The position numbers and the translations under genes are program-made. Positions 1-64,000 of a stretch of DNA of 64,000 nucleotides are shown piece by piece. Source of the DNA: Candidatus Pacearchaeota archaeon (GTDB lineage: Archaea > Nanobdellota > Nanobdellia > Pacearchaeales > GW2011-AR1); assembly GCA_018303845.1 (NCBI GenBank), contig JAGVXH010000005.1, positions 20,105-84,104 of the forward strand, written 5' to 3'. Positions within the stretch are counted from its first letter, which is position 1. Each line of letters begins with the position of its first letter. Under the pieces are notes generated by a model. The model did no database searches. It worked only from the letters and a program-made list of their open reading frames with translations, and was not told the DNA's origin.

Positions 1-151
1 CACTAAACAAATCAGCCTCCTTATTCAAAAACTCTTTCTTATCATTAAAATAATTACTAACTTCAAGCAAAAAACCCTTCGGCAAAATCTGCAAATTCTC
101 ACTATACTTTTCCTTCCTCATCGCCTCATAAATATCACTAAAGCTCAACAT
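1..151 (-). CDS. Partial GINS-like DNA replication protein (N-terminus)
   Basis: The reverse strand reads in from an ATG at 151 and runs off the window edge after 50 codons. The visible peptide contains the pattern IYEAMRKEKYSENLQILP, which resembles the alpha-helical A domain at the start of archaeal GINS subunits. GINS links the MCM helicase to other replisome proteins. A TATA-like TTTTAAAG sits about 26 bases upstream, divergent from ftsY. It was too short for the ORF track. A RecJ/GAN-like nuclease, a usual GINS partner, lies at 7.5 kb. Only the first third of the protein is visible, so the family call is moderate. Confidence 0.5.
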   Translation of the reverse strand, partial: MLSFSDIYEAMRKEKYSENLQILPKGFLLEVSNYFNDKKEFLNKEADLFS

Positions 152-236
152 ATACCCAAAAATCACACTTACTTTAAAACAATTGTTATACTCTAACTTA
201 CCAAACAAATTTAAACAAAATTCTCCTCAACAAATC

Positions 237-1424
237 ATGTTCGGCAAACTAAAAGAAAAACTAAAATCCTGGATAACAAAAAATGAAGAAACTCCAGAAA
301 AAGAAATCTTAGAAGAAACTCCAAAAGAAAAAAGCCTAATAAAAAAAGAAAAGCCTAATAAAAAAACTAAAACTAGAAAGGGGGAAGTCAAGGGGAAGTC
401 AAGGGGAAAAACTAAAACTAAAATCCAGCCAATTGAAGAAGAACCAAAAGAAAAAAAATCATTCTTCTCAATCTTCAAAAAAGAGAAATCTGAAGAAAAA
501 CAACAAGTAAGCAAAACAAAATCCCTACAAGAAACAAACAAGGAAAACGAACTCCCCATAAACAAACCCGAAGAAAAGAAAAAATTAGGTCTATTCCAAA
601 AAGCCCTAACTGAAGAAAAATTCGAAGAACTTTTTTCTGAACTCCAAATCATCCTCCTTCAACATAACGTAGCATATGAAGCAGTCGAAGCAATAGAAAC
701 TCATCTAAAAAAATCCCTAATCGGAGAGTCAACAAAAGAAGTAAATATAATCAAAGAACTAAAAACAGCAATAGAAAATCTCTTAATTAATCCTCCAAAT
801 TTCCTAGAAGAAATAAAAAATTCAAAATCAAAACCTTTCGTAATCCTTTTTGCAGGAATCAACGGCTCAGGGAAAACAACAACCATAGCAAAAGTCGCAC
901 ACTACCTACAAAAAAACAAGATGTCTGTATGTCTAATCGCCGCAGACACTTTCCGAGCAGCTGCAATCCAACAACTTGAAGAACATGGGAAAAACCTAAA
1001 AATCCCTGTCATAAAAAAAGACTATGGAAGCGACCCAGCCGCAGTCGGATTTGACGGAGTAAAATACGCACAAAAAAACAAAATCGACGTAGTCCTAATC
1101 GACACAGCAGGAAGAATGCAAAACAAAGATTCGCTAATGAAGGAAATCGAAAAAATATCCAGAGTAACAAAGCCTGACATGAAAATCTTTCTAGGCGAGT
1201 CCACTACTGGAAACGACGCAACCCTTCAGGCAAAGGCATTCAACGACTCAATCGGGCTAACCGGAATAATTCTTTCAAAAGCAGATGTAGACGAATCCGG
1301 AGGAACTGCCATTTCAGTTGCCCACGTATCAAAAGTCCCAATACTATTCCTGGGGACCGGACAAAAATACGAAGACCTAGAAATCTTCGACAAAGAAAAA
1401 CTTATTGAAAAATTAGGACTCTAA
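237..1424 (+). CDS. ftsY: Signal recognition particle receptor FtsY
   Basis: FtsY is the GTPase that docks SRP-ribosome complexes at the membrane for co-translational insertion. The 395-residue protein has a long Lys/Glu-rich charged N-terminal A domain (about residues 1-120), then the NG domain with P-loop GINGSGKTTTIAKVA, DTFRAAAIQQLEEH, DTAGRMQ and SKADVDESGGTAIS. The track start at 183 is a TTG. I prefer the ATG at 237 (MFGKLKEKL) because a TTTAAA box lies about 25 bases upstream and the new N-terminus is typical. A short 11-bp GGGGAAGTCAA repeat in the A domain is tolerated in frame. srp54 lies 1.2 kb downstream. Its last codons are duplicated downstream. Confidence 0.95.
   Translation: MFGKLKEKLKSWITKNEETPEKEILEETPKEKSLIKKEKPNKKTKTRKGEVKGKSRGKTKTKIQPIEEEPKEKKSFFSIFKKEKSEEKQQVSKTKSLQETNKENELPINKPEEKKKLGLFQKALTEEKFEELFSELQIILLQHNVAYEAVEAIETHLKKSLIGESTKEVNIIKELKTAIENLLINPPNFLEEIKNSKSKPFVILFAGINGSGKTTTIAKVAHYLQKNKMSVCLIAADTFRAAAIQQLEEHGKNLKIPVIKKDYGSDPAAVGFDGVKYAQKNKIDVVLIDTAGRMQNKDSLMKEIEKISRVTKPDMKIFLGESTTGNDATLQAKAFNDSIGLTGIILSKADVDESGGTAISVAHVSKVPILFLGTGQKYEDLEIFDKEKLIEKLGL
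387..412 (+). repeat. Short in-frame tandem repeat in the ftsY A domain
   Basis: About two and a half copies of an 11-bp unit, GGGGAAGTCAA, lie inside the charged, low-complexity region of FtsY. The unit is not a multiple of three, but the downstream NG frame is intact. This is one of several small tandem repeats that sit inside genes in this window. Confidence 0.6.
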
Positions 1425-1846
1425 CCCACAAAAAATCCAATGTGATAAAACTCTAAAGTAGTAGCAAATAGCAAAATATTTAAAGACAAATAAACAGCAT
1501 TCACAATGGAAAAACTAGAAATAAAAACAGAAATCGAATGGAAAGGAACTTCTTTATGCGAAGCCGTATTAAGCTCCATCGGAACACTAAATAGATATCA
1601 TAACAGAAACAAAACTTCAAAATGTAAAATTTCAGGATGTTCTGGACCAAAAATATATATTGCAAAATCATCAGACATATACGCCTTTCTTGAAAATCAT
1701 CCGAATAAAAACAAAATTGAAATTGAAAAATGCCTAGACACTTTAGAGAAAGATAATTATATCGAAAGACATTGGACAGGCGGATATCTACTTAATTAAT
1801 TTTCTATAAACCAACCTTTCAAAGAAAAACTTATTGAAAAATTAGG
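1391..1846 (+). repeat. 27-bp direct repeat duplicating the 3' end of ftsY
   Basis: The 27 bases at 1391-1417, coding the last residues of FtsY (KEKLIEKLGL then stop), recur exactly at 1820-1846, again followed by a Leu codon and a stop. The two copies bracket about 400 bp holding one small ORF. The arrangement resembles the duplicated 3' gene end left when an element integrates into a gene terminus. It could also be a remnant of a former ftsY tail. Confidence 0.75.
1506..1799 (+). CDS. Hypothetical 97-aa protein, possible winged-helix C-terminus
   Basis: No family was recognised. The 97-residue protein starts MEKLEIKTEIEW, has cysteines in SKCKISGCSG (residues about 38-47), and ends with a segment (IYAFLENHPNKNKIEIEKCLDTLEKDNYIER) that looks like a winged-helix turn followed by a wing. 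A TATA-like ATATTTAAAG about 27 bases upstream supports leaderless expression from the ATG at 1506. The gene lies exactly between the two copies of the duplicated ftsY 3' end, so it may be cargo of a small inserted element. A DNA-binding role is only a guess. Confidence 0.5.
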   Translation: MEKLEIKTEIEWKGTSLCEAVLSSIGTLNRYHNRNKTSKCKISGCSGPKIYIAKSSDIYAFLENHPNKNKIEIEKCLDTLEKDNYIERHWTGGYLLN

Positions 1847-1857
1847 GCTATAGTCAA

Positions 1858-2349
1858 CTATCTTCTTGATTTTCTCTTTTCTATAGTCTTCCTATTTATC
1901 TCAGGAATATCCTCAATCCCAACGCAAACATTCCTTAACCCCAGGGCCCTTCCATTTTCATGAGAAGCAATGCAAAGCCCTCCTTCATACTTCGGCCCTC
2001 CGAAACCACTCTTCACCTGCTCAGCCCACTTCTTCACAGCAAACTCACTCTCCATCCCAAAACGTTTACTCATAGCCAAACAAAACTTTTCTAAATTACC
2101 AGGCAAATCAAACTTTCCAGGATGAATATCTAAACTATCTACACCATCAAGACTTTTAAGATAATTACTAACCCTTTCCACATCATCCGAAGAAACCGCA
2201 AAATACCAATTACCGTCATCTCCAACCATTCCAAAACCAACACCAACACCATCGACCAAAGGTTGGCACAGTTTCATTCCCTTAATATCCTCATACCGAG
2301 AATCCTTCCTCAAATCCTCATCCGCAACCGAAATCCAATATCTATCCAT
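1858..2349 (-). CDS. Hypothetical protein, 163 aa
   Basis: I do not recognise the family. The protein is soluble, with no signal peptide or membrane segment. It contains GVGVGFGMVGDDGNWYFAVS near residue 50 and GLCIASHENGRALG near residue 125, and it ends basic (KTIEKRKSRR). The ORF track begins at 2394, but a clear TTCTTATAAAGA box centred near 2375 places a leaderless start at the ATG at 2349 (MDRYWISVADEDL). It is convergent with the ftsY-side genes and divergent from srp54. Confidence 0.55.
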   Translation of the reverse strand: MDRYWISVADEDLRKDSRYEDIKGMKLCQPLVDGVGVGFGMVGDDGNWYFAVSSDDVERVSNYLKSLDGVDSLDIHPGKFDLPGNLEKFCLAMSKRFGMESEFAVKKWAEQVKSGFGGPKYEGGLCIASHENGRALGLRNVCVGIEDIPEINRKTIEKRKSRR

Positions 2350-2442
2350 AATCAAAAACACCAATTTATCTTTATAAGAATTTGTATGTTCCACTCCTCA
2401 ACAAACTCAATAAGCCAGGTAGCAACCGTTACCATTAAGTCA

Positions 2443-2470
2443 AATCCATGAAAATCCATGTTCGTTCGCG
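2443..2470. repeat. ATCCATG-type short repeat array
   Basis: Two AAATCCATG units followed by TTCG/TTCGCG units, in the 270-bp gap upstream of srp54. It belongs to the dispersed AATCYGYG repeat family seen at 25.0-25.4, 52, 53.4 and 60.6 kb. Confidence 0.5.
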
Positions 2471-2623
2471 TGCCAATTTTCAACAACCATTACCAATACT
2501 CAGTATTTCCCCAAATCTCCACAAGAAATATAATACGAAAGCATTGTAATTTTTTGCGAAATAGACTAAAGGTTAAAAGCTAAAATCGACACCCATAAAA
2601 ACCTCTCAAACCTCCAATTTTAC

Positions 2624-4018
2624 ATGATACTAGAAAAACTAGGCAGCAGTCTAAAATCAGGAATAAAAAAAATCTCTAACGCAATCTTCCTAGACAAAAA
2701 ACTAATAGACCAAATCATCAAAGACATCCAAAAATCCTTAATCGAAGCCGATGTCAATATAACCCTAGTATTTTCCCTAACACAAAAAATAAAAAAAATA
2801 GCCTACGACGAAACAATTCCCTCAATAGACAAAAAAGAACAATTAGTAAAATTAATCCACGATGAAATTCTCCTAATCCTAGGCGGAGAATCTCACGAAC
2901 TCAAACTTCCAAAACAAGCAAGCATAATGTTCCTCGGGCTTTACGGAGCAGGGAAAACAACAACAATAGCAAAACTAGGATTCTACTACGCGAAAAGAGG
3001 AAGAAAAGTTGCATTACTAGGATTAGATACACAACGTCCAGCGGCAATGGAACAACTTAAACAACTAGCAGAAAAAACAAAACTAACCTATTTCATAGAG
3101 ACCCCCGAAGACAAAGAAAAAAACAAAAAAATGTCTTCAACAAAAAGGTCCCTTGATCTAATCAAAAAATACGAATCTGATCTAAAAAAATATGACCTAA
3201 TCCTAATAGACACAGCCGGACGAGACGGCCTAAACGAAGACCTAGTCAAAGAAATAGAACTACTAAATAAAACTCTAAAGCCCACCTACCGAATCCTAGT
3301 CATGCCAGCCGACGTAGGACAAACAGCCAAAGTTCAGGCCACAGAATTCAAAAAAGCCCTCTCAATCGACGGCGTAATAATAACAAGAATGGACGGCACC
3401 TCTAAAGCTGGTGGGAGCTTAACTGCCTGCGCAGAAACTTCTGCCCCAGTATACTTCATTGGTGTCGGAGAACAAATCCACGAAATAGAAACCTTCAATC
3501 CAGAGTCTTTCATCCAACGACTCCTAGGGATGGGTGACCTCCAAGCACTTCTAGAACACGTAAAATCAGCGACAGATTCGGGACAACAACAAAGAATCGA
3601 AGACCGACTTGCAGAAGGAAAATTCACACTCCTAGATTTATATTCCCAACTAGAACAAATGAACAAAATGGGCTCAATGGATAAACTTCTCGGAATGATT
3701 CCAGGAATGTCTGCCGCAAAAATACCAAAAGAAGCACTTCAAAAACAAGAAGCCAAAATGAAAAATTGGAAATCCGCAATATCCTCAATGACTGAAACAG
3801 AAATTGAAAACCCAGAAATCCTAGAAAAACAAACCTCAAGAATCGCAAGAATCGCAAAAGGCTCAGGAACAACAACCACAGAAATAAGAGAACTCTTGAA
3901 ACAATACAAGATGTTAAAAGAAATGATGGGAATGCAATCGGGAATGCAAGACGGAAACATTGATCCAAAAATGATGCAGAAGATGGCAAAGAAGTTTAGA
4001 GGGAAGATTAAGCTGTAA
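2624..4018 (+). CDS. srp54: Signal recognition particle 54 kDa protein (Ffh/SRP54)
   Basis: This GTPase binds signal sequences on nascent chains and delivers ribosomes to FtsY. The 464-residue protein has the N domain (residues 1-85), a G domain with GLYGAGKTTTIAKLG (about 108), DTQRPAAMEQL, DTAGRDGLNEDL and MDGTSKAGGSL, then a methionine-rich M domain (about 295-464) ending MMGMQSGMQDGNIDPKMMQK. Length and motif order are normal for archaea. A CCCATAAAAACC box about 26 bases upstream supports the start at 2624. Its stop overlaps the next ATG by one base. Confidence 0.96.
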   Translation: MILEKLGSSLKSGIKKISNAIFLDKKLIDQIIKDIQKSLIEADVNITLVFSLTQKIKKIAYDETIPSIDKKEQLVKLIHDEILLILGGESHELKLPKQASIMFLGLYGAGKTTTIAKLGFYYAKRGRKVALLGLDTQRPAAMEQLKQLAEKTKLTYFIETPEDKEKNKKMSSTKRSLDLIKKYESDLKKYDLILIDTAGRDGLNEDLVKEIELLNKTLKPTYRILVMPADVGQTAKVQATEFKKALSIDGVIITRMDGTSKAGGSLTACAETSAPVYFIGVGEQIHEIETFNPESFIQRLLGMGDLQALLEHVKSATDSGQQQRIEDRLAEGKFTLLDLYSQLEQMNKMGSMDKLLGMIPGMSAAKIPKEALQKQEAKMKNWKSAISSMTETEIENPEILEKQTSRIARIAKGSGTTTTEIRELLKQYKMLKEMMGMQSGMQDGNIDPKMMQKMAKKFRGKIKL

Positions 4019-4476
4019 TGATAAATTATGAAATACTTTTGTCAACAGCAATTGGTGTAATAATTGGGACAATAGTAAGTGTAGCTCTAAACTATAAAGT
4101 ACAAATGAAATTAACAAAAAATAATTTTATTTTCATAGAAAAGATAAAACAATATGAAAAAATATCCGATAAGATAAATCAAATACATGAATGGTATTTC
4201 TTAGGTATTAAAATGAGCGAAGAAGGAAACTCTGAAGAATTACCAAGAAGAATAGAGTCTAATGCGAAAGCATTGGATTATTTCCTGATGTTCTCACCAC
4301 CAAACTTTAATTATATATCTAACATAATAAAAAAACAAATGGAGGAATATAATAATTTTCTTAAAGTAATAGCAGAACAAAAAAATTATAGTGAAAAAAA
4401 TATTTTGAAAATTTCAAAAGAAATCAATATTTTTACAAACAAAATAAGGGAACAAATTAAGAAAGAACTAAAATAA
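4018..4476 (+). CDS. Hypothetical membrane-anchored coiled-coil protein
   Basis: The 152-residue protein has one N-terminal transmembrane helix (residues about 7-28, STAIGVIIGTIVSVALNY) and then a long charged helical region. I do not recognise the family. The ATG overlaps the srp54 stop (TAATG), implying translational coupling. Its codon use differs from its neighbours: the coding strand has more G and T and lacks the A/C-rich third positions common on this strand. This suggests more recent arrival than srp54. Confidence 0.55.
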   Translation: MINYEILLSTAIGVIIGTIVSVALNYKVQMKLTKNNFIFIEKIKQYEKISDKINQIHEWYFLGIKMSEEGNSEELPRRIESNAKALDYFLMFSPPNFNYISNIIKKQMEEYNNFLKVIAEQKNYSEKNILKISKEINIFTNKIREQIKKELK

Positions 4477-4478
4477 CT

Positions 4479-4859
4479 ATGACACCAAAACTCTTCAAAA
4501 AATGGAAAACTAAAGTCTGGAAATCCTTCCTAAAAAAATTCCCCCTAAGCCTAATCAACATAATCCTGATCCTAGCAATCACCTACATCGCAATCGGCTA
4601 CGTAGCAGGATTCGGAATTCTCGCCTTCATGGGCTACCTCTTCTACAGTACAATCAACCTGAACAAACTAATCGAACACCCATGGAAATCCGCAGTCTGG
4701 GCTCTAGTCTACATAGCAGGTGCAATAATTTTCGATATCTTCTTAAGCAAAGCCATCCCAATGTTTTCAAAAGGAGATGGAGCATCCCTATTTTCCGCAA
4801 CAGTCCTATGCACAATACTACTATACCTTTGGCTAAAAAGCAGGAAATACAAAAAATGA
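4479..4859 (+). CDS. Small multi-pass membrane protein
   Basis: The 126-residue hydrophobic protein has about four predicted membrane segments: residues 22-45, 47-60, 70-88 and 102-118. The N-terminus is basic (MTPKLFKKWKTKVWKSFLKK) and the C-terminus ends LKSRKYKK, suggesting cytoplasmic termini. No family was recognised. Its stop overlaps the Bud32 start as ATGA, so it is probably co-transcribed with bud32. Confidence 0.55.
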   Translation: MTPKLFKKWKTKVWKSFLKKFPLSLINIILILAITYIAIGYVAGFGILAFMGYLFYSTINLNKLIEHPWKSAVWALVYIAGAIIFDIFLSKAIPMFSKGDGASLFSATVLCTILLYLWLKSRKYKK

Positions 4860-5590
4860 AACTCCTATCCCAAGGCGCCGAAGCCAAAATCTACCTAGCG
4901 AAAAATCTGCGAAAATCTGCGAAATCTGCGGCTAACTCACCAGCTCAATTCATAATAAAAACAAGAATCCCAAAATCCTACCGACATCCTCAACTCGACA
5001 ACCAAATCAGAACAAGGCGCACAAAGTCAGAATCCAAAATCCTAACCAAAGCAATCCAAGCCAAAATAAACGTTCCAAGAATTTTAAACCAAACGACCAA
5101 ACGACCAAACGACCAAACGACCGATAAATTCCAGATTCATATGGAATTTGTTCCAGGCGACAAACTATCCCAAACCCTAAACGACTATCCAGAACAAAAA
5201 CAAATCACAGCAATGAAAAAACTAGGCCGTCAAGTTGCAAAACTCCACGCGAACAATATCATTCATTCCGACCTAACAACCTCCAACATCATCTTGTCCT
5301 CATCTCACAGGCGAAAGCCGATCTCACAGGCGAAAGCCGATCTCACAGGCGAAAGCCGATCTCACAGCGAAGCGATCTACTTAATCGACTTCGGATTAAG
5401 TTACATCTCAATAAAAATCGAAGACAAAGCAGTCGACCTCCACCTCCTGAAACAAGCACTCCAAGCCAAACACTTCCAAAACTGGAAAAAATTCTTCCAA
5501 GCATTTTGCCAAGGATACAAATGGCAAGACTCCAAAGCAATCCTAGAAAGACTAGAAATAGTAGAAAAACGAGGCCGATACAAACATTAA
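4856..5590 (+). CDS. bud32: KEOPS complex kinase Bud32 with internal repeat insertions
   Basis: Bud32 is the small RIO-like atypical kinase/ATPase of the KEOPS complex, which makes the t6A modification of tRNA. The 244-residue protein starts MKLLSQGAEAKIYLAK. It keeps IIKTRIPKSYRHPQLD (the Lys and the YRHP signature), the catalytic loop HSDLTTSNIIL, the metal-binding IDFGLSY and the C-terminal tail VEKRGRYK. The true start is the ATG at 4856, not 4682. Three unrelated tandem repeats interrupt the gene: after the glycine-rich start, before the hinge, and between HSDLTTSN and DFG. All keep the frame. Whether the kinase tolerates the insert between catalytic loop and DFG is uncertain, but the flanking motifs are intact. 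Confidence 0.9.
   Translation: MKLLSQGAEAKIYLAKNLRKSAKSAANSPAQFIIKTRIPKSYRHPQLDNQIRTRRTKSESKILTKAIQAKINVPRILNQTTKRPNDQTTDKFQIHMEFVPGDKLSQTLNDYPEQKQITAMKKLGRQVAKLHANNIIHSDLTTSNIILSSSHRRKPISQAKADLTGESRSHSEAIYLIDFGLSYISIKIEDKAVDLHLLKQALQAKHFQNWKKFFQAFCQGYKWQDSKAILERLEIVEKRGRYKH
4901..4930 (+). repeat. AATCTGCG array inside bud32
   Basis: Three AAATCTGCG units in a row encode the low-complexity stretch NLRKSAKSAAN near the Bud32 N-terminus. The same unit occurs in intergenic arrays, for example at 53381-53420. Confidence 0.75.
5091..5124 (+). repeat. 8-bp CGACCAAA tandem repeat inside bud32
   Basis: Four consecutive units of an 8-bp motif (ACGACCAA) encode QTTKRPNDQTTDK in the kinase. The unit is not a multiple of three, so copies are read in different frames. 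Confidence 0.75.
5302..5374 (+). repeat. 19-bp tandem repeat inside bud32, between catalytic loop and DFG
   Basis: Three exact 19-bp copies of ATCTCACAGGCGAAAGCCG are followed by a shortened fourth. Each unit contains the mini-hairpin GGC-GAAA-GCC. Three copies equal 57 bases, so the frame is preserved even though one unit would shift it. Confidence 0.85.
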
Positions 5591-5650
5591 CCAAGAATCA
5601 TTTCTACTTCTCATAAAAAACTCTATCATTACAATGCACCCGATTAAGAT

Positions 5651-5690
5651 CCATGTGAAACATGCGCCGAAGGTGCATAGTTTTACATGG
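5651..5690 (+). repeat. GAA-loop hairpin element, copy 1
   Basis: CCATGT pairs with ACATGG as the outer stem, followed by a conserved G/T pair, an AAAC/GTTT stem, ATGC/GCAT, GCC/GGT and a GAA loop. It lies between the convergent bud32 and the DUF422-like gene. The tail is AACCC. Confidence 0.8.
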
Positions 5691-5700
5691 AACCCAAAGC

Positions 5701-5734
5701 CGCTAAAGACTAACAGCTAAAGGCTAACAGCTAA
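5701..5734. repeat. CTAA-type short tandem repeat
   Basis: Repeated GCTAAAGACTAACAGCTAA-like units sit just after hairpin copy 1. Similar runs occur at 6999-7029 (GGCTAAT) and 25187-25223 (GTCTAAT). Confidence 0.5.
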
Positions 5735-5736
5735 TT

Positions 5737-6561
5737 TCAAATCTTCTTCTTCAAAATACCCTTAAACCTCAAAAAGAAATAAACCTCAACAACCAAAACC
5801 CCAATCAAAACCAAATCATAAACCAAATCCAAATAATGCCTGTAAACAAAAAAATAATACAAAGCATAAAGATAAAAAAATCCTCTCATATAAACAACCC
5901 AATTAGCATAAAAATAATTCACCCTAAAATCCTTCTTGTTCTTCTTTAAAATTTTATTATAATGATAGGAATAAACAAAGCAAATTAAAAAAATTAAAAA
6001 AACAATTCCAAGTGTAAAAACAAAAAAAACAGCAACTCCAATAAAAACAACATATCCCAAAAACATAGAAAGCCACTTCCTATCCAAATATTCATAACAA
6101 AGAATAAACCCGAAAACAACCCCAATCCATCCAGCAAAATTACTAGGCGGAATAAAGGAAAAAATATTACCACCGCCAACAGCAGCACTCCAGGTCCAAT
6201 ATCCAAGATTAACACTAACCCCTTCAATTACAAAGTCAACAATAGTCACGAAAAGCGGAATAAAAAATACCCTAGAAATCTTAGACATCTTAAGTTTCAA
6301 AGAAAGTAAATAAGCCCCAAAAATCAAAATCGCCCAATCAAGAAAAATAAAAAGCGGAGTTCTAAAAATATAAATCAAAAACTCATTCGAATAAAAATAA
6401 CCACTAGTCACATCAGCAAATAATAGCACATTAAGATTCTCAAAAAGTATTGCAAAAACTGTAACATAAACCAAAAAATCCAACTTCTTAATTTTATAAG
6501 CAATATAAAAAACTATAAAATAAAGTAATATCCCAACAACCTCAACAGCCAAAATATCCAT
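5737..6561 (-). CDS. Multi-pass membrane protein resembling the CruF/DUF422 carotenoid-hydratase family
   Basis: The 274-residue protein has about eight transmembrane helices. A central pattern, RTPLFIFLDWAILIFGAY, is followed by VTIVDFVIEGVSVNLGYWTW and PPSNFAGWI. It resembles the membrane-embedded Asp-rich motifs and the GxWxW...NFxGW signature of the DUF422/CruF family, which hydrates carotenoid ends in halophiles and bacteria. No other carotenoid gene is in the window, so the substrate is unknown. The ORF-track TTG start at 6585 is replaced by the ATG at 6561, 28 bases after a TTTTAAATAATC box. Confidence 0.5.
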   Translation of the reverse strand: MDILAVEVVGILLYFIVFYIAYKIKKLDFLVYVTVFAILFENLNVLLFADVTSGYFYSNEFLIYIFRTPLFIFLDWAILIFGAYLLSLKLKMSKISRVFFIPLFVTIVDFVIEGVSVNLGYWTWSAAVGGGNIFSFIPPSNFAGWIGVVFGFILCYEYLDRKWLSMFLGYVVFIGVAVFFVFTLGIVFLIFLICFVYSYHYNKILKKNKKDFRVNYFYANWVVYMRGFFYLYALYYFFVYRHYLDLVYDLVLIGVLVVEVYFFLRFKGILKKKI

Positions 6562-6650
6562 TCTCACAAAAAATAAAACAATCAAGATTATTTAAAATCT
6601 CCCCACATGACCCCTTTTTGTTGCACAACTCATTAAAAATCAGTTTTCGG

Positions 6651-6737
6651 GAAACGACGCTTTCTCGAAAACCGGATATTTGAAAATCATATATTTTCAA
6701 TTTCTGGTGAAATCTGACAGGATTTCGCCAAAGCTCC
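6651..6737. repeat. B-type hairpin element, copy 1
   Basis: This stretch holds TTTGAAAAT/ATTTTCAA and GGTGAAATC/GATTTCGCC hairpins followed by CAAAGCTCCCC. It aligns closely with 58580-58662, which has the same order of segments. It lies 45 bases before tRNA-Gln and codes for nothing evident. Confidence 0.65.
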
Positions 6738-6780
6738 CCACAGAAGACTTAAAAATCCACTCAATCTCCTAAACTCAAGC

Positions 6781-6853
6781 AGTCCCGTAGTCTAGTGGTC
6801 AAGGATTCTGGGTTTTGGTCCCAGCGACCGAGGTTCGAATCCTCGCGGGGCTA
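6781..6853 (+). tRNA. tRNA-Gln (TTG anticodon)
   Basis: The 73-nt cloverleaf has acceptor AGTCCCG/CGGGGCT, D stem GTCT/GGAT, anticodon stem CTGGG/CCCAG around the loop TTTTGGT (anticodon TTG), and T stem CGAGG/CCTCG around TTCGAAT. A TTAAAAAT box about 28 bases upstream may be its promoter. No CCA is encoded and no intron is seen. Confidence 0.95.
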
Positions 6854-6963
6854 TTTTTATTCGAACCCTTGAGTTTGGAGAAAATCTTCAGATTTTTTCC
6901 AGGAAATTTTTAATTTCCGTGTCCGAGCTTGTTCCAAGCGAAGGCGAATCCTCGCGGGGCTAT
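6836..6963 (+). repeat. 19-bp direct repeat duplicating the tRNA-Gln 3' end
   Basis: CGAATCCTCGCGGGGCTAT at 6836-6854 (T arm, acceptor strand and flank of tRNA-Gln) recurs exactly at 6945-6963. The about 90 bp between them hold a hairpin and no gene. This is the layout of an att site left by tRNA-targeted integration, or of a local duplication. Confidence 0.8.
6877..6917 (+). terminator. Post-tRNA hairpin after tRNA-Gln
   Basis: GGAGAAAATC pairs with GATTTTTTCC across a TTCA loop, followed by AGGAAATT/AATTTCC. A very similar hairpin follows tRNA-Arg at 12409. The role could be termination, 3' processing or a mobile element; the sequence cannot decide. Confidence 0.45.
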
Positions 6964-6998
6964 ATTTTACAAATCCCAGTACATTTTTCGCAAAATTC

Positions 6999-7029
6999 TA
7001 ATGGCTAATGGCTAATGGCTAATGGCTAA
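6999..7029. repeat. GGCTAAT tandem repeat
   Basis: Four and a half copies of ATGGCTA lie immediately before the uS15 promoter region, related to the CTAA-type runs at 5701 and 25187. Confidence 0.75.
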
Positions 7030-7073
7030 AACCCAACCCTAAACCTTAAAAAGCCAAAATTCGAAACATTACA

Positions 7074-7436
7074 ATGGCAGAAATGGCAAAACCAACATGG
7101 GTTAAAATGAAAGAACCCGAATTAAAAAAAATCATCTTAGAACTTTCAGCAACATACGCACCATCTCAAATAGGAATTATTCTTCGAGACCAATACGGAG
7201 TCCCAACAACAAAAGTCTTCGGTAAAAAGTTAAAAGCCTATCTAAAAGAACTAGGAATCAACAGAAACGAAGACCTAGAAAACGCAGAAAAAAAAGTAGA
7301 CAAAATGAAAGAACATCTAAAAAACAATATCACAGACCGAAGCGCAAAACACAAGCTACAACACGCACAATCCCGCCTAAACATCACAAAGAAATACTTC
7401 GGGATCACGGGCAGAGACAAAAAGGCCAAAAAATAA
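7074..7436 (+). CDS. rps15: 30S ribosomal protein uS15
   Basis: uS15 binds 16S rRNA in the platform of the small subunit. The 120-residue protein matches the archaeal/eukaryotic form: PTWVKMKEPELKKIILEL, then YAPSQIGIILRDQYGVP and the basic helices QSRLNITKKYFGITG. It lacks the arginine-rich N-terminal extension and the long C-terminal tail seen in many archaea, so it is about 30 residues short, which is common in reduced DPANN ribosomes. A CTTAAAAAGC box lies 26 bases before 7074; an internal ATG at 7083 is an alternative. Confidence 0.92.
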   Translation: MAEMAKPTWVKMKEPELKKIILELSATYAPSQIGIILRDQYGVPTTKVFGKKLKAYLKELGINRNEDLENAEKKVDKMKEHLKNNITDRSAKHKLQHAQSRLNITKKYFGITGRDKKAKK

Positions 7437-7484
7437 GCCAAAGTTACCTAAATCTTTTTAAGTCAATCTAAATTCCCTACATCC

Positions 7485-8834
7485 ATGTTAAAAGAGATTG
7501 ATACTTTCGTAAAAGAGTTTCTAAAAATTTCGGAGAACAAACCCATAAGAATCATCTCACATCACGACACCGACGGAATAACAAGCGCCGCAATTCTAGC
7601 AAAAACATTCTCCAGACTAGACAAAAAATTCTCAATCAGAATAGTCAAGGGGCTAGAAAATTCCATCATAAAAGAAGAACTAACCAGACAACCAGCAGAA
7701 ATAATCCTCTTCTCAGACTTAGCCTCAAGCAATCTCGACCATTTCAAAGACATTACACACCCAGTTTTCATCATAGACCATCACGAAATAGACAAAACCA
7801 AAATCAACAAAAACACAAAAATCATCAACCCGCACCTAACCGATTCCCCAGAAAACAACCAAGCCACAGGGGCTGGACTCTGCTATCTCTTCGCAAAAGC
7901 AATTTCATCAAATAACCAAGGACTTTCAAGCCTGGCAGTCATCGGATTAATTGGAGACCGATACGAAACAAACCTTTCAAAAATAAATCAACAAATAATA
8001 AGAGACGCAACAGACCTCCAAATCAAAAAAGGAATCGCAATCTATCCAGCAACAAGGCCCCTAAGACGAGCACTTGAATGGTCAACAAATCCTTTCATCC
8101 CAGGAGTTACAGGCTCAAGCCCAGGTGCGATGGAAATCCTCCGAGAAACAGGAATCCCTTATGACAAAACATTGCTCGAACTCTCCGACGATGAAATGTC
8201 AAAACTAATAACCGCAGTTATGATAAGACGAACTGGATACAACAAAGCAGATGACATTTTAGGAAACCTCTACATCTTAAAATTCTTCAACACAAAAGAA
8301 GACGTCCGCGAAATCTCAACCCTAATCAACGCATGCTCCAGGCTAGGTTATTCCGACATCGCAATCTCATACTGCCTAGAATCAGAATCCGCAAAAGCCC
8401 AGGCCCTAGACATCTACACAAAATACAAACAAGAACTAGTCTCAGGTCTAAAAGTAGCGGAAAAAATGGAAAAAATAAAAGGCAAAGGCTTCGTCATCCT
8501 AAACGCAAAAGACCAAATCAAAGACGCAATCGTAGGAACAATCTGCTCAATGCTATCAAGTTCCCCAACATACGACGAAGGAACAATTCTAATAGGAATG
8601 GCATACAGCGAAGACAAAATCAAAGTCTCAGCAAGAATAGTCGGACAAGAAGGACGAAACCTAAAAGAAGTCTTAGAAAAAACCGTAATCACATTCAGAG
8701 GAGAAAACCCACTAACAATAGCCGAAGTCGGAGGTCACCATTTCGCAGCAGGCTGCCTAGTTGAAAGAGACAAAGAAACCTCATTCATAGAAGTCCTAAA
8801 AAAAGAACTAGAAGTTGAAATAGTAAAAGTATAA
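7485..8834 (+). CDS. DHH-family single-strand exonuclease (archaeal RecJ/GAN-like)
   Basis: Archaeal RecJ-like (GAN) proteins are DHH phosphoesterases that act on single-stranded nucleic acid and bind GINS. The 449-residue protein has motif I HHDTDGITSA (about residue 26), motif II FSDLASS, motif III IDHHEID and a C-terminal DHHA1 domain with VGGHHFAAGC near residue 420. Motif I has HHD rather than the usual HxD, still with the aspartates. A TTTTTAAG box 25 bases upstream fits the ATG. It directly follows uS15, as in many archaea. Confidence 0.85.
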   Translation: MLKEIDTFVKEFLKISENKPIRIISHHDTDGITSAAILAKTFSRLDKKFSIRIVKGLENSIIKEELTRQPAEIILFSDLASSNLDHFKDITHPVFIIDHHEIDKTKINKNTKIINPHLTDSPENNQATGAGLCYLFAKAISSNNQGLSSLAVIGLIGDRYETNLSKINQQIIRDATDLQIKKGIAIYPATRPLRRALEWSTNPFIPGVTGSSPGAMEILRETGIPYDKTLLELSDDEMSKLITAVMIRRTGYNKADDILGNLYILKFFNTKEDVREISTLINACSRLGYSDIAISYCLESESAKAQALDIYTKYKQELVSGLKVAEKMEKIKGKGFVILNAKDQIKDAIVGTICSMLSSSPTYDEGTILIGMAYSEDKIKVSARIVGQEGRNLKEVLEKTVITFRGENPLTIAEVGGHHFAAGCLVERDKETSFIEVLKKELEVEIVKV

Positions 8835-8844
8835 TTTCTCGTCC

Positions 8845-10431
8845 TTATACCTTATACCTTATAGCCGCCTTAACAAAACCCAAGAACAAAGGCGCCGGTT
8901 TAAGTAGTGAACTCTTAAGTTCCGGATGAGCTTGCGTCGCCACAAAGTACGGATGATTCTCTAATTCAATAAATTCAACCAAAGTCCCATCTGGAGAAAT
9001 CCCACTCAAAACCAGACCCTTCCCTTCCAGCGCCCCATGATAAACAGGATTCACCTCATATCGATGTCGATGTCGTTCACTTACTTCATCATTTCCATAC
9101 AAATCAAAAACTTTCGACCCCTTCTTAATATAAGCCACATAGGCCCCAAGTCTCATCGTCCCGCCTTTCTCCGTAACACTTTTTTGCGATTCCATAATAT
9201 CCACAACAGGATGTTTACAATTCTTATCAACCTCCGTAGTATTCGCGCCATTAAGCCCACAAACATTCCGCGCAAACTCAATCACAGCCATCTGTAACCC
9301 ATAACAAATTCCCAAAAACGGAACACCTTTCTCTCGACAAAACTTAACAACATCAATCTTCCCCTCAACACCTCGCGACCCAAATCCTCCAGGAACGATA
9401 ACACCGTCAACACCATCCAAATTACAACAATCATCTTTTTCCGTATCAATCCATCGTAACTTAACCCGAACCCCAAGCGTCGCCTCACAATGTCGAAGTG
9501 CCTCAATAATACTAGCATAAGAATCTTCTAGTGAAGTATACTTCCCCGCAATGCCCACAACAATTTCTCGAGTCGCACGCTCTCTCTTCTCAATCAAGCA
9601 TTTCCATCTATCCAAATCAACCCTAATCGGCATATTGAGTCGTCGAGCAATCAACTGCGACATACCCTGCTCCTCAAAACTCAAAGGAATCTTGTAAACA
9701 TCATCAACATCAATCCCAGTCAAAACTTTATCAAAATCCAAATTCCCAAATTTCGCGATCTTCCCCTTAATAGAATCAGTCAACATCTCACTACATCGAG
9801 CAATCACAACATCCGGGTCAATCCCTCTCTGTCTAAGCAAATTCACACTCTGCTGCGTCGGCTTCGACTTCTGCTCATCAACCCCATAAGGAATCGGAAC
9901 ATAAGTCAAATGCACAAACAAAATATTCTCACGTCCAACCTTTCGAGCAAGACTTCGAACCGCATCCAAATACAATTCATTTTCCATGTCCCCAATCGTC
10001 CCACCAACCTCAATCATAACAACATCAGCCTTAGCATCATCACCAACTTTCAAAAAATGTTCCCTTATAAAATTTGAAACATGTGGAATCATCTGCACCG
10101 TCTTCCCCAAATAATCTCCTCGTCGTTCCTTTTTCCTAATCTCATCAAAAACTCGCCCCATTGTAAGATTCCAGTCCCCATTACACGGCACTCCAAGAAA
10201 CCTCTCATAATGCCCAAAATCCATATCAACCTCACCGCCATCATCCAAAACAAAAACCTCACCATGCTCAATCGGATTCATTGTCCCAGGATCCACATTC
10301 AAATAACCATCACACTTAATCGGAACAACCTTATACGACGAAGATAAAATATTCCCAATCGAAGCCATCGCAATCCCCTTCCCAAGCCCCGACAAAACAC
10401 CTCCAGTCACCACAATATATTTTCGCTGCAT
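8845..10431 (-). CDS. pyrG: CTP synthase
   Basis: CTP synthase converts UTP to CTP using ATP and glutamine. The 528-residue protein has an N-terminal synthetase domain (VTGGVLSGLGKGI P-loop at about 8, then CDGYLNVDPGTMNP) and a C-terminal class I glutaminase domain with nucleophile motif FLGICYGLQMAV (about 370) and a late HPELKSS histidine-glutamate pair. Length and motifs are complete. A GTTTAAAAG box about 26 bases upstream supports the ATG at 10431. Confidence 0.96.
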   Translation of the reverse strand: MQRKYIVVTGGVLSGLGKGIAMASIGNILSSSYKVVPIKCDGYLNVDPGTMNPIEHGEVFVLDDGGEVDMDFGHYERFLGVPCNGDWNLTMGRVFDEIRKKERRGDYLGKTVQMIPHVSNFIREHFLKVGDDAKADVVMIEVGGTIGDMENELYLDAVRSLARKVGRENILFVHLTYVPIPYGVDEQKSKPTQQSVNLLRQRGIDPDVVIARCSEMLTDSIKGKIAKFGNLDFDKVLTGIDVDDVYKIPLSFEEQGMSQLIARRLNMPIRVDLDRWKCLIEKRERATREIVVGIAGKYTSLEDSYASIIEALRHCEATLGVRVKLRWIDTEKDDCCNLDGVDGVIVPGGFGSRGVEGKIDVVKFCREKGVPFLGICYGLQMAVIEFARNVCGLNGANTTEVDKNCKHPVVDIMESQKSVTEKGGTMRLGAYVAYIKKGSKVFDLYGNDEVSERHRHRYEVNPVYHGALEGKGLVLSGISPDGTLVEFIELENHPYFVATQAHPELKSSLLKPAPLFLGFVKAAIRYKV

Positions 10432-10562
10432 ACCAATAAAACGACAAACTACTTTTAAACAATATTATACTCGAATACATACATTTCCAAAAAACCACGC
10501 GAATAAAATAAAAAAATCCGACTACCCCAAACACTTAAAAACCAAAATCTTCACTCAACAAT

Positions 10563-10733
10563 ATGGAACAAAAAGGAAAATTCATAAAAGTGAAATGCCC
10601 AAAATGCAAAGAATCACAAACAATTTTCGGAAAAGCCTCAACGAAAGTAAGATGCCTAGGTTGCAACACAATCCTAGCCCTGCCTTCATCTGGAAAAGCA
10701 AAAATCCGAGCGAAAGTCGAAGAAGTCTTGTAA
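10563..10733 (+). CDS. rps27e: 30S ribosomal protein eS27 (zinc ribbon)
   Basis: This 56-residue gene was too short for the ORF track. The sequence has FIKVKCPKCKESQTIF, then STKVRCLGCNTILA and SGKAKIRAKVEEVL, matching archaeal S27e: one C4 zinc ribbon with CPKC and CLGC pairs. A CACTTAAAAACC box lies 26 bases before the ATG at 10563. It is followed by aIF2-alpha and Nop10 in the conserved archaeal order. Confidence 0.92.
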   Translation: MEQKGKFIKVKCPKCKESQTIFGKASTKVRCLGCNTILALPSSGKAKIRAKVEEVL

Positions 10734-10743
10734 GCTCAAAGTC

Positions 10744-10752
10744 TTTAAATAA
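10744..10752 (+). promoter_or_regulatory. TATA-like box of aIF2-alpha
   Basis: TTTAAATAA centred about 25 bases before the ATG at 10773, immediately after the eS27 stop. It is a clear case of the leaderless spacing seen across the window. Confidence 0.6.
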
Positions 10753-10772
10753 ACGAATTTCTTAAATCTAAC

Positions 10773-11477
10773 ATGAACGAAGGCGACCTAATACTCTGCA
10801 AAGTGAAAGAAGTCACAAACACAATCACATTCGTAGAAATGCCAAACGGACAAGAAGGAACAATTATCTCTTCAGAAATAGCAGCAGGCCGAATCAAACT
10901 AATGCGACAATACGTAGTCCCAAACAAACAAATCGTATGCAAAGTCCTAAGAATCGACGGCAATAACGTCAACTTATCCCTAAGACGAGTAACATCAAAA
11001 GAAAAAAAAGAAGTAATGCAAAAATTCAAACAAATCCAAGCAGTCAACGTAGCATTCAAACAAATCTTACAAAAAGGAGAAGAAGAAATCAAAGAAAAGA
11101 TTTTGAAAGATTTTGAAAATCTATTAGAATTCGTAACAGAAGTCAAGACAAACCAAAAACTTATACAAAAATATATACCAGAAGAATACCAAGAAGCACT
11201 AGAAAAAATAATTAACAAAAAACGAAAAAACGAACAACTTAAACAAAGCATAAAAATCAAATGCCTAGAAAGTGACGGAATAACACGAATCAAAAAAATC
11301 TTCGACTTAAAAAACGAAAACATCAAAGTAAACTACATCTCCGCAGGACAACTTTCTCTAAAATTAACCGTAGAAGATTTCAAGCAAGGGAAAAAAGAAA
11401 TGACAGACTTATTAGAAGAATTGGAAAAAAGAGCCAAAGAAAATAATTGCGAATTCTTTGCAACCGAAGACAAATAA
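10773..11477 (+). CDS. Translation initiation factor aIF2 subunit alpha
   Basis: aIF2-alpha is part of the heterotrimer that brings initiator tRNA to the small subunit. The 234-residue protein has an N-terminal S1/OB domain (DLILCKVKEVTNTITFVEM, then GTIISSEIA and VNLSLRRVT, residues 1-80), a helical middle and an alpha-beta C-terminal domain. The family's usual length is about 260-270, so it is somewhat short. It sits between eS27 and Nop10, the standard archaeal arrangement, which supports the call. Confidence 0.9.
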   Translation: MNEGDLILCKVKEVTNTITFVEMPNGQEGTIISSEIAAGRIKLMRQYVVPNKQIVCKVLRIDGNNVNLSLRRVTSKEKKEVMQKFKQIQAVNVAFKQILQKGEEEIKEKILKDFENLLEFVTEVKTNQKLIQKYIPEEYQEALEKIINKKRKNEQLKQSIKIKCLESDGITRIKKIFDLKNENIKVNYISAGQLSLKLTVEDFKQGKKEMTDLLEELEKRAKENNCEFFATEDK

Positions 11478-11478
11478 A

Positions 11479-11661
11479 ATGGAAACCGAAGATGTTAACA
11501 TCATATCAAGTGGCGCAAGACTAAAAAAATGTCCAAAATGCAAAACCTATACCCTCAAAGACATTTGTAAAACATGTTCCCAAAAAACCCAGTCCGCACA
11601 CTACATCTTTCCAAAAATCAAAAACGCCCCGCCAAGGTCGGCCCCATTCAAGAGAAAATAA
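11479..11661 (+). CDS. nop10: H/ACA RNP protein Nop10
   Basis: Nop10 is a small core protein of H/ACA ribonucleoproteins that guide rRNA pseudouridylation. The 60-residue protein has the zinc ribbon KKCPKCKTYTLKDICKTC and the proline-containing tail NAPPRSAPFKRK. It starts with 12 or so extra residues before the ribbon. The ATG at 11479 comes one base after the aIF2-alpha stop; the track's TTG at 11458 is rejected. Confidence 0.88.
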   Translation: METEDVNIISSGARLKKCPKCKTYTLKDICKTCSQKTQSAHYIFPKIKNAPPRSAPFKRK

Positions 11662-11662
11662 T

Positions 11663-12283
11663 CTAGCCTCTGGGCTCCAACTTAAAATCTCTCAAAAAAT
11701 CCTTAACAATCTCCATATCCTCTTCCCAAAGCGGCGTAAGCTTAGTCCGATTATAAATTATCGCAGCCGGATGAAATAACGGAATCAACCTTATTTTCAA
11801 ACCCTCAATCTCAACATCCAAAACTCTACCATGAACCTCCGTTATCCCGGGCATCTTCCCCATATCTTCAACTTTTCCTTTCGCCAAAAAAAATTTCGTC
11901 GCATAATTTCCAAGAGAACAAACAATCCTCGGACGAATCTCACGAATCTGTTTCAATAACCAAGGAGTATGTGCAATAATCTCTTCAACACTAGGGTCCC
12001 GATTCTCAGGCGGCCGACATTTCAAAATATTAGCAACATAAATATCATCCAAGCTAAGTCCCACGTTAGCCAAAAGTTTATCCAGATTCTTCCCTGCCGC
12101 CCCAACAAACGGGAACCCCTGCAAATCTTCGTTACGCCCAGGGGCTTCCCCAACAAACATAATACCCGCACTCAAATTCCCCTTCCCAACAACGATATTT
12201 GTACAATCCCTAAAAAGCTCCGTCCTCTTAACAAGTGCCGCCTCTAAAAAATTAAATTCCTCCGACCTTTTATTAGATTCCAT
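11663..12283 (-). CDS. Family 4-type uracil-DNA glycosylase lacking most Fe-S cysteines
   Basis: The enzyme removes uracil from deaminated DNA. The 206-residue protein has motif A GEAPGRNEDLQGFPFVG, the NILKCRPPENRDP segment, WLLKQIREIRPR and motif B HPAAIIYN. Family 4 enzymes hold a [4Fe-4S] cluster with four cysteines. By eye only the one in LKCRPP is kept; the N-terminal CxxC aligns to V and T (LVKRTEL) and the fourth to Ala (EEIIAHTPW). The active-site residues remain. The ATG at 12283 is preferred over the upstream TTG at 12289. Confidence 0.85.
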   Translation of the reverse strand: MESNKRSEEFNFLEAALVKRTELFRDCTNIVVGKGNLSAGIMFVGEAPGRNEDLQGFPFVGAAGKNLDKLLANVGLSLDDIYVANILKCRPPENRDPSVEEIIAHTPWLLKQIREIRPRIVCSLGNYATKFFLAKGKVEDMGKMPGITEVHGRVLDVEIEGLKIRLIPLFHPAAIIYNRTKLTPLWEEDMEIVKDFLRDFKLEPRG

Positions 12284-12318
12284 AAACAATTAAAACCCAC
12301 AATATTAATAAATTCTAT

Positions 12319-12390
12319 GCTCTCGTAGTTCAAAGGATAGAACACACCGTTGCGGTCGGTGAAATCGGAGTTCAATTCTTCGCGAGAGCG
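12319..12390 (+). tRNA. tRNA-Arg (GCG anticodon)
   Basis: The 72-nt cloverleaf has acceptor GCTCTCG/CGAGAGC, D stem GTTC/GAAC, anticodon stem CACCG/CGGTG around TTGCGGT (anticodon GCG), T stem CGGAG/CTTCG around TTCAATT and a discriminator G. It is divergent from the uracil-DNA glycosylase. Confidence 0.93.
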
Positions 12391-12408
12391 TTTACTGTGA
12401 CTGGGGTT

Positions 12409-12432
12409 AAAGAAAATCTATAGATTTTCTTT
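12409..12432 (+). terminator. Post-tRNA hairpin after tRNA-Arg
   Basis: AAAGAAAATC and GATTTTCTTT form a perfect 10-bp stem around TATA, then CAGAAAATTTATTTT. The whole segment aligns with the hairpin that follows tRNA-Gln at 6877-6917. Confidence 0.5.
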
Positions 12433-12495
12433 CAGAAAATTTATTTTACAAAAGATATAATAAAAATTCAATTCCCCACAAAAACATAAATCAAC

Positions 12496-12792
12496 TTATC
12501 TCTCAAAAAGAATATCTCCAATATCCTGCAACCTTTTCCATCCCGCGCTAGCCTCATCCGCCCTTCTCCTCCACTCCAAAGAAGATAACTCATAAGCCTT
12601 GCCAATTATCCTCTCAAAATCTTTACTTCCAGAACAAACAACCTTATGCCCACAAGCTCCCTCAACTAAACTCCAATCAGGACGAATTTCCCAAATAGCC
12701 TCCAAAATATCATGCGTATATTTAGCCCTACTCCCGACTTTTAAAAAAAGCTCTTCATTTTCTCGATATAAAAACAAATACTTATCTCCCAT
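12496..12792 (-). CDS. Hypothetical protein, 98 aa
   Basis: I do not recognise this soluble protein. It has a Trp-rich middle (EAIWEIRPDWSLVEGACGHKV) with two cysteines and a charged helical end. A TTTTTATAAGTGG box about 25 bases upstream sets the start at the ATG at 12792 (MGDKYLFLY), three codons inside the track ORF. It stands alone between tRNA-Arg and guaB. Confidence 0.5.
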   Translation of the reverse strand: MGDKYLFLYRENEELFLKVGSRAKYTHDILEAIWEIRPDWSLVEGACGHKVVCSGSKDFERIIGKAYELSSLEWRRRADEASAGWKRLQDIGDILFER

Positions 12793-12852
12793 AAAAAACA
12801 AAACAAAAAACCACTTATAAAAATCTGTATACTAAAAAACAACCTTTCAAAA

Positions 12853-14328
12853 TCAACCCTTAAAATTAGAAGCTTCCTTAACTCCCATAATATCATGTGG
12901 CTTAGCCTCAATCTGCCCAGCGCTAGTTACTCGATTAAAAGCTTTCCCTTGCAACTCTAAAATATTCCTAGCCCCAACATAACCCATTCCACTCCGAAGA
13001 CCTCCAACATACTGAAATATAATATCTTTCACTGGACCCTTATATGGGACCATTCCCTCAACACCCTCAGGAACCATCTTGCCAACACTTTGAGAATACC
13101 TCTCGATAGAACTAGCATTATCAGTCATCGCTCCAGCAGACCCCATCCCTCGATAAGATTTAAACTTCTGACCTCCAATCTGAAGCGACTCACCAGGCGC
13201 CTCCTCAGTCCCAGCAAAAACACTTCCCATCATAACAACTGATGCCCCAGCAGCAATAGCCTTCACAACATCCCCGCTATATCGAATACCGCCATCGGCA
13301 ATAATACACTTCCCAACTTCCTTAGCCGCACGAGAAGCTTCTGATATAGCCGTAATCTGAGGAACCCCAGCGCCAGAAACAACCCGCGTAGTACAAATCG
13401 AACCAGGACCAATTCCAACCTTAACAACATCAGCACCAGCCTCAAACAAAGCCCTTGCCCCTTCATAAGTCGCAACATTTCCCGCCACCAAAACAAAATC
13501 ATAATCCTTCCTAAACTTCGCATTCACATTCTTAACAGTTTCAATCACATTCCGAGAATGTCCATGCGCCGTCCCAACCAACAAAACATCACAACCCTTC
13601 TTGAGCAATCTCTCGACTCGCCCCAAATCATTCACGCCAACATTTGCCCCAACACGAAGTCGACCTTTAGCGTCTAAATTATATAAATGCCTATCTCCCT
13701 CAACAATACTCTTCACATCCTTAAAAGAATACATCCCACAAAGTTGCCTCTCCTCATCAACCAAAATCAACTTAGGAACTCGCCGTTTCATCATCAGATG
13801 ATAAGCCTCAACAACGCTAGTAGTCCCCGAAGCAACAACGACATCTTTAACCATAAAATCCCTAACAAAACTATCTTCCCCAGCAAACTGCATCTTGTCC
13901 CCAGTCACCAACCCAACAACACGCCTATCCTCGTCTACAACAACCAATGAAGAAAAACGATTCCTATATCTTCTCAAAACTTCCAAAACATCTTTCTTAG
14001 TTTGACTGCCCAAAACACTAATCGGCTTCTCAATTTTTCTGTTTAATGTATTCTTAACATCTTCAACCGCCAAAACCTGAGACTCCAAATCACTCTTCCA
14101 AAGAAAACCAATCCCACCTTCAAACGCCATAGCACGAGCCATATCAGCTCCACAAACCGTATCCATATCCGCAGCAATAAATGGAATCTTCAGAGAAAAG
14201 CCCTTAGTCAAATCAACATTCAACAAAACATCCGACGGCAAAACCTCACTATATCCAGGGACAAGTAAAACATCATCAAAAGTCAAACCCAGACCTTCTT
14301 CCCTAGCCTTTCCTAAAACATCTGCCAT
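12853..14328 (-). CDS. guaB: IMP dehydrogenase
   Basis: IMPDH oxidises IMP to XMP, the committed step to GMP. The 491-residue protein has the TIM-barrel start [19 protein letters not shown], two CBS domains (about residues 95-215), the NAD/IMP segment [14 protein letters not shown], catalytic loop [13 protein letters not shown] (active cysteine), flap [10 protein letters not shown] and the late [12 protein letters not shown]. Complete and of normal length. A TTTTAAAA box about 26 bases upstream supports 14328. Confidence 0.96.
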
Positions 14329-14368
14329 ACAAAAAAACAGATTCTTCCTTTTTAAAATTTTATATAAG

Positions 14369-15088
14369 CTATTTTTCCAGCCTTAACTCTCTAATAATTT
14401 CCCCATCCAATTTTACAGGATTATGCCTACAAAAAAATTCCACCCGACTCGAATCCCGATGCGCATCATCATAACACATTCCCTTCGCCATCAAATTCCT
14501 CTCATGCAACTCATGAAGCAAAACAAATTTCCTTTCACTCAAAGAAACATCATTATCAATCCAAACCTCTCCTTCTGGAACAAACTTGTAAACCTTATCA
14601 TGTCCACCTTCAGTAAAATCAAGAAAAAACAAACTTCTAACCAATTCTCCATCAACAATCCAAACACTAACTCTCTTATTGCAATATTTCTTTATCTGTT
14701 TAATTCTAACTTTCTTCAATAATTCTTCTCTAGGCATGTCCCCAATTCCCTTAGCCAAAACAACTCCCTTTGCCCGTTCACTCTTCTCCATAACATCCGC
14801 CCGGCAAACAGCCTCATCATGAGGGACCCCCTTGGCAAGCAACCGATGCATCATAAGCATACTATCAATATAATATCTCTCTTCTCCAAGCGACCTTTCC
14901 GTATCAATCCAAAACTCATTTTTAGGAATAAACGAAAATCTATAATGCTGTCCATAATTAGTAAACTCCTCGTCAATCTTCGTCCTAATATATTCTCCAT
15001 CAACAAACCAAACCTTAAACTTATCAACATCACAAATCTTCTTCACATAGACTTTCTTTAACTTAGACAAACCCTCTTTACCTACCAC
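14369..15088 (-). CDS. Internally duplicated protein with HELHE motif in the second repeat
   Basis: The 239-residue protein consists of two similar halves, about residues 18-105 and 135-230. Each has VWxVDGE, a YxFxP segment, an xWIDxxxSL turn and an xRxLMAKG/LAKG helix. The second half has LLHELHERNLMAKG, a histidine/glutamate pattern reminiscent of metallopeptidases; the first half has MMHRLLAKG at the same place. The family was not recognised. The start is a GTG, about 25 bases after a TTTTTAAGG box. Confidence 0.55.
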   Translation of the reverse strand: MVGKEGLSKLKKVYVKKICDVDKFKVWFVDGEYIRTKIDEEFTNYGQHYRFSFIPKNEFWIDTERSLGEERYYIDSMLMMHRLLAKGVPHDEAVCRADVMEKSERAKGVVLAKGIGDMPREELLKKVRIKQIKKYCNKRVSVWIVDGELVRSLFFLDFTEGGHDKVYKFVPEGEVWIDNDVSLSERKFVLLHELHERNLMAKGMCYDDAHRDSSRVEFFCRHNPVKLDGEIIRELRLEK

Positions 15089-15146
15089 GCAACAAACAAG
15101 AACTCATTCCTTAAAAACTTGCCTCAAAAATTATCCAGAATAAATC

Positions 15147-15190
15147 CCACAAGAAGACAAGCGAGTCGAAGACTCCTTGGCTTTTTGTGG
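15147..15190 (+). repeat. GAA-loop hairpin element, copy 2
   Basis: Outer stem CCACAA/TTGTGG, then AAG/CTT, CAAG/CTTG, a bulged C, GAGTC/GACTC and a GAA loop. It is followed by AAATAAAAACCAACAA and AATTCTTAGCA, a downstream flank it shares with copy 3. It lies upstream of the internally duplicated protein gene. Confidence 0.8.
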
Positions 15191-15297
15191 AAATAAAAAC
15201 CAACAATTTTAATTCTTAGCAACCCCAAATCTACCTTTTCCAAGGCTGGCTTCACCTCTAGGCAAAAAATTCCCCTTGCTCATTGCAGTTTCAAAAA

Positions 15298-16239
15298 TCA
15301 CATTTTCTCAAACGCCAAAATCTGTTCATCACCCTTCTTCTTATTTTCCCTCAAAAAAACCTCACCATCTCTTCTTACAATCCTATCATAACTTTCCCTA
15401 TCAACATCTACCGCACTCCCACCAAAAACAAACCCAACATCCTCAGCAATAATCCCGCCACCATGCGCTTCACAATCACAAAGCTTACTAATATCTTTAA
15501 TAATATTAACATAAAAAACCTTATCAAAATTATCCTCAGCAGTCTTAGCACAATCTGCAAGCAATTTATCAAAGACTTCCACATTGGGTTTCAACGCCCC
15601 GGCAGGACAATGCACACAACAATTACTACACCCATAACAGTCACTAAAAATAGGCCCATCCTCCCCCATCTTAATAAAATCCAAAGGACATTTGGTTTCG
15701 CAAATCCCACATTTATTACAGGCACTTTTATTAAATTCATAGTGTCCTCCATTATGAATCGCACCCTTAGACTTCTTTGTCACAGCACCCATTCCTAAAT
15801 TCTTAATCGCACCACCAAATCCACTACAAGGATGCCCCTTTACATGACTAATCACAAAAACTCCATCCGCTTCAATCAAGTCACTACTAATCTCATAATC
15901 CATATATCGTCCCTTCTTTACAGCAAAATCATCATTAATTCGAATCTCACCAAACTCTCCATAACCTTTAGATAATGCATATTCCCGATGCTTAACGGAA
16001 TCAGCACGAATACTATCATAAGCAACCAACGAATCATACAAAACCAAATCATAACCAAGCTCCTTTAAAATATCCATAAACGGCCTAATCTTATCGGGAG
16101 TCAAACTTGTCTGATTACCAGGCTCTCCAAAATGAAGTTTTACAACAATACTTTTGCACCCAGAAAAAACTTCTCCCACCCTCTCTTTAAGTTTAATCAA
16201 AAATTCTTTACTCAACTCTTCGCCAAAAACAGCCACCAT
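15298..16239 (-). CDS. DUF362-domain iron-sulfur protein
   Basis: The 313-residue protein has an N-terminal DUF362 domain (VVKLHFGEPGNQTSLTP at about 33, HVKGHPCSGFGGAIKNLGMG at about 130) and a two-cluster ferredoxin segment: ACNKCGICETKCP and DCYGCSNCCVHCP at about 173-215. DUF362 proteins are thought to bind Fe-S clusters, possibly in electron transfer; the substrate is unknown. It stands between two hairpin elements, copies 2 and 3. Confidence 0.85.
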   Translation of the reverse strand: MVAVFGEELSKEFLIKLKERVGEVFSGCKSIVVKLHFGEPGNQTSLTPDKIRPFMDILKELGYDLVLYDSLVAYDSIRADSVKHREYALSKGYGEFGEIRINDDFAVKKGRYMDYEISSDLIEADGVFVISHVKGHPCSGFGGAIKNLGMGAVTKKSKGAIHNGGHYEFNKSACNKCGICETKCPLDFIKMGEDGPIFSDCYGCSNCCVHCPAGALKPNVEVFDKLLADCAKTAEDNFDKVFYVNIIKDISKLCDCEAHGGGIIAEDVGFVFGGSAVDVDRESYDRIVRRDGEVFLRENKKKGDEQILAFEKM

Positions 16240-16281
16240 ACATAAAACGAATAATCAACATTTATATCTTTTTGCAAAACC

Positions 16282-16367
16282 CCACAAGAAGACAAGCGAG
16301 TCGAAGAGGGTCTGCCCCAACCAAGCAAAAATAAATATCTGTGAGGGTACTCCTTGGCTTTTTGTGG
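16282..16367 (+). repeat. GAA-loop hairpin element, copy 3, with expanded loop
   Basis: The outer arms CCACAAGAAGACAAGCGAGT and ACTCCTTGGCTTTTTGTGG match copy 2, but the apex is replaced by about 48 bases. The 31 bases after the stem are the same as after copy 2 except for one change. It lies upstream of the DUF362 gene. Confidence 0.75.
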
Positions 16368-16381
16368 AAACAAAAACCAAC

Positions 16382-16485
16382 AATTTTAATTCTTAGCAGG
16401 CAAATTCGCAGCGTAAAAATTTTCGCAGTGTGCTCTCGCACATAAGAAAATTTTTACCAAGAAGTTGTCGCTAAGAATTAAAATT
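16382..16485. terminator. Large nested inverted repeat at the radA 3' end
   Basis: AATTTTAATTCTTAGC (16382-16397) pairs perfectly with GCTAAGAATTAAAATT (16470-16485), 16 bp. Inside, TAAAAATTTTC pairs with GAAAATTTTTA. The right arm ends at the radA stop codon, so it may serve as radA's terminator. The left arm is also the tail shared by hairpin copies 2 and 3, so it may be part of a mobile unit. Confidence 0.6.
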
Positions 16486-17485
16486 ACAATTCAATATCGC
16501 GAAGTCCGCCCTTCTCTATCATAAACACCGTCTCATTATCTGGAAGATCGGGCGAGTCAATCAACTTACAAACCCTAGAATCCTTCTTCCCTCTTCGAAG
16601 ATACATACGATAAGTACAAGCATGCCCAACAATATTTCCGCCAATCGCCTTCGTAGGGTCCCCAAATAACTGCGCAGGGTCACTCATAACTTGATTCGTA
16701 ACATAAACCGCTAAATTATTCTGCTCCGCAATCTTCATCAAATTATGCAAATACCTATTCAACCTTTGCTGTCGATCAGCAAGCTGTCCCCTGCCAGAAT
16801 ATTCCGCCCGAAAATGCGCAGTCAAAGAATCAACAATCATCAAACGAATCGGTTCACCATCCTTAACCAGCTCAGCAACACGGTCAAGCAAAAGCATCTG
16901 ATGATCCGAATTAAAAGCCCGAGCAACCAAAATATTTTTCAAAACCTTATCTGGATTCGCACCAATCCCCTCGGCAAACTGCCTAACTCTCTCAGGCCTA
17001 AACGTTCCTTCAGTATCAATATAAACTGCCTTCCCATTCGCTCCACCCCTCTCAACTGGAAGCTGAACGCTAACAGCTAAAGACAAAGCCAACTGAGTCT
17101 TCCCGGACCCGAAAGCCCCAAAAGCCTCAGTTATCGACTTGGTCTGTATACCTTTTCCCCCCAAAAGATTATCTAAATTTTTAGATCCAGTAGTAATGTG
17201 AAACAACTCCTTCCTCTTCTCCTCATGTTCCAACCCGTCGACAAAACCCATATCCATCATCTTCCGCGCAGCCTGAATTGCCTTTCTCGCAACCGACTCA
17301 CTCATCCCCGCAGTCTCAGCCAACTGAGCAGGAGTTAAAACAGCAAGTCCCATCAACTCATAAATACCAGCAGCCTCAAGCTTAGCAACAGCCCCAGGTC
17401 CAACACCAGGAATATCAATCAACTGCGGACCCTTATCATCTTTAACCTTAGAAACCTTCTTCGTCTTTTTATCCTCGTCGACCAT
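16484..17485 (-). CDS. radA: DNA repair and recombination protein RadA
   Basis: RadA is the archaeal RecA/Rad51 strand-exchange protein. The 333-residue protein has an N-terminal helix-hairpin-helix domain (IDIPGVGPGAVAKLEAAGI), Walker A GAFGSGKTQ (about 122), Walker B LMIVDSLTAHFRAEY, L1/L2 region with GRGQLADRQQRLNRYLH and VYVTNQVMSDPAQLFGDP, and the C-terminal KLIDSPDLP. A CTTATAAAGG box 25 bases upstream fixes the start at the ATG at 17485, five codons inside the track ORF. Confidence 0.96.
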   Translation of the reverse strand: MVDEDKKTKKVSKVKDDKGPQLIDIPGVGPGAVAKLEAAGIYELMGLAVLTPAQLAETAGMSESVARKAIQAARKMMDMGFVDGLEHEEKRKELFHITTGSKNLDNLLGGKGIQTKSITEAFGAFGSGKTQLALSLAVSVQLPVERGGANGKAVYIDTEGTFRPERVRQFAEGIGANPDKVLKNILVARAFNSDHQMLLLDRVAELVKDGEPIRLMIVDSLTAHFRAEYSGRGQLADRQQRLNRYLHNLMKIAEQNNLAVYVTNQVMSDPAQLFGDPTKAIGGNIVGHACTYRMYLRRGKKDSRVCKLIDSPDLPDNETVFMIEKGGLRDIEL

Positions 17486-17504
17486 GAGCAAAAATAGCAC
17501 CCAT

Positions 17505-17515
17505 CCTTTATAAGA
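17505..17515 (-). promoter_or_regulatory. TATA box of radA
   Basis: TTCTTATAAAGGATG centred 25 bases before the radA ATG; one of the clearest boxes in the window. Confidence 0.65.
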
Positions 17516-17526
17516 ATTTATATCAT

Positions 17527-17970
17527 CTAAAAGAGACTATTAAAAACCAACCAAACATCAACCGCCAAAACAAAAACAAAAACAACATCTTCAACCCAAG
17601 AACCACTTCTAATAAACCCACAAACTCTAAACTCAAAAGGCCAAAACAGTTTCAATCCAGTTAGCGTAAAACAATCAATTATCAAATGAGACAAGTACCC
17701 AACAAAAAACCCAAATCCAGCCCACCTATTAAAACCCGCAACAATCGTCGACAAAACCAAACATCCAACTAAACTATGTAACATACCACGATGCCTAAAA
17801 ACCCAACTCAAAAACCAAACCTTCTTCCCAATCCAACTACTACAAGAATCAATATCAACAAAAGCAGTGCCCAATAAAACAAACAACAAAACAAAAATCG
17901 GCATCTCAATTACCCTATCCAAAATAAACCAAACAAAAACACCAAACAAAATATGAGTCCGAAACAACAT
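17527..17970 (-). CDS. YdjM/LexA-regulated-type membrane metal-dependent hydrolase
   Basis: The 147-residue membrane protein has the pattern of the YdjM family (PF04307): FRTHILFG, FVDIDSCSS, FRHRGMLHSL and LSHLIIDCFTLTG. The histidines and aspartates are spaced to bind a metal at the membrane surface. The substrate is unknown. The ATG at 17970 is preferred to the TTG at 17988. It is a single gene downstream of an intergenic hairpin (copy 4). Confidence 0.75.
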   Translation of the reverse strand: MLFRTHILFGVFVWFILDRVIEMPIFVLLFVLLGTAFVDIDSCSSWIGKKVWFLSWVFRHRGMLHSLVGCLVLSTIVAGFNRWAGFGFFVGYLSHLIIDCFTLTGLKLFWPFEFRVCGFIRSGSWVEDVVFVFVLAVDVWLVFNSLF

Positions 17971-18018
17971 AGGACAAGGACAATTCAAAACCTCTTAACC
18001 CTTTCTAATTAAAAAAAT

Positions 18019-18058
18019 CCATACGAAATGTGTGCCGAAGGCGCACAATTTTGTATGG
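18019..18058 (+). repeat. GAA-loop hairpin element, copy 4
   Basis: Outer stem CCATAC/GTATGG, then AAAT/ATTT, GTGTGCC/GGCGCAC and a GAA loop; tail AACCC. It lies between two - strand genes. Confidence 0.8.
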
Positions 18059-18085
18059 AACCCTAATCAACAAAGACCAAAAAAC

Positions 18086-18565
18086 TCAACCCAATCTAAT
18101 CTTCTTAATATTATATCCTTCCAATCTATCAATAAGACGATGATGTATAGGCTCAATAGAATTTTCAATAATCAAGCTACTCTTCCCCCAACCATGCTCC
18201 GCCCCATTTCTATCTTCCAAAATATCTGGAAATTTTTCAATAAAAGGAATCGTGTCTTTATATCTCACAACATTGTCTCCAACAATTCTAAACCCGACAC
18301 TTCCCATTTTAGAACAAATAGTCCCATAAAAATCTCCTTCGACATGGTCGCTATATCTTCTCCCATAATTTTTGGGATGAAACAAAATAATAGACTTCGT
18401 ACCCAAAAACCCCTCTCTTAACAAAGTAGAACCAAGGTCACTAATCGCATTTTCTGTTTCCCTAGAACTTCTCTCAACAGAATACGCACTAGCAATATTG
18501 CCAATAGCCCTACCAGCACCATTCACAACATACAAATCTCTCTTAATAATATCAATCCTTCCCAT
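18086..18565 (-). CDS. Hypothetical protein downstream of RPA
   Basis: The 159-residue soluble protein has no recognised domain. Features are ENAISDLGSTLLREGFLGTKSIILFHPKN in the middle and a basic C-terminus (EGYNIKKIRLG). The HxKNYGRRYSDH stretch might bind a phosphate or nucleic acid, but that is only a guess. Its ATG overlaps the end of the RPA gene by 14 bases, so the two are probably translated from one message. This hints at a role linked to single-stranded DNA. Confidence 0.55.
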   Translation of the reverse strand: MGRIDIIKRDLYVVNGAGRAIGNIASAYSVERSSRETENAISDLGSTLLREGFLGTKSIILFHPKNYGRRYSDHVEGDFYGTICSKMGSVGFRIVGDNVVRYKDTIPFIEKFPDILEDRNGAEHGWGKSSLIIENSIEPIHHRLIDRLEGYNIKKIRLG

Positions 18566-19499
18566 CTAATTCCGTAATCAACTTCTCAACATCAACTCTC
18601 TCAATACCACTAGCAACAATCTCTAAATTATTAAACAGCTGATTCCTATTAACCCTACCAGATAAATAAATCTCCGTCCCAATAAATTCATCCCTAAACG
18701 CCGCGCTCTTAACTTCATCAGCCAAATCTTCCTCAGGAACTAGAGCCTTAATTTGATCCGAAAACATAACAACCCTCATACTCTCCGTCCCATCATCAAG
18801 CACAAAATTCAAAATCGCCTTATCCTTTTTCTCAATCTTCCCATGTTCAGCACACTTAAACTTTCCATCATCTGAAGCAACAACCTTCTTATTACATGTA
18901 GGACAAACAAAATAAAACCTAGGCTGAAAAACCTGAACAACAACTCCCCTAACCTTAACGCTCATTCCCTGCCGAGCTTCCTCAAGCGTCCCTTCACTCA
19001 CAGCCGGAGCATTCTTAATAGCATTCATCACAATCTTACTTTTTTTCAACTCGCCAAAACTACTCAAGTGAATTTCGCTATCCCGAGTAGACCCATTCCG
19101 AATCTCAACAACATCTCCAACCTTAATTCTCCCATCTTCAATCAACCCAATATGATTCGTATCCCACAAAACAACACGAGTACTCCCAGTCTCATCAGCC
19201 AAAATAAAATTAGCAACCCTCCCCTTCCGATCATTTTTCTCAAACTCACGAATAGGGAAAATATTCATAACCTTCCCAATGACATTAACCTTCCGCAAAC
19301 CTCCAATCAACTCGCTAATCTTCAAATCCTCTTCCTCAAAACTAATTCCAAGCTCAGCCGCAATAATCTGCGCAGCACCTTCCTTAGAAATCAGCCCAGA
19401 TAACTTCGCTTTCTTTGCCTCAACTTTCAAAACAACTTCCTCTCGACTTAAACCCGAAGACTTAGCAATCCTATCCACCAACAACTCATAATTCTTCAT
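18552..19499 (-). CDS. Replication protein A (single-stranded DNA-binding protein)
   Basis: RPA coats single-stranded DNA in replication and repair. The 315-residue protein has an N-terminal helical domain with GLSREEVVLKVEAKKAKLSGL, OB fold 1 (VNVIGKVMNIFPIREF...FILADETGSTRVVLWD, about 75-160) and OB fold 2 with an inserted zinc ribbon (YFVCPTCNKKV, KFKCAEH, about 200-225). A CTTAAATAGTG box 25 bases upstream selects the ATG at 19499 over the track start. radA lies nearby in the same direction. Confidence 0.9.
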   Translation of the reverse strand: MKNYELLVDRIAKSSGLSREEVVLKVEAKKAKLSGLISKEGAAQIIAAELGISFEEEDLKISELIGGLRKVNVIGKVMNIFPIREFEKNDRKGRVANFILADETGSTRVVLWDTNHIGLIEDGRIKVGDVVEIRNGSTRDSEIHLSSFGELKKSKIVMNAIKNAPAVSEGTLEEARQGMSVKVRGVVVQVFQPRFYFVCPTCNKKVVASDDGKFKCAEHGKIEKKDKAILNFVLDDGTESMRVVMFSDQIKALVPEEDLADEVKSAAFRDEFIGTEIYLSGRVNRNQLFNNLEIVASGIERVDVEKLITELDGKD

Positions 19500-19572
19500 A
19501 TACAAAAAACAACCCCTCACTATTTAAGTATTATTGAGATACAGTCCACACCAAAAACACCGCCCACAAAAC

Positions 19573-19580
19573 TTATAAAG
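19573..19580 (+). promoter_or_regulatory. TATA box of the zinc-ribbon/aEF1-beta operon
   Basis: ACTTATAAAG centred about 25 bases before the ATG at 19601; RPA diverges from it. Confidence 0.6.
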
Positions 19581-19600
19581 CAAAATAAAAGTATTCTATT

Positions 19601-19747
19601 ATGAAATGTACAAGCTGCGACAAAGAAACAACAAAAATAGTAAGGTTGCCATGCCCAAAATGCGGCAAAGAAATCCTAAGATGCGACAAATGTAGAAGTT
19701 TATCAATCGAATATAAATGTCCAAAGTGTCAACACCAAGGACCTTAA
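19601..19747 (+). CDS. Archaeal zinc-ribbon protein (DUF1610/HVO_2753-like)
   Basis: The 48-residue protein was below the track cut-off. It has four CxxC-type knuckles: MKCTSC, PCPKCG, RCDKCR and YKCPKC. It matches the short double zinc-ribbon proteins that in many archaea precede aEF1-beta, sometimes annotated as RNA-binding. The aEF1-beta start is 18 bases downstream, so the two form an operon. The exact function is unknown. Confidence 0.82.
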   Translation: MKCTSCDKETTKIVRLPCPKCGKEILRCDKCRSLSIEYKCPKCQHQGP

Positions 19748-19765
19748 TCTTTCGATACTTAAATT

Positions 19766-20041
19766 ATGGCAACAGCAGGAATACAATTTAAAATAATGCC
19801 CGATGGACTAGACGTAGACCTAGAAGAGCTCAAAAAAAATTTAAAAAAGGCAACCGAATCTTTTGAATCAGGAGTTTTCAACGACGTGAAAGAAGAACCA
19901 ATCGCATTTGGACTAAAAGCACTAATAGTAACAATCGCACTTTCAGAGTCCGAAGAATCCGATGCCGTAGAAAAAGCATTCAGTGAAATCAAGGGCGTCT
20001 CCTCAGTAGAACTTATTGACTATCGAAGAGCAATAGGATAA
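19766..20041 (+). CDS. Elongation factor aEF1-beta
   Basis: aEF1-beta is the guanine nucleotide exchange factor for aEF1-alpha. The 91-residue protein is a single ferredoxin-like domain: IQFKIMPDGLDVDLEELKK, then EEPIAFGLKALIVTIALSE and the end VSSVELIDYRRAIG. Complete, normal length. It follows the zinc-ribbon gene as usual. Confidence 0.93.
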   Translation: MATAGIQFKIMPDGLDVDLEELKKNLKKATESFESGVFNDVKEEPIAFGLKALIVTIALSESEESDAVEKAFSEIKGVSSVELIDYRRAIG

Positions 20042-20092
20042 AATTTTATAAAACAAAAGATATTTAAAGATTAATAACTTAGAAATAAAATC

Positions 20093-20320
20093 ATGGGAGA
20101 TAGTTCTTTAGAAGCCCTATACGAAAGTCCAAAAAAAAGCCCTGAAGCTTCGAAATATTGCGAAATCATAAAGGGATGTATAGGACGAAAAAATGATCGT
20201 AATTTAATATACACCCAAACATTAATAACCCGCATAGACGACGGGTGCTCTTTTAGAGACGCAGAGAAATCGGCAGAATTTGCCAGACAAAAAGTACTTT
20301 CCCTTTTAGAAAAAGATTAA
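20093..20320 (+). CDS. Hypothetical protein, 75 aa
   Basis: No family was recognised. The protein is soluble and helical, with two cysteines (YCEIIKGCIGRKN) and a charged C-terminal helix (FRDAEKSAEFARQKV). An ATATTTAAAG box about 26 bases upstream of the ATG supports expression. It may be independent of aEF1-beta. Confidence 0.45.
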   Translation: MGDSSLEALYESPKKSPEASKYCEIIKGCIGRKNDRNLIYTQTLITRIDDGCSFRDAEKSAEFARQKVLSLLEKD

Positions 20321-20360
20321 CTCTCAAAAAATTTATAACCCCACCACTCCTTAACTTCCC

Positions 20361-20948
20361 ATGCCCATTACAACAGAGGAAGCCAATAAAATCAAAGAAC
20401 ACCTTCTAACCCAACTAGACAACTTCCCAGAAGACAAACGAGAACAAATCGCAGAACAAATCAATTCAATGTCAGACGAACAAATCGAAGCTTTCGTTAA
20501 ACAAAACAAACTAACTCATCTCGGTGGACAATGCATCTTCTGTTCAATTATAGCAAACAAAACCAAGTCCTACAAAATAGCCGAAGATAAAGACAACATA
20601 GCAATCCTAGAACTTATGCCAATAAGTAAAGGGCACTCTCTCATCGTACCAAAAGAACATCTAGAAAAAACCTCAGAATCAACAAACTCCCTAGTGCAAG
20701 AAGTATCAAAAAAATTAAAGAAAAAATTCTCGCCACAAGAAATCAAAATCAACGAAATAAAAATAATGGGCCATGCACTCCTGGAAATAATTCCCATATA
20801 CGGGGATGAGACCGAAAAAAGACAAGCCTCAGAAGAAGAGCTAAAATCCCTCCAAGAAGAAATACTAAAACCCTCAGAAATCAAAATAGAAAAACCTCAG
20901 GAAATCAAAATAGAAGAAATCCCAATCCTCCCTCCAAGAATACCCTAA
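20361..20948 (+). CDS. HIT-like protein with degenerate catalytic motif
   Basis: The 195-residue protein has an N-terminal helical region (1-55), then a HIT-fold domain: CIFCSIIANKTKSYKIAEDK, AILELMPISKGHSLIVPKEH and, in place of the HxHxH triad, IMGHALLEIIPIY. Only the first histidine remains; the middle, nucleophilic one is Leu and the third Glu. A Pro/Lys/Glu-rich tail follows. It therefore cannot hydrolyse nucleotides by the usual route and may bind nucleotides or protein. It ends convergent with the prepilin peptidase (4-base overlap). Confidence 0.75.
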   Translation: MPITTEEANKIKEHLLTQLDNFPEDKREQIAEQINSMSDEQIEAFVKQNKLTHLGGQCIFCSIIANKTKSYKIAEDKDNIAILELMPISKGHSLIVPKEHLEKTSESTNSLVQEVSKKLKKKFSPQEIKINEIKIMGHALLEIIPIYGDETEKRQASEEELKSLQEEILKPSEIKIEKPQEIKIEEIPILPPRIP

Positions 20949-21769
20949 ATCCCAAACAGCCCCAAAAACCAACCCTTCAAAAAAACATATCCTAAAAACG
21001 CAATCAAAAATGCCGGAACAAACGGCAACCCTTCCTTAATCATAACCCTCTTCTCCTTCCTCAATAACTCAATATCATCTAGCGACAACCCATCCCAATT
21101 CGCCTTAACAACTCTTCGTCCAACCTTAACATCTTCAACCAACCAATCCCCCTCTCGAAGTTCAAAACCACTAACTTCCCTAATCATCGAAACATTTTCG
21201 AGCCCCTTAGCAAAAACATAAAGAAACGGAAAAATAAAAAGACAAACTCCAATCAAGAAAAAAATAAAATTTTTAACACCAAAAATCATCAAAACAGATG
21301 CCAACAAAACAACTCCAACAAGCCATCTCTTTTCGCTAACCAGCCTTCCCATTTCCGCATTAATTTTATCTCGATTCAAATACCATAAAACACCAGAATA
21401 ACAAAGCCCATAGACAGATCCCGCGACCATCAAAAACAAACAAAAAATTCCAACATTAATTACCGATTCATAAAAACTAGCACCCAAAAAAAACACCGTC
21501 ATCGCAAACAACAACTTCGCATCCCCCCCAGCAAAAACCCGACCATAATAAAAAATATTCATAATAACAAACATAATTACCAATAAAAACCCAACATGAA
21601 AAATAATATCCAACTCATCTCTCAAAATTGCACCATAAAAAACAAAGACCAAACTAGAAACAAGCAAAAACAAATTCAACCAATTATCAACCTCACGCCT
21701 TTTCAAATCCTGCATACTAGCAACAACAATCCCACAAAAAAACAACCAAAACAAAAACCCAAACTCCAT
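20945..21769 (-). CDS. Prepilin peptidase (A24, archaeal FlaK/PibD/TadV type)
   Basis: This membrane aspartic peptidase cleaves class III signal peptides of archaeal pilins and archaellins. The 274-residue protein has about seven membrane helices, the first catalytic Asp in ASMQDLKRREVDNWLN (about residue 20) and the second in AGGDAKLLFAM (about 82). A soluble segment (EVSGFELREGDWLVEDVKVGRRV) lies before the last helix, as in larger archaeal homologues. It ends the long - strand pilus locus whose products carry its target motif. Confidence 0.88.
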   Translation of the reverse strand: MEFGFLFWLFFCGIVVASMQDLKRREVDNWLNLFLLVSSLVFVFYGAILRDELDIIFHVGFLLVIMFVIMNIFYYGRVFAGGDAKLLFAMTVFFLGASFYESVINVGIFCLFLMVAGSVYGLCYSGVLWYLNRDKINAEMGRLVSEKRWLVGVVLLASVLMIFGVKNFIFFLIGVCLFIFPFLYVFAKGLENVSMIREVSGFELREGDWLVEDVKVGRRVVKANWDGLSLDDIELLRKEKRVMIKEGLPFVPAFLIAFLGYVFLKGWFLGLFGI

Positions 21770-21844
21770 TTATCCCAACCTATCCTCATTAATTAAATGC
21801 ACAACAATAACAGAAATCATAATACAAAAAACAAATCTCTTTAT

Positions 21845-22042
21845 TTAATACTTTCTCTTCTTAACCTTGCCAAAACCTTTTTTCTTTTCTGACAAAACCT
21901 TCCCCATCTTATCCACCTTCTCACCCTCAACCTCATCAACATTAGCACTCCGAAACTTTCCTCCTACCTTATACCCACGATTAATCCGCTTCCTCTTCAA
22001 ATCACCCTTCGTCGTCCGCTTATCACATCCACCAAAATCCAT
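21845..22042 (-). CDS. Small basic protein in the pilus locus
   Basis: A 65-residue, strongly basic protein (TTKGDLKRKRINRGYKVGG, and the tail KKGFGKVKKRKY). No family was recognised. Its ATG overlaps the stop of the preceding pilin-like gene (TAATG), so translation is probably coupled. It may interact with nucleic acid or with the cytoplasmic face of the pilus machine; neither is shown. Confidence 0.45.
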   Translation of the reverse strand: MDFGGCDKRTTKGDLKRKRINRGYKVGGKFRSANVDEVEGEKVDKMGKVLSEKKKGFGKVKKRKY

Positions 22043-22605
22043 TACTTCAAAACCTCCACAACATACTTCCCACTTTTTCGTGTAATCAAATATTCTCTAT
22101 CAAAAACAAAATCATATTCAACGGGAAAACCAATCTTCACATCTTCCGAAACTTTAAGCAAACCTCTTTTCCCAGTTTCCTGTCTTTTCAAAACCAAACC
22201 ATCACTAACTTCCTCGACAGAATACAAAACATCTCTAAAAAAACCATTCTCATCAAATCCAGTCCCAACCTCTACCTTAGAACCTCTCCAAAACAAATCC
22301 TTCAAAATAAAATCCTTCATCTCTTGACTTAAACCCGAAACAAACTCTTTCTCAAATTTCTCCTTGTCAATCCCACTCTTCTCAACCGAGTCCAACACCA
22401 ACTCTTTTTCTCTCATCTCAAAAATATCCAACTCATCTCTAATCTCCAAAACAGCAAGCGGAGAAACTAGAGCAATACTAAGTTTATTCTGATGATTAGA
22501 ATAAGACAAAAGAACCATCCCGCATAAAACCAAAGTCAACAAAACAATAGGAATCGCCATAAAAACCCCGCCCCTTTTATCTCGACAAAAATTAACTCTA
22601 CCCAT
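22042..22605 (-). CDS. Pilin-like protein with class III signal peptide (187 aa)
   Basis: The start is the ATG at 22605, which overlaps the stop of the upstream gene; the track start at 22695 lies in a different gene. The N-terminus MGRVNFCRDKRGGVFMAIP has a KRG|G-type cleavage site before a hydrophobic helix (VLLTLVLCGMVLLSY). The rest is soluble and charged, with a central LSQEMKDFILKDLFW and a beta-rich end. Probably a minor pilin or pilus-associated subunit. Confidence 0.6.
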   Translation of the reverse strand: MGRVNFCRDKRGGVFMAIPIVLLTLVLCGMVLLSYSNHQNKLSIALVSPLAVLEIRDELDIFEMREKELVLDSVEKSGIDKEKFEKEFVSGLSQEMKDFILKDLFWRGSKVEVGTGFDENGFFRDVLYSVEEVSDGLVLKRQETGKRGLLKVSEDVKIGFPVEYDFVFDREYLITRKSGKYVVEVLK

Positions 22606-22879
22606 TCTCAAAACCTCCAGCAACAAGAGCATCATCAACATCATAATCTCCAGCGACATAAAACCGCGCCTTAACCAACCTCTCATAATCCTCATTCATA
22701 TAAATAAAAAATTCTCCCTCTTCTTCACTCTCTCCAAAATAATTAGCCAAGACAGGCTCCTCTGCAAAAATCTTAAACGGCTCACTCAAAAGAATAAATC
22801 CTCCAAGAATAATCGCAACAAGAATAATCGCAAAAAACATAGAAATAAGTGTCCCAAGTTGTCCCTTCTTACTTTTCAT
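22598..22879 (-). CDS. Pilin-like protein with class III signal peptide (93 aa)
   Basis: The N-terminus MKSKKGQLGTLISMFF has KKG|QLG before a hydrophobic helix (FAIILVAIILGGFILL). The mature part is acidic (FGESEEEGEFFIYMNEDYERL). It overlaps both neighbours (11 bases upstream, 8 downstream), typical of a coupled operon. Probably a small pilin-type subunit. Confidence 0.6.
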   Translation of the reverse strand: MKSKKGQLGTLISMFFAIILVAIILGGFILLSEPFKIFAEEPVLANYFGESEEEGEFFIYMNEDYERLVKARFYVAGDYDVDDALVAGGFENG

Positions 22880-23408
22880 AATTAATCAAAACCTCCACCT
22901 TAACAAAACCATCCCTAGTCACTCCATTCTCGAAAACAAACGCCTTATACTCATCACTAAAATAGCCAGGATTATACTTCGCAATCTTTTCAACATTCTC
23001 ATTATTCCATCCGCTAACCGCATTCCCAGTAACAACCACCTTCTCGAACAAATCCCTAACCCAAAGTAACCCCTCATCTCCATCCTTTAGATAAACTTTC
23101 CTAGCATCACTATCAACCTCAACCCCAACATAAATCCTTTCACTCTCTTCAATCCCACAATGCCTCAAAATAAAACTTCTATCTTCTTCCTTAATATTAT
23201 CCAAATTCAAAACACCCTCAGGGAATAAACACTCCACAATCGCCCTACCAAGTAATAAAGACTCAGCATCTCGAACGCTAATATCATAAGCATAATAAAC
23301 AGAAGAGGCCCCAAAAATAACAACCGCAATGGCCGAAATCAAAACCAAAACCGGAACCATCTCAACAATATCGCCAACCCCGCTTCCTCGTTTATTCATC
23401 CAAAACAT
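22869..23408 (-). CDS. Pilin-like protein with class III signal peptide (179 aa)
   Basis: The N-terminus MFWMNKRGSGVGDIVEMVP has KRG|SGV followed by a hydrophobic helix (VLVLISAIAVVIFGAS). The mature domain is mixed alpha/beta with two cysteines (ECLFPEG and RHCGIEE) that might form a disulfide, and a TGNAV sequence. The start may be 23408, 24 bases after an ATTTAAAG box, or 23399, which gives MNKRG. The promoter lies beside a 17-bp tandem repeat. Confidence 0.6.
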   Translation of the reverse strand: MFWMNKRGSGVGDIVEMVPVLVLISAIAVVIFGASSVYYAYDISVRDAESLLLGRAIVECLFPEGVLNLDNIKEEDRSFILRHCGIEESERIYVGVEVDSDARKVYLKDGDEGLLWVRDLFEKVVVTGNAVSGWNNENVEKIAKYNPGYFSDEYKAFVFENGVTRDGFVKVEVLINYEK

Positions 23409-23457
23409 CCTCCATGTTTAATCCAACTTCTTTAAATCGCCAAGCCCCCAGCGAAGC

Positions 23458-23519
23458 TGAGCTTTTCCACATCGTGAGCTTTTCCACATCGTGAGCTTTT
23501 CCACATAGTGAGCTTTTCT
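23458..23519. repeat. 17-bp tandem repeat upstream of a pilin-like gene
   Basis: Three copies of TGAGCTTTTCCACATCG (the third ends ATAG) and a partial fourth lie in the 135-bp gap between two pilin-like genes, just upstream of the TATA box for the 22869-23408 gene. Confidence 0.85.
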
Positions 23520-23543
23520 GAAAATGAAAATTTTCCTCTTTCA

Positions 23544-23903
23544 TCATTTAACTCTAACCACAAATTTATCTAAATCCTCTTCAACAAAAACTTCATTACT
23601 AGAAAAATAAGGATACCCCTTACTAGAAGGAAGCCCATCAACCTTAACATAAATTCTCCCATCTCTGACCTCGACCCCATCAACTAACCCATTCAAACTC
23701 TTTTTCACAATCTCAAAACTAAACCCACTCTCACTAGCATCAATCAAAAGCGCCAACTCTTTTTCCAAAACCTGCTGTTTAATTCCTCTCGCCTCAAGCC
23801 TTCCCTCTAGTGCAAGAAAAAAAACAGCAAATAACAATCCAACTAAAATAATCTGAATAACAGCCTTAGATAAAATATCCCCCTTCTTACCAAATCGTCT
23901 CAT
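23544..23903 (-). CDS. Pilin-like protein with class III signal peptide (119 aa)
   Basis: The start is the ATG at 23903, overlapping the previous stop as ATGA. The N-terminus MRRFGKKGDILSKAVIQII carries KKG|DIL before a hydrophobic helix (ILVGLLFAVFFLAL). The mature domain has heptad-like helix KQQVLEKELALLIDASES and a beta-rich end. Probably a minor pilin. Confidence 0.6.
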   Translation of the reverse strand: MRRFGKKGDILSKAVIQIILVGLLFAVFFLALEGRLEARGIKQQVLEKELALLIDASESGFSFEIVKKSLNGLVDGVEVRDGRIYVKVDGLPSSKGYPYFSSNEVFVEEDLDKFVVRVK

Positions 23904-24883
23904 CCGGGAATTCCCTCCCATTCATCACAAAAACCAACGCTAGCAGATTCTATCTCATCAACCCTCTTCTCATATTCAATCCAATTTTTTAATTGCAAAA
24001 ATTCCCAAAAACTCGCAGATGGACTAAAAATAAAATTATTCTGCACTTCCTTAAACGAATCATCTTTTTGTCCAGATTGAAAATAAAATAAATAGGGGAC
24101 ATATTCGCCAAACCCTTTCGACTCACCCACAACCAATTGAATACCCGCAACAACACCATAATTAATCATCAAATCTCCCTCGTCAATATTAAACCTCTCT
24201 GGCAGAGAAACATTAATACTACTCATCTTCGCCTCAAAAGTTACCCCATTAGCCCTATTCACCAAGTCAACACTAGCCCAATCCCACTTCTTACTTTCAA
24301 CACTAAAATCTTCTCCATTTAAATTAAAAGGAACAGCATTTCCAAAATTAAGAGCCGAAAAACTTTTTCCAGAATCCTGCAAATAAGAATAATAAGTAAA
24401 ACCTTCTTTCATTTTCAAATCCAAAGCATCCTTAATATTAATCTCAACCTTATTATCCCGAGCATATTTCTTCGCCTCGTCCGTAAAATGAATTCTAGCA
24501 CACGGAACACATACACTCGATTTAAAAAATTTAGCAGGAAACACATTCAAATCTCCATTCCCATAAAGGTTCCAACATTCTGCCATAGACTCTGCAATCT
24601 TCTCTTGAGCAACCTTAACATTTCTAACATCCGCCTCACTCACCTCAACAACCATCGTTTTACATTTCAAAGGGAAACTAGATTTAAATTCAAGCTCATC
24701 TGCCCCAAGTCCAGAGTCGGGAAGCGTCGCCCTCAACTGAACACTCTGCCAACAAACCTCCTTATCTCCCTCGTCACCAACCCAAAACTCCTGATAAATA
24801 AAAAAAATCGAAATAGCCAAAACCAACACTCCAAGTATCAAATACAAAAGAATCCCATACATATAGTCCCCCTTCTTATCCAT
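23900..24883 (-). CDS. Large pilin-like surface protein with class III signal peptide (327 aa)
   Basis: The N-terminus MDKKGDYMYGILLYLILG has KKG|DYM followed by a hydrophobic helix, consistent with prepilin-peptidase processing. The long extracellular part has cysteine pairs (CWQSVQ, LKCKTM, ECWNLYG, and CVPCARIHF) and a beta-rich region. I do not recognise the domain. The ATG at 24883, 25 bases after a TTTTATTAAG box, is preferred. It begins a coupled run of five pilin-like genes. Confidence 0.6.
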   Translation of the reverse strand: MDKKGDYMYGILLYLILGVLVLAISIFFIYQEFWVGDEGDKEVCWQSVQLRATLPDSGLGADELEFKSSFPLKCKTMVVEVSEADVRNVKVAQEKIAESMAECWNLYGNGDLNVFPAKFFKSSVCVPCARIHFTDEAKKYARDNKVEINIKDALDLKMKEGFTYYSYLQDSGKSFSALNFGNAVPFNLNGEDFSVESKKWDWASVDLVNRANGVTFEAKMSSINVSLPERFNIDEGDLMINYGVVAGIQLVVGESKGFGEYVPYLFYFQSGQKDDSFKEVQNNFIFSPSASFWEFLQLKNWIEYEKRVDEIESASVGFCDEWEGIPG

Positions 24884-25135
24884 AAACAAGAAACCCAAAC
24901 CAACTTAATAAAACTTACCCAGCCCAAACATCCATAAAAAACCCCAACCAAAAACCCAAAACCTCTCAACAAAAATCCGTGCTAATCCGTGAACTATTTT
25001 TTATTAACCAAACAACCTCAATCCCAAAAACGAAAATTCGCGTACATTCGCGCAAATTCACGGCTAAATAATTCTCCATCACTCCCCAAGTCCCCATTAT
25101 TTTACCAATCTACAACAAACAAAACCATCATCTCT

Positions 25136-25179
25136 CCATGAGAAATTATGCGTGTCGAAGACACCATAATTTTTTATGG
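25136..25179 (+). repeat. GAA-loop hairpin element, copy 5
   Basis: CCATGA/TTATGG outer stem, AAATTATG/CATAATTT, bulged C, GTGTC/GACAC and a GAA loop. Nearly identical to copy 7 at 52138 apart from one base in the outer stem. Confidence 0.88.
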
Positions 25180-25186
25180 AACCCAA

Positions 25187-25223
25187 TCTCTAATGTCTAA
25201 TGTCTAATCTCTAATGTCTAATC
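25187..25223. repeat. GTCTAAT tandem repeat
   Basis: Five near-identical (G)TCTAAT units immediately follow hairpin copy 5. Confidence 0.7.
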
Positions 25224-25396
25224 CTTATTCCAATCCGTGCTAGTCCGTGAGTAAATAATTAACAACCATTCCCAAAAAAATCCATGTAATCCATGTTCTA
25301 ATTTTCCCCAAGCCCACCAAGTCAACCCTTACATCACCCAAACAAAATCCGCGTAATCCGTGTAATCTGCGGCCAAATAAATAACCAAACAAAAAC

Positions 25397-25525
25397 TTAC
25401 CCAGCAGCCCTAGAAACAATATTCCGTATAGCAAAACCAACAGCAACAATAACCAGAATAACCAATATCCATTTAATAGTCTCACCCGAAACCAATTCCC
25501 CCCGCTTACTTAGTGGAAAAAACAT
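25397..25525 (-). CDS. 42-aa microprotein with class III signal-like N-terminus
   Basis: This gene is not in the ORF track. It begins MFFPLSKRGELVSGETIKW, overlapping the end of the 173-aa pilin-like gene by about 20 bases, and continues as one transmembrane helix (ILVILVIVAVGFAIRNIV) before a stop. The KRG|ELV motif resembles the prepilin peptidase sites of its neighbours. After processing it would be a very short membrane helix, perhaps a pilin-like accessory. The 81-aa track ORF in another frame is rejected. Confidence 0.5.
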   Translation of the reverse strand: MFFPLSKRGELVSGETIKWILVILVIVAVGFAIRNIVSRAAG

Positions 25526-26027
25526 AGCCTCCTCCATCTTTCCAAATCTCAACCCGACCACCCTCAACAATCTCCCATGTACCAGAACTCAAATCACTAG
25601 CATCAATACTATGCACACTGCCAACAATACTCCGAGCAGACATACTCAAATCCAAACACTCTCTACAATAATTTTGCTCATCCTCTCCATCCCAATAACA
25701 AACACAAATCACATTATCCCCAATCTTCTTATTCTTAAAATATTCCTCTCCTTCAACATCACCAAAACTAGCAACACTGCCAAAATAAACCAAATAAAAC
25801 TTCATATCCTTATCCCCCCTATCAAACATAATAACTTCGCCAACCCCGCCCTTATCCGCAATACCAACCCCTTCCTCTATAACCTTCAAATATCCCTCAC
25901 TAATTTTATCGGCTTCATCATACAAACCATAAAAACTAACCGCAAAAATAATCAAAACAGCAACAACAGCAACAGCAATAATAAGCTCAATAGCAGAATC
26001 ACTAACCACCTCTCCTCTTTTCTCCAT
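25506..26027 (-). CDS. Pilin-like protein with class III signal peptide (173 aa)
   Basis: The N-terminus MEKRGEVVSDSAIELIIAV has KRG|EVV before a hydrophobic helix (AVVAVLIIFAVSFYGLY). The mature domain holds a cysteine cluster (NVICVCYWDGEDEQNYCREC) that may bind metal or form disulfides. The ATG at 26027 overlaps the stop of the lysozyme-domain gene, so the two are coupled. Confidence 0.6.
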   Translation of the reverse strand: MEKRGEVVSDSAIELIIAVAVVAVLIIFAVSFYGLYDEADKISEGYLKVIEEGVGIADKGGVGEVIMFDRGDKDMKFYLVYFGSVASFGDVEGEEYFKNKKIGDNVICVCYWDGEDEQNYCRECLDLSMSARSIVGSVHSIDASDLSSGTWEIVEGGRVEIWKDGGGYVFSTK

Positions 26028-27850
26028 CAACATCGCCTATCCAAAAATTTAGAAATAACACTGGCCCTATAAACCTCATCAAAAAAATACTTACCAAGTC
26101 TATAAGTCCCCTCATCTCCACTCTCAATCCAACTAGAACCATTCCACGTAACAAGCAACACCGGATAATATTCCAAATCAACTCTATGAAAAGCATCATT
26201 AACCCAAAACTCAAAATCACTTACAGTCTTTCCTGCCCCAGACTGCTTCAACCCAAACTTAGATTCTCCCTTTGAAAAACTTAAAACTGCCTTCCCTTCA
26301 CTTTGCTCAACTCCAACAACAAACTCTTCACCCTTCAAAACAACTTTCTCCCCAGCAAAAGACTTCTTCAATGCCTCAATATCCGAACCAGAAACACTAG
26401 AAGAAACAAGAAGTCTCGTACGCAATCCAGCAAAAATATCTTTCAATCTCGCCAAATCAGCCTCACTATCCAACTCACCAGAGTCCCCATAATTCTCAGC
26501 CGAAACAAAATTTTCATTTTCCAAAACCTTGTAAAACGCAACCTCATACCCAGCATCCTCCTGACTCATCTTATTTATCCCAAATCTCCATTCCCTCCAA
26601 ACATTATCAACATCTCCTTTGTGCCTTCCATAAATCTCCGCAAGCATTTTTTCCACAACAATCTTATACATCATCTTATCCTTATCGCTATTCAAATCCC
26701 CACTTCCCCCATAATCATATCTAGAGACATCCTCCCCAGTCTTAGGATCCTTCTTATCCCTAGGCATATCCTCTCCCCCCCATTTCAAAAAAGTATTTCC
26801 CTGCTCAACAAACCTTTCAAGATATCGCTTCTCCCTGTCATCCCAATTCATTCCTTCCTTTTTCAAATACCCTTGAGCCAAACTTTTAGTCAACTGAAGC
26901 GGGCCATAAGCCGTAGAAGAAGAACCATCTATCTTTGTCCTAATCCAAGGATCATAGCCATCTTTCAACCGACCGCTATTATAATCAAAATATCCCCTAT
27001 GTTCCGCAGCCATAACAGCATCATAAAGAGTCTCCGTTTTCAGATACTCACTCTTCACCTTCTTATCTTCAACTTTCTCTCCAAAAAGCAAACTCTCTAA
27101 TCCCTTGCCCTCACCCTTCAAGTACTCAACCCCAACCTTATTCTCAGAAAGTCTCCAATTAACCTTATCATCATTAAAAATATCTTTAACCTCATCATAA
27201 AACAAAGTCAAAGCCTCATCGTCATTATCAATCTCCCTAACAAACTTTCCATTTTTCCAAAATTCCCAAATACCATTTTGCCAACGTAATTCAACATTCG
27301 CATCTCCACCACTTCCATCCCCAATTAAACTAAACTGCATAGTGGAGCCTTCATCCATTAAATCCCTAACATCAACACTTTGCAAAATACCAATCCCGAC
27401 ATGATAAGCCTCCCAATCAAACAACGCAGAATCTTCACTACCAACAATCAAATTATTATATTCTACCCATTCCCCATTTGTCAATTTCCTAAACTTTCCT
27501 TTCATCATCTCATAATCATCCAAACCACCTCCCTCAAATGTACAAGTCCTATCACGACACTGCTTAAACCCAATATCGTCGTCTTTAATACCCAACTTCT
27601 TCAACATCTCACTTCCCAAAACAAAATCTGAAATCCTATAATCGATACACTCCTCAAAAGGCCCTCCGTTATTACCTAGCGACATCAACATACCTAAAAC
27701 CTCATTTGCCTTTCCCCCAATCTCCTCTATTTCAGGAATTATCCCATTCCCAATAAGAAAAGAAAGAAAAAGCAAAACCACAACTAAAATAATAATTTTA
27801 ATAAGTCTGTTAAAGGCCTCATTCCCCTTTTTCCCATTCAGCAAATTCAT
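26027..27850 (-). CDS. Pilus-locus protein with class III signal peptide and lysozyme-like domain
   Basis: The 607-residue protein starts MNLLNGKKGNEAFNRLI (KKG|NEA) followed by a hydrophobic helix (residues 17-35). A long central region precedes a segment at about 275-430 with AAEHRGYFDY, DPWIRTKIDGSSSTAYGPLQ and LTKSLAQGYLKK. It resembles lysozyme/transglycosylase-type domains of phage tails and endolysins, where the Glu (here E283) is catalytic and the STAYGPxQLT motif lines the cleft. A lysozyme-like enzyme exported like a pilin is unusual for an archaeon. Its target, perhaps peptidoglycan or a host surface polymer, is unknown. It overlaps both neighbours. Confidence 0.65.
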   Translation of the reverse strand: MNLLNGKKGNEAFNRLIKIIILVVVLLFLSFLIGNGIIPEIEEIGGKANEVLGMLMSLGNNGGPFEECIDYRISDFVLGSEMLKKLGIKDDDIGFKQCRDRTCTFEGGGLDDYEMMKGKFRKLTNGEWVEYNNLIVGSEDSALFDWEAYHVGIGILQSVDVRDLMDEGSTMQFSLIGDGSGGDANVELRWQNGIWEFWKNGKFVREIDNDDEALTLFYDEVKDIFNDDKVNWRLSENKVGVEYLKGEGKGLESLLFGEKVEDKKVKSEYLKTETLYDAVMAAEHRGYFDYNSGRLKDGYDPWIRTKIDGSSSTAYGPLQLTKSLAQGYLKKEGMNWDDREKRYLERFVEQGNTFLKWGGEDMPRDKKDPKTGEDVSRYDYGGSGDLNSDKDKMMYKIVVEKMLAEIYGRHKGDVDNVWREWRFGINKMSQEDAGYEVAFYKVLENENFVSAENYGDSGELDSEADLARLKDIFAGLRTRLLVSSSVSGSDIEALKKSFAGEKVVLKGEEFVVGVEQSEGKAVLSFSKGESKFGLKQSGAGKTVSDFEFWVNDAFHRVDLEYYPVLLVTWNGSSWIESGDEGTYRLGKYFFDEVYRASVISKFLDRRC

Positions 27851-27987
27851 CGCCCAAACCTCAACAAATCCTTAATGCTACCTAAAAGCTCCACGCCTTT
27901 CCCACTAAGCAAAAACCCAACGGCCCAAACCATCACAACTAAAATAATCACAAAAATAATCATCTTAACAATCTCCTCTATTTCCAT
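27847..27987 (-). CDS. 46-aa membrane microprotein in the pilus locus
   Basis: This gene is not in the ORF track. It starts MEIEEIVKMIIFVIILVVM, has one membrane helix (IIFVIILVVMVWAVGFLL) and a short basic tail (SIKDLLRFGR). Its stop overlaps the ATG of the lysozyme-domain gene (ATGA), which argues that it is real and translationally coupled. Function unknown; it may be a structural partner of that protein. Confidence 0.5.
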   Translation of the reverse strand: MEIEEIVKMIIFVIILVVMVWAVGFLLSGKGVELLGSIKDLLRFGR

Positions 27988-28073
27988 ACATCGTCAACAA
28001 AAAACAAATTAATAAAGATTCCTAATATCTTCAAGAACAAATTACTCTACAAAAAAACAAATACTACTAAATT

Positions 28074-28466
28074 TTATGAAGCAGCTTTAACTTCCGGCTC
28101 GCAAGTAAACTTTTCATCACATTTCTTAAATCCTAAACCAGAAGGAAGCAATACACCATCAATAAAGCCACCAACACTGAATTGATGGCAACTTCCACTA
28201 ATCTTCTTCAAATCACCTTTATCATCAAAAAACCTTAAATCTTTCTTCTCGCTACACCAAGAACTTTTCTCATTGTTATTACAATCATTTTCACAATCTG
28301 CAATCCTCAACTGAACATTAGATCCACTAGTCCTTCCAGCAATCTGATCCCACATATTAGTCCATCCAGTACTAAATCCCCAAATCAACAAAACCAAAAC
28401 AACAATCCCTAAAACAATAGCAACAATAGTTCCAAGCGTCATCTCCTGTCCTTTCTTATTCACCAT
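28074..28466 (-). CDS. Candidate major pilin with class III signal peptide
   Basis: The 130-residue protein starts MVNKKGQEMTLGTIVAIV, a KKG|QEM site before a hydrophobic helix that would form the filament core (IVLGIVVLVLLIWGF). The mature domain contains six cysteines (DCENDCNN, SWCSEK, GSCHQF, KKCDEKFTC), likely disulfides. It has its own strong TATA box and sits between the TadC-like gene and the lysozyme-like gene, so it may be the most expressed subunit. Confidence 0.65.
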   Translation of the reverse strand: MVNKKGQEMTLGTIVAIVLGIVVLVLLIWGFSTGWTNMWDQIAGRTSGSNVQLRIADCENDCNNNEKSSWCSEKKDLRFFDDKGDLKKISGSCHQFSVGGFIDGVLLPSGLGFKKCDEKFTCEPEVKAAS

Positions 28467-28489
28467 CTTAACAATCCAACAACTTCATT

Positions 28490-28499
28490 ATTTATAAAA
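28490..28499 (-). promoter_or_regulatory. TATA box of the candidate major pilin
   Basis: GTTTTATAAATAATG, centred about 28 bases before the ATG at 28466. It is the clearest promoter in the locus. Confidence 0.65.
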
Positions 28500-28532
28500 C
28501 TTCCCAAACCCTTTGCGGCATCAATAAATTGC

Positions 28533-30710
28533 CTAAGCGAGCCCAGCCAAAGCAACCGCCCCAACAATCGTCAACCCAATAATAGAACCAGCCGCAACAA
28601 CCAAATACATAATCATAGAAACCTTCAAATTCTTACCGCCTTCCGAAGTCATCTGAATCGGATCCCGCCCACTCTTAATAGTCACCAAAGTAGAGGTTAA
28701 AATAAAAACGACCTCAATCAAATAAACACCGACAACAATCTGCAACCAATAAGTCGGAATCATCTTCGTTACATCAAAAATCGCCAAAATCCCACTAACT
28801 CCACCAGCCTCACCAATAGCTCCTCCGCTTAATCCTCCCGAACTAAACATTGAATTCAAAGCCGAAAGAATTGTAGTAATCATCCCAGACAACCCAACAA
28901 TAATCCCAGAGAGAAGCGGCGCCAAGAAAGTCATATTACTTTTCATATCCGAAATAATTTCAGCCAACAAATCATTCAACCTATCATTAATCTTCTTAAT
29001 ACTCTTAACATAATCACTAATCGACATCAATGACCGAGCAGCAACCTGCAACCCCTTCTTCACCGACTCAACCAAAATCTTCATGCTAGTAGCAACAAGT
29101 TGCGAAGGATAAAAAATAACAGCTCCCCTCTTCGGATCAAAAAGCGCCCTTTCCAAACTCATTCCAAGTTGCCCAATATTCTCATTCACAATTTTGAAGA
29201 ACCCTTCAGTTGCAGTGCCTTTAACGCTTCCAGAAACTTTAGCAAAAGCAATCTCCGCCGGACTCCCGTCCCCAATCCTATTTCCCAACTGGAACAAAGA
29301 CGATGTAAACTCAGCTTCAACTTCCTTGTATTTATTTCTCGTAACTAAAATTTCCTCAGTTCTCTCTTTTGCCCCCACAACAAAAATAACAGCAATAGCA
29401 GCAGGAATACAAAGACTCATCAAAAGAGCACCACTACCAAAAGGACCAGACAAATTTCCAGCCGAATCAGTCAAAATCCCAAACACGCCTCCTCCGCCCA
29501 AAAACCCAAGCCCAATAGAGGACCAAGCATAATCCCTTGTAGTCCCAAGCCAAATCGGAACAGGTGTATATCGCCAAAGAAAAGGAATTAGCCCAATAAC
29601 AAAAAGCGGAAAAGCCAAAACCGCACCCTTCCAATATCCAGCATTACTCTTATATTTAGAATAAAGCGGTGTCTTCTGCAAAACTCCAGACTCACCATAC
29701 CCACCAGGACGCTTCATCATAACATTTTCAGTTAAAGCAATCACCATAAACGGAATCAACACATTAAAAATCAAAAGCACATGATACCAAGCAATCGCAC
29801 CACCAAGCATAGTAGAAGCCAAAGGCAAAATCGCAAGAGCCAGCGTAGGCAAAACAATCCCAAGCATATAAACATTAGTAAGCGGAGCCTTAGCCTCATG
29901 TGTATACTTAAGCATCTTATCATAAACCCCATCCAAAATAACCTGCAAACTTTTTTCCAAAGTAGCAATTCGCCGCGCCTCATCAGGTTCATATAAACTC
30001 GATTCAATCAAATGAAACGCCTCGACAAATTCCAAACTATAATCTTTCCATCGAAGTAAATAATTATCAATAGACTCTTTTATAGTAGAAAACTTCCCTA
30101 CCTCGACATCCCAAAACACCTTACGAAAATCAGTACTCAAAGGTGCCCGCAAATGCTCCGAAGCAAAAGCCACAGCCTTCTCAAAGTTACTAGTATGCTT
30201 CATATAAATCACAATATACAAAATAGCAGGAACCATCTCAGCCGAAGCACTAAGTCTCCATCGCAAAGCAAGCCTTTCCGGAGTCTTCGAAGAATAAAAA
30301 AACAAAAAGATTGAAAAGACGAAAACCAAAAACAAAAACATCATAGAAAAAACACCAGTCAATAACCACACCGCAACAAAAAAAGCAATCCCACCAAAAA
30401 GCGAAAGAAACAAAAGCATAGTAGAAAAAACCAAAACCTCACCAGCTGTAACATTCAAATGCGCAATGTCAATAGCCTCATCAATCCGTGCCTTATCTTT
30501 TTCACCAACCTTAATAGAAAGAATATTCCCCATCGACTTACACCATCTCTCATACCGCGAAAATTCAGGCGCCATCTCTCCTTGAAACTTCTCGTAACTC
30601 TTAGAGAATCCCGCCCCCCGTCCCCCATCCCCCACAGCCTTATCATATCCCTTCATCTGCCTTTCTATCTTCGCCCCATACTTATTCAAAATATCTTCAG
30701 TACTAACCAC
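28533..30710 (-). CDS. Archaeal TadC/FlaJ-like pilus assembly membrane protein
   Basis: This 725-residue platform protein anchors the assembly ATPase. It has a long cytoplasmic N-terminus, two membrane-helix pairs flanking T2SF-like domains (ASAEMVPAILYIVIYMKHTSNFEKAV at about 160 and its second counterpart after 440), and a C-terminal cluster of helices ending GSIIGLTIVGAVALAGLA. It is larger than archaellar FlaJ, with two T2SF halves as in archaeal Tad-type systems. It starts with GTG at 30710, preceded by a strong GGAGGTG ribosome site. Confidence 0.8.
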   Translation of the reverse strand: MVSTEDILNKYGAKIERQMKGYDKAVGDGGRGAGFSKSYEKFQGEMAPEFSRYERWCKSMGNILSIKVGEKDKARIDEAIDIAHLNVTAGEVLVFSTMLLFLSLFGGIAFFVAVWLLTGVFSMMFLFLVFVFSIFLFFYSSKTPERLALRWRLSASAEMVPAILYIVIYMKHTSNFEKAVAFASEHLRAPLSTDFRKVFWDVEVGKFSTIKESIDNYLLRWKDYSLEFVEAFHLIESSLYEPDEARRIATLEKSLQVILDGVYDKMLKYTHEAKAPLTNVYMLGIVLPTLALAILPLASTMLGGAIAWYHVLLIFNVLIPFMVIALTENVMMKRPGGYGESGVLQKTPLYSKYKSNAGYWKGAVLAFPLFVIGLIPFLWRYTPVPIWLGTTRDYAWSSIGLGFLGGGGVFGILTDSAGNLSGPFGSGALLMSLCIPAAIAVIFVVGAKERTEEILVTRNKYKEVEAEFTSSLFQLGNRIGDGSPAEIAFAKVSGSVKGTATEGFFKIVNENIGQLGMSLERALFDPKRGAVIFYPSQLVATSMKILVESVKKGLQVAARSLMSISDYVKSIKKINDRLNDLLAEIISDMKSNMTFLAPLLSGIIVGLSGMITTILSALNSMFSSGGLSGGAIGEAGGVSGILAIFDVTKMIPTYWLQIVVGVYLIEVVFILTSTLVTIKSGRDPIQMTSEGGKNLKVSMIMYLVVAAGSIIGLTIVGAVALAGLA

Positions 30711-30714
30711 ATTT

Positions 30715-30721
30715 CACCTCC
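30715..30721 (-). promoter_or_regulatory. Ribosome binding site of the TadC/FlaJ-like gene
   Basis: GGAGGTG lies four bases before the GTG at 30710. It decides the start, because no in-frame ATG is near. It contrasts with the leaderless starts elsewhere. Confidence 0.6.
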
Positions 30722-30794
30722 ACAATCCCAAAACACCAATACTCTTAAACTTTATCCTCGCAAAAATCATATTAAACAATTTTAAATAATAAAC

Positions 30795-33700
30795 CTATGA
30801 CTTCAATTTCAAAAATTGTTTTTTAACATTCTTCCAATAAATTATTACAAAAATCAACAAGACAACAAGAACAACAATCAATCCCGCAATAAATCTATTC
30901 CCGCCTATCGTATCAAAAACTACATTCCCAGTAATAATTCCCTTATCCATTTCCTCCGTCTTCACAACAGGCATTTCTTTGGCAGGTACCACGTCGACAC
31001 CAGCCACAGCTCCAGTAGATGCAACCGGAACACTCTCACTAATAGACGTCAAAAGAATCTCAGCCCTACCAGCAGAAACACTCTTAAGATAAACATCCAA
31101 ATCATAAACTCCATTACCATCAACATCCACCTTCTTTGTCTGCCCGGGAACAAGGTCAAAAGTAACAGGGGTACTAGAAACCGTAATCGTCACCTTATCG
31201 CCAGATATACTATCGACTTTCAATGTATGACTCTGTCCAGCCAAATTAAAATCAACCTTGTAACCTCTGCCTAAAGAAATATCATACCCTGTAGAAAGAT
31301 CTGTTGCAGAAGGACTATATGTGGGATAGCTTCCACTACTACCTGAAGAACCAGAAGAAGCAGCATCTACAGTATAAGTAGTTTCAGCTAATACCGAATT
31401 TCCAGCATAATCAACAGCGGTACAATTCGTAGTAATGGTCCCAGCAACAGAAGTGGAGGGATTCGTAGTATAAGTGATCGAACTTACTCCCGAAGATGCA
31501 TCAGTTGCAGAACAGGTACAAGTAACGGTGCCACCGATTTGAACAGCAGAATCGCTACAGGCAAAAGTTATAACAGGATCAACACTATCTAAAAGAATAG
31601 TATAACGCCCACTGTTATTCGCATTTCCAAGAGTATCATTTGAAGTTGCATTATAATAATAAACTCCATCAGTCAGATTAGTAAAATTAATAGATGTGGG
31701 GGAACTTGTACCCAGGCTTGAATTAATTAAAACTACAGAGGAATTATATAATCTAATAAAAATAGTACTCAATGTCCCTGAATCTGCAGCCGTTACATTA
31801 ATAAAAATATTTGAGGTGGAAACATTAGAATTATTCGCACTAGGAGACACAAATACTATAGAAGAAGGACTCGTGGTATCTATATTAATAGTTCTCGTAG
31901 CCGTAGAATTAATATTCCCAGCAATGTCTACAATAGTCACATTGTAAGTATGAGTAGTATCACTTAACCCTGTCCAATTAATTGTATGAGTAGCATCAGT
32001 GTATGTCGTAGTATTAACAATTCCCGTCGTATTATATAATCTAAATGTTATATTAACTTCATTTACTTCTGTAACACTCGCATTGACATAAATATTAGAG
32101 ACGGACACATTAGCATTATCAACAGAAGTTCCAGTTCCATAATCAATTGCTGGAGTCGTAGAATCTATTTGAACAACATATGAATCATTTAGCCCAAATG
32201 TACCCAACGTATCATTTGCATAAACAAAAATTGTATTATTCCCATCTGCTAATCCCGTCAAAGCAATTAAGCTAGTATTACACCAACCAGAAACATATGC
32301 AATTGTTTGGTTAGTTCCATTTGCATTAACAACACAAGCACTTCTGCCAGTACCTTCATTGGTAAGAGAAATATTTAACGTTAAAGTTTGCAAATTTGTC
32401 TTTGTTGTTCCATTTACATAAAGTGGCAAAGAAATTCCAGGAGGAGTTGAAGTAACATTACTAACTGAAATAGTATTAGCGATTAATGTAACTTCTTTTT
32501 GCCCCAATGCTCTTCCAGTCAAAACTGCACCGTTCTGTAACGCAATAGTTGTTGTATCCGGCCCGCCTAAAATATTTCCTTTAAACTGAGAAGTTGTTCC
32601 AAGCGTTGTTGTTCCAGCAACTGCCCAAAAAATATTACTTGCTTGTGCGCCACCAGAAAGAACTACACTTGTAGCAGAACTAATATCCAAATTTCCAGAT
32701 ATACTAAAAATCCATACATCGTCAGAATCCCCATAAAGTGTAACATCTGTAGGTATTGTTACTCCGGTAGTCCAATCATAAAAACCCGCCACCAAAGTCA
32801 TTCCTCCAATATTTCCTGTACCTAATTCATTAGCAACAGGATTTGTTCTTCCATTGGCATCCGTCCAAGCAGCTTCCATTGCACTTACAGCAGCAGTCAA
32901 ATCAGCAGGAGTTGTACAATTTAAAGTACTATAGTCAGCCGCATAAACATTCCCTGACACTAAAGACGAAGTTGAAAAACATTCTGAAGAATCTAAAGAT
33001 AATCCAAATCCTTGAATAAAAGATGCAGCAGCTGGGCTCACTCCAATATCTCCAATAATAGCAGTAGTTCCAGTCGTAGTTATTTGAGTCTTTGAAAGAA
33101 TTGTAAAATTCGCCGCTGTTCCCAAATCAACTGTTGCTTGTGTATATAACGAACCATTTATTTGAACAACATAAGAGTCATTGAGGCCAAAATTATTAAG
33201 CGTATCATTTGCATAAACATTAATTGTGTGGTTCCCATTAGCTAGGTTTGTTAAAGCAATCGAAGTAGTATTACACCAACCAGAAACATATGAAATTGTT
33301 TGATTTGTTCCATTTACATTAATAATGCAAACACTTATGTTCGAACTAGCATCTACAGCTGAAATATTAAGTGCCAAAGTTTGAAAACTTGTTTTTGTTG
33401 TTGCATTTACATATCCTGGCAATGCGATAACTGGTCCTGTCGTATCATTTACCGTTACTCCTATAGTTGAAACAACAGTCCATCCAGTAGAATTCGTTGT
33501 TGTAATAGTAAAATTATAATTTCCTGGACTTGAAGCAGTAGCATTAAACCAAAAATATGCCAATGTTCCATTTTCTACCAAGCTAACAGTATCATTATTC
33601 CAAATTAAAGAAACAGTAGTATTAGAAAATAAAGAGCTAGTAACATTTGTTCCGTTCGAATCTGCCGCAAAAGAAAATACACTAGGAAATGTAATATTAA

Positions 33701-33908
33701 CTCCGGTTATATTATCAAGTGTATCTATATTACTAACCGTTATATTATAAACCGACTCAACAGATTCATTAACAGAAAATGCACTAAGGCCACTAGTTGG
33801 CGCAACAGTCAAAGCTGCAAAAGCAAAAGTAATAGATAAAAAAATTCCCAAAAATAAAAAAATTCCCAAAAATAAATTATAATTATTTTTAATTAATCTT
33901 TTTTTCAT
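30795..33908 (-). CDS. Large anchored adhesin with ice-binding-type DUF3494 domain and Ig-like repeats
   Basis: The 1037-residue protein has a signal peptide (MKKRLIKNNYNLFLGIFLFL), Ig-like modules, a DUF3494 domain at about 257-482 (VDLGTAANFTILSKTQI, GDIGVSP, and the end TGRALGQKEVTLIANTIS), further Ig-like modules, a Ser-rich linker and a C-terminal membrane anchor (GLIVVLVVLLIFVIIYW) with a basic tail. Two near-identical Ig modules (about 166-251 and 494-580) flank the DUF3494 domain, as if it was inserted. DUF3494 proteins bind ice or act in adhesion. The coding DNA is less strand-biased than its neighbours. Confidence 0.85.
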   Translation of the reverse strand: MKKRLIKNNYNLFLGIFLFLGIFLSITFAFAALTVAPTSGLSAFSVNESVESVYNITVSNIDTLDNITGVNITFPSVFSFAADSNGTNVTSSLFSNTTVSLIWNNDTVSLVENGTLAYFWFNATASSPGNYNFTITTTNSTGWTVVSTIGVTVNDTTGPVIALPGYVNATTKTSFQTLALNISAVDASSNISVCIINVNGTNQTISYVSGWCNTTSIALTNLANGNHTINVYANDTLNNFGLNDSYVVQINGSLYTQATVDLGTAANFTILSKTQITTTGTTAIIGDIGVSPAAASFIQGFGLSLDSSECFSTSSLVSGNVYAADYSTLNCTTPADLTAAVSAMEAAWTDANGRTNPVANELGTGNIGGMTLVAGFYDWTTGVTIPTDVTLYGDSDDVWIFSISGNLDISSATSVVLSGGAQASNIFWAVAGTTTLGTTSQFKGNILGGPDTTTIALQNGAVLTGRALGQKEVTLIANTISVSNVTSTPPGISLPLYVNGTTKTNLQTLTLNISLTNEGTGRSACVVNANGTNQTIAYVSGWCNTSLIALTGLADGNNTIFVYANDTLGTFGLNDSYVVQIDSTTPAIDYGTGTSVDNANVSVSNIYVNASVTEVNEVNITFRLYNTTGIVNTTTYTDATHTINWTGLSDTTHTYNVTIVDIAGNINSTATRTINIDTTSPSSIVFVSPSANNSNVSTSNIFINVTAADSGTLSTIFIRLYNSSVVLINSSLGTSSPTSINFTNLTDGVYYYNATSNDTLGNANNSGRYTILLDSVDPVITFACSDSAVQIGGTVTCTCSATDASSGVSSITYTTNPSTSVAGTITTNCTAVDYAGNSVLAETTYTVDAASSGSSGSSGSYPTYSPSATDLSTGYDISLGRGYKVDFNLAGQSHTLKVDSISGDKVTITVSSTPVTFDLVPGQTKKVDVDGNGVYDLDVYLKSVSAGRAEILLTSISESVPVASTGAVAGVDVVPAKEMPVVKTEEMDKGIITGNVVFDTIGGNRFIAGLIVVLVVLLIFVIIYWKNVKKQFLKLKS

Positions 33909-34122
33909 ACTTTATTGCTACTACAATAAGCTTATCTATTTTCTCACTAAGATATTCGTATGTACCCGCGCAAAATTATCAAAGTTAATTTTATACCCTT
34001 TGCCAGAATAAATATCACACTCAATAAAAAGTTCAGTCCAAGAAAAAAACATATTAGAGAATCACTACTTCAGAATAAATTACAATCATAACCACAGCAG
34101 TCACAATTAAAGCTTAAAAGAA
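33909..34122. other. Gap of about 210 bp upstream of the adhesin
   Basis: No gene, tRNA or listed repeat was recognised here. The composition is less A/C-biased than most intergenic DNA in the window, like the flanking island genes. Confidence 0.4.
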
Positions 34123-35118
34123 CTATCCATAATATTCTTCTTCAAACATTCTTAATATTAAAATAGTTAATGCGAGCAACAAAGGACCTATAAAAATACC
34201 CATTACTCCGAAAGATAATACTCCCACAAAAATACCTACAAGACTCACTAAAGGATGAATTTTTGATATCTTTTCAGCCAGATAAGGTCTTATGAGATTA
34301 TCTATATTGCTTAATATAAGTCCAAAAATAAGAATTCCTCCGCCTGCCCTATAATCTCCTTGAAAAAATTGAATCACAGCTGCAGGAATCCAGACAAATG
34401 GAGGACCTATAACCGGGAAAAAAGATAATATTGCAGTAACAAATCCCCATAGAAATGCTCCTTGAATTCCAAATATCAAAAAAGAAATAGCTAATAATCC
34501 CCCCTGAATCAACGCAATTATTCCCCCAACAAATACGGTACTGTAAGATATGTCCTTAAGTTTATCAACCAATTCATTAGAATTTTTTTCATTAAATGGA
34601 ACAACTTTCTTTATTTTATCATATATTGGACCCTGAGTTAGCATAAAGAATAATAAAAAGAGAGCAATAATCAAATTTATTATAAAATCTCCAATATCTA
34701 AGGCAATATTCAAAAATAAAGAAGAAACCAATTTTCCAAATCCAATTAATTGTTGAGCCAAGATTTCCTTGCTTAACCCAGGGAATATTTTTGTTATCCC
34801 CTTACTAACCATCTCACTTGTATCAGATATTATATTTGGATCTTGAAAAACGGAAAAGAGTTCGTTTCCCACTAATCCTAATAAAAATAATAATGGGAGG
34901 ATAATAACAAAAAGGCTAATAAAAACTATAATCCAAGCAGACAATTTTTTACCCCATCCTTTTTTAATCATTAAATCATAAAGAGGAAACAAAACGACAT
35001 ACAAAAGCAATCCTCCAAAAAAACCTTCAGCAAACATGTAAATCGTGTACAATAAAAATGCCGATAAGATTAAAACTATTATTGTCGCAAAATAAAACCT
35101 AAACTTTTCTTTATTCAT
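34123..35118 (-). CDS. AI-2E family (PF01594) transporter
   Basis: The 331-residue membrane protein has about eight helices in the typical order, with FVGGIIALIQGGLLAISFLIFGI, FFPVIGPPFVWIPAAV and KIHPLVSLVGIFVGVLSFGVMGIFIGPLLLALT, the family signature near the C-terminus. Members export autoinducers or act as Na+/H+ antiporters; this substrate is unknown. Its base composition is closer to balanced between strands than its neighbours', consistent with transfer. It forms a group with two small genes upstream. Confidence 0.9.
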   Translation of the reverse strand: MNKEKFRFYFATIIVLILSAFLLYTIYMFAEGFFGGLLLYVVLFPLYDLMIKKGWGKKLSAWIIVFISLFVIILPLLFLLGLVGNELFSVFQDPNIISDTSEMVSKGITKIFPGLSKEILAQQLIGFGKLVSSLFLNIALDIGDFIINLIIALFLLFFMLTQGPIYDKIKKVVPFNEKNSNELVDKLKDISYSTVFVGGIIALIQGGLLAISFLIFGIQGAFLWGFVTAILSFFPVIGPPFVWIPAAVIQFFQGDYRAGGGILIFGLILSNIDNLIRPYLAEKISKIHPLVSLVGIFVGVLSFGVMGIFIGPLLLALTILILRMFEEEYYG

Positions 35119-35147
35119 TTTTCTAAATAATTTATCATCTCAATAAT

Positions 35148-35297
35148 TTATTTAGTTTTAATCTTGTCCTTAGCTCTTTTTGCCATTTTCCCAATTGCCC
35201 TTTTGAGGACTTTCTTCTCTTCGTCCACAATTTCCTCCGTCAAGGGATCTCTCGCAATTGTTTCAGCAATTGTTTTTAATTGTTTTTTCATTTTCAT
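35148..35297 (-). CDS. Small basic protein, 49 aa
   Basis: A short ORF missed by the track: MKMKKQLKTIAETIARDPL, then EEIVDEEKKVLKRAIGKMAKR. It is highly charged and helical, with no recognised domain. It lies between the two membrane proteins of the AI-2E group and slightly overlaps the upstream one, so it is probably translated from the same message. An alternative start is the ATG two codons in. Confidence 0.45.
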   Translation of the reverse strand: MKMKKQLKTIAETIARDPLTEEIVDEEKKVLKRAIGKMAKRAKDKIKTK

Positions 35298-35617
35298 TTT
35301 AAACTCCTATAGATTAAGCCAATGACATAAAGAAGAACTCCCAAGCCAAGATAAATCATCCATATTTTAATCATTGGGAAAAAATCATTAATCATTAATC
35401 CTATACCTATTAGAAATAATAAAGATCCCAAAAGGACAAACATAAAATATGTTATTTGTTTTTTTAAAGTAGATTTAAGGAAAGAAAAATCTCCTAACTT
35501 CTGAAGCAAATCCTCTGTGTTATCCCCTATAGATTCAAACAATGACCCCACAATCCTATCAAACAGCAACTTCAAAGGATATGTTTTCTTCATTTTTTTA
35601 ATTTCTTTTTTCTTCAT
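35294..35617 (-). CDS. Small two-helix membrane protein, 107 aa
   Basis: The protein has a basic N-terminus (MKKKEIKKMKKTYPLK), an amphipathic segment (DRIVGSLFESIGDNTEDLLQKLG) and two membrane helices (ITYFMFVLLGSLLFLIGIGLMI and IWMIYLGLGVLLYVIGLIY). No family was recognised. It overlaps the 49-aa ORF by four bases and precedes the AI-2E transporter, suggesting an operon of membrane components. Confidence 0.5.
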   Translation of the reverse strand: MKKKEIKKMKKTYPLKLLFDRIVGSLFESIGDNTEDLLQKLGDFSFLKSTLKKQITYFMFVLLGSLLFLIGIGLMINDFFPMIKIWMIYLGLGVLLYVIGLIYRSLK

Positions 35618-35634
35618 TTTTACCCAAATATAAT

Positions 35635-35793
35635 TTAGCCTGCAATCATTACAGAATTAGCATCCAATATAACCTCTTTTTGTTCAAATACTCTTTCGTT
35701 TAATATTGCACCAATATTAAACACAGCCAACCCATCAACACCAACGACCATTCCTCCAAATCCTCCATTTCCAATAATCACACATTTTTTCAT
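35635..35793 (-). pseudogene. Detached DUF3494 C-terminal fragment
   Basis: A 52-codon reading frame contains NIGAILNERVFEQKEVILDA, which lines up with the end of the ice-binding-type domain of the adhesin (NGAVLTGRALGQKEVTLIAN). Nothing upstream matches the rest of the domain. It is probably a decayed copy of a related adhesin, unless it is a short expressed peptide (MKKCVIIGNGG). Confidence 0.55.
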
Positions 35794-35961
35794 ATTTTTA
35801 TTAATTTTTTAAATTATATATACCTGAAGACGAATATATGTTCACTCTCCACGCCAAAATAAATCATAAACCAACCAACTATGCAAATTATTCTAGAACA
35901 ATCCGTCTCATCTAATTAGATTTCATATCCCTTATTTACTCCAATCATATCTAAAAACTTA

Positions 35962-36348
35962 TCACATATTCCGACTCAAAACCAAAACTCCGACAACCCC
36001 AACCGCAAACAAAATAGCCCCGAATAAACCACTCCCAACATCAGCAAACCCAACAACATTCCCTGTAATATTCCCAAGTAACATCAGCCCACCCAAAGCA
36101 AAAAGAGCAAGCGCCAAAGAATACAAAGCCTTAACCTTCACACGAGGGTCCATATGTTCCCTAACACTTTTATAATCATAATAGGCTCTTCTCTTTTCAA
36201 GTGGGCTCAGATTCTTAACATTCCTTATCCTTCTCTTCACAATCCACTCAGCATTCTCCCATTGGCCATTATCAATAAAAGCATAAAGAATCTTCCTATA
36301 TTGTTCATCTACTTCGCCTCTAGAAATATCACCTAAACCACCAACCAT
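35962..36348 (-). CDS. Membrane protein, 128 aa, with ITGNVV motif
   Basis: The protein has a soluble charged N-terminal half (DEQYRKILYAFIDNGQWENAEWIVKRRIRNV, helical) and two membrane helices (ALYSLALALFALGGLMLLG and FGAILFAVGVVGVLVLS) separated by NITGNVVGF. The start is the ATG at 36348, 26 bases after a TTTATATAG box. No family was recognised. Similar TGNVV sequences occur in the adhesin and a pilin-like protein. Confidence 0.5.
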   Translation of the reverse strand: MVGGLGDISRGEVDEQYRKILYAFIDNGQWENAEWIVKRRIRNVKNLSPLEKRRAYYDYKSVREHMDPRVKVKALYSLALALFALGGLMLLGNITGNVVGFADVGSGLFGAILFAVGVVGVLVLSRNM

Positions 36349-36387
36349 ATCAATCAAAACGATCTTGTCTATATAAAATTAATCATA

Positions 36388-37068
36388 CTAAAAATTTTCC
36401 CTCTTATCTCTCTTGGAATAAATTTCACTCCCAAGAATCGCAGATATAGTATATGCTAACGCAAACTCACAATAAATAGAAGGAAAAGCAAGCCCCATAG
36501 CAGGAAAAATAGAAAGCAAAAGAAGTGGAGCGATAATAGTAACAGTGCCAATAATAATCCAAAAATAATAAATTTTATGCATATTTCTTTTTTTAATATG
36601 TAAAAGAAAAATTACCCCCACTATAAGTATAAACCCAAAATAATAAGTTAAATAAGCAATAGATAAAAAAAGATGCTTGGAAGAATACAAAAATGTTTCA
36701 ACATAAACAAAAAGCCAAGAACAATTAGCATTTAAAATAAAATCTTCTTTAATAAAAACAATAAAAGTGACCACTACGGGGAAAACATAAAGAACCCAAT
36801 TCCAAAATTTAGTATTGGTAAATCTAATCGCCATATGCAAACCAACGGCAGGCAAAAATGTATATGTCGCAAACCCAACAGATGCCCACAAAAAAGAATT
36901 ACTAGAAACACAAAGCATAAATTCACTAAACTGATAAAAACCCAAAATATAAACAAAAATAGCAGAAAAAACTGGAACCAAATAATTTTTATATCTAAAC
37001 AAAATAAAACTAGCAACGACAAATTCTACTATTGCAGTAGTCAACGAAACCCATGGAGTAAAACACAT
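36388..37068 (-). CDS. Seven-helix membrane protein
   Basis: The 226-residue protein has seven predicted membrane helices and starts MCFTPWVSLTTAIVEF. It resembles the 7TM sensory regions found at the N-terminus of some archaeal kinases, but no kinase domain follows. The ATG at 37068 is about 27 bases after an ATATTTAAATAG box; the track GTG is rejected. It is adjacent to the pilus ATPase gene. Confidence 0.5.
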   Translation of the reverse strand: MCFTPWVSLTTAIVEFVVASFILFRYKNYLVPVFSAIFVYILGFYQFSEFMLCVSSNSFLWASVGFATYTFLPAVGLHMAIRFTNTKFWNWVLYVFPVVVTFIVFIKEDFILNANCSWLFVYVETFLYSSKHLFLSIAYLTYYFGFILIVGVIFLLHIKKRNMHKIYYFWIIIGTVTIIAPLLLLSIFPAMGLAFPSIYCEFALAYTISAILGSEIYSKRDKRENF

Positions 37069-37105
37069 ATTAAAATCCAACAATAAAAACACTATTTAAA
37101 TATTT

Positions 37106-39397
37106 TCAAACCCCTAATTTCTTCGCTTCAACTTCAAGCCACCTCTTCCACTTCGCAAAAACGATATCTCCTTTCGGCACTCCAACATCCCCAGTCACCT
37201 CATCGCTAATCTGATGAAACGCATTGTTAGACATAACCGTAAAATCCCCTTCTAAAATCTCAGGCAGATTCTCTCTAATAGAAAAATCTACACTCTCTTG
37301 CTTAATCTTAGCACGAAGCAAAACATTATCCCAAACCGCATCCCAGTCCCCAGCCCAACCCTTAACATTACTTGCAATCTCTTTCATAATCTCCGAATCC
37401 CCATTCATCAAATCATCAGTCGCCTCCAACTTATCTCGCTTAACATCGTACTTCATCAAATCAACAAATCCCCCTTCGGCCAAAGGGTCCTTGTCCCAAT
37501 GCTTCCGAACCTCACTAATAGACAAAACCCGTCGCCAAGAATGAAGCCCATCCGCAGTCTTAATCGGATTAGCGACAACAATAATATCCGTCGCCTTAAA
37601 ACTCGTAACCGGAACATCCAAGTCATTACAAACTCTATCAAATACAGAATATGGACTTCCACCATGAATCGTACCAGCAACAACATTTGCAAGAGCCCCA
37701 ACCCTCATCGCCTCATACAAAGCCTTCGCCTCACTAGAACGAATCTCTCCAACAATTAAAGACGAATCGCCCAAACGAAGACTCGCCCGAATCCCTTCCT
37801 CTGCAGAAACCTCCGACGATTCACCCCCCAAAGCCGACCGAACCTTCATTGACAAAATATCATAATCAAGCTTCCTCATCGCAGACACGGGCAACTCCAG
37901 AGTATCTTCAATAGTAATAATTCTCTTATTGGGCATAATCTCCAAAAGCAAAGCCCCTAAAAGCGAAGTCTTTCCCGACGACCTAGTCCCAGCAACAAGC
38001 ATCGTCCGTGCCCCATCAATCATAAAACTCAAAAGCCCCGCACTCAAACTATCCATCATCCCATTCTTAATAAAAAGCGGCAAAGTCCAAGGCTTACTTC
38101 TATGTCTTCTCAAAGTATAAGCAAGCCCACCAGCGGACAAAGGCTCCTGAATAATCGCAACTCTCGCGCTCACATCCCCAAGCTCCAAATTCGTATCTAA
38201 TATAGGGTTAGCCTCATCAAGTGCCCGCCCACTAATCATCCTAAACTTCGCAGCCCAAGAATCCGCATCCTCCATCGACGGAACCAAATTACTAACACAC
38301 TCACCAAATTCATTATGCCTAACAAAAATCTTAGACAAACTAACCGGAGCATTAACCATAATATCCTGCAAATCCTCATCTTGCAACAACACTTCTAAAA
38401 CTCCAAACCCAATCGTATGCCGAACCAAAATATTCGCAAGCTTCTTCAAATCCCCATAACTCAAAACAACATTCTTGCTTCCAGCCAAATCACTAATCAA
38501 ATCCCGAGCAACATTATAAAAAACTTGCCGCGTTCTCTCAGGATCGCTAAATTCTTCAGCAGTCGGTCGATGCTCAATTAAAACATTCCGCGCCAAATTT
38601 AAAAGCATATGATGGTCCTCATCTAACAAATATTCAGGCGGAGACAAATGATAAACCAACTTTGCCTTATTCGGAACTTTAAAAATACTAACCAAGCTCT
38701 CATCGCTCCCACTCGCAATGCTATACTGCTTCACAATCTCGGCATCCGTCGGAATCTTCGCAACCATCCGCGTGAAAGTAAAATTCGGCATAATATCCGC
38801 ACGAAAAACCTCTCCATATATCGCCCTATCTCCAACAGAATACGAATCAAAAAAATCCTTCAACCGTCGAACAAGCTCCAAATCCTCAAACCATCCTTCC
38901 AACTTCTCCAGCAACCGAACATAATCACTCTCCCTACTCCTCACACTTTGCCCCTTACCCCTCTTCACCTGTTGTGCCTTCAACCGAAACAATTTCCCAC
39001 GCAACTCACGATAAGCCAAAATCGGATCCACAGATAATAACTCATTAACAATCCTATTCAAAAAAACATAGGCCTCTTCATAATCCTCGCCAAGTCCGCT
39101 AAGTCTCTCGGAAGAAACAATCCGCTCCTGCTTCATTAAAAAAGTAACTAATGCAGCAACCCCCTGCAACATTCTAACCTGCGAAAAATCATAAGAATAA
39201 TTTCTCTGCTGCACAAAAACAATCCGCGCAATATTAGACTCCTCGCGAAGCGCATCAATTGTCCGTCCCATCACTTCCGAAAAATCAACAAGCGACGGAA
39301 CAATTCGGTCACCCAAATAATTCACATACATCACATTCTCTCCACTGTCCCGAACAACCTCATAAGAATACAAAGCCGCGTCCCCCTTAAACATCAT
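37106..39397 (-). CDS. Type II/IV secretion ATPase of archaeal pilus type (TadA/FlaI-like)
   Basis: This hexameric ATPase powers pilus assembly. The 763-residue protein has a large N-terminal domain, then Walker A AGTRSSGKTSLLGALLLE (about 460), the Asp box TIEDTLELPVSAMRKLDYD, Walker B SLIVGEIRSSEAKALYEAMRVG and the His box TIHGGSPYSVFDRV. It is longer than FlaI because of N- and C-terminal extensions. It lies 6.4 kb from the TadC-like platform, separated by the adhesin island, but belongs with it by function. Confidence 0.88.
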   Translation of the reverse strand: MMFKGDAALYSYEVVRDSGENVMYVNYLGDRIVPSLVDFSEVMGRTIDALREESNIARIVFVQQRNYSYDFSQVRMLQGVAALVTFLMKQERIVSSERLSGLGEDYEEAYVFLNRIVNELLSVDPILAYRELRGKLFRLKAQQVKRGKGQSVRSRESDYVRLLEKLEGWFEDLELVRRLKDFFDSYSVGDRAIYGEVFRADIMPNFTFTRMVAKIPTDAEIVKQYSIASGSDESLVSIFKVPNKAKLVYHLSPPEYLLDEDHHMLLNLARNVLIEHRPTAEEFSDPERTRQVFYNVARDLISDLAGSKNVVLSYGDLKKLANILVRHTIGFGVLEVLLQDEDLQDIMVNAPVSLSKIFVRHNEFGECVSNLVPSMEDADSWAAKFRMISGRALDEANPILDTNLELGDVSARVAIIQEPLSAGGLAYTLRRHRSKPWTLPLFIKNGMMDSLSAGLLSFMIDGARTMLVAGTRSSGKTSLLGALLLEIMPNKRIITIEDTLELPVSAMRKLDYDILSMKVRSALGGESSEVSAEEGIRASLRLGDSSLIVGEIRSSEAKALYEAMRVGALANVVAGTIHGGSPYSVFDRVCNDLDVPVTSFKATDIIVVANPIKTADGLHSWRRVLSISEVRKHWDKDPLAEGGFVDLMKYDVKRDKLEATDDLMNGDSEIMKEIASNVKGWAGDWDAVWDNVLLRAKIKQESVDFSIRENLPEILEGDFTVMSNNAFHQISDEVTGDVGVPKGDIVFAKWKRWLEVEAKKLGV

Positions 39398-39490
39398 TTA
39401 CCGTATTCACCTCGAGCAACCAAAACAAAAAAGATTATTAAAACATATGTGTCCTAAACAATTATAAACTTCTGAAACCTTCCCATAATC

Positions 39491-39880
39491 ATGACGCATC
39501 CGCAAGACACCGACGCCCAAATCAAATTCCTCTTATCTGATTTCAACACAAGATTAAAAGACACAGACGAACGAAACAAATTAATCAGAGAACGAGTCCT
39601 TCTTCTAGGAAAAAACCTAATCTCATCTCGCCAAGAAACAGAAGACGAAATAAAAGCAATCAAACAAGAAAATGCCCAAATAAAACAAGACCTAGAAAAA
39701 TTAAAAAGAACTTCTCTTTCCCTTCTAACAGAATTCAACAAATTCGTCAAGCGAGAAGAACTAGCCCTAGTAGAAAGAATGCTCAAAGATTTCCAGCCAC
39801 TAGAATTCATGCGAAGAAAAGACGTAGAAGAATTAATAGACAATAAAATAAATATAAAAACCACAAAACCCAAACAATAA
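39491..39880 (+). CDS. Coiled-coil protein divergent from the pilus ATPase
   Basis: The 129-residue protein is almost entirely charged helix. Residues about 25-90 (RNKLIRERVLLLGKNLISS and DLEKLKRTSLSLLTEFNKF) form a heptad-like coiled coil. No domain is recognised. It is followed two bases later by a Pro/Gln-rich partner, and both diverge from the pilus ATPase, so a link to the pilus machine is plausible but unproved. Confidence 0.5.
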   Translation: MTHPQDTDAQIKFLLSDFNTRLKDTDERNKLIRERVLLLGKNLISSRQETEDEIKAIKQENAQIKQDLEKLKRTSLSLLTEFNKFVKREELALVERMLKDFQPLEFMRRKDVEELIDNKINIKTTKPKQ

Positions 39881-39881
39881 C

Positions 39882-40568
39882 ATGACAATTTTAGATAAAA
39901 TAATTCAAATGCAAAAAGAAGGTATATCCGACAACGAAATAATGGCACAACTGCAAAATGAAGGAATCCGCCCATCTCTAATAAGCGACGCATTCCAACA
40001 AGCCAAAATAAAAAACGCCGTCTCACCTCTAGAAGAACCAATAGACCAATATCAAGAACAACAAATGCCATATCCTCAAGAAATGCAACCATCAATAATG
40101 CCAACTCAAAGCCAAACAGCATCACAGCCACCAATCCAATACGCACCACAACCTCAAGAACAATACCAACAGCCACAACAACAATACGACTACTATACAC
40201 CACAACCTCAAGCCTATTCAGAACAAGATTACTACCCACAACAAGAAGGTTACGGAACAGAAACAATATCAGAAATAGCTCAACAAGTAGTAACCGAATC
40301 CCTCGATGCCTACAAATCAAAAGTCGGAGACATAGCCTCATTCAAATCCCAAATCCAAAACAAAGTAAACGATATAGACGACCGACTAAAAAGAATCGAA
40401 AATTCAATAGACCGTCTTCAGCAAGCAATCCTTGGGAAAATAGGAGAATTCGGAGAATCAAGTGCCATGATTCATCAAGATCTAGACAACCTCCACGGAA
40501 CAATGTCAAAACTGATGAACCCACTAATTGACAACGTAAATGAAATGAGAAAAATTTCTAAAAAATAA
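39882..40568 (+). CDS. Pro/Gln/Tyr-rich adaptor-like protein with N- and C-terminal helices
   Basis: The 228-residue protein has a UBA-like N-terminal helix pair (EGISDNEIMAQLQNEGI, ISDAFQQAKIK), a low-complexity middle very rich in Pro, Gln and Tyr (about 55-125), and a coiled-coil C-terminus (KVNDIDDRLKRIENSIDRLQ). It looks like a flexible adaptor. Start and stop lie tight against the coiled-coil gene upstream and the membrane genes downstream. Function unknown. Confidence 0.5.
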   Translation: MTILDKIIQMQKEGISDNEIMAQLQNEGIRPSLISDAFQQAKIKNAVSPLEEPIDQYQEQQMPYPQEMQPSIMPTQSQTASQPPIQYAPQPQEQYQQPQQQYDYYTPQPQAYSEQDYYPQQEGYGTETISEIAQQVVTESLDAYKSKVGDIASFKSQIQNKVNDIDDRLKRIENSIDRLQQAILGKIGEFGESSAMIHQDLDNLHGTMSKLMNPLIDNVNEMRKISKK

Positions 40569-40571
40569 AAA

Positions 40572-41057
40572 CTAACCCTTCTTAGTAATCGTAACCGAAA
40601 CTATACCTGCAATCACCAAAAGCAAAACCATCCCAAACCATTCCGTATCAAACCAACTTCTAATCATCCCCCAATTAATAGCCCAATTAAAAATATAAGC
40701 AGAACTAATCACAAAAAAAACCACACCTAGGCCGAAGACAATCATACCAAGCCAACTTTTCTCTCCTCCAAAGAATTTCCCTATATCCACTCCAGGAACA
40801 AGTGCAACTAGTGTAATCAAGAAAAAGACTGTAACAACCGCCATCCCAAACCATGCACCACTCCATTCGACAAACTCAACAAGCTGAGCCTCAACAATAA
40901 AAAAACTAGAAACAATAAAAGAAATAAAAATCATCATCGTAGGACTATTCCCCAAAATAGCACTCTTAACAAGCAATGCATAAACAACAATAAATACCAA
41001 CAAAAAAGCAAAAATAGGCAAAAAGTACCCAATCGTAGAAACAGAAGCTACTGCCAT
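40572..41057 (-). CDS. Paralogous membrane protein 3 (161 aa)
   Basis: The last of three similar membrane proteins. It starts at MAVASVSTIGYFLPIFAFL (ATG 41057, overlapping the previous stop) and has four membrane helices and the shared motif YALLVKSAILGNSPT. No family was recognised. It is translated with the gene at 41057-41554. Confidence 0.5.
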   Translation of the reverse strand: MAVASVSTIGYFLPIFAFLLVFIVVYALLVKSAILGNSPTMMIFISFIVSSFFIVEAQLVEFVEWSGAWFGMAVVTVFFLITLVALVPGVDIGKFFGGEKSWLGMIVFGLGVVFFVISSAYIFNWAINWGMIRSWFDTEWFGMVLLLVIAGIVSVTITKKG

Positions 41058-41554
41058 TAAGGACCCTTCTTCCCGCCTTTTGAAGCAACAACAATTACTG
41101 CAATAATAGCACCCAAAACTAAAAGCGCCCAAACATTTTCAGCAAACCATCCGCCGAATCCACCAAGATTACTCCATTCATCCCAAGAGCTAAGCGACCA
41201 GATAATCGTCCCAATCCCAATAATAAAACCAAATGGAACCAACTTGCCCAAATCCGTGCCATCACCCTTAGTAAAAAATCCCAAAAAAATTAATATCACC
41301 AAAAACAAACTAAGACCAACTCCAAATCTCGGAAAAACGATTGCATAAAACTGACTTACAAAATCAAACTGCAAACTAAGCAAACCCAAAGCAACCGAAA
41401 TAATCGCCAAAATTCCATCATTCTCATCTCCCAAAATCTTACTCTTCTTCAAAATAGCAAACACAACCGCGAAAATCAACAAAAACGGAATCACATAAGA
41501 AAAAACGCCCATATCATTCCAGATATTCAAAACATCCGTAATCGTAGTAACCAT
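41057..41554 (-). CDS. Paralogous membrane protein 2 (165 aa)
   Basis: It has four membrane helices with the shared motif FAILKKSKILGDENDG near residue 33, the DUF-like pattern of its neighbours. A terminal GGKKGP tail is basic. An ATAAATATGG box 24 bases upstream supports the ATG at 41554. Role unknown; proximity to the pilus ATPase is suggestive. Confidence 0.5.
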   Translation of the reverse strand: MVTTITDVLNIWNDMGVFSYVIPFLLIFAVVFAILKKSKILGDENDGILAIISVALGLLSLQFDFVSQFYAIVFPRFGVGLSLFLVILIFLGFFTKGDGTDLGKLVPFGFIIGIGTIIWSLSSWDEWSNLGGFGGWFAENVWALLVLGAIIAVIVVASKGGKKGP

Positions 41555-41592
41555 ATCCTAAACCATCAATCCATATTTATATATCTTTCCAA

Positions 41593-42069
41593 CTAAGACT
41601 TTTTCTTCCCGCCAAAAACAGCAACAGCCATGACACCCAATATAATAACAACCATAATCACATTCATCCAAATATCATCACCAGCCCCACCAAAAGAGTC
41701 CCAAATCTTATTCCCCCAACCCGTAACAAACAAAACAACCACAACAGTAAACACAGCAGCCAAACCACCAAAAGTATATTTTAAACCATTAGGCATAGAA
41801 CTCAAATCCCCAGCAGCAAAACCATACAAAACAAAAAACACCAAAAGAATAGCAACACCAACAGCCATCCAAGGCATCAATCCAACAACAATATCCCGTG
41901 GACCAGGAACACCAATCAAAATCAAACCAACAACCATCCCAACAATCGCATCAACCTGAGCCTTCCCATCTCCCAAAATCTTCGACTTCTGTAAAATCGC
42001 AAACACAACAACAAACACTAACAAGAACGGCAACAACATCTCCGTAAAAAACACATTCTCAAATATCAT
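41593..42069 (-). CDS. Paralogous membrane protein 1 (158 aa)
   Basis: It has four membrane helices, the motif FAILQKSKILGDGKAQVDAIVG shared with paralogue 2, and a basic GGKKKS tail. The ATG at 42069 is 24 bases after a TTTTAAATAAG box; the upstream TTG at 42087 is rejected. First gene of the triplet. Confidence 0.5.
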   Translation of the reverse strand: MIFENVFFTEMLLPFLLVFVVVFAILQKSKILGDGKAQVDAIVGMVVGLILIGVPGPRDIVVGLMPWMAVGVAILLVFFVLYGFAAGDLSSMPNGLKYTFGGLAAVFTVVVVLFVTGWGNKIWDSFGGAGDDIWMNVIMVVIILGVMAVAVFGGKKKS

Positions 42070-42177
42070 ATCAACACTAACAATCAAACTTATTTAAAAC
42101 TTACTAACCTCTAAATCCAATCCCATCCATATACTAATTCCTAAAATCAATTAAAGAATAAACCTGCAAATTAAATG

Positions 42178-42219
42178 TTCATGCGAAGACATGCGGCGTA
42201 GCCCATGGATTTGCATGAA
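42178..42219 (+). repeat. GAA-loop-type hairpin element, copy 6 (GTA loop)
   Basis: TTCATGC/GCATGAA outer stem, an imperfect inner stem, GGC/GCC and a GTA loop in place of GAA. It is the most divergent of the nine copies. Confidence 0.65.
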
Positions 42220-42306
42220 ATATTAATAACCAACAAAAACCCAACTTCTAATTATCAAAAATTAACAAATACAAATCTTCAATTTATTAAAATTTAAATT
42301 TCCCTT

Positions 42307-42453
42307 TTAGGCAAAAATATCATTAGCTATTTTTTTTATATATCCAGGCTCACCTATGCCATAAACAAAAATCATCCTCTTGCCATAATTAATAACATCC
42401 CCAATAATCTCCTTATTATGAGGACTCAAGATATCTTCATAAACAGAAAGCAT
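42307..42453 (-). CDS. Hypothetical protein, 48 aa
   Basis: A short ORF absent from the track: MLSVYEDILSPHNKEIIGDV and the end GYIKKIANDIFA. It begins immediately after the stop of the 72-aa gene upstream, so it is probably translated with it. No domain was recognised. Confidence 0.4.
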   Translation of the reverse strand: MLSVYEDILSPHNKEIIGDVINYGKRMIFVYGIGEPGYIKKIANDIFA

Positions 42454-42672
42454 TTAGTTTAATCCGCCTATGGCCGAAGTTATTTTATCAACATATTCTC
42501 TGCTAGAAAACTTCCTTATAGAATCCTCAAAATTGGCAACTCTCATACCTAACTTATGATACTGCGAAAACTCTGGAATAAAAGTCAAATCTTTTGATAT
42601 TTGCTCATCAATAAAATACCCATAAGCAAACGCTCTATCTACCGAAATTTCTTGTAATTCATTATCCTTCAT
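42454..42672 (-). CDS. Hypothetical protein, 72 aa
   Basis: The protein is soluble and acidic (MKDNELQEISVDRAFAYGYF; SKDLTFIPEFSQYHKLG). A TTTTTATAAAAGG box about 26 bases upstream places the start at the ATG at 42672, not at the track start. No family was recognised. The next short ORF abuts it. Confidence 0.4.
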   Translation of the reverse strand: MKDNELQEISVDRAFAYGYFIDEQISKDLTFIPEFSQYHKLGMRVANFEDSIRKFSSREYVDKITSAIGGLN

Positions 42673-42720
42673 AAAAAACATAACAAAAAACCTTTTATAA
42701 AAATTAGCAACCAAACCTAC

Positions 42721-43020
42721 CTACATTTCTTCAGCATCATCAGCTTCAAAATCCATATCTTCCTCTCCCCTTTGAACCGGAACAGCATTCTTATTAATAA
42801 TTACAACATCTCCAATCGCCTTGATAAACTGATGCGGAACAATAATTCCTCGAGCTCCACCCAAAATCTCAATCATTCCAGAATCTCTAGAAACAACAAT
42901 TCTCCAGCCATCAATCTTATTATCAATCAAATTCAATTCCTCAACAACACCAAATAAATCACCAGAATCTGTATAGACTCTCAGTCCAATCACGTCACTC
43001 ATTCGTTTTATTTTTAACAT
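42721..43020 (-). CDS. PRC-barrel domain protein
   Basis: PRC-barrel proteins are small beta-barrels; archaeal members are linked to rRNA metabolism or cell division. The 99-residue protein has GLRVYTDSGDLFGVVEELN, then IVVSRDSGMIEILGGARGI and VVIINKNAVPV, the expected strands, and an acidic tail (DMDFEADDAEEM). A TATTTAAATG box 25 bases upstream supports the ATG at 43020. Confidence 0.75.
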   Translation of the reverse strand: MLKIKRMSDVIGLRVYTDSGDLFGVVEELNLIDNKIDGWRIVVSRDSGMIEILGGARGIIVPHQFIKAIGDVVIINKNAVPVQRGEEDMDFEADDAEEM

Positions 43021-43146
43021 AATCGACTTACCCCACTTTCATTTAAATACATTTCTATGCTAGACTAATCATATCACACCAATACAAAGCCGAAACAAAG
43101 CCAACCCATTAGGTAACTTTATAAAAATCTCCAGCCTAACTAAATA

Positions 43147-43761
43147 ATGGATAAAAGGGAAATAGCAACAATAATCCTAGCAACAATAATCATGGCTCTA
43201 GCAGCCTCGTTCAAAGATACCTCAATATTCTATGTAGCCACTCTATCCTTCCTAATAATAATATCAGTAAATATTATCGCAAAAAAAATTGTAGGCTTCC
43301 ATTTCGAAACCGATGTCAAAACAAAATTTTGGACATGGTACAGATTCGGACTCAGGCAAGACATGCATTTCAAAAGTCCAGTCCCAATGGCATGGCTACC
43401 TCTTCTATTAGCTCTCTTCACAAAAGGGCACCTTTTATGGCTCGGTATCTTAGAATTTGACATTGCGGCAAAAGCAGAACGAGTTGCAAAAAGACATGGG
43501 ATATATAGATTCACTCAAGTCACAGAATGGCACATGGCATGGATAGCAATCTGGGGAATCATAGCAAATCTAATATTCGCCATCGGAGCCTACGCATTAG
43601 GATTTGAGCTCTTTGCAAAACTCTCAATTTACTTCATAGCATGGAACACAATCCCAATCGGCAGACTCGACGGAGCAAAAATATTCTATGCAAATCGAGC
43701 TCTTTGGACAATAATATTCGCGATAACTGCAATTGTACTAGGATGGGGAATAGTCATATAA
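43147..43761 (+). CDS. Site-2-protease-like membrane protein lacking HExxH
   Basis: The 204-residue membrane protein keeps the last M50 motif, NTIPIGRLDGAKIF, and about five helices, but the helix that should carry HExxH reads FDIAAKAERVAKRHG. It aligns with VHELAHAxxAxRxG by eye, with both histidines and the glutamate lost. It is probably an inactive rhomboid-like/M50 relative that binds but does not cut. Its stop overlaps the patatin ATG (TAATG). Confidence 0.65.
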   Translation: MDKREIATIILATIIMALAASFKDTSIFYVATLSFLIIISVNIIAKKIVGFHFETDVKTKFWTWYRFGLRQDMHFKSPVPMAWLPLLLALFTKGHLLWLGILEFDIAAKAERVAKRHGIYRFTQVTEWHMAWIAIWGIIANLIFAIGAYALGFELFAKLSIYFIAWNTIPIGRLDGAKIFYANRALWTIIFAITAIVLGWGIVI

Positions 43762-44699
43762 TGCCACATAAAAAATACAAAATAGACAGACTCAAAAAAA
43801 CCAAATTCTCATTAGTCCTATCAGGGGGGTCATCATTAGGGCTAGCCCACATCGGAACAATAAAATTTTTAGAACATCATCACCTAGAACCCTCTGAAAT
43901 TATAGGAACATCAATGGGAAGCATAGTCGGAGCACTCTATGCGATGGGAGAAACTGCAGAAACAATAGAAGAAAAATTAAAAAATTTAGAAATAAACGAC
44001 CTCTTCGAAATCAAATACCTACAAGGAAGAATCGACTATAGAAAAGCCAAAGCCTTTCTAAAAAATATATTCCAAAATAAAAAAATCCAAGACACAAGGA
44101 TACCATTAAAAATAATAGCAACAAAACTAAAAAATGGAGAAGAAAAAATATTTACGAAAGAAGACAATGTAAAAATTTACGATGCCATAATAGCCTCAAT
44201 ATCTATCCCCGGAGTTCTTGAAGCAGAAAAAATAAAAAACGAAATATATATAGACGGATGCGTAAGCTCAAATCTGCCAATAGAAGCAGCAAAAAAAGAC
44301 AACATTAAACTAGCAATAAATGTAATAAACAAAAAAGCTAGAAACTACCACTACGAAAACCCCAAACATAGCTTCATAAAAAATCTGATAACAAAGTTTC
44401 AAATTCTAAGACGATCTTCAAGATACTACATTCTGAATCAAACAGAATCAAAAATAAAAACAACAAAAAAACTAATCCTAATAGAGCCAAACCTAAAAAG
44501 ATTCAACTCATTCAAACTAGTAAACCATAAAAAAATAATCCAAGCAGGATATCTTGAAACCAAAAAATATTTCGATGAAGCAGAAAAAATATATAATAAA
44601 AAACATAAGAAAAAAACAATGACTCCCCTAGAAAGAGTAATGACCTTCCCATTAAGAAGCACAAAAAAAATGATAGAAAATATACAAAAACTAAAATAA
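43761..44699 (+). CDS. Patatin-like phospholipase (RssA-type)
   Basis: Patatins are Ser-Asp lipid acyl hydrolases. The 312-residue protein has the oxyanion loop SGGSSLGLAHIG, nucleophile motif IGTSMGSIVG (about residue 56) and catalytic Asp in DGCVSSNLP (about 175). The true start is the ATG at 43761, one base into the previous stop, so the track's 40 upstream codons are a frame from the M50-like gene. It is translated with that gene, suggesting a lipid or membrane-quality role. Confidence 0.85.
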   Translation: MPHKKYKIDRLKKTKFSLVLSGGSSLGLAHIGTIKFLEHHHLEPSEIIGTSMGSIVGALYAMGETAETIEEKLKNLEINDLFEIKYLQGRIDYRKAKAFLKNIFQNKKIQDTRIPLKIIATKLKNGEEKIFTKEDNVKIYDAIIASISIPGVLEAEKIKNEIYIDGCVSSNLPIEAAKKDNIKLAINVINKKARNYHYENPKHSFIKNLITKFQILRRSSRYYILNQTESKIKTTKKLILIEPNLKRFNSFKLVNHKKIIQAGYLETKKYFDEAEKIYNKKHKKKTMTPLERVMTFPLRSTKKMIENIQKLK

Positions 44700-44732
44700 T
44701 ATAGAAACGAAATTTATCTTTTCTAAAAACCA

Positions 44733-46277
44733 ATGAAAGAATTAAGCCTAACCCCCAGAGCCTACCAGTCTTCAATACTAGAAACCTGCAAAGAAAACGA
44801 TTGCTTAGTCGTACTCCCGACAGGAACGGGAAAAACCTTAATAGCCCTAATGCTAACCATCCACAGATTCAAATCTTTTCCTCTTCAAAAAATCCTAATC
44901 CTCGCTCCAACAAAACCCCTAATCGAACAGCATTACGATTCATTCAAAAAAAATCTACCAAGCGACTGGGCAGATATGCAACTCTTCACAGGGAAAACCC
45001 CTTCAACAAAAAGAAAAGAAATATGGGAAACCGCAGAATTCATTTTCTCAACGCCTCAATGCATCGCAAACGACATAAAAAAGGAACTCTATAAACTCTC
45101 CGATGTATCCCTCCTAATCGTAGACGAATGCCACCGATGTCTAAAAAATTATGCCTACAACGAAATAGCCAAGCGTTACAAATCACAAGCAACAAATCAA
45201 AGAATACTAGCACTAACAGCTTCACCAGGCGGAGACAAAATAACAATCCAAGAAGTCTGCAAAAACTTAGGAATAAAAGCCGTAGAAATCAGAACCCGAG
45301 AATCCCCAGACGTAACTCCATATCTCCAAGACTTAGAATTCGAAAAAATAGAAGTAAACTTCCCCCCATCCTTTCTAGAAATAAAAATACTTCTTGAAAC
45401 AATCTATAATAGGAAAATATCCGAACTAAAACATCGAGGCATTTTCTTCGGACAACCCTCAAAAACTATGCTCCTAAAAACTCAAGGCCGGCTCATCCAA
45501 GAAATAAAAAAGAAAAAGGATCTAAATAAACTCCTTGCAATGTCGGCAACAGCAACCGCTCTAAAAATATCACACGCCCTAATCCTACTAGAAACCCAAA
45601 CAGTCTCTTCCTTTATTGCCTACATGAAAGACCTTTTCCAACAAGCCGCAGAAAAAAAATCCCGCGGAGTAGAAAGGCTAACCAAATCTCCAGAATTCAC
45701 AAAAGCATTTTCCCTAGCTTTAACCCTAGAACAAGAACATCCAAAACTACAAAAATTAAAAGAGCTAGTAAAAACACAATTTGAAAACGATCCAAAATCC
45801 AAAATCATAATCTTCGCACAATACAGAGAAACCGTCCGAACAATTTCCGAAGAACTAAATAAAATACCGCAAGTAAAAGCAGACAACTTCGTCGGACAAG
45901 CAATCAAAGAACACGCAAAAGGAAAAACAACAGGACTAAAACAAAAAGAACAAAAAGCGATGATAGAAAAATTTAAACTAGGAGAAATAAATATATTGGT
46001 CGCAACTTCCATTGCCGAAGAAGGCCTCGACATCCCAGAAGTTTCCGAAGTCATATTCTACGAACCAATTCCCTCGGCAATTAGAAGCATACAAAGAAGA
46101 GGCCGAACCGCAAGACTTTCTAAAGGAAAATTAAAAATACTTGTAACCAAACAAACACTAGATGAAACATTCTACTATGTAGCACAAAACAAAGAGAGAA
46201 AAATGCATTCAGCAATTGGCCAAATAAAAAAAGACTTCGAAAACCCAATAAAAGAATATCAAGAAACTCTTTTGTAA
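44733..46277 (+). CDS. hef: Hef-type superfamily 2 helicase (helicase half only)
   Basis: Hef is the archaeal homologue of FANCM/XPF that processes stalled forks. The 514-residue protein has motif I LPTGTGKTLIA (about 30), DECHRCLKNYAYNEIAKRYK, TASPGG, a variable central domain, and the second RecA domain with ATSIAEEGLDIPEV and QRRGRTARLSKG. The C-terminal nuclease/HhH half is absent; it is encoded by a separate gene 370 bp downstream. Confidence 0.88.
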   Translation: MKELSLTPRAYQSSILETCKENDCLVVLPTGTGKTLIALMLTIHRFKSFPLQKILILAPTKPLIEQHYDSFKKNLPSDWADMQLFTGKTPSTKRKEIWETAEFIFSTPQCIANDIKKELYKLSDVSLLIVDECHRCLKNYAYNEIAKRYKSQATNQRILALTASPGGDKITIQEVCKNLGIKAVEIRTRESPDVTPYLQDLEFEKIEVNFPPSFLEIKILLETIYNRKISELKHRGIFFGQPSKTMLLKTQGRLIQEIKKKKDLNKLLAMSATATALKISHALILLETQTVSSFIAYMKDLFQQAAEKKSRGVERLTKSPEFTKAFSLALTLEQEHPKLQKLKELVKTQFENDPKSKIIIFAQYRETVRTISEELNKIPQVKADNFVGQAIKEHAKGKTTGLKQKEQKAMIEKFKLGEINILVATSIAEEGLDIPEVSEVIFYEPIPSAIRSIQRRGRTARLSKGKLKILVTKQTLDETFYYVAQNKERKMHSAIGQIKKDFENPIKEYQETLL

Positions 46278-46281
46278 TTTA

Positions 46282-46593
46282 TTATTTATTTTGCAATATA
46301 CCCAATAATCCCCTAGAAGAAGAAAAGCTATCTAAATATCTCTTATAAAATCCAGGGTCATTTTCCTTAACTAACATCTTCAGTCCATTTCCTCTTTCCG
46401 CCAACTTAATAACCCCAAGATCAAGACCCTTATTGTCCCCATAATCAAGTCGCCTAAAACAATAATAGCACTTATTATTTTTCTTATCAGGATACACATG
46501 TCCTTTTTCGTCACATTCGTCATGTCTCTGTTTAAGCACAGGATTATACTCCATCATTCTAGAAATCATCACTCTCTGAATAATATTTACCAC
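46282..46593 (-). CDS. Hypothetical zinc-binding-like protein between the Hef halves
   Basis: The 103-residue protein has HDECDEKGHVYP and CYYCFRR, a Cys/His set that could bind zinc. No family was recognised. It is on the opposite strand and fills the gap between the Hef helicase and nuclease genes. It starts with GTG at 46593, about 24 bases from a CTTTATAATATT box that reads in both directions; an ATG at 46569 is an alternative. Confidence 0.5.
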   Translation of the reverse strand: MVNIIQRVMISRMMEYNPVLKQRHDECDEKGHVYPDKKNNKCYYCFRRLDYGDNKGLDLGVIKLAERGNGLKMLVKENDPGFYKRYLDSFSSSRGLLGILQNK

Positions 46594-46610
46594 ATCCTAA
46601 ACAAAACCTC

Positions 46611-46623
46611 TAATATTATAAAG
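46611..46623. promoter_or_regulatory. Shared divergent TATA-like box
   Basis: AATATTATAAAG is centred about 26 bases before the ATG of the nuclease gene (+) and about 24 before the GTG at 46593 (-). It may drive both. Confidence 0.45.
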
Positions 46624-46643
46624 ATTTAGCTATTCCACTAACC

Positions 46644-47315
46644 ATGAAACAAATAGAAAACATTTTCTCAAAAACAAAAACAAAATCAGAAGCCATCTGC
46701 CCAAATCCAAAAACCCCAATCATAATCGATAAGCGCGAAAACAATTCCCTAATCAAAGCCAACCTTATAGAACAAAAAGCAAATATCCAAGAAGAAATCC
46801 TAGAAATCGGAGACTACCTAATTAACGACACAATCCTAGAAAGAAAAACATACAAAGACTTCACAGCCTCGATAATAGACAAACGCCTCTTTAATCAAAT
46901 CCACCAAATGAAAAAATACCCAAATCATTTCCTAATTCTAGAAGGCTTCGACTTCACCTACAAATCCTCACTTCACCCAAACGCAATCCGCGGAGCAATC
47001 CTTTCAACCGCAAGCCAAATCCCAATTATCTACACAGAAAACGAATCCGACACCGCAAAATTCCTAATCACAATCGCCAGACGCCAAGAAAAAGAAAATC
47101 AAAACTACAGCCTAAGGCAGACAAAATCCAACCTAACAAAAGAAGAACAAAAACAATTTATCCTAGAAGGCTTCCCAGGAATCGGCCCGACCTCAGCACA
47201 AAATCTTTTACAAGAATTCAAATCCTTAAAAAAAATATTTGGAGCGACAAAAGAAGAATTAAAAAAAACCCTAGACGAAAACAAAATAGAAAAATTTCTA
47301 TCAACCTTGAATTAA
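46644..47315 (+). CDS. ERCC4/XPF-type nuclease (Hef nuclease half)
   Basis: The 223-residue protein has the ERCC4 motifs IIIDKRENNSLI, VLERK-type ILERKTYKDFTASI (catalytic ERKxxxDF at about residue 71) and FLILEGFDF, then a helix-hairpin-helix tail (EGFPGIGPTSAQNLLQEFKSL). In most euryarchaea this is fused to the Hef helicase; here it is separate with its own promoter. Confidence 0.88.
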   Translation: MKQIENIFSKTKTKSEAICPNPKTPIIIDKRENNSLIKANLIEQKANIQEEILEIGDYLINDTILERKTYKDFTASIIDKRLFNQIHQMKKYPNHFLILEGFDFTYKSSLHPNAIRGAILSTASQIPIIYTENESDTAKFLITIARRQEKENQNYSLRQTKSNLTKEEQKQFILEGFPGIGPTSAQNLLQEFKSLKKIFGATKEELKKTLDENKIEKFLSTLN

Positions 47316-47534
47316 TTCATCAAAAATTTTATCCTGTAAATCACTAGGAAACTCCCCAAAAAACCTACCGCCATGATATACGACACCCCTAACATTTTCA
47401 ATAATCTTTTTAACGTAAACACCCTCTTCAGAGCCATTATACTTCTTTGCCAAATCCTCTATCCCAGACATACCACGAGAACGATAAACAGAAGAAGCCT
47501 TTTCAATGATTTCCCTAATCTCATAACTTTCCAT
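47301..47534 (-). CDS. Hypothetical protein, 77 aa
   Basis: The protein is soluble and helical (SYEIREIIEKASSVYRS, then DLAKKYNGSEEGVYVKK). No family was recognised. It overlaps the 3' end of the nuclease gene by 15 bases in convergent orientation. A TTTTTATAAGGG box about 27 bases upstream and an AGGAGGAGG sequence just before the ATG support the start. Confidence 0.5.
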   Translation of the reverse strand: MESYEIREIIEKASSVYRSRGMSGIEDLAKKYNGSEEGVYVKKIIENVRGVVYHGGRFFGEFPSDLQDKIFDELIQG

Positions 47535-47663
47535 CTCCTCCTCCTAATACACTTCCCTTATAAAAATTCCTGCTCCCAAAAACCCCAAATTCCAAACCAA
47601 TAATCATATAAAGCTACAAAATCTTTTTAGTCTATATTTCTCCATACCTTTACAAAAATAAAA

Positions 47664-48860
47664 TTACGAACTCAAACTAAAAGAAGCAAATTCCGTCTTA
47701 CTTGCTAATTTTCTAATATCGTCAAGTGTAACTTCATTAATTTTCTTTTCATAATCATAATACTCTTCAACTTTACCACGAACCTCTGACATAACTAAAT
47801 TAACAGCAGTCTCACTTGAACCTTCAGACTCAACTTTCCTGTTTCCTACAACTTGCACCTTAGCTTCATCTAACTCTTTCTGCGTCAAATTCTTCATCTT
47901 AGAAAATTCTTCCAAACAAATCTTTTTTACTTCTTCAACCTTAGAAGAATCGGTGCCAGCCCAAATCACCATATAACCAAAATCTCGTCCACTATCAAAA
48001 TCACTTTTAATACCATAAACTAATCCCCTCTTCTCTCGAACCTCACTAAAAAGTTTACTACTCATCCCCTGCCCCAAAATCGCAGAAAAAACCTCTGCCG
48101 CATAATTTCCCCTATCTCCAGCCTTAGGAAAATGAAAACCAAGTGCAACATTTGCCTGCTCAAGTCCCTCTCTTTTTTCATCATCGCGAATATTTCTCAA
48201 AGTAATTTTCGGCATCTTCAATTTCAAACTTTTAATTTTGGAATTTGGACTCAAGCTTTTCGCAAAAGAAATTATATCTTTAAATTCATTATTGCCGACA
48301 ACACAAAGTATAGAATTCTCGAGGACATAAACCTCATCGTGCTTTTCCTTCAATCTATCCCTCGTCATCCTTCGAACAACCTCCTGTCTTCCTGCAGCAA
48401 AAATCCCAAACGGCTCATTATATAAATTACTCTGTATTCTCTCAAGCGTATGCCTCATGGGATTATCGCGATGCATCTTAATTTCCTCACAAATAACACT
48501 CGCCTCTTTCTCAACATCTTCCTCTGGAAAAATAGGATTAAAGAAAACATCAAACATAACATCCATTGCGACATCTAAATGTTTAGATGGAAGCTTGGCA
48601 TAATAAGCCGTAATCTCCTCATGTGTAAATGCGTTAATCTCTCCTCCCAAACTTTCTATTTCAAAAACAATCTCTCTAGTACCTCGAGTAGGTGTCCCCT
48701 TGAAACACAAATGTTCAATAAAATGCGCCATCCCCTTCTCCTCAGCAGAATCATAGCCAGAACCATACCGAACTGCAAGCATCACCGTAGTCACATCAAC
48801 ATCTCGCTTCTCAAATAAAACAGTCAACCCATTAGCCAAAACCTTCTTCTGAAACTTCAT
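47664..48860 (-). CDS. M16-family zinc peptidase
   Basis: M16 enzymes are inverted-HExxH zinc peptidases. The 398-residue protein has HFIEHLCFKGT (H46, E49, H50), and the downstream zinc-ligand region EEDVEKEASVICEEIKMHRDNP with the R/Y motif of the second domain. It is one catalytic half of about 400 residues; no second-half partner is adjacent. A TTATATAAGTT box 26 bases upstream supports 48860. Confidence 0.92.
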   Translation of the reverse strand: MKFQKKVLANGLTVLFEKRDVDVTTVMLAVRYGSGYDSAEEKGMAHFIEHLCFKGTPTRGTREIVFEIESLGGEINAFTHEEITAYYAKLPSKHLDVAMDVMFDVFFNPIFPEEDVEKEASVICEEIKMHRDNPMRHTLERIQSNLYNEPFGIFAAGRQEVVRRMTRDRLKEKHDEVYVLENSILCVVGNNEFKDIISFAKSLSPNSKIKSLKLKMPKITLRNIRDDEKREGLEQANVALGFHFPKAGDRGNYAAEVFSAILGQGMSSKLFSEVREKRGLVYGIKSDFDSGRDFGYMVIWAGTDSSKVEEVKKICLEEFSKMKNLTQKELDEAKVQVVGNRKVESEGSSETAVNLVMSEVRGKVEEYYDYEKKINEVTLDDIRKLASKTEFASFSLSS

Positions 48861-48894
48861 GACAACAAAAATCCCAATTAACTTATATAACTTC

Positions 48895-49113
48895 CTAGTC
48901 CTTCAAGTCAGAACAAAAACGACCAAGCGCATCCGTTCTATCTCTAGAATCAGAAAAAGAAGTAACTCCTTCCCCTTTAGCTAATTTATAAAAATCATCC
49001 ACGGCATCAACCAAAGGGAAAACAGAAGAAACCACAGAAACAGCCGCAAAAGAATACATAGAAATCATATAACTATTTTCATTACAAAAACTAAAAATTT
49101 CTCCAAGTCCCAT
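48895..49113 (-). CDS. Small membrane protein, 72 aa
   Basis: One membrane helix (YMISMYSFAAVSVVSSVFPLV) is followed by a charged tail (SFSDSRDRTDALGRFCSDLKD). No family was recognised. Its ATG overlaps the stop of the pyrophosphatase gene (TAATG), implying coupling. Confidence 0.45.
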   Translation of the reverse strand: MGLGEIFSFCNENSYMISMYSFAAVSVVSSVFPLVDAVDDFYKLAKGEGVTSFSDSRDRTDALGRFCSDLKD

Positions 49114-50018
49114 TAGCCAAAATATTCCTCCAACTTAGGAATAACTTGCTTCTTCCTAGACATCATTCCCTTATACCACCCATCCTTAGACTTCCCAAAA
49201 ACCTTATCCCTTAAACCCTCTCTCCCAACATAAAGAAGCATTGTTCCCTCTTTCATGATATCCGTCAACATCAAAAACACGGCCTCTCTTCCTTCAACCT
49301 TTAGTCTTTCCATCTCTTTCAATAACTCTAATCTCTTCCCTTCAACCATTCCCAAATCAACAACCTCCAACTGCCCAACCCCAATTCTTTTCCCACCCAT
49401 CTCAAAATCCTTATAGTCTCTCGCAACTAAATCACGCGCACTCTTCCCTTCAACTTCACTTTTCACCTTAAACATCTCCATCCCCAAACTCTCCACTTCA
49501 CCAATACCACAAATTTTAGACAATTCTTTTACAACTCTTTTATCCTCGTCGGTACAAGTCGGAGATCTAAAAATAACAGTATCACTAAGAATCGCACAAA
49601 GCATCAACCCAGCCGTTCCCTTTGAAATCTTCTTCCCATAATAATCAAACAAACCCTTAACAACACTAGCGCAACACCCAAGCGGACGAATCAAAACTTC
49701 AATCGGAACCTTCGTAGTCACATCACCAAGCTTATGATGGTCCACCAGCCCCACAATCATAGCATCCTTCATCCCATCAACCGCCTGTGACAAATCACTA
49801 TGATCCACCAAAATAACCTCGTCCTTAAGACCAACGCTCTTCAAAACCTTAGGAGCTTTAACCCCAAACTTCTCCAAAATAAACTTAGTCTCAGAATTGA
49901 GCTCCCCCGCAACTCGAGCCTCCGTCTCAAAACCAAGCAATTTCTTCAATTCCGCAACAGCAATAGCAGAACAAACCGAATCACTATCCGGACTTTTATG
50001 CCCAACAACATATATCAT
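49113..50018 (-). CDS. ppaC: Manganese-dependent inorganic pyrophosphatase
   Basis: A DHH-type (family II) pyrophosphatase that hydrolyses PPi. The 301-residue protein has GHKSPDSDSVCSAIA, VDHSDLSQAV, GLVDHHKLGDV and the C-terminal SRKKQVIPKL, the substrate-binding signature. The start is the ATG at 50018 (MIYVVGHKSP), 26 bases after a GATATTTAAGTTT box; the track start at 50063 is too far upstream. Confidence 0.93.
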   Translation of the reverse strand: MIYVVGHKSPDSDSVCSAIAVAELKKLLGFETEARVAGELNSETKFILEKFGVKAPKVLKSVGLKDEVILVDHSDLSQAVDGMKDAMIVGLVDHHKLGDVTTKVPIEVLIRPLGCCASVVKGLFDYYGKKISKGTAGLMLCAILSDTVIFRSPTCTDEDKRVVKELSKICGIGEVESLGMEMFKVKSEVEGKSARDLVARDYKDFEMGGKRIGVGQLEVVDLGMVEGKRLELLKEMERLKVEGREAVFLMLTDIMKEGTMLLYVGREGLRDKVFGKSKDGWYKGMMSRKKQVIPKLEEYFG

Positions 50019-50105
50019 AAAATAACAAAAAAAAATAAACTTAAATATCTTTCTTAAACGCAAAACAAAACAAATAAAAACCCTAAAAAATGTTATAACT
50101 CAAAA

Positions 50106-50834
50106 ATGACATATAGAATATCGGTAATTGGAATAGACGGAGCAGGAAAAAGCACAGTCATATCTAAGACTATAGCAAAACTCTCTAACGAATATAAAAT
50201 ATTAAAAACCGGAAGACCAATATATATTGAAGAAGCAGGAAAAAGAACTTACTTTTACGAAAAAACTACGAAGAAAATAGATGCGATACATCAATACTTC
50301 GACAACACAAAATTCAAACCAGGTATTTCCTTTGCAAACGGCCTAAATGTTTTCATACAGCCGACACTAGAATCAAAAATGATAACATACCACAATCCAG
50401 ACATAACAATCGCAAGCAGAGATATGACAATTTGCCCAGCAACATATTTAACATTTTATCATCCTAATTCAAAAAAATTAACTCAAGCCCAAAGACTAAA
50501 CCTATTCAATAGATTCAGAAGAATGGGCTATCCAAATCTAATTACATATCTAGACATAAATCCAAAAGAAGCAGTAAAAAGAATAGATTCAAGAATAGAA
50601 CAAGAACAATTACTCAATAAAGCTACAAACCGAAATAAATGGAAACATCTCCATGAGACAGAAGACAAACTAAAAGAAATAAAAAAACATTACGAAAACG
50701 CATTAGAATATTTAATAAAAGAGGGAGAAAAAATAAAAATAATAGATGCAAATCAATCCCTGGAAAATGTAATAGATGAATTTGCTCAAACAATCATAGA
50801 AAACATGAAATCTTTTAAAAAAATTAACTATTAA
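50106..50834 (+). CDS. P-loop nucleotide kinase resembling dTMP kinase
   Basis: The 242-residue protein has the P-loop GIDGAGKSTVI, a DRx-type IASRDMTICPATYLTFYHP and a lid RIDSRI, an arrangement like thymidylate kinase, though it is longer than usual (about 205) and the middle differs. The substrate is uncertain. Codon use is unusually AT-rich, with ATA and TAT codons, and the coding strand is less C-rich than neighbouring + strand genes, so acquisition is possible. Confidence 0.65.
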   Translation: MTYRISVIGIDGAGKSTVISKTIAKLSNEYKILKTGRPIYIEEAGKRTYFYEKTTKKIDAIHQYFDNTKFKPGISFANGLNVFIQPTLESKMITYHNPDITIASRDMTICPATYLTFYHPNSKKLTQAQRLNLFNRFRRMGYPNLITYLDINPKEAVKRIDSRIEQEQLLNKATNRNKWKHLHETEDKLKEIKKHYENALEYLIKEGEKIKIIDANQSLENVIDEFAQTIIENMKSFKKINY

Positions 50835-50896
50835 AATCTCTATTTTATTTTAATTCCAAATCTTCTAAACTAACAATTATTTTATTTCTCACTAAC

Positions 50897-51160
50897 TTAA
50901 AAAATCTTTCCAGAAGCCACATCTCTAATTAAACCCAAACCGTCTTCACCGAATCTAGCCACAAATCCATCTCTTTCCTCATAATTAAAATATCTTATCA
51001 TAGGAGAAACACAACCATCTGGTCTTACATAATCAGGAGCCGCACAAAAACGAATTTCCAAATCAGAAATATTCTTTCTTGCCGATTCTGCCGATTCTCT
51101 AAAAACAGCAGGAATACCCTCTCCATCAAATCCCGTAATTTCTAACATTTTTAATTTCAT
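50897..51160 (-). CDS. Hypothetical protein, 87 aa
   Basis: The soluble protein is acidic (LEITGFDGEGIPAVFRESAES) and has two cysteines (RFCAAPDYVRPDGCVSPMI). The ATG at 51160 is about 24 bases after an ATTTAAATGG box. No family was recognised. It is separate from the neighbouring methyltransferase. Confidence 0.45.
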   Translation of the reverse strand: MKLKMLEITGFDGEGIPAVFRESAESARKNISDLEIRFCAAPDYVRPDGCVSPMIRYFNYEERDGFVARFGEDGLGLIRDVASGKIF

Positions 51161-51224
51161 AAAAAGAAACAAGATTCTCCATTTAAATTAATTATTATAC
51201 CAAACCACCCTCTTCCATAAACTC

Positions 51225-51983
51225 TCACTTCTTCTGAACAACCAAAATCCTCTCCCCAAACATCTCAAAATCTCGAAGAACATTATAATTCTCAACCAAA
51301 AAATCCATCAGCCATTTTCTCTTAACCGCAAATTTCTTCCCACCACCAAGACTAACCAAGGGAACACTTAATACTAAAACCTCACAATTCTTCATAATCT
51401 CGCCAATTAACTTCAAAGAAAAATTCCTCTCCATGTTCTCAAGCGCATCCACAACCTGAAACAAAAAAACAACTCGCGGACACTTTGCCTTTTCCAAAAT
51501 ACCCCTAACTAAATCCAAATCAAACAAATCCCCGCAAATAGCCCGCCCATCAAAATCATTATCCTTAAAAAAAATATTCATCTGGTCAACCAACTGACCA
51601 GCAGCCTCAACTCCAACATAAGAAACTCCCCTAGGCAAAAACTCATAACTAAACCCATTAACCCCACAACCCAAATCAACAATACTTTTCGCATCCCTAA
51701 TCCCAGAAAAAATCTCTCCATAAAATTCCTCATAATCTCGCTTCTTACTAGAAATATGAACATCCAACTTTTTCCCAGATTTATGCAAAACCCTATTAGT
51801 CAAAAACACTCCAAAATATTTCCGAAGAAGTGCACGTGCCTCCTTAACATCATCCCTTGATTCATTAAGAGCTCGCAAAATAACAGAATCTGGCAAACCA
51901 GAAAATTCCTTCTTCTTCTTAACCTCTCCAGTCAAATCCAATCCGTGAGAATCCGTGAGAATCCGTGAACCATTTTTATCCAT
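51225..51983 (-). CDS. Class I SAM-dependent methyltransferase (FmrO/rRNA methyltransferase-like)
   Basis: The 252-residue protein has a helical N-terminal domain (EFSGLPDSVILRALNESRDD and EARALLRKYFGVFLT) followed by a Rossmann-fold domain with motif I IVDLGCGVNGFSYEF (about 110) and later AICGDLFDLDLV and FLFQVVDALENME. The arrangement resembles the 16S rRNA G1405 methyltransferase family (FmrO/ArmA type), but the family signature is weak here and the target unknown. Residues 5-18 come from three ATCCGTGAG repeat units. Confidence 0.55.
   Translation of the reverse strand: MDKNGSRILTDSHGLDLTGEVKKKKEFSGLPDSVILRALNESRDDVKEARALLRKYFGVFLTNRVLHKSGKKLDVHISSKKRDYEEFYGEIFSGIRDAKSIVDLGCGVNGFSYEFLPRGVSYVGVEAAGQLVDQMNIFFKDNDFDGRAICGDLFDLDLVRGILEKAKCPRVVFLFQVVDALENMERNFSLKLIGEIMKNCEVLVLSVPLVSLGGGKKFAVKRKWLMDFLVENYNVLRDFEMFGERILVVQKK
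51941..51969. repeat. ATCCGTG array inside the methyltransferase start
   Basis: Three ATCCGTGAG units sit over codons 5-15 of the methyltransferase and are read as SRILTDSHGL. The same family occurs in gaps nearby at 52049 and 52239. Confidence 0.75.
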
Positions 51984-52048
51984 AACAAATAAACAAAAAG
52001 AAACTTTAAAACAATTACCAACAACGATTCTTTAGCCCCAACCAAATC

Positions 52049-52268
52049 CAATCCGTGTAATCTGTGTTCTAAATTTTTCCAAAAGCCTCCCACCATTCAC
52101 CCTCATTTATCAACAATAAGCCCAATCTTCCACCTCTCCATAAGAAATTATGCGTGTCGAAGACACCATAATTTTTTATGGAACTCCTCCTAAAATATCC
52201 TTGCCCAATACCCCCACCTTACAATCCAATCACAAACCAAATCCGTGTAATCCGTGTTCTAAATTTTA
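52049..52268. repeat. Repeat-filled gap between methyltransferase and PHP genes
   Basis: The 282-bp gap contains two ATCCGTGTAATCYGTGTTCTAAATTTT arrays (52049-52075 and 52239-52268) and hairpin copy 7 between them. No gene is evident. Confidence 0.65.
52138..52181 (+). repeat. GAA-loop hairpin element, copy 7
   Basis: CCATAA/TTATGG outer stem, G/T pair, AAATTATG/CATAATTT, bulged C, GTGTC/GACAC and a GAA loop. It is the archetype of the family. Confidence 0.9.
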
Positions 52269-52565
52269 ACAAACATTCCCAAAACTCACAAAAACCAAAT
52301 AACCCCAAACCCCATTTCGCGACTTCCAGCATTCCCTTAATTTTCTAAACTCTTCCAAGCTCAACCCATAATCTCCAATCTCAATACCCGGAACAACTTC
52401 AACGCCCTTGCCCCTAGCATACTCAATAGCTTTTCTAGAACCCCAAACAACTTCATGATCAGTAATAGCAATCACAGAAATCTTTTTCTCAATAGCTAAG
52501 TCTACTAACTCCTCAGGAGACAACTCTCCATCCGATGCCGTAGAATGAATATGTAAATCAATCAT
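52266..52565 (-). CDS. Short PHP-domain protein, probably truncated
   Basis: The 99-residue protein has the metal-binding PHP start MIDLHIHSTASDGELSPEEL, AITDHEVVW and VEVVPGIEIG, all typical of PHP phosphoesterases of 220-290 residues. After GIEIG the sequence departs from the family and stops in a repeat-rich gap, so the rest of the metal site (later His/Asp) is missing. It may be a decaying gene or a short N-terminal module used as a subunit. Its ATG overlaps the stop of the amidotransferase (TAATG). Confidence 0.6.
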   Translation of the reverse strand: MIDLHIHSTASDGELSPEELVDLAIEKKISVIAITDHEVVWGSRKAIEYARGKGVEVVPGIEIGDYGLSLEEFRKLRECWKSRNGVWGYLVFVSFGNVC

Positions 52566-53089
52566 TATAACAAAGCAAACCTCAAAATCAAATCCCTATT
52601 CCTAACCTCAGGATGAAATAAGACCCCATAAAAATTCTTCCAATTAACAGCCTGAGCAAAATATTCACCCGCAAAAATCCTCCACTCCTTAGGAAAATCA
52701 ACATAATTATTATGCAAATGATAAACCTCTACTTCACCCTCTAGTCCCAAAAAATCACTAACAAATTCTTCCTTAAAAAAACCGACTTCCTTTTTCTTCC
52801 CAAGCTTCCCACCAAACACCAATCCCAAAATCTGAAACCCAGCACAAATTCCAAGAACCGGCTTCTCAAAATCCTTCAACCAACTAAATTTATCAATATC
52901 CTCGACAAACCCATCATCCTTCAATGAAGTCCCACAAATAATGACCTTGTCACATCTAGCCAAATCATCCAAATTCAAATCCAAATAATAAGTACACAAA
53001 ACCTCTTCATCCTTAACAATATCTAAAACCGGCTTAACAAATTCATAAAAATGCAATCTCTCAGCACAAACATCAATAACCAAAATCAT
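52565..53089 (-). CDS. Class I glutamine amidotransferase (GuaA-N-like)
   Basis: The 174-residue protein has nucleophile motif LGICAGFQILG (about 83) and the late VLFHPEV, plus the start MILVIDVCAE and CDKVIICGTSLKDDG. It resembles the glutaminase domain of archaeal two-subunit GMP synthases, but a dedicated synthetase partner is not nearby. It overlaps the preceding small gene by four bases and the PHP gene by one. Confidence 0.75.
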   Translation of the reverse strand: MILVIDVCAERLHFYEFVKPVLDIVKDEEVLCTYYLDLNLDDLARCDKVIICGTSLKDDGFVEDIDKFSWLKDFEKPVLGICAGFQILGLVFGGKLGKKKEVGFFKEEFVSDFLGLEGEVEVYHLHNNYVDFPKEWRIFAGEYFAQAVNWKNFYGVLFHPEVRNRDLILRFALL

Positions 53090-53334
53090 CTTCCAAAACC
53101 CCCAATCCCAAACAAAAACTTAAATTTATTTTTTCCTTTCTTCCCAAAAACAAAACCATCACAACTAGAAATAATAAAAGTTCTCCTAAAAATCCAAAAC
53201 CTCAAATAAACATCCCTAAATTTTTTTGGCAAAACAAAACCTTTAATACGAAACTCCCTATTTCCCTTTTCAATCTCCGTAGAAAAAAAACTCTCATTGC
53301 CAAAACCAGCCTCGGCATAAATTTTCTCAATCAT
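53086..53334 (-). CDS. Hypothetical protein, 82 aa, upstream of the amidotransferase
   Basis: The protein begins MIEKIYAEAGFGNESFFSTE and has a beta-rich middle (EFRIKGFVLPKKFRDVYLRFWIF). No known family was recognised. The start is the ATG at 53334, 26 bases after a GATATAAATAATT box. Its stop overlaps the amidotransferase ATG (ATGA), indicating coupling, so a shared pathway is likely. Confidence 0.55.
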   Translation of the reverse strand: MIEKIYAEAGFGNESFFSTEIEKGNREFRIKGFVLPKKFRDVYLRFWIFRRTFIISSCDGFVFGKKGKNKFKFLFGIGGFGR

Positions 53335-53380
53335 TTTAACTTCCCACAAAATAATTATTTATATCAAATCCCACCCATAA

Positions 53381-53420
53381 AAAATCTGCGTAAATCTGCG
53401 TAAATCTGCGGATAAAATTA
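53381..53420. repeat. AATCTGCG array
   Basis: Three AAATCTGCG(T) units followed by GATAAAATTA, between the small gene promoter and the HD hydrolase. The same unit is inside bud32. Confidence 0.75.
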
Positions 53421-53427
53421 CTGCACA

Positions 53428-53967
53428 TCATAACTTAAACCCCTCTAACTTTTCTCGAATAGCCGCAATCAATTTTCTATGAGTATTTGTGAGCTCCCTC
53501 TTCTCTTCCAAAGCATCCAAAATACCCAAAGTCTCCTTCGTCTTTTTCCGAGCAAACTCAACATCCATTTTATCCAAATCCGAAATATTATCCAACCTAT
53601 CAGCAAGCTTAATCACAAGCGCCCAACTACTTATCGCCTTCTCATTAGAAAACTTCCCCGCCAAATATTCAGTCTTCCCAACAACCTGAGACCGAAGTTT
53701 ATCCGTAGTAAGCTCAACAACAAGCAAAGCAACCACCTCACCAAAATTTTCCCGAAGCTCACTAATCCCAGTATTCGTATCCTCAAGCGTATCATGTAAA
53801 AGTGCGGCCGCAAAAAGCTCATCCATTCTATTCCTTTCCTTAAATTCAAAAACAATATTCATCACTCGCTCAACATGCCCAAAATAAGGCGTCCCATCTT
53901 TTCGAAACTGCCCCTTGTGTTTTCGCTTCGCAAAAGCCCGAGCCCTCTTAATCAAATCAGATTCCAC
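53428..53967 (-). CDS. HD-domain (p)ppGpp hydrolase-like protein
   Basis: The 179-residue protein has an HD metal site spread over AFAKRKHKGQFRKDGTPYFGHVERV, AALLHDTLEDT and VIKLADRLDNI, as in the hydrolase half of RelA/SpoT and MESH1-type enzymes. No synthetase domain is present. A small alarmone or nucleotide hydrolase is likely. It starts with GTG at 53967, preceded by a GGAGAG site, downstream of Dph6. Confidence 0.85.
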   Translation of the reverse strand: MESDLIKRARAFAKRKHKGQFRKDGTPYFGHVERVMNIVFEFKERNRMDELFAAALLHDTLEDTNTGISELRENFGEVVALLVVELTTDKLRSQVVGKTEYLAGKFSNEKAISSWALVIKLADRLDNISDLDKMDVEFARKKTKETLGILDALEEKRELTNTHRKLIAAIREKLEGFKL

Positions 53968-53979
53968 AAACTCTCCTTT

Positions 53980-54648
53980 TCATTTAAGCTCAATCTCCCG
54001 TCTCCAAGAGTTCTTCTCTCCAAAGTCCTCAAAACCAATAACATCCAACCCCCTAGAAAACAATGGGCAGTCTAAAACAAAACTTTCAAACTCACCCCCC
54101 TCTCCCGCCGGATTAATATCAAACTCATTACGAAGCCTAACCATCTCCTCAATAAAACCCGCATCAATTTTCTTGCCTAAAAAATCCTGCCCCAAAGGAT
54201 AAGCCGCAACTCCAACTATAATAACACTAAACTTCTCTTTAATTAAATCCCTAAGCAACTCAATCTGGTCTTTTTGCCAAAGCGGATTAAAACATTCTAA
54301 TCCCAATTCTCCGCAAATCTTCTGAACTCGTGTAGCCTGATAAACAGAACCGATAGCTCCAGTCACAACCCCTTCAATGCCAAACCTATCAATAGCATCC
54401 ACCAAAGCAATCTTTAAATCTTTAAGTTCAGCTTCCTTCTTCCCGCTACTCTCTTTTAAAATCAAAGGAATCCCCATCACCTCAGCCTGTCTTACAACCT
54501 TATCAATAGAAGGCACATGAAACATAAAACTTTCTTTATTCTTACTAGAAATAGAAACCAAACAACCAAGATCATAACCTTCCTTTTTAGCGATAAAAGC
54601 CGCAAGCGTAGAATCCTTTCCCCCACTAAATAAAACAGCCAACTTCAT
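53980..54648 (-). CDS. dph6: Diphthine-ammonia ligase (Dph6) family
   Basis: Dph6 makes diphthamide on elongation factor 2. The 222-residue protein has the PP-loop LFSGGKDSTLAAF (about 6), FMFHVPSID, VTGAIGSVYQATRVQ and the signature NPAGEGGEFESFVLD near residue 195. Complete. The ATG at 54648 is about 26 bases after a TATTTTAAG box. The HD-domain gene follows within 12 bases. Confidence 0.88.
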   Translation of the reverse strand: MKLAVLFSGGKDSTLAAFIAKKEGYDLGCLVSISSKNKESFMFHVPSIDKVVRQAEVMGIPLILKESSGKKEAELKDLKIALVDAIDRFGIEGVVTGAIGSVYQATRVQKICGELGLECFNPLWQKDQIELLRDLIKEKFSVIIVGVAAYPLGQDFLGKKIDAGFIEEMVRLRNEFDINPAGEGGEFESFVLDCPLFSRGLDVIGFEDFGEKNSWRREIELK

Positions 54649-54685
54649 CCAAATAACAAAAAAACTAAACTTAAAATACTTAGCA

Positions 54686-54997
54686 TTACTCCCACTTATT
54701 CTTAGGACCACGAATAAATAACCAAATAAAAATCCAAACTATAACTAAAACTAAAACAATCAGTCCAAGTGCGATATAAAAATCCCTTGTAAAAAATTTC
54801 CCATCTTCTTTCAAAACATCTTCAGAAACAGGCGCAATATAATCCAAAGTAGCATCCACAACCTCACCAGATTCCTGATTCTCAGTTGCTGTCTCCTGAT
54901 TTACTCCCTCAACATTTATCTCCTCCCAATCCTCAGCAGCAGTAGCAAAACTAAAAAGAAAAAAGAAAATAAACGCCCAAACAAACAACTCCTCCAT
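54686..54997 (-). CDS. Secreted/membrane-anchored small protein
   Basis: The 103-residue protein has a signal peptide (MEELFVWAFIFFFLFSFATA), an acidic Thr/Glu-rich middle (NVEGVNQETATENQESGEVV) and a C-terminal helix (YIALGLIVLVLVIVWIFIWLF) with a basic end. No domain was recognised. The ATG at 54997 lies 25 bases from a TTTTTAAG box. It may be a small surface protein. Confidence 0.5.
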   Translation of the reverse strand: MEELFVWAFIFFFLFSFATAAEDWEEINVEGVNQETATENQESGEVVDATLDYIAPVSEDVLKEDGKFFTRDFYIALGLIVLVLVIVWIFIWLFIRGPKNKWE

Positions 54998-55067
54998 AAA
55001 ATTCATAAAGCTTTACGTCTTAAAAACCTTATGACAAAAAGTAAACTCACACTCCATACTCTTATTT

Positions 55068-55982
55068 ATGTCATCAACTAATCAATCCCCCTTCTACCAA
55101 AGAGCCGAACAAGAATACCAAGAAGCAAAAACCGATGAGGAAAGGCTCGCATGCTTAGAAATCATGATGAAAGAAGTCCCAAAGCATAAGTCTTCCGAAA
55201 ACATGCGAAAAAATCTAACCAATCGTTATAAAAAACTGAAGATGTCTCTAGCCAAACAAAAAAGTTCAGGCAAAGGAACTCAAATCGGAATAAAAAAAGC
55301 CGACATGCAATGCGTCCTAACGGGATTCCCAAATACAGGCAAATCAACAATCTTCCAAACTCTAACAGGACAAGAAGCAAAAATCTCCCCTCACGAATTC
55401 ACAACCTTCGAGCCTCAACTCGGAACCTTCAATTTCGAAGATGCACAAATCCAAATCATAGACATCCCATCCTTCCCAAACCACGACAAATCCCTAGTCA
55501 ACTCAACCGACACTCTGCTCTTAACAATAGACAACTTAGATCAAATAAAAAAATCAGAAGCCTACGCATACAGAACAAAAGCCAAAATAATTTTAATCTT
55601 CAATAAAGAAGACCTTCTATCTGACACAGAAAAAAGAAAAATAGAAGCAAATCTAAAATCAAAATTCAAAAATTACGACTATATATTCTTCTCACAGCAT
55701 CCAACAAAAATACAAACACAAGAATTAAAGCAAAAAATATTCGAAACTTTCCCAATAATAAGAGTCTACACAAAAGAACCAAAAAAAGAGCCAAGCAAAG
55801 AACCAATGATACTAAAAAAAGGCTCAACATTTAAGGATGCCGCAGAAAAAGTCAGAAAAGGAATGTCTGAAAAAATAAAACGTTCCAGAATATGGGGCCC
55901 CTCAAGCAAATTTGGAGGACAGTCAATCGGACTTATGCACATCCTAAAAGACAAGGATGTAATAGAATTCATCGCCAAATGA
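55068..55982 (+). CDS. DRG/Obg-type GTPase with TGS domain
   Basis: Translation-linked GTPase. The 304-residue protein has an N-terminal helical region (1-80), G1 GFPNTGKSTIFQ (about 85), TTFEPQLG, G3 IIDIPSFPN (DxxG changed to DIPS), G4 NKED and a C-terminal TGS domain (FPIIRVYTKEP, KGSTFKDAAEKVRKGM, IGLMHILKDKDVIEF). It is shorter than eukaryotic DRG. A start at 55068 is used; its stop overlaps the next gene. Confidence 0.85.
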   Translation: MSSTNQSPFYQRAEQEYQEAKTDEERLACLEIMMKEVPKHKSSENMRKNLTNRYKKLKMSLAKQKSSGKGTQIGIKKADMQCVLTGFPNTGKSTIFQTLTGQEAKISPHEFTTFEPQLGTFNFEDAQIQIIDIPSFPNHDKSLVNSTDTLLLTIDNLDQIKKSEAYAYRTKAKIILIFNKEDLLSDTEKRKIEANLKSKFKNYDYIFFSQHPTKIQTQELKQKIFETFPIIRVYTKEPKKEPSKEPMILKKGSTFKDAAEKVRKGMSEKIKRSRIWGPSSKFGGQSIGLMHILKDKDVIEFIAK

Positions 55983-56263
55983 AACCCAAAAATCTTTACC
56001 TCGTCATAACCCTTCTAGGAATCCTAGCTCTAACCCTAATATCACAAACTCAAAGTTCAAAAACCGCAACCATAGAATCAATCCAGCAATCCAACTTCAA
56101 AACAACAATTTATCTCCAAAACAAAACAACGGAGCTTATCATTTTCGACAGTCCAAATCTAAACCTAACCACTGGAGACAAAATAAAATTCCAAGGAAAA
56201 GAAGATATCTACAAAAACCAAAAACAAATCATAGTCTCAAAAATATCAAAAATAAATTCATAA
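55979..56263 (+). CDS. Membrane-anchored OB-fold-like protein
   Basis: The true start is the ATG at 55979, overlapping the GTPase stop (ATGA); the track start is in the GTPase frame. The 94-residue protein has an N-terminal helix (LYLVITLLGILALTLIS) and a small beta-rich domain (TIYLQNKTTELIIFDSPN, TTGDKIKFQGKEDIYKNQ) that fits a short OB fold. The ligand is unknown. Confidence 0.55.
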   Translation: MKPKNLYLVITLLGILALTLISQTQSSKTATIESIQQSNFKTTIYLQNKTTELIIFDSPNLNLTTGDKIKFQGKEDIYKNQKQIIVSKISKINS

Positions 56264-56265
56264 TT

Positions 56266-57135
56266 CTATTCCTCAAATGGAGTTATATTAAGTGAATAAT
56301 AATCCTTCATTTGCGCACCCAAATATCTTCCATCGGTATCTTTCTGAACATTCCTAACACCAGAAAAACTCTTAGGCTCAACCCCAAAAACACCCTGCAT
56401 AATACCAGGAGTCCAAATCATAGTATTCCCAAAATCATGCCCAAATCCAATAGTTATGCCATTTTCCTTATTAACAAATTGCAACATCTCGACACCATCT
56501 AATAATTTTACATTGCCTTTTTCCCTCAAAACATCGGCCAAAGTAAAACTTTTATTACCACCAGAAAAGAAAACTCCCTTCTCATAATCATGAGGAGCAA
56601 TAAACATAGGATGAGTTAAAAAATCATAATGAAAAGATTCCTGCCCAAACCCCTCATTTTTAATAGAAGATTCTATATGCAAGGACCCATTATCTAAATA
56701 AAAATCCTTATTCAAAGTATAAGGAAAAATCGCATCTAAACTTTCAGGACCCTTACCACTTTCTTTAAACTTAATATTTGAAATTTTGGTTTTGCCATCA
56801 TGTGTTTGATAAAAATATACTGCATCTTTAACGGCACCATTAAAAATAAATGGAATTGACCGTGGTAGTCCATGTGTATCATAATTCATAACCTCTCCCT
56901 TTTTTGTAAAAACCCTATCTGGTTTACCCACAAAAGGGAAAGCCTCCAATCCAGAATAGTTAGGAGCGCCCCTAGATATTCTACTAATACAATCTTTATC
57001 TCTCAAGTCCAAAGGCAAACTGCCCTGATGAATTAAATCAATATTCTTATACCTCATAGCAGCAACTTGACCATTACACAATTCAATGCTAACAATATCT
57101 TTTCCAAGTGTTACTATGTCATAATAATTACTCAT
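56266..57135 (-). CDS. Aldose 1-epimerase-like protein
   Basis: The 289-residue protein follows the galactose mutarotase fold: GQVAAMRYKNIDLIHQG, ISRGAPNYSGLEAFPFVG, THGLPRSIPF, ESFHYDFLTHPMF and GVEPKSFSG, which hold the His and Glu positions of this family. The substrate sugar is unknown. A TTTTATAAAAAG box is upstream. It is divergent from the TctA-like gene, with hairpin copy 8 in the gap. Confidence 0.75.
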   Translation of the reverse strand: MSNYYDIVTLGKDIVSIELCNGQVAAMRYKNIDLIHQGSLPLDLRDKDCISRISRGAPNYSGLEAFPFVGKPDRVFTKKGEVMNYDTHGLPRSIPFIFNGAVKDAVYFYQTHDGKTKISNIKFKESGKGPESLDAIFPYTLNKDFYLDNGSLHIESSIKNEGFGQESFHYDFLTHPMFIAPHDYEKGVFFSGGNKSFTLADVLREKGNVKLLDGVEMLQFVNKENGITIGFGHDFGNTMIWTPGIMQGVFGVEPKSFSGVRNVQKDTDGRYLGAQMKDYYSLNITPFEE

Positions 57136-57212
57136 AATAAATTAAATATTTTACTTTTTATAAAATTATCTCAAATAATCTTTCTCCCATCTCTTTCCAA
57201 TAAACCAAACAC

Positions 57213-57252
57213 CCATAAGAAATCATGCGGCGAAGCCCATGATTTTTTATGG
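57213..57252 (+). repeat. GAA-loop hairpin element, copy 8
   Basis: CCATAA/TTATGG outer stem, AAATCATG/CATGATTT, bulged C, GGC/GCC and a GAA loop, between two divergent genes. A downstream ATG in TTTTTTATGG is not a start. Confidence 0.9.
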
Positions 57253-57321
57253 AAACATTGCCCACTACCTTTTATCCCAAACCCCAAATAAAACCTAATA
57301 ACAAACTCGCATTACAAACGA

Positions 57322-58512
57322 ATGCTCTTCTTAATCCTTGCCCTTTTCCTCGGAACCCTAACCGGAACAATCTCTGGCCTAATCCCCGGCATCCACATAA
57401 ACCTCATCTCAATCTTCGTCATAGCCCTTCTCTCAAACAATCCAGCAATCACAAACCTACTCCTAATATTTCTAGTCTCAATGGCAATAACTCACACCTT
57501 CCTAGATTTCATCCCATCAATTTTCCTCGGCGCCCAAACAGAAGACACTTTTCTCTCAAGCCTCCCAGGACATTCATTCCTCCTAAAAGGCCAAGGACAC
57601 CAAGCCTTGAAATTAACCCTAATCGGCGGAGCAATCTCCATCATATCCCTAATAATAATCACCCCCATATTCATCTTTCTTGTCCCAAAAATTTATCCAC
57701 TCCTCGAGCGCATGATGGGAATCCTCCTAATCTGGATAGCAATTTTCCTAATCACGACAGAAAAAAAATCCAAACTAAAAGCAACAATAATCTTCCTCCT
57801 AGCAGGATTCCTCGCCCTCGCAACCCTAAACTTGAACGTAAACCAACCTCTCCTCCCTCTCCTAACGGGACTCTTCGCAACGTCAAGCCTAATACACTCC
57901 ATCCAACAAAAAACAATCATCCCAAAACAAAAAATAGAAAAATTAAACCTCAACAAAAAAGAGCTAATCAAACCAACCATATCAACAATCCTCATCTCCC
58001 CAATCTGTTCCCTTCTTCCAGGACTAGGTTCTTCCCAAGCCGCAATCATTACTTCCGAAATTTCAGGCAAAACAACAAAAGAACAATTCCTAATCCTCTT
58101 AGGCTCAATCAACACCCTAGTCATGGCAACCTCTTTTTTAACACTAATCCTCTTCCAAAAATCCCGAACCGGCGCAGCCTTCGCAATCAATCAAATCACA
58201 AATCTAACTCTCCAAAACCTTCCATTAATTCTAGCAACAATTCTAACCTCATCAATTCTAGCAATCTCCATAGCTCTCTTAATCTCCAAATCAATAGCCA
58301 AAAACATCCACAAAATTCCCTACACAAAAATCTCAATAATAACCCTAATTTTCCTAATAACAATAACCTTCCTAGTCTCAGGATTTCTAGGCATCTTAAT
58401 CCTAATAACTTCAACAACCCTAGGCCTAACTTGCATAGAATTTTCCACCAGGAGAAGCTTCCTCATGGGCGTAATCCTAATCCCAACAATCATCTTCTAC
58501 CTTCCATTCTAA
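57322..58512 (+). CDS. TctA/DUF112-type membrane permease
   Basis: The 396-residue membrane protein has about 11 helices. It starts with the TctA-like motif GTLTGTISGLIPGIHINLIS and has a second one, CSLLPGLGSSQAAIITSE (about 230), matching the two pore-like motifs of tripartite tricarboxylate permeases. The TctB/TctC partners are not nearby, as is common for archaeal DUF112 proteins. The 464-aa track ORF in another frame is a shadow. Confidence 0.8.
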   Translation: MLFLILALFLGTLTGTISGLIPGIHINLISIFVIALLSNNPAITNLLLIFLVSMAITHTFLDFIPSIFLGAQTEDTFLSSLPGHSFLLKGQGHQALKLTLIGGAISIISLIIITPIFIFLVPKIYPLLERMMGILLIWIAIFLITTEKKSKLKATIIFLLAGFLALATLNLNVNQPLLPLLTGLFATSSLIHSIQQKTIIPKQKIEKLNLNKKELIKPTISTILISPICSLLPGLGSSQAAIITSEISGKTTKEQFLILLGSINTLVMATSFLTLILFQKSRTGAAFAINQITNLTLQNLPLILATILTSSILAISIALLISKSIAKNIHKIPYTKISIITLIFLITITFLVSGFLGILILITSTTLGLTCIEFSTRRSFLMGVILIPTIIFYLPF

Positions 58513-58579
58513 CTCCAATGAAACCCTGGTTTTTTACACCTCTAGTCAAACAAGTTATTATAAATCAAATTTCAATCAG

Positions 58580-58662
58580 ATTTACTCTGTCGAAATTTGG
58601 ACATTTGGAAATTTTCAATTTTCAATTTTTGGTGAAATCCTAGTGGATTTCACCAGAGCCCC
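58580..58662. repeat. B-type hairpin element, copy 2
   Basis: GGTGAAATCC/GGATTTCACC forms a perfect 10-bp hairpin with a TAGT loop, preceded by TTTTCAATTTTT and CATTTGGAAATTTTC, and followed by AGAGCCCC. The parts and order match 6651-6737. Confidence 0.75.
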
Positions 58663-58670
58663 ATTCTAAA

Positions 58671-58680
58671 AACTTATAAA
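58671..58680 (+). promoter_or_regulatory. TATA box of the 60-aa/YbjQ genes
   Basis: AACTTATAAA about 26 bases before the ATG at 58702. Confidence 0.6.
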
Positions 58681-58701
58681 CCAAAAAAACCTAACCTTTT
58701 C

Positions 58702-58884
58702 ATGACAAAAGAGTCTATTCTTCTAGGAATCGCAGGAATAGTCCTTGGAGTTGGGATAGTAATAAAAACACAACACTACCTTCCAGCACTAATCCCAACA
58801 ATAATAGGAATCGCGCTAATAATATTCTATAAAGAAGAAGATAAACTAGAAAAAAGGAGGGATAAAAAACAAAAAACAAAATGA
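58702..58884 (+). CDS. Small two-helix membrane protein, 60 aa
   Basis: Two membrane helices (ILLGIAGIVLGVGIVI and LIPTIIGIALIIFY) and a basic tail (DKLEKRRDKKQKTK). No family was recognised. Its stop overlaps the YbjQ ATG (ATGA), so the two are coupled. Confidence 0.6.
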   Translation: MTKESILLGIAGIVLGVGIVIKTQHYLPALIPTIIGIALIIFYKEEDKLEKRRDKKQKTK

Positions 58885-59204
58885 AAGAACTAATCACAAC
58901 AACAACCTTTGAAATACCAGGCAAAAAAATAACAAAAATCCTAGGCGTAGCAAAAGGGAACACAATCCGAGCAAGACATATCGGACGAGATATCATGGCA
59001 GGACTAAAAAATGTAGTAGGCGGAGAAATAAAATCATACACCGAAATGACAACTCAAAGCCGAGAAGAAGCCTTCAATAGAATGGTAAACGATGCAATAG
59101 AAATGGGAGCAGATGCAATAGTCGGAGTAAGATTTTCAACCGCAATGATAATGCAAGGAGCAGCCGAAATGTTAGCCTATGGAACAGCGGTAAAATTAAA
59201 ATAA
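58881..59204 (+). CDS. YbjQ/UPF0145 heavy-metal-binding-like protein
   Basis: The 107-residue protein matches YbjQ: TTTTFEIPGKKITKILGVAKGNTI, RHIGRDIMAGLKNVVGGEI, then ADAIVGVRFSTAMIMQGAAE. Members form pentamers and are linked to metals only by loose evidence. Function here is unknown. Followed 12 bases later by a zinc-ribbon gene. Confidence 0.88.
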   Translation: MKELITTTTFEIPGKKITKILGVAKGNTIRARHIGRDIMAGLKNVVGGEIKSYTEMTTQSREEAFNRMVNDAIEMGADAIVGVRFSTAMIMQGAAEMLAYGTAVKLK

Positions 59205-59216
59205 CTTTAAGTTAAA

Positions 59217-59417
59217 ATGCCAAGACTAAAACTAAACACACTTGAAAGAAAAATGCAAGAAAAACATTACACTTTCGAAAGTCTTCCAGAAAAAGTCAAC
59301 TGCCCAGGCTGTAAAGGAACCGCAGAAAAAATATTCAAAACAAATAGATACGTTTCAGGTACAGGAATACTTTACCATTGTAAATCTTGCGACCTAGAAA
59401 GAGAATACATCATCTAA
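59217..59417 (+). CDS. Zinc-ribbon protein, 66 aa
   Basis: CPGCKGTAEKIFK and YHCKSCDLE give a C4 zinc ribbon (residues about 27-61). No further domain. It lies in the group with YbjQ. Its 3' end overlaps the convergent 72-aa ORF by a few bases. Confidence 0.6.
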   Translation: MPRLKLNTLERKMQEKHYTFESLPEKVNCPGCKGTAEKIFKTNRYVSGTGILYHCKSCDLEREYII

Positions 59418-59632
59418 CAAGGACCTCTCGATTTATAGCTATTCCATCCCCCAGAAAGCAAAGCATCATTTTTCCAAACCTTTCCAGCAAGTCTCCGCGC
59501 ATCCTCACCTTCAGAAATATTCCGACTACTTTCAATACTCAAATAGTCAGCCTTTCCAAGATTAAGACTATATCTAACCCCAAGACACTTATTTCTTTCA
59601 TTATCCCAAGAAACCACATCATCATTTTTCAT
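59414..59632 (-). CDS. Hypothetical protein, 72 aa
   Basis: A small soluble protein (MKNDDVVSWDNERNKCLGVR; GEDARRLAGKVWKNDALLSGG). No family was recognised. It overlaps the winged-helix ORF upstream by four bases, suggesting coupling, and ends convergent with the zinc-ribbon gene. Confidence 0.45.
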   Translation of the reverse strand: MKNDDVVSWDNERNKCLGVRYSLNLGKADYLSIESSRNISEGEDARRLAGKVWKNDALLSGGWNSYKSRGPC

Positions 59633-59880
59633 CTCAAATCACCTCCCTTCAATTCATAAAAAACAACCTCTCCAAGCTCCGTCAAATCATTCCCACAAAT
59701 AAACCCAATCTCTCTAAGCTCCCGCAAATTCCCCCACAAACATCCAACCGAGCAATCAAGTTCTATCGCCAAATCCTCAATTAATCTAGTAATCCCTAAA
59801 CCACCAATCCTGCAAATCAAAATCTTCTGTTTAGAATTCAACCTCAACTTAGCACAACTAATTAAACTTCTTAAAACCAA
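59629..59880 (-). CDS. Winged-helix DNA-binding-like ORF with unclear start
   Basis: The 83-codon ORF has a winged-helix pattern (LNSKQKILICRIG, SVGCLWGNLRELREIGFI, then LGEVVFYELKGG). It has no ATG; the track uses TTG. A strong TATTTAAAGG box and ATG (59950) lie upstream, but they open a 30-codon ORF in another frame (METSRTRRGIGVAG..., stop at 59858). A frameshift, or a separate leader peptide, may explain this. Confidence 0.45.
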   Translation of the reverse strand: MVLRSLISCAKLRLNSKQKILICRIGGLGITRLIEDLAIELDCSVGCLWGNLRELREIGFICGNDLTELGEVVFYELKGGDLR

Positions 59881-59950
59881 ACCGATACTGATCAGCGCAA
59901 ATCAATTCCCCAGCAACGCCAATCCCTCGTCGTGTTCTACTAGTTTCCAT
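59858..59950 (-). CDS. 30-aa ORF with leaderless promoter, upstream of the winged-helix ORF
   Basis: METSRTRRGIGVAGELICAD runs from an ATG 26 bases after a TATTTAAAGG box and stops within the start region of the winged-helix ORF in a different frame. It may be the true N-terminus separated by a frameshift, a leader peptide, or a chance ORF. Confidence 0.35.
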   Translation of the reverse strand: METSRTRRGIGVAGELICADQYRFGFKKFN

Positions 59951-60020
59951 AACAACAACAAATCTCCTGCCTTTAAATAAATTTCCTACATATTATTTTA
60001 TAGTAATCACCACTCCCGCT

Positions 60021-60533
60021 TCAAGAAAACCAACCAGCAACCCAAAGTCCAAAATTAATAAAACCAAGCTTCATCTTCTTTCCAATCCCAACAGCCTCAA
60101 TCCTCAACTCTTCACTATCCCTTTTCTGATTATAAAATTCAACAAAATCCAAATCCGAACCACTTTCTGAAATCTCCATAAGCAATCCACTCGTAACAAA
60201 AATATTATAACTAGCATCTTCACTAGCTTCACATCTCATCCCAGAAACCTTCTTATCAAACAAATCAAATCCAGCAAAAAAAACATCATCAACATAAACA
60301 TCAAAAATATCATCACTAAACGGGATTGCCTCCGGAACCGCATACCCAGAATACTGTTCATCAAAAATAAACTTCGCCTTATCACATTCATTCCCTTCAA
60401 CTCCAACCACAACAGAAAGTTTCCCATCAACAACCCGTCCAGTCATCCCACCGAAAACATCCTCAAAAAAACCAGCCGAAACAATTCCCACACAAAATAC
60501 CAAAATCAAAACAGCAACAAATCCAATCCTCAT
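60021..60533 (-). CDS. Secreted protein, 170 aa
   Basis: A signal peptide (MRIGFVAVLILVFCVGIVSA) precedes an acidic soluble domain with two cysteines (GNECDKAKF and GMRCEASE), which may be disulfide-bonded. No domain was recognised. A GGTTTAAATAAAG box lies upstream. It may be an exported surface protein. Confidence 0.55.
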   Translation of the reverse strand: MRIGFVAVLILVFCVGIVSAGFFEDVFGGMTGRVVDGKLSVVVGVEGNECDKAKFIFDEQYSGYAVPEAIPFSDDIFDVYVDDVFFAGFDLFDKKVSGMRCEASEDASYNIFVTSGLLMEISESGSDLDFVEFYNQKRDSEELRIEAVGIGKKMKLGFINFGLWVAGWFS

Positions 60534-60646
60534 AATATTACAAAATAATTACTTTATTTAAACCTTAGTAAAAAACCGATTCCTCCAAAATTAATAAAAA
60601 ACAATCGCCTCCTATCATCCTATTTCTATTCTTTATTCTCTAATTT

Positions 60647-60685
60647 CAATCCGTGTAATCCGTATAATCTGCGGCTAAATTATTT
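60647..60685. repeat. ATCCGTG/ATCTGCG array before dnaE's end
   Basis: CAATCCGTGTAATCCGTATAATCTGCGGCTAAATTA, the mixed form of the dispersed family, in the gap between the secreted protein and dnaE. Confidence 0.7.
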
Positions 60686-60731
60686 TTCAATTCCCAAGCC
60701 TAAAATCATTCTAATCCCTAACACCCAATTT

Positions 60732-63700
60732 CTACCTCATCGCCTCACAAACTAAAACTGACTTCGCAATAAATGCATTTCCAAATTCCTCCGACTCCTT
60801 AAACCTCCCAGAAACCCGAACCCCATCCCCAACCTTAATATTGCCTTCACCTATACACTCCTTAAAATCTCTCGGAAAAATCGTCACCTTTAATTCCCCA
60901 TCCCTCGAACCCAAATCCATAAATGCCATATCATCTCCATTCTTCGTAACAATCTTAGTAAACCTCTTAACTAAACCAAAAACTTCCATTTCCAAATCTT
61001 CCTTCAACTTATCAAAAGCAACAAACTCATTATTTTTAGACTCAAGGAACGCATCAACAGGATGCCCACTAATACAAACCCCAAGCAACTCCGCTTCTAA
61101 ATCGAGTCTCTCCTTCAAACTCAACTGCTCCAAATTAGGATACTCAACAACACCACAAACCCCACCACCAAAAAGCGTCATCTGTTTTTCTGTGGAACAA
61201 CTATTTTTTTGAACCTTATCATAAACCGCCAAAAGACTCGCCCGATTAATTCCGAGTTCATCAAAACATCCAACCGAAATCAGACTCTTCAAAACCCGCT
61301 TATTCACCTTAGACAAATCAACACGATTAACAAAATCCTGATAAGACTTATACGGCCTCCCTTCAAGAATCTTCGCCATCGCCTCACCACCAACATTTTT
61401 AATCCCGCTCAAACCCACTCGAATAACCTTCTCATACTCTTTCCCATCTTTCAAAACAAACCTCTCTTTATTAAAAACCCCCTTTTCCTTCTTCGCCACT
61501 TCAACAAAATCAACACTAAAATCCTCCTTAGAATTATTAATATCCGGATGCAAAATCTTAATCCCTTCGCCCCGAGCCGACTCCAAATAAAAAGCCAACT
61601 TCTCAGGATCCCGAACAGCAGAAGAAATTGTCGCAGCATAAAACTCAACCGGATAATATCTCTTCAAATAAGCAGTCCGATACGAAATAAGAGCATAAGC
61701 AGCCGCATGACTTTTATTAAAAGAGTAAGCCGCAAACTTCACAATATCATCCCACAATTGATTAACAGCCGACTTTTTCATCCCAGAAAATTCGACACAT
61801 CCCGACTTAAACTGCACCTCCATCTTCTCCATTAAATCCAACTTCTTCTTCCCAATCGCCTTCCTCAAAACATCACTATCCCCAGCCGAAAAATTAGCAA
61901 GAGCCCGACTAAGCTGCATAACCTGTTCCTGATAAACCATAATCCCATAAGTCGGAGCCAAAATCTTTTCAGCATTAGGATGAACATAAGAAACATCTTC
62001 TCGCCCAGCCTTTCGATTAGCATAAACCTCAATATACTGCATCGGACCCGGACGATAAAGTGCAACAATTGCAATAATATCATCAAAACAATTCGGCTTA
62101 ACCTGCGCCAAAACTTTCCTCATCCCTTCCGACTCTATCTGAAAAACCCCAATCGACTTCTGCTTCCGAAGCATCTCATAAACCAAATCATCATCCATCG
62201 GAATATTCTCAAGCCAATCCGAATCCTTCCCAGTCGCATCCAAAACTTTCTTAATAACATTCAAAGTCTCTAAACCCAAAAAATCAAACTTAACCAAACC
62301 ATAAGTTTCAACGTCAGGCCCTTCAATCTGCGTAATCACATCTCCATTTTTTCCATAAGTCGGAATATATTCTACTATCTCCTGCTTCCCCCAAACAACA
62401 CCACAAGCATGAACACCTTTATGCCTAACACATCCTTCCAAAACCTGCGCAATCTCAAAAATCTTTTCATGCTTCTTCTTAAAATTCCTAAGCTGCTCCG
62501 CCTCATCCGTCAGCCTCCCGTCCCGCTCCGCATCAAGCGACTTCTGAATCGTCTTCTCATTAACAAGCTTTGTAATCGCATTAGCATCTTCAAACGGAAC
62601 TCTAAAAACCCTCATCACATCTTTCAAAACAGCCTTAGCCGACATCGTCCCATAAGTCCCAATCATCGCAATCTTTTCCTTCCCATATTTCCTCCGAACA
62701 TAATCAAGCACAATATCCTTATTCCCAAAATCGATATCAAAATCCGGCAAACTTACTCTATCAGGATTAAGAAACCTCTCAAACAACAAACCCAAAGCCA
62801 AAGGGTCCAGCTGTGTAATCCCAAGCGAATAAGCAACAATTGAACCAGCACCACTCCCTCGCCCAGGACCAACCTGACAATGCTTCTTCGCATCCTCAAT
62901 AAAATCCGCAACAATCAAAAAATAAGCCTCAAACCCCATCTTCCCAATAACGCCCAATTCAAAATTCATTCTTTCAATCGCCTCATTATAATTCGCCTTC
63001 CCTCCATAAATCCGGTCAACTCCCGCCTTACACAATTTATACAAATAATCCCGATGGCTAAGTCCCTCAGGCACCTCAAAATCAGGAAAAATCGGCGTCC
63101 CCATCTTGAGCTCAACATTACACCTGTCCGCAATCTCGCAACTCAAATCCAACCACTCCTGCGGGAAACTCTTCCTCATCTCTTCCTCGCTCTTAATCCA
63201 ATAACCAGACCCACCAAACTTAAACCTCTTATCGACATTCATATCCCCATTCGTCTGAATCGCAAGCATAACCTCATGAGCATAAGAATCACCCTCCTTC
63301 AAAAAATGCGCATCACAAGTCGCAACAATATTCAAACCCATTTCCAAAGCAACCTTCTCATAAAACTTTCTAACCTTATACTCCTCTACAATCCCGTGGT
63401 CCTGCACCTCTAAATAAAAATTCTCCTTCCCAAAAATATCAATATAATCTTCAATCAACCTCTTCGCCCTATCCTCATCCCCACCAATCACTGCCTGGTC
63501 AATATCATTAGCGATACACGCCGTCATACAAATCAAACCTCGCGAATACTCCCGAAGCAACTTCTTGTCAACCCGAGCACTATAATAAAATCCCTCATTA
63601 TTAGCAATCGAAACCAGCCTAACTAAATTCTTATAGCCCTCCAAATCCTTCGCAAGCAAAATCAAATGATACCTCTTTATCTCCTTATCTTTAATCTTAA

Positions 63701-63917
63701 TGTCATCACAAACATAAAACTCACAACCCATAATGAGCTTCACACCTGCCTTCTTCGCCGTGTTATACTTCTTAATCACCGCCCCCATATTCCCATGCTC
63801 CGTAATGGCAACTGCCGTTTGTCCCAAACTTTTCACATGCTCAAAAAGTTCCGAAACTTTAGTTGCCCCATCAAGAAGTGAATATTCAGTATGCAAATGC
63901 AAATGTGTAAACCCCAT
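60732..63917 (-). CDS. dnaE: Bacterial-type DNA polymerase III subunit alpha (DnaE)
   Basis: DnaE is the bacterial replicative polymerase (family C). The 1061-residue protein has a PHP domain (THLHLHTEYSLLDG, AITEHGNM, CDAHFL), polymerase motifs GPGRGSGAGSIVAYSLGI and LPDFDIDFGN (catalytic aspartates, about 395), palm/fingers segment YQEQVMQLSRALANFS and SFNKSHAAAYALISYRTAYLK, an HhH region (SVGCFDELG) and a C-terminal OB fold (FGLVKRFTKIVTKNGDDMAF). Length is slightly less than E. coli's 1160 and the tail beyond the OB fold is missing. Archaea normally use PolB and PolD. An SD-like GGAGG precedes the ATG. Confidence 0.95.
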   Translation of the reverse strand: MGFTHLHLHTEYSLLDGATKVSELFEHVKSLGQTAVAITEHGNMGAVIKKYNTAKKAGVKLIMGCEFYVCDDIKIKDKEIKRYHLILLAKDLEGYKNLVRLVSIANNEGFYYSARVDKKLLREYSRGLICMTACIANDIDQAVIGGDEDRAKRLIEDYIDIFGKENFYLEVQDHGIVEEYKVRKFYEKVALEMGLNIVATCDAHFLKEGDSYAHEVMLAIQTNGDMNVDKRFKFGGSGYWIKSEEEMRKSFPQEWLDLSCEIADRCNVELKMGTPIFPDFEVPEGLSHRDYLYKLCKAGVDRIYGGKANYNEAIERMNFELGVIGKMGFEAYFLIVADFIEDAKKHCQVGPGRGSGAGSIVAYSLGITQLDPLALGLLFERFLNPDRVSLPDFDIDFGNKDIVLDYVRRKYGKEKIAMIGTYGTMSAKAVLKDVMRVFRVPFEDANAITKLVNEKTIQKSLDAERDGRLTDEAEQLRNFKKKHEKIFEIAQVLEGCVRHKGVHACGVVWGKQEIVEYIPTYGKNGDVITQIEGPDVETYGLVKFDFLGLETLNVIKKVLDATGKDSDWLENIPMDDDLVYEMLRKQKSIGVFQIESEGMRKVLAQVKPNCFDDIIAIVALYRPGPMQYIEVYANRKAGREDVSYVHPNAEKILAPTYGIMVYQEQVMQLSRALANFSAGDSDVLRKAIGKKKLDLMEKMEVQFKSGCVEFSGMKKSAVNQLWDDIVKFAAYSFNKSHAAAYALISYRTAYLKRYYPVEFYAATISSAVRDPEKLAFYLESARGEGIKILHPDINNSKEDFSVDFVEVAKKEKGVFNKERFVLKDGKEYEKVIRVGLSGIKNVGGEAMAKILEGRPYKSYQDFVNRVDLSKVNKRVLKSLISVGCFDELGINRASLLAVYDKVQKNSCSTEKQMTLFGGGVCGVVEYPNLEQLSLKERLDLEAELLGVCISGHPVDAFLESKNNEFVAFDKLKEDLEMEVFGLVKRFTKIVTKNGDDMAFMDLGSRDGELKVTIFPRDFKECIGEGNIKVGDGVRVSGRFKESEEFGNAFIAKSVLVCEAMR

Positions 63918-63955
63918 TAATAAAAAACCTCCAATTCTTCTTTCCTATCAAGTTT

Positions 63956-63996
63956 CCATAAGAAATCGTGTGGCGAAAGCCCATGATTTATTATGG
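63956..63996 (+). repeat. GAA-loop hairpin element, copy 9
   Basis: CCATAA/TTATGG outer stem, AAATCGTG/CATGATTT, GGC/GCC and a GAAA loop, in the upstream region of dnaE at the window edge. Confidence 0.85.
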
Positions 63997-64000
63997 AATA

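What the first reader, a model, noticed from the sequence alone, without database searches (positions are those of the whole stretch)
20945..30710. A pilus locus with nine candidate class III signal peptides
Between 22.0 and 28.5 kb, nine - strand proteins start with a short charged N-terminus, a K[KR]G motif and a hydrophobic helix (KKGQLG, KRGSGV, KRGGVF, KKGDIL, KKGDYM, KRGELV, KRGEVV, KKGNEA, KKGQEM). A prepilin peptidase and TadC/FlaJ-like protein are in the same run and a matching ATPase lies at 37-39 kb. This is a large, multi-subunit pilus or secretion machine with many unfamiliar subunits.
Basis: partly seen in the sequence, partly recalled or inferred. Interest (0 to 1): 0.7.

Follow-up and report, generated by a model that had tools for sequence, protein, structure and literature searches.

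The report
Archaeal pilus bearing probable wall-cutting enzymes
This is a conserved type IV pilus gene cluster of a tiny uncultured archaeon (Pacearchaeota) in which one pilus subunit carries an extra domain that looks like a bacterial-cell-wall-cutting enzyme, and related species carry clear wall-cutting enzymes on the same pilus, which suggests that these archaea use a pilus to work on bacteria.

Summary
The organism is a Pacearchaeota-type DPANN archaeon. The platform is present in 132/138 genomes of the family and 271/279 of the phylum; gene order is conserved and class III starts are concentrated there (p ~ 3e-51). This is a real type IV filament system with about ten pilin-like subunits.

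Its pilin scaffold is shared across the genus, but here and in one sister species it holds a ~195-residue insert related to Vibrio phage proteins, with a lysozyme-like Glu...AYGxxQ motif. At P3 or neighbouring pilins, other Pacearchaeota carry Pfam-certified murein hydrolases (SLT, Phage_lysozyme2, Amidase_2, M23, glucosaminidase) or GH39. Best reading: a type IV pilus displaying interchangeable cell-wall hydrolases, probably aimed at bacteria. Fold and activity of the window's own insert are not proven: AlphaFold models were poor and the profile match to SLT is weak.

The parts
37106..39397 (-). Assembly ATPase (FlaI/CpaF type, 763 aa)
   Evidence: Pfam T2SSE 4.2e-16; PDB: archaeal GspE 8.7e-28, CpaF 1.3e-25, FlaI 2.1e-21
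28533..30710 (-). Divergent FlaJ/TadC-type platform protein (725 aa)
   Evidence: Universal in family (132/138) and phylum (271/279); profile match to canonical platforms P 5e-6; not hit by Pfam T2SSF
28074..28466 (-). P1: class III subunit (KKGQEM...FSTGW, 130 aa)
   Evidence: Conserved among relatives
27847..27987 (-). P2: 46-aa single-helix protein MEIEEIVKM
   Evidence: Conserved position in genus
26027..27850 (-). P3: modular class III subunit (KKGNEA, 607 aa)
   Evidence: Scaffold shared by six genus members; insert only here and in G129/L039
26483..27064 (-). P3 insert (residues ~263-456), phage-related, lysozyme-like; candidate catalytic Glu283 and AYGPLQLT at 314
   Evidence: tblastn to Zobellviridae phages 4e-7; E conserved; SLT profile score above 200/200 shuffles for the two archaeal copies; no Pfam hit above cut-off; AF2 low confidence
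25506..26027 (-). P4: class III subunit (KRGEVV, 173 aa)
25397..25525 (-). P5: 42-aa mini class III subunit (KRGELV)
   Evidence: 38-48-aa counterparts in the same place in relatives
23900..24883 (-). P6: class III subunit (KKGDYM, 327 aa)
   Evidence: Found in 45 of 102 loci by tblastn
23544..23903 (-). P7: class III subunit (KKGDIL, 119 aa)
22869..23399 (-). P8: class III subunit (KRGSGV, 176 aa)
22598..22879 (-). P9: class III subunit (KKGQLG, 93 aa)
22042..22605 (-). P10: class III subunit (KRGGVF, 187 aa from the internal ATG)
21845..22042 (-). P11: 65-aa basic cytosolic-looking protein (DLKRKR...GYK.GGKFR)
   Evidence: same position in relatives
20945..21769 (-). Prepilin peptidase (A24, 274 aa), the only A24 hit in the genome

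Best explanation
A type IV filament machine (ATPase, divergent platform, A24 peptidase) assembles about ten small class III subunits into a surface pilus or pseudopilus. The large subunit P3 is a modular pilin whose scaffold is conserved and whose inserted domain is swapped between species. In this genome the insert is a phage-related, lysozyme-like domain, probably a murein hydrolase; in relatives P3 and other subunits (P4, P7, P8, P9) carry SLT transglycosylase, phage-tail lysozyme, M23 endopeptidase, amidase or glucosaminidase. Displayed on the filament, the enzyme would loosen the wall of a bacterial partner or prey at the contact point. Shown here: gene order, class III motifs, modularity of P3, and hydrolase domains in relatives. 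Inferred: cleavage, filament assembly, enzymatic activity of this insert, and a bacterial target (archaea have no murein).
For: Conserved locus: 132/138 family genomes, order in about 40 loci. Motif enrichment p 3e-51. P3 insertion boundaries are clean in a six-member alignment. Hydrolase-bearing subunits inside the locus in eight other genomes, mostly over Pfam cut-offs: SLT in P3 (G002), P7 (G106, G064) and P8 (G078, at the cut-off); Amidase_2 in P8 (G025, G064) and P9 (G043); glucosaminidase and M23 together in record L136; Phage_lysozyme2 in G011, whose two hits are the only strong ones in 181 genomes. GH39 in P3 of G175. Catalytic motifs present in SLT, amidase and M23 copies. Insert relation to phage proteins, invariant Glu and AYGxxQ, SLT profile score above all 200 shuffles for the two archaeal copies. 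Murein-degrading enzymes are known from Pacearchaeota (PMC8204110, PMC11537232) and archaeal ones can kill bacteria (PMC12352652).
Against: The window's insert has no Pfam, NCBIfam or PDB hit that assigns a function. AlphaFold models of P3 and of the insert are poor (mean pLDDT 60 and 50) and Foldseek finds nothing. With phage sequences added, the SLT match weakens (2 of 200 shuffles reach it; phage alone not significant). Most loci examined show no recognisable hydrolase. Most SLT proteins of the family lie outside the locus. No filament, cleavage or activity has been observed.
Confidence: 0.6

Rival explanations
1. An ordinary adhesion pilus: class III subunits build a filament, and the P3 insert is a binding (adhesin) domain descended from a phage virion protein that has lost or never had enzyme activity.
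For: The insert is in only 2 of 200 genomes of the order and has no assigned enzyme family. Bacterial modular pilins mostly carry binding domains (PMC8179133). A DUF3494 surface protein lies between ATPase and platform.
Against: All certified extra domains in big subunits of these loci are glycan or murein hydrolases, apart from one serpin-family hit beside a locus. Glu and AYGxxQ are kept in archaeal and phage copies.
Confidence: 0.22
2. A secretion (type II-like) pseudopilus that pushes hydrolases and other exoproteins out, the subunits being pump parts rather than a long surface fibre.
For: Many minor-type subunits of very different size (38 to 600+ aa); no single abundant major pilin is obvious. 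Giant secreted SLT proteins exist elsewhere in these genomes (PMC8204110).
Against: Enzymes are fused to the subunits themselves, which suits display better than export; no secretin or outer membrane is expected in these archaea.
Confidence: 0.12
3. The K[KR]G starts are generic membrane anchors; the proteins are unrelated envelope proteins that happen to sit together.
For: About 24% of anchored proteins outside the interval also carry [KR][KR][GA].
Against: 79% inside versus 24% outside, p 3e-51; fixed order next to the genome's only A24 peptidase.
Confidence: 0.04

Closest known systems
Archaeal type IV pili (census in PMC4858521: methanogen Epd-type and euryarchaeal systems)
   Same: T2SSE ATPase, TadC/FlaJ platform, A24 peptidase, several class III pilins in one locus including several predicted minor pilins.
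   Different: Platform too divergent for Pfam T2SSF; subunits have no relation to PilA or known pilin families by Pfam. That census could not identify cognate pilins for a nanoarchaeal ATPase clade; whether this ATPase belongs to that clade was not tested.
Bacterial modular pilins (PilB/PilC of Streptococcus sanguinis, PMC8179133)
   Same: Small pilin module plus a grafted functional domain, interchangeable between species.
   Different: Archaeal; domains are mostly murein hydrolases rather than lectin/vWA adhesins; several different subunits of one locus accept the graft.
Giant murein-transglycosylase proteins of Pacearchaeota and Woesearchaeota (fam00969, PMC8204110)
   Same: Same lineage, same predicted substrate (bacterial murein).
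   Different: Those are secreted giants of up to 3,000 aa encoded elsewhere, not pilins; here the enzymes ride on pilus subunits.
Zobellviridae Vibrio phage VpV262 ORFW and NVP1034O_27
   Same: 25-32% identity to the P3 insert, same Glu...AYGxxQIT motif.
   Different: Unannotated phage proteins at the end of the structural block; not pilins.

Membership tests
Type IV filament (archaeal T4P) | Secretion/assembly ATPase of the T2SSE family | tested here: met
   Pfam 4.2e-16; PDB FlaI/CpaF/GspE
Type IV filament (archaeal T4P) | FlaJ/TadC/PilC-type membrane platform | tested here: met
   Pfam T2SSF negative; profile-profile P 5e-6, 283 columns, against the genome's canonical platforms
Type IV filament (archaeal T4P) | Class III signal peptidase (A24) | tested here: met
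   PF01478 7.5e-9 over cut-off; single copy in genome
Type IV filament (archaeal T4P) | Subunits with class III signal peptides | tested here: met
   Sequence motif and enrichment only; no dedicated predictor, no proteomics
Type IV filament (archaeal T4P) | Visible filament made of the subunits | not testable with these tools
   Uncultured organism
Archaellum | FlaH (KaiC-like) and archaellin genes in the locus | tested here: not met
   No KaiC-like or archaellin hit among the locus proteins scanned; a KaiC/FlaH-like ORF, judged by eye, sits instead beside the C2 system
Modular pilin | N-terminal pilin module plus a domain not specific to T4P | tested here: met
   P3 alignment with clean insertion; insert related to phage proteins
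SLT/lysozyme superfamily (P3 insert) | Match to a curated SLT or lysozyme profile | tested here: not met
   No Pfam or NCBIfam hit over cut-off
SLT/lysozyme superfamily (P3 insert) | Catalytic Glu followed by (A)xGxxQ | tested here: met
   Glu283 and AYGPLQLT, kept in the sister species and in phage proteins
SLT/lysozyme superfamily (P3 insert) | Lysozyme fold | tested here: inconclusive
   AF2 mean pLDDT 50-60, no Foldseek match; weak profile match to SLT

The most novel reading that the evidence does not exclude
Pacearchaeota carry a conserved pilus whose subunits are a swappable rack of murein hydrolases, which would be a contact weapon or wall-opening device that these host-dependent archaea use on bacteria, with the enzyme domain replaced between species (here by a phage virion enzyme) as the bacterial partner changes.
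Probability: 0.4. Interest if true: 0.85.

Novelty: new variant of a known kind. Interest (0 to 1): 0.62.

Why it matters
Whether Pacearchaeota live on bacteria is an open question. Enzymes that cut bacterial walls, fused to the subunits of a pilus conserved in the whole family, give a concrete and testable contact mechanism and a list of candidate proteins. They would also extend the modular-pilin idea from adhesins in bacteria to wall hydrolases in archaea, and would supply a pilin set for a DPANN system whose subunits have been hard to identify.

Tried and rejected
PDB sequence searches with P3, the insert and the phage homologue gave nothing. AlphaFold2 on full P3 (6 sequences) and on the insert (3 sequences, the phage one partly misaligned by MAFFT) gave low confidence, and Foldseek on both gave no usable match. 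IMG/VR scans for relatives of the insert found only VpV262 itself. Pfam SusD (0.0016, below cut-off) for the insert was set aside as chance. GH39 or GH5 in the window's P3: no. Chance origin of the motifs: rejected. Archaellum: rejected (no FlaH or archaellins in the locus). Bacterial contamination as source of the hydrolase subunits: rejected, since they sit between conserved locus genes and share pilin N-termini.
Full report
Observation. Genes overlap or nearly touch (for example 27847-27850, 26027, 25506-25525, 23900-23903, 22869-22879 and 22598-22605), as in an operon, except for a 513-base non-coding gap at 24884-25396 that holds copies of a dispersed repeat. Two further small genes belong to the run: a 46-aa one-helix protein (27847-27987) and a 65-aa basic protein (21845-22042). 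The A24 peptidase is a sound Pfam match and the only A24 hit in this genome (80% complete). The ATPase at 37106-39397 is a FlaI/CpaF-type T2SSE protein.

The platform. The 725-aa protein is not recognised by Pfam's T2SSF and has no PDB relative by sequence. A profile built from 102 relatives does match the two canonical platform loci of the same genome, collinearly and with P 5e-6 over 283 columns. It is therefore a divergent FlaJ/TadC platform. The genome has three ATPases and three platform loci (contigs C2, C4 and this one) but one recognised prepilin peptidase.

Who has it. Named relatives are Candidatus Pacearchaeota and Nanoarchaeota MAGs; the closest is archaeon isolate SI039_bin30, 83% identical in the platform. 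The platform occurs in 132 of 138 genomes of the family and 271 of 279 of the phylum. In about 40 20-kb loci and 80 contig loci the usual order is platform, several class III subunits, small basic protein, A24 peptidase, HIT protein on the other strand. A minority (for example L075, L078) have platform and ATPase facing each other with class III genes on the far side. Among 102 distinct loci, 79% of N-terminally anchored proteins inside the interval carry [KR][KR][GA] before the helix against 24% outside. Relatives often have A instead of G.

Subunits. In the window's genus the set P1-P10 can be followed by position: P1 (KKGQ..FSTGW), P2 (45-46 aa), P3 (large), P4 (~170), P5 (38-48 aa), P6 (~300), P7 (~117), P8 (~170), P9 (~95), P10 (~185). 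P1 and P6 are the most widely detectable by sequence (44 and 45 of 102 loci by tblastn).

P3 is modular. An alignment of P3 from six genus members shows a common N-terminal pilin part (to about residue 260) and a common C-terminal part (from about 456). The window and its relative G129 have a clean insertion of about 195 residues between them (the two inserts are 46% identical). Another genus member, G175 (L081), has a GH39/GH5-type glycoside hydrolase behind the same pilin N-terminus. L079 has a short Cys-rich piece and others have nothing.

What the insert is. It matches proteins of Zobellviridae Vibrio phages (32% identity, E 4e-7; VpV262 5e-3) that lie at the end of the structural gene block and are unannotated. 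A gap-tolerant alignment puts Glu283 of P3 (AAEHRG) on the Glu of the phage ETGG motif, followed by an invariant [ST]AYGxxQ[IL]T. This is the arrangement of lysozyme/SLT active sites (general knowledge). Profile comparison of the two archaeal inserts with a 34-sequence SLT alignment from the same family scores above all 200 column-shuffled controls, and the aligned columns are those motifs; glucosaminidase, amidase and phage-lysozyme profiles do not match. Adding phage sequences weakens the match (2 of 200 shuffles reach it) and the phage sequences alone are not significant. No curated family is matched above cut-off and structure prediction failed. I call it lysozyme-like, probably a murein hydrolase, at about 0.65.

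The pattern in relatives. Pfam scans of 128 large subunits or neighbours from these loci and family-wide domain searches, followed by reading the loci, give these in-locus subunits: G002 P3 with SLT; G106/L126 P7 with SLT; G064/L214 P7 with SLT next to P8 with Amidase_2; G078/L215 P8 with SLT (exactly at the cut-off); G025/L115 P8 with Amidase_2; G043/L216 P9 with Amidase_2; L136 P4 with glucosaminidase and P3 with M23; G011/L072 P3 with Phage_lysozyme2. Catalytic motifs are intact where checked (SLT QES, GLxQ and YNG; amidase H/E/H; M23 HxGxD and HxH). Both strong PF18013 matches in 181 genomes are in one pilus locus, and 3 of 17 Amidase_2 matches are in the locus, which makes up roughly 1% of a genome. 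The same enzyme type appears on different subunits and different enzymes appear on the same subunit, so grafting probably happened repeatedly; no domain trees were built.

Mechanism. The ATPase and platform would assemble class III subunits after A24 cleavage; a large modular subunit is best placed at or near the tip, as argued for bacterial modular pilins (PMC8179133). A displayed hydrolase would cut murein on contact. Archaea have no murein, so a bacterial target is the natural reading; scavenging of dead sacculi is also possible. Pacearchaeota are already known for giant murein-transglycosylase proteins and suspected bacterial partners (PMC8204110, PMC11537232), and archaeal peptidoglycan hydrolases can kill bacteria (PMC12352652, whose main text has no occurrence of pilus or pilin). 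The 2016 census of archaeal pili could not find cognate pilins for a nanoarchaeal ATPase clade (PMC4858521). I found no paper among those searched that links murein hydrolases to archaeal pilins; the library is incomplete.

Verdict. The core machine is a member of a known kind; the hydrolase-bearing subunits make it a new variant. Cleavage, assembly and enzyme activity remain to be shown.

Noticed in passing
window 39491-41937: Next to the ATPase lie two coiled-coil genes (129 and 228 aa, + strand) and three ~115-165-aa multi-helix membrane proteins (- strand). They recur beside the ATPase (129-aa protein in 58 of 81 ATPase-bearing loci, usually within 300 bases), so they may be unknown parts of the machine.
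   Followed up: partly
window 30795-33908: A 1037-aa surface protein with an ice-binding-like DUF3494 domain (2e-62) and Ig-like domains sits between ATPase and platform; not seen at that place in the other loci inspected.
   Followed up: no
G000 contig C3:6387-6617 (about 13.5 kb before the window): The genome also encodes an SLT domain in a 2345-aa open frame, of the giant murein-transglycosylase type known from Pacearchaeota.
   Followed up: no
window 25279-25363, 52050-52257, 60648-60665: Dispersed short repeat ACACGGATTACGCGGATT: five matches with up to 3 mismatches against 0.02 expected, two of them in the gap between P5 and P6.
   Followed up: partly
G000 contigs C2 (~214-217.5 kb) and C4 (~34.6-38.8 kb): Two further, canonical ATPase + platform loci in the same genome; only one A24 peptidase is recognised, so it may serve all three systems.
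   Followed up: partly
L118:6516-7553, L118:8748-10091, L097:8371-9654: Other subunit-like proteins with C-terminal domains that look by eye like GATase-like (L118) and C39-peptidase-like (L097) folds; Pfam gave no hit for the two tested.
   Followed up: partly
L094:9254-10528: Probable source of a Serpin family hit (5.8e-118) in the Pfam scan, about 4.7 kb downstream of the platform; member identity inferred from length only and class III status unclear.
   Followed up: no

Follow-up and report, generated by a model that had tools for sequence, protein, structure and literature searches.

A lysozyme-like cassette on a pilin-type protein, and unrelated wall-cutting enzymes encoded by its pilus cluster in related archaea, suggest filaments armed to breach bacterial walls

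Introduction

Archaea are known to secrete peptidoglycan hydrolases that kill bacteria; the distribution of these enzymes is patchy, and they are prominent in the Nanoarchaeota (PMC12352652). The enzymes collected in that survey were required to contain a wall-binding domain, a Sec or Tat signal was found in 32%, and pili are not mentioned. Murein transglycosylases of the Woesearchaeota have been proposed to serve a ‘vampiristic’ attack on bacteria, again with no link to pili (PMC9723730). In viruses, the ejection (internal virion) proteins of podoviruses include members with transglycosylase domains, which are among the subjects of a review (PMC8954989). In the literature that we searched, at the level of titles and abstracts and with few subscription journals, no link between an archaeal pilin and a peptidoglycan hydrolase was found.

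In this study, we analysed a 64,000-nucleotide stretch of DNA from a Candidatus Pacearchaeota archaeon (assembly GCA_018303845.1, contig JAGVXH010000005.1, positions 20,105 to 84,104), hereafter the window, in which a 607-aa pilin-type protein contains a lysozyme-like domain. With a probability of about 0.62, we read this protein as a minor-pilin-type subunit of a type IV pilus machine that exposes a peptidoglycan-cleaving cassette for the local breach of bacterial walls.

Results

The pilus gene cluster

Judged by its gene content, the cluster that contains the 607-aa gene is a type IV pilus locus. All of the genes described here lie on the (-) strand and are given in window coordinates. A prepilin peptidase (20945..21769; PF01478, E 7.5e-9) and a 763-aa T2SSE pilus-type ATPase (37106..39397; PF00437) were identified by Pfam, and the same cluster encodes a 725-aa TadC-like pilus membrane platform protein (28533..30710), which is found in 157 of the 164 family genomes. 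As the latter has no Pfam match, it is named from its sequence character and its context. The gene immediately upstream of the TadC-like one encodes a 1037-aa surface protein (30795-33908) in which an Ice_binding-like domain (PF11999, E 2e-62) is combined with a bacterial Ig-like domain.

The cluster also encodes about nine small transmembrane (TM) proteins, of which nearly all have a K/R-G leader, and this class III-like leader motif recurs in nearly all proteins of the operon. Its small proteins include pilin-like ones of 130 aa (28074..28466; KKG followed by a TM segment), 175 aa (25506..26033), 125 aa (23544..23921), 179 aa (22869..23408) and 93 aa (22598..22879), a 57-aa TM protein with an SKRG motif (25397..25570), and a 217-aa ORF (22042..22695) that reads as pilin-like, with KRG and a TM segment, from an internal start. 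The most widely conserved companion is a 332-aa TM protein (23900..24898), with about 70 relatives in the surveyed loci. A 46-aa membrane microprotein (27847..27987) has no K/R-G leader and is kept throughout the genus immediately before the gene in question. The first-pass annotation had described the 607-aa gene as coupled to this microprotein and to another pilin-like protein, and the comparison agrees with it: the microprotein gene overlaps the start of the 607-aa gene by 4 bases, and both it and the 130-aa gene are syntenic in relatives.

The 607-aa protein

The gene at 26027-27850 (-) is a real, uninterrupted ORF of 607 codons with an ATG start. Its N-terminal part (residues 1-261; 27068..27850) begins with MNLLNGKKG, continues into a hydrophobic TM helix (residues 7-34 in the AlphaFold model) and contains a mixed alpha/beta domain. 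A class III signal peptide had been proposed here, and the K/R-G motif before a hydrophobic helix is indeed present. However, PF04021 (Class_IIIsignal) does not match this leader, its sole match in the genome being elsewhere and below the cut-off, so the class III assignment is made at the level of the motif. The lysozyme-like domain follows at residues ~266-447 (26510..27055), and a C-terminal domain occupies residues ~448-607 (26030..26509).

Searches of the protein against Pfam, NCBIfam and PHROGs gave no meaningful match, and weak SusD and KOW matches were judged to be due to chance; Pfam returned no known cell-wall-binding domain. The full-length protein was modelled poorly by AF2 (pLDDT 67), and a PDB search with that model gave nothing usable.

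A phage-type transglycosylase-like family

The AAEHRG motif, which contains Glu283 (codon 27002..27004), and SSSTAYGPLQLT, both cited in the first-pass annotation as signs of a lysozyme-type domain, are found in the 607-aa protein. That annotation had made its reading depend on conservation of the Glu, and an alignment of 52 sequences shows no variation at Glu283, nor at R304, T305, S312, A314, G316 and Q319 (window numbering). The domain matches proteins of Vibrio phages of the Zobellviridae in tblastn (E 2e-7, coverage 79-81%; VpV262 at E 7e-3), where the relatives are small proteins beside very large ORFs in a late-gene block, and the Glu and STAYGxxQxT motif of this family are conserved in the window domain. 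With a profile that included the phage sequences, about 120 viral contigs were found to encode relatives. An earlier viral scan with a two-sequence profile had given no matches because the peptides chosen were lineage-specific.

On several of the viral contigs, the domain forms the end of an ORF of >2000 aa. At one of the nearest viral loci (L036), it ends a 710-aa protein that directly follows a 1410-aa virion-type protein, a layout that to us resembles that of podovirus internal virion proteins. These alignments establish the cassette, at the level of sequence, as a member of a transglycosylase-like family found in virion-type proteins of podovirus-like phages. Pfam, NCBIfam and PHROGs contain no family for the domain, and its PF01464 (SLT) score does not exceed the Pfam cut-off. 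In a profile-profile comparison (hhalign) with archaeal SLT domains, the Glu and AYGPxQxT pair with the ES and GLMQ motifs (P 0.002, at a probability of only 13%), so that Glu283 falls on the SLT Glu.

Modelling of the domain by AlphaFold from the 52-sequence alignment gave a pLDDT of 92, and the invariant Glu (Glu22 in domain numbering) is the last residue of the first domain helix (11-22). In a Foldseek search of a viral structure library, the best match was VpV262 (E 8e-7), followed by many phage SLT and LT_GEWL proteins (E 0.1-4), and those neighbours that have names are mostly transglycosylases. Against the PDB, Foldseek found nothing at E<=0.001; lysozymes and lytic transglycosylases, including lambda lysozyme, MltD, Slt and MltE, are among the top matches, but at the sub-significant E values of 2.7-8.5 and a TM score of about 0.33. 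The placement in the lysozyme superfamily therefore rests on the motif, the profile comparison and the similarity to viral models. Taken together, the domain is likely to be a divergent member of the lysozyme/transglycosylase superfamily, although the fold does not prove it, and the best reading of the cassette is that of a lytic-transglycosylase type with a single predicted catalytic residue, Glu283. The original proposal of a lysozyme-like, phage-type domain on a pilin-type N-terminus is supported by the phage homology and the conserved Glu, but not by a significant match to a solved lysozyme fold.

A cassette in a conserved slot

In three genus relatives (G006, G012 and G014), the corresponding slot, behind the TadC-like gene, holds homologues that lack the domain. 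They align to residues 10-221 (up to 280) and again from about residue 457 onward, except that the alignment of G012 covers the N-terminal part only. The only genus relative that shares the domain is the MAG archaeon SMBSF31 (JAIORZ010000011; G008), in the same synteny. Between this protein and that of the window, the domain is 48.6% identical, compared with 33% and 32% for the two flanks, and it therefore appears to be the part under the strongest constraint. These alignments define the domain as a cassette inserted in a conserved slot protein. A chimeric assembly was considered and rejected, as the gene recurs with the same synteny in an independent MAG.

Of 371 genomes from the phylum and 181 from the family, only the window genome and SMBSF31 were positive for the phage-type domain; a pattern-based, non-exhaustive scan of GTDB species contigs returned only SMBSF31 and one bacterial MAG. 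As the cassette was found in only two members of the genus and most pilus operons of the family have no recognisable hydrolase, the pilus does not require it.

The slot protein of another relative (G015, locus L111) has a Cys-rich insert (CNAIC...CCCHG) where the enzyme would be, which suggests that contact modules of different kinds may be displayed from this slot. Slot proteins without an enzyme at this position would fit a general receptor-binding role, and on this account the domain itself could have lost its activity and now serve as an adhesin that binds the wall or glycans. We consider this improbable, since the predicted catalytic Glu and the motif around it are invariant, and the SLT domains that are borne on pilins in other genera (see below) retain their ES and GLMQ-type motifs.

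The cell’s own envelope as a possible target

Peptidoglycan hydrolases are common components of bacterial envelope-spanning machines. By analogy, the enzyme could open the cell’s own wall for pilus assembly, in the manner of the VirB1-type transglycosylases of bacterial secretion systems, and the first-pass annotation had likewise raised filament assembly through the cell envelope as a function. However, Mur ligase (Mur_ligase_M) was found in none of 14 genomes of the genus (69-87% complete), with a control in which the same search was positive in 12 of 14 known genomes, two archaea among them. The assembly role thus finds no support, and action on the cell’s own wall is unlikely. As recognisable hydrolases are also missing from most pilus loci of the family, we regard a VirB1-like function as very improbable indeed, the least credible of the readings considered here.

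Hydrolases on pilins in other genera

The survey of the region downstream of the TadC-like gene took in about 110 family loci, not all of them complete. Pilin-type proteins with SLT domains occur in the same operon in six genomes (G017, G461, G473, G484, G485 and G311), and others with Amidase_2 occur in three (G473, G040 and G381), with SLT and amidase on neighbouring pilins in G473. In G026, a phage tail lysozyme domain (PF18013) lies on a pilin-type protein, with a 203-aa copy adjoining. The hydrolases are borne on about four pilin classes, some of which were assigned by eye: the class of the 217-aa ORF carries SLT in G484 and G485, that of the 179-aa protein carries SLT in G311 and Amidase_2 in G040 and G473, and that of the 125-aa protein carries SLT in G461 and G473 (all three by eye).

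In whole-genome searches of the 164 family genomes, 11 of the 117 SLT, Amidase_2 and PF18013 matches fall within 8.5 kb downstream of the TadC-like gene on the same strand, against about 0.66 expected. The corresponding Poisson probability is about 1e-10, or 2e-7 with strand ignored, values that use a rough mean genome size and treat the hits as independent, while G484 and G485 belong to one genus and the two hits in G026 lie next to each other. The first-pass annotation had suggested the breaching of the wall of a bacterial or archaeal host, and the bacterial case draws indirect support from the finding that, in other genera, pilins of this operon have repeatedly been fused to unrelated peptidoglycan hydrolases.

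Several further proteins in these genomes were noted. The G026 protein with PF18013 (684 aa; L216:6600-8651 (-)) has a C-terminal region that appears NlpC/CHAP-like by eye with no Pfam match, and a pilin-type protein of G025 (L149:5913-7205 (+)) likewise has a C39-type cysteine peptidase-like C-terminal region, recognized by eye and with no Pfam match. About 7-14 kb to the left of the window start, the same genome (contig G000:C3) contains a 2345-aa ORF (L219:6171-13205 (-)) that begins with a signal-like segment and ends in an SLT domain (E 8e-10). Many family genomes encode similar giant SLT ORFs (1300-3200 aa), and some of these domains are of the pilin-SLT subtype.

The main competitor to the pilus reading is that the 607-aa protein is a membrane-anchored ectoenzyme, which uses its pilin-type leader for export and anchoring only and digests peptidoglycan debris or kills neighbouring bacteria outside the pilus. 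The 2345-aa SLT ORF, which sits outside the pilus operon, and its giant counterparts in relatives are in line with such a role, as are the bacteria-killing secreted hydrolases of archaea (PMC12352652) and an ectodomain that is large for a filament subunit. However, several pilin classes of the operon bear hydrolases above chance expectation, and the cassette occupies a conserved slot of the pilus operon. The ectoenzyme is therefore an unlikely explanation in our view, albeit the one to be taken most seriously beside a pilus subunit.

In G004, a GH39/GH5-like glycosidase domain (E 5e-14) is borne on an extra pilin-type protein beside the usual slot protein (L115:2719-4038 (+)), so other glycans may also be targets. 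It lends something to the idea that the cassette really acts on the pseudomurein wall of an archaeon or on some other coat of glycans. SLT, Amidase_2 and phage-family enzymes, however, come from bacteria and their phages, and their substrate is peptidoglycan, for which reason we hold a target other than bacterial peptidoglycan to be quite improbable.

Discussion

We infer that the 607-aa protein is exported, is incorporated into a filament and cleaves peptidoglycan. In the mechanism that we propose for a pilus subunit, the prepilin peptidase would process the K-K-G leader, and the ATPase and the TadC-like protein would place the subunit in the pilus or at its tip. Contact with a bacterium would then bring the enzyme to the bacterial wall, where it may nick the peptidoglycan locally in the fashion of a phage ejection enzyme, after which the pilus or the cell could anchor, penetrate or take up material.

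In related archaea, this pilus cluster holds wall-cutting enzymes of unrelated families, which suggests filaments armed to breach bacterial walls. A more general proposal is a family-wide armed type IV pilus in small (DPANN-type) archaea, in which interchangeable peptidoglycan hydrolases (the phage-virion transglycosylase, SLT, amidase and phage tail lysozyme), gained from phages and bacteria, are mounted on several minor-pilin classes, and in which the pilus bores into bacteria that are hosts or prey. We consider the chances of this broader proposal to be evenly balanced.

For DPANN-type archaea, a pilus that repeatedly gains peptidoglycan hydrolases would indicate that their partners or prey are bacteria. 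Such an armed pilus would be a concrete molecular tool for interaction across domains, and would represent the recruitment of a phage-type entry enzyme by a cellular filament system of archaea. As far as our searches show, its component parts are of known kinds, and a pilus-mounted exchangeable hydrolase is not described in the literature searched.

Among the known systems, the closest in sequence are the Zobellviridae proteins (NVP1034X_27 of Vibrio phage 1.034.X and ORFW of VpV262), annotated in these phages only as hypothetical. They share with the window domain the Glu, IRT, STAYGxxQxT, DYGG and W-x-x-G landmarks. In contrast to the phage version, which is either a small protein encoded beside very large ORFs of the late-gene block or the last part of a giant ORF, the archaeal domain is inserted in a pilin-type protein. 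The SLT/GH23 lytic transglycosylases (PF01464) also have a Glu followed by a G-x-x-Q-type motif, and their chemistry is probably similar, but the window domain has no PF01464 match. The Woesearchaeota with murein transglycosylases (PMC9723730) are DPANN archaea, as the present organism appears to be from its gene content and genome size. The modular hydrolases of the archaeal survey (PMC12352652) are likewise archaeal and expected to act on bacterial walls; they have a wall-binding domain, whereas the window protein has none by Pfam. In podovirus ejection, an apparatus that penetrates the cell carries the enzyme and opens a local hole in the wall. There the enzyme is delivered by a virus particle, whereas here its carrier would be a cellular pilus.
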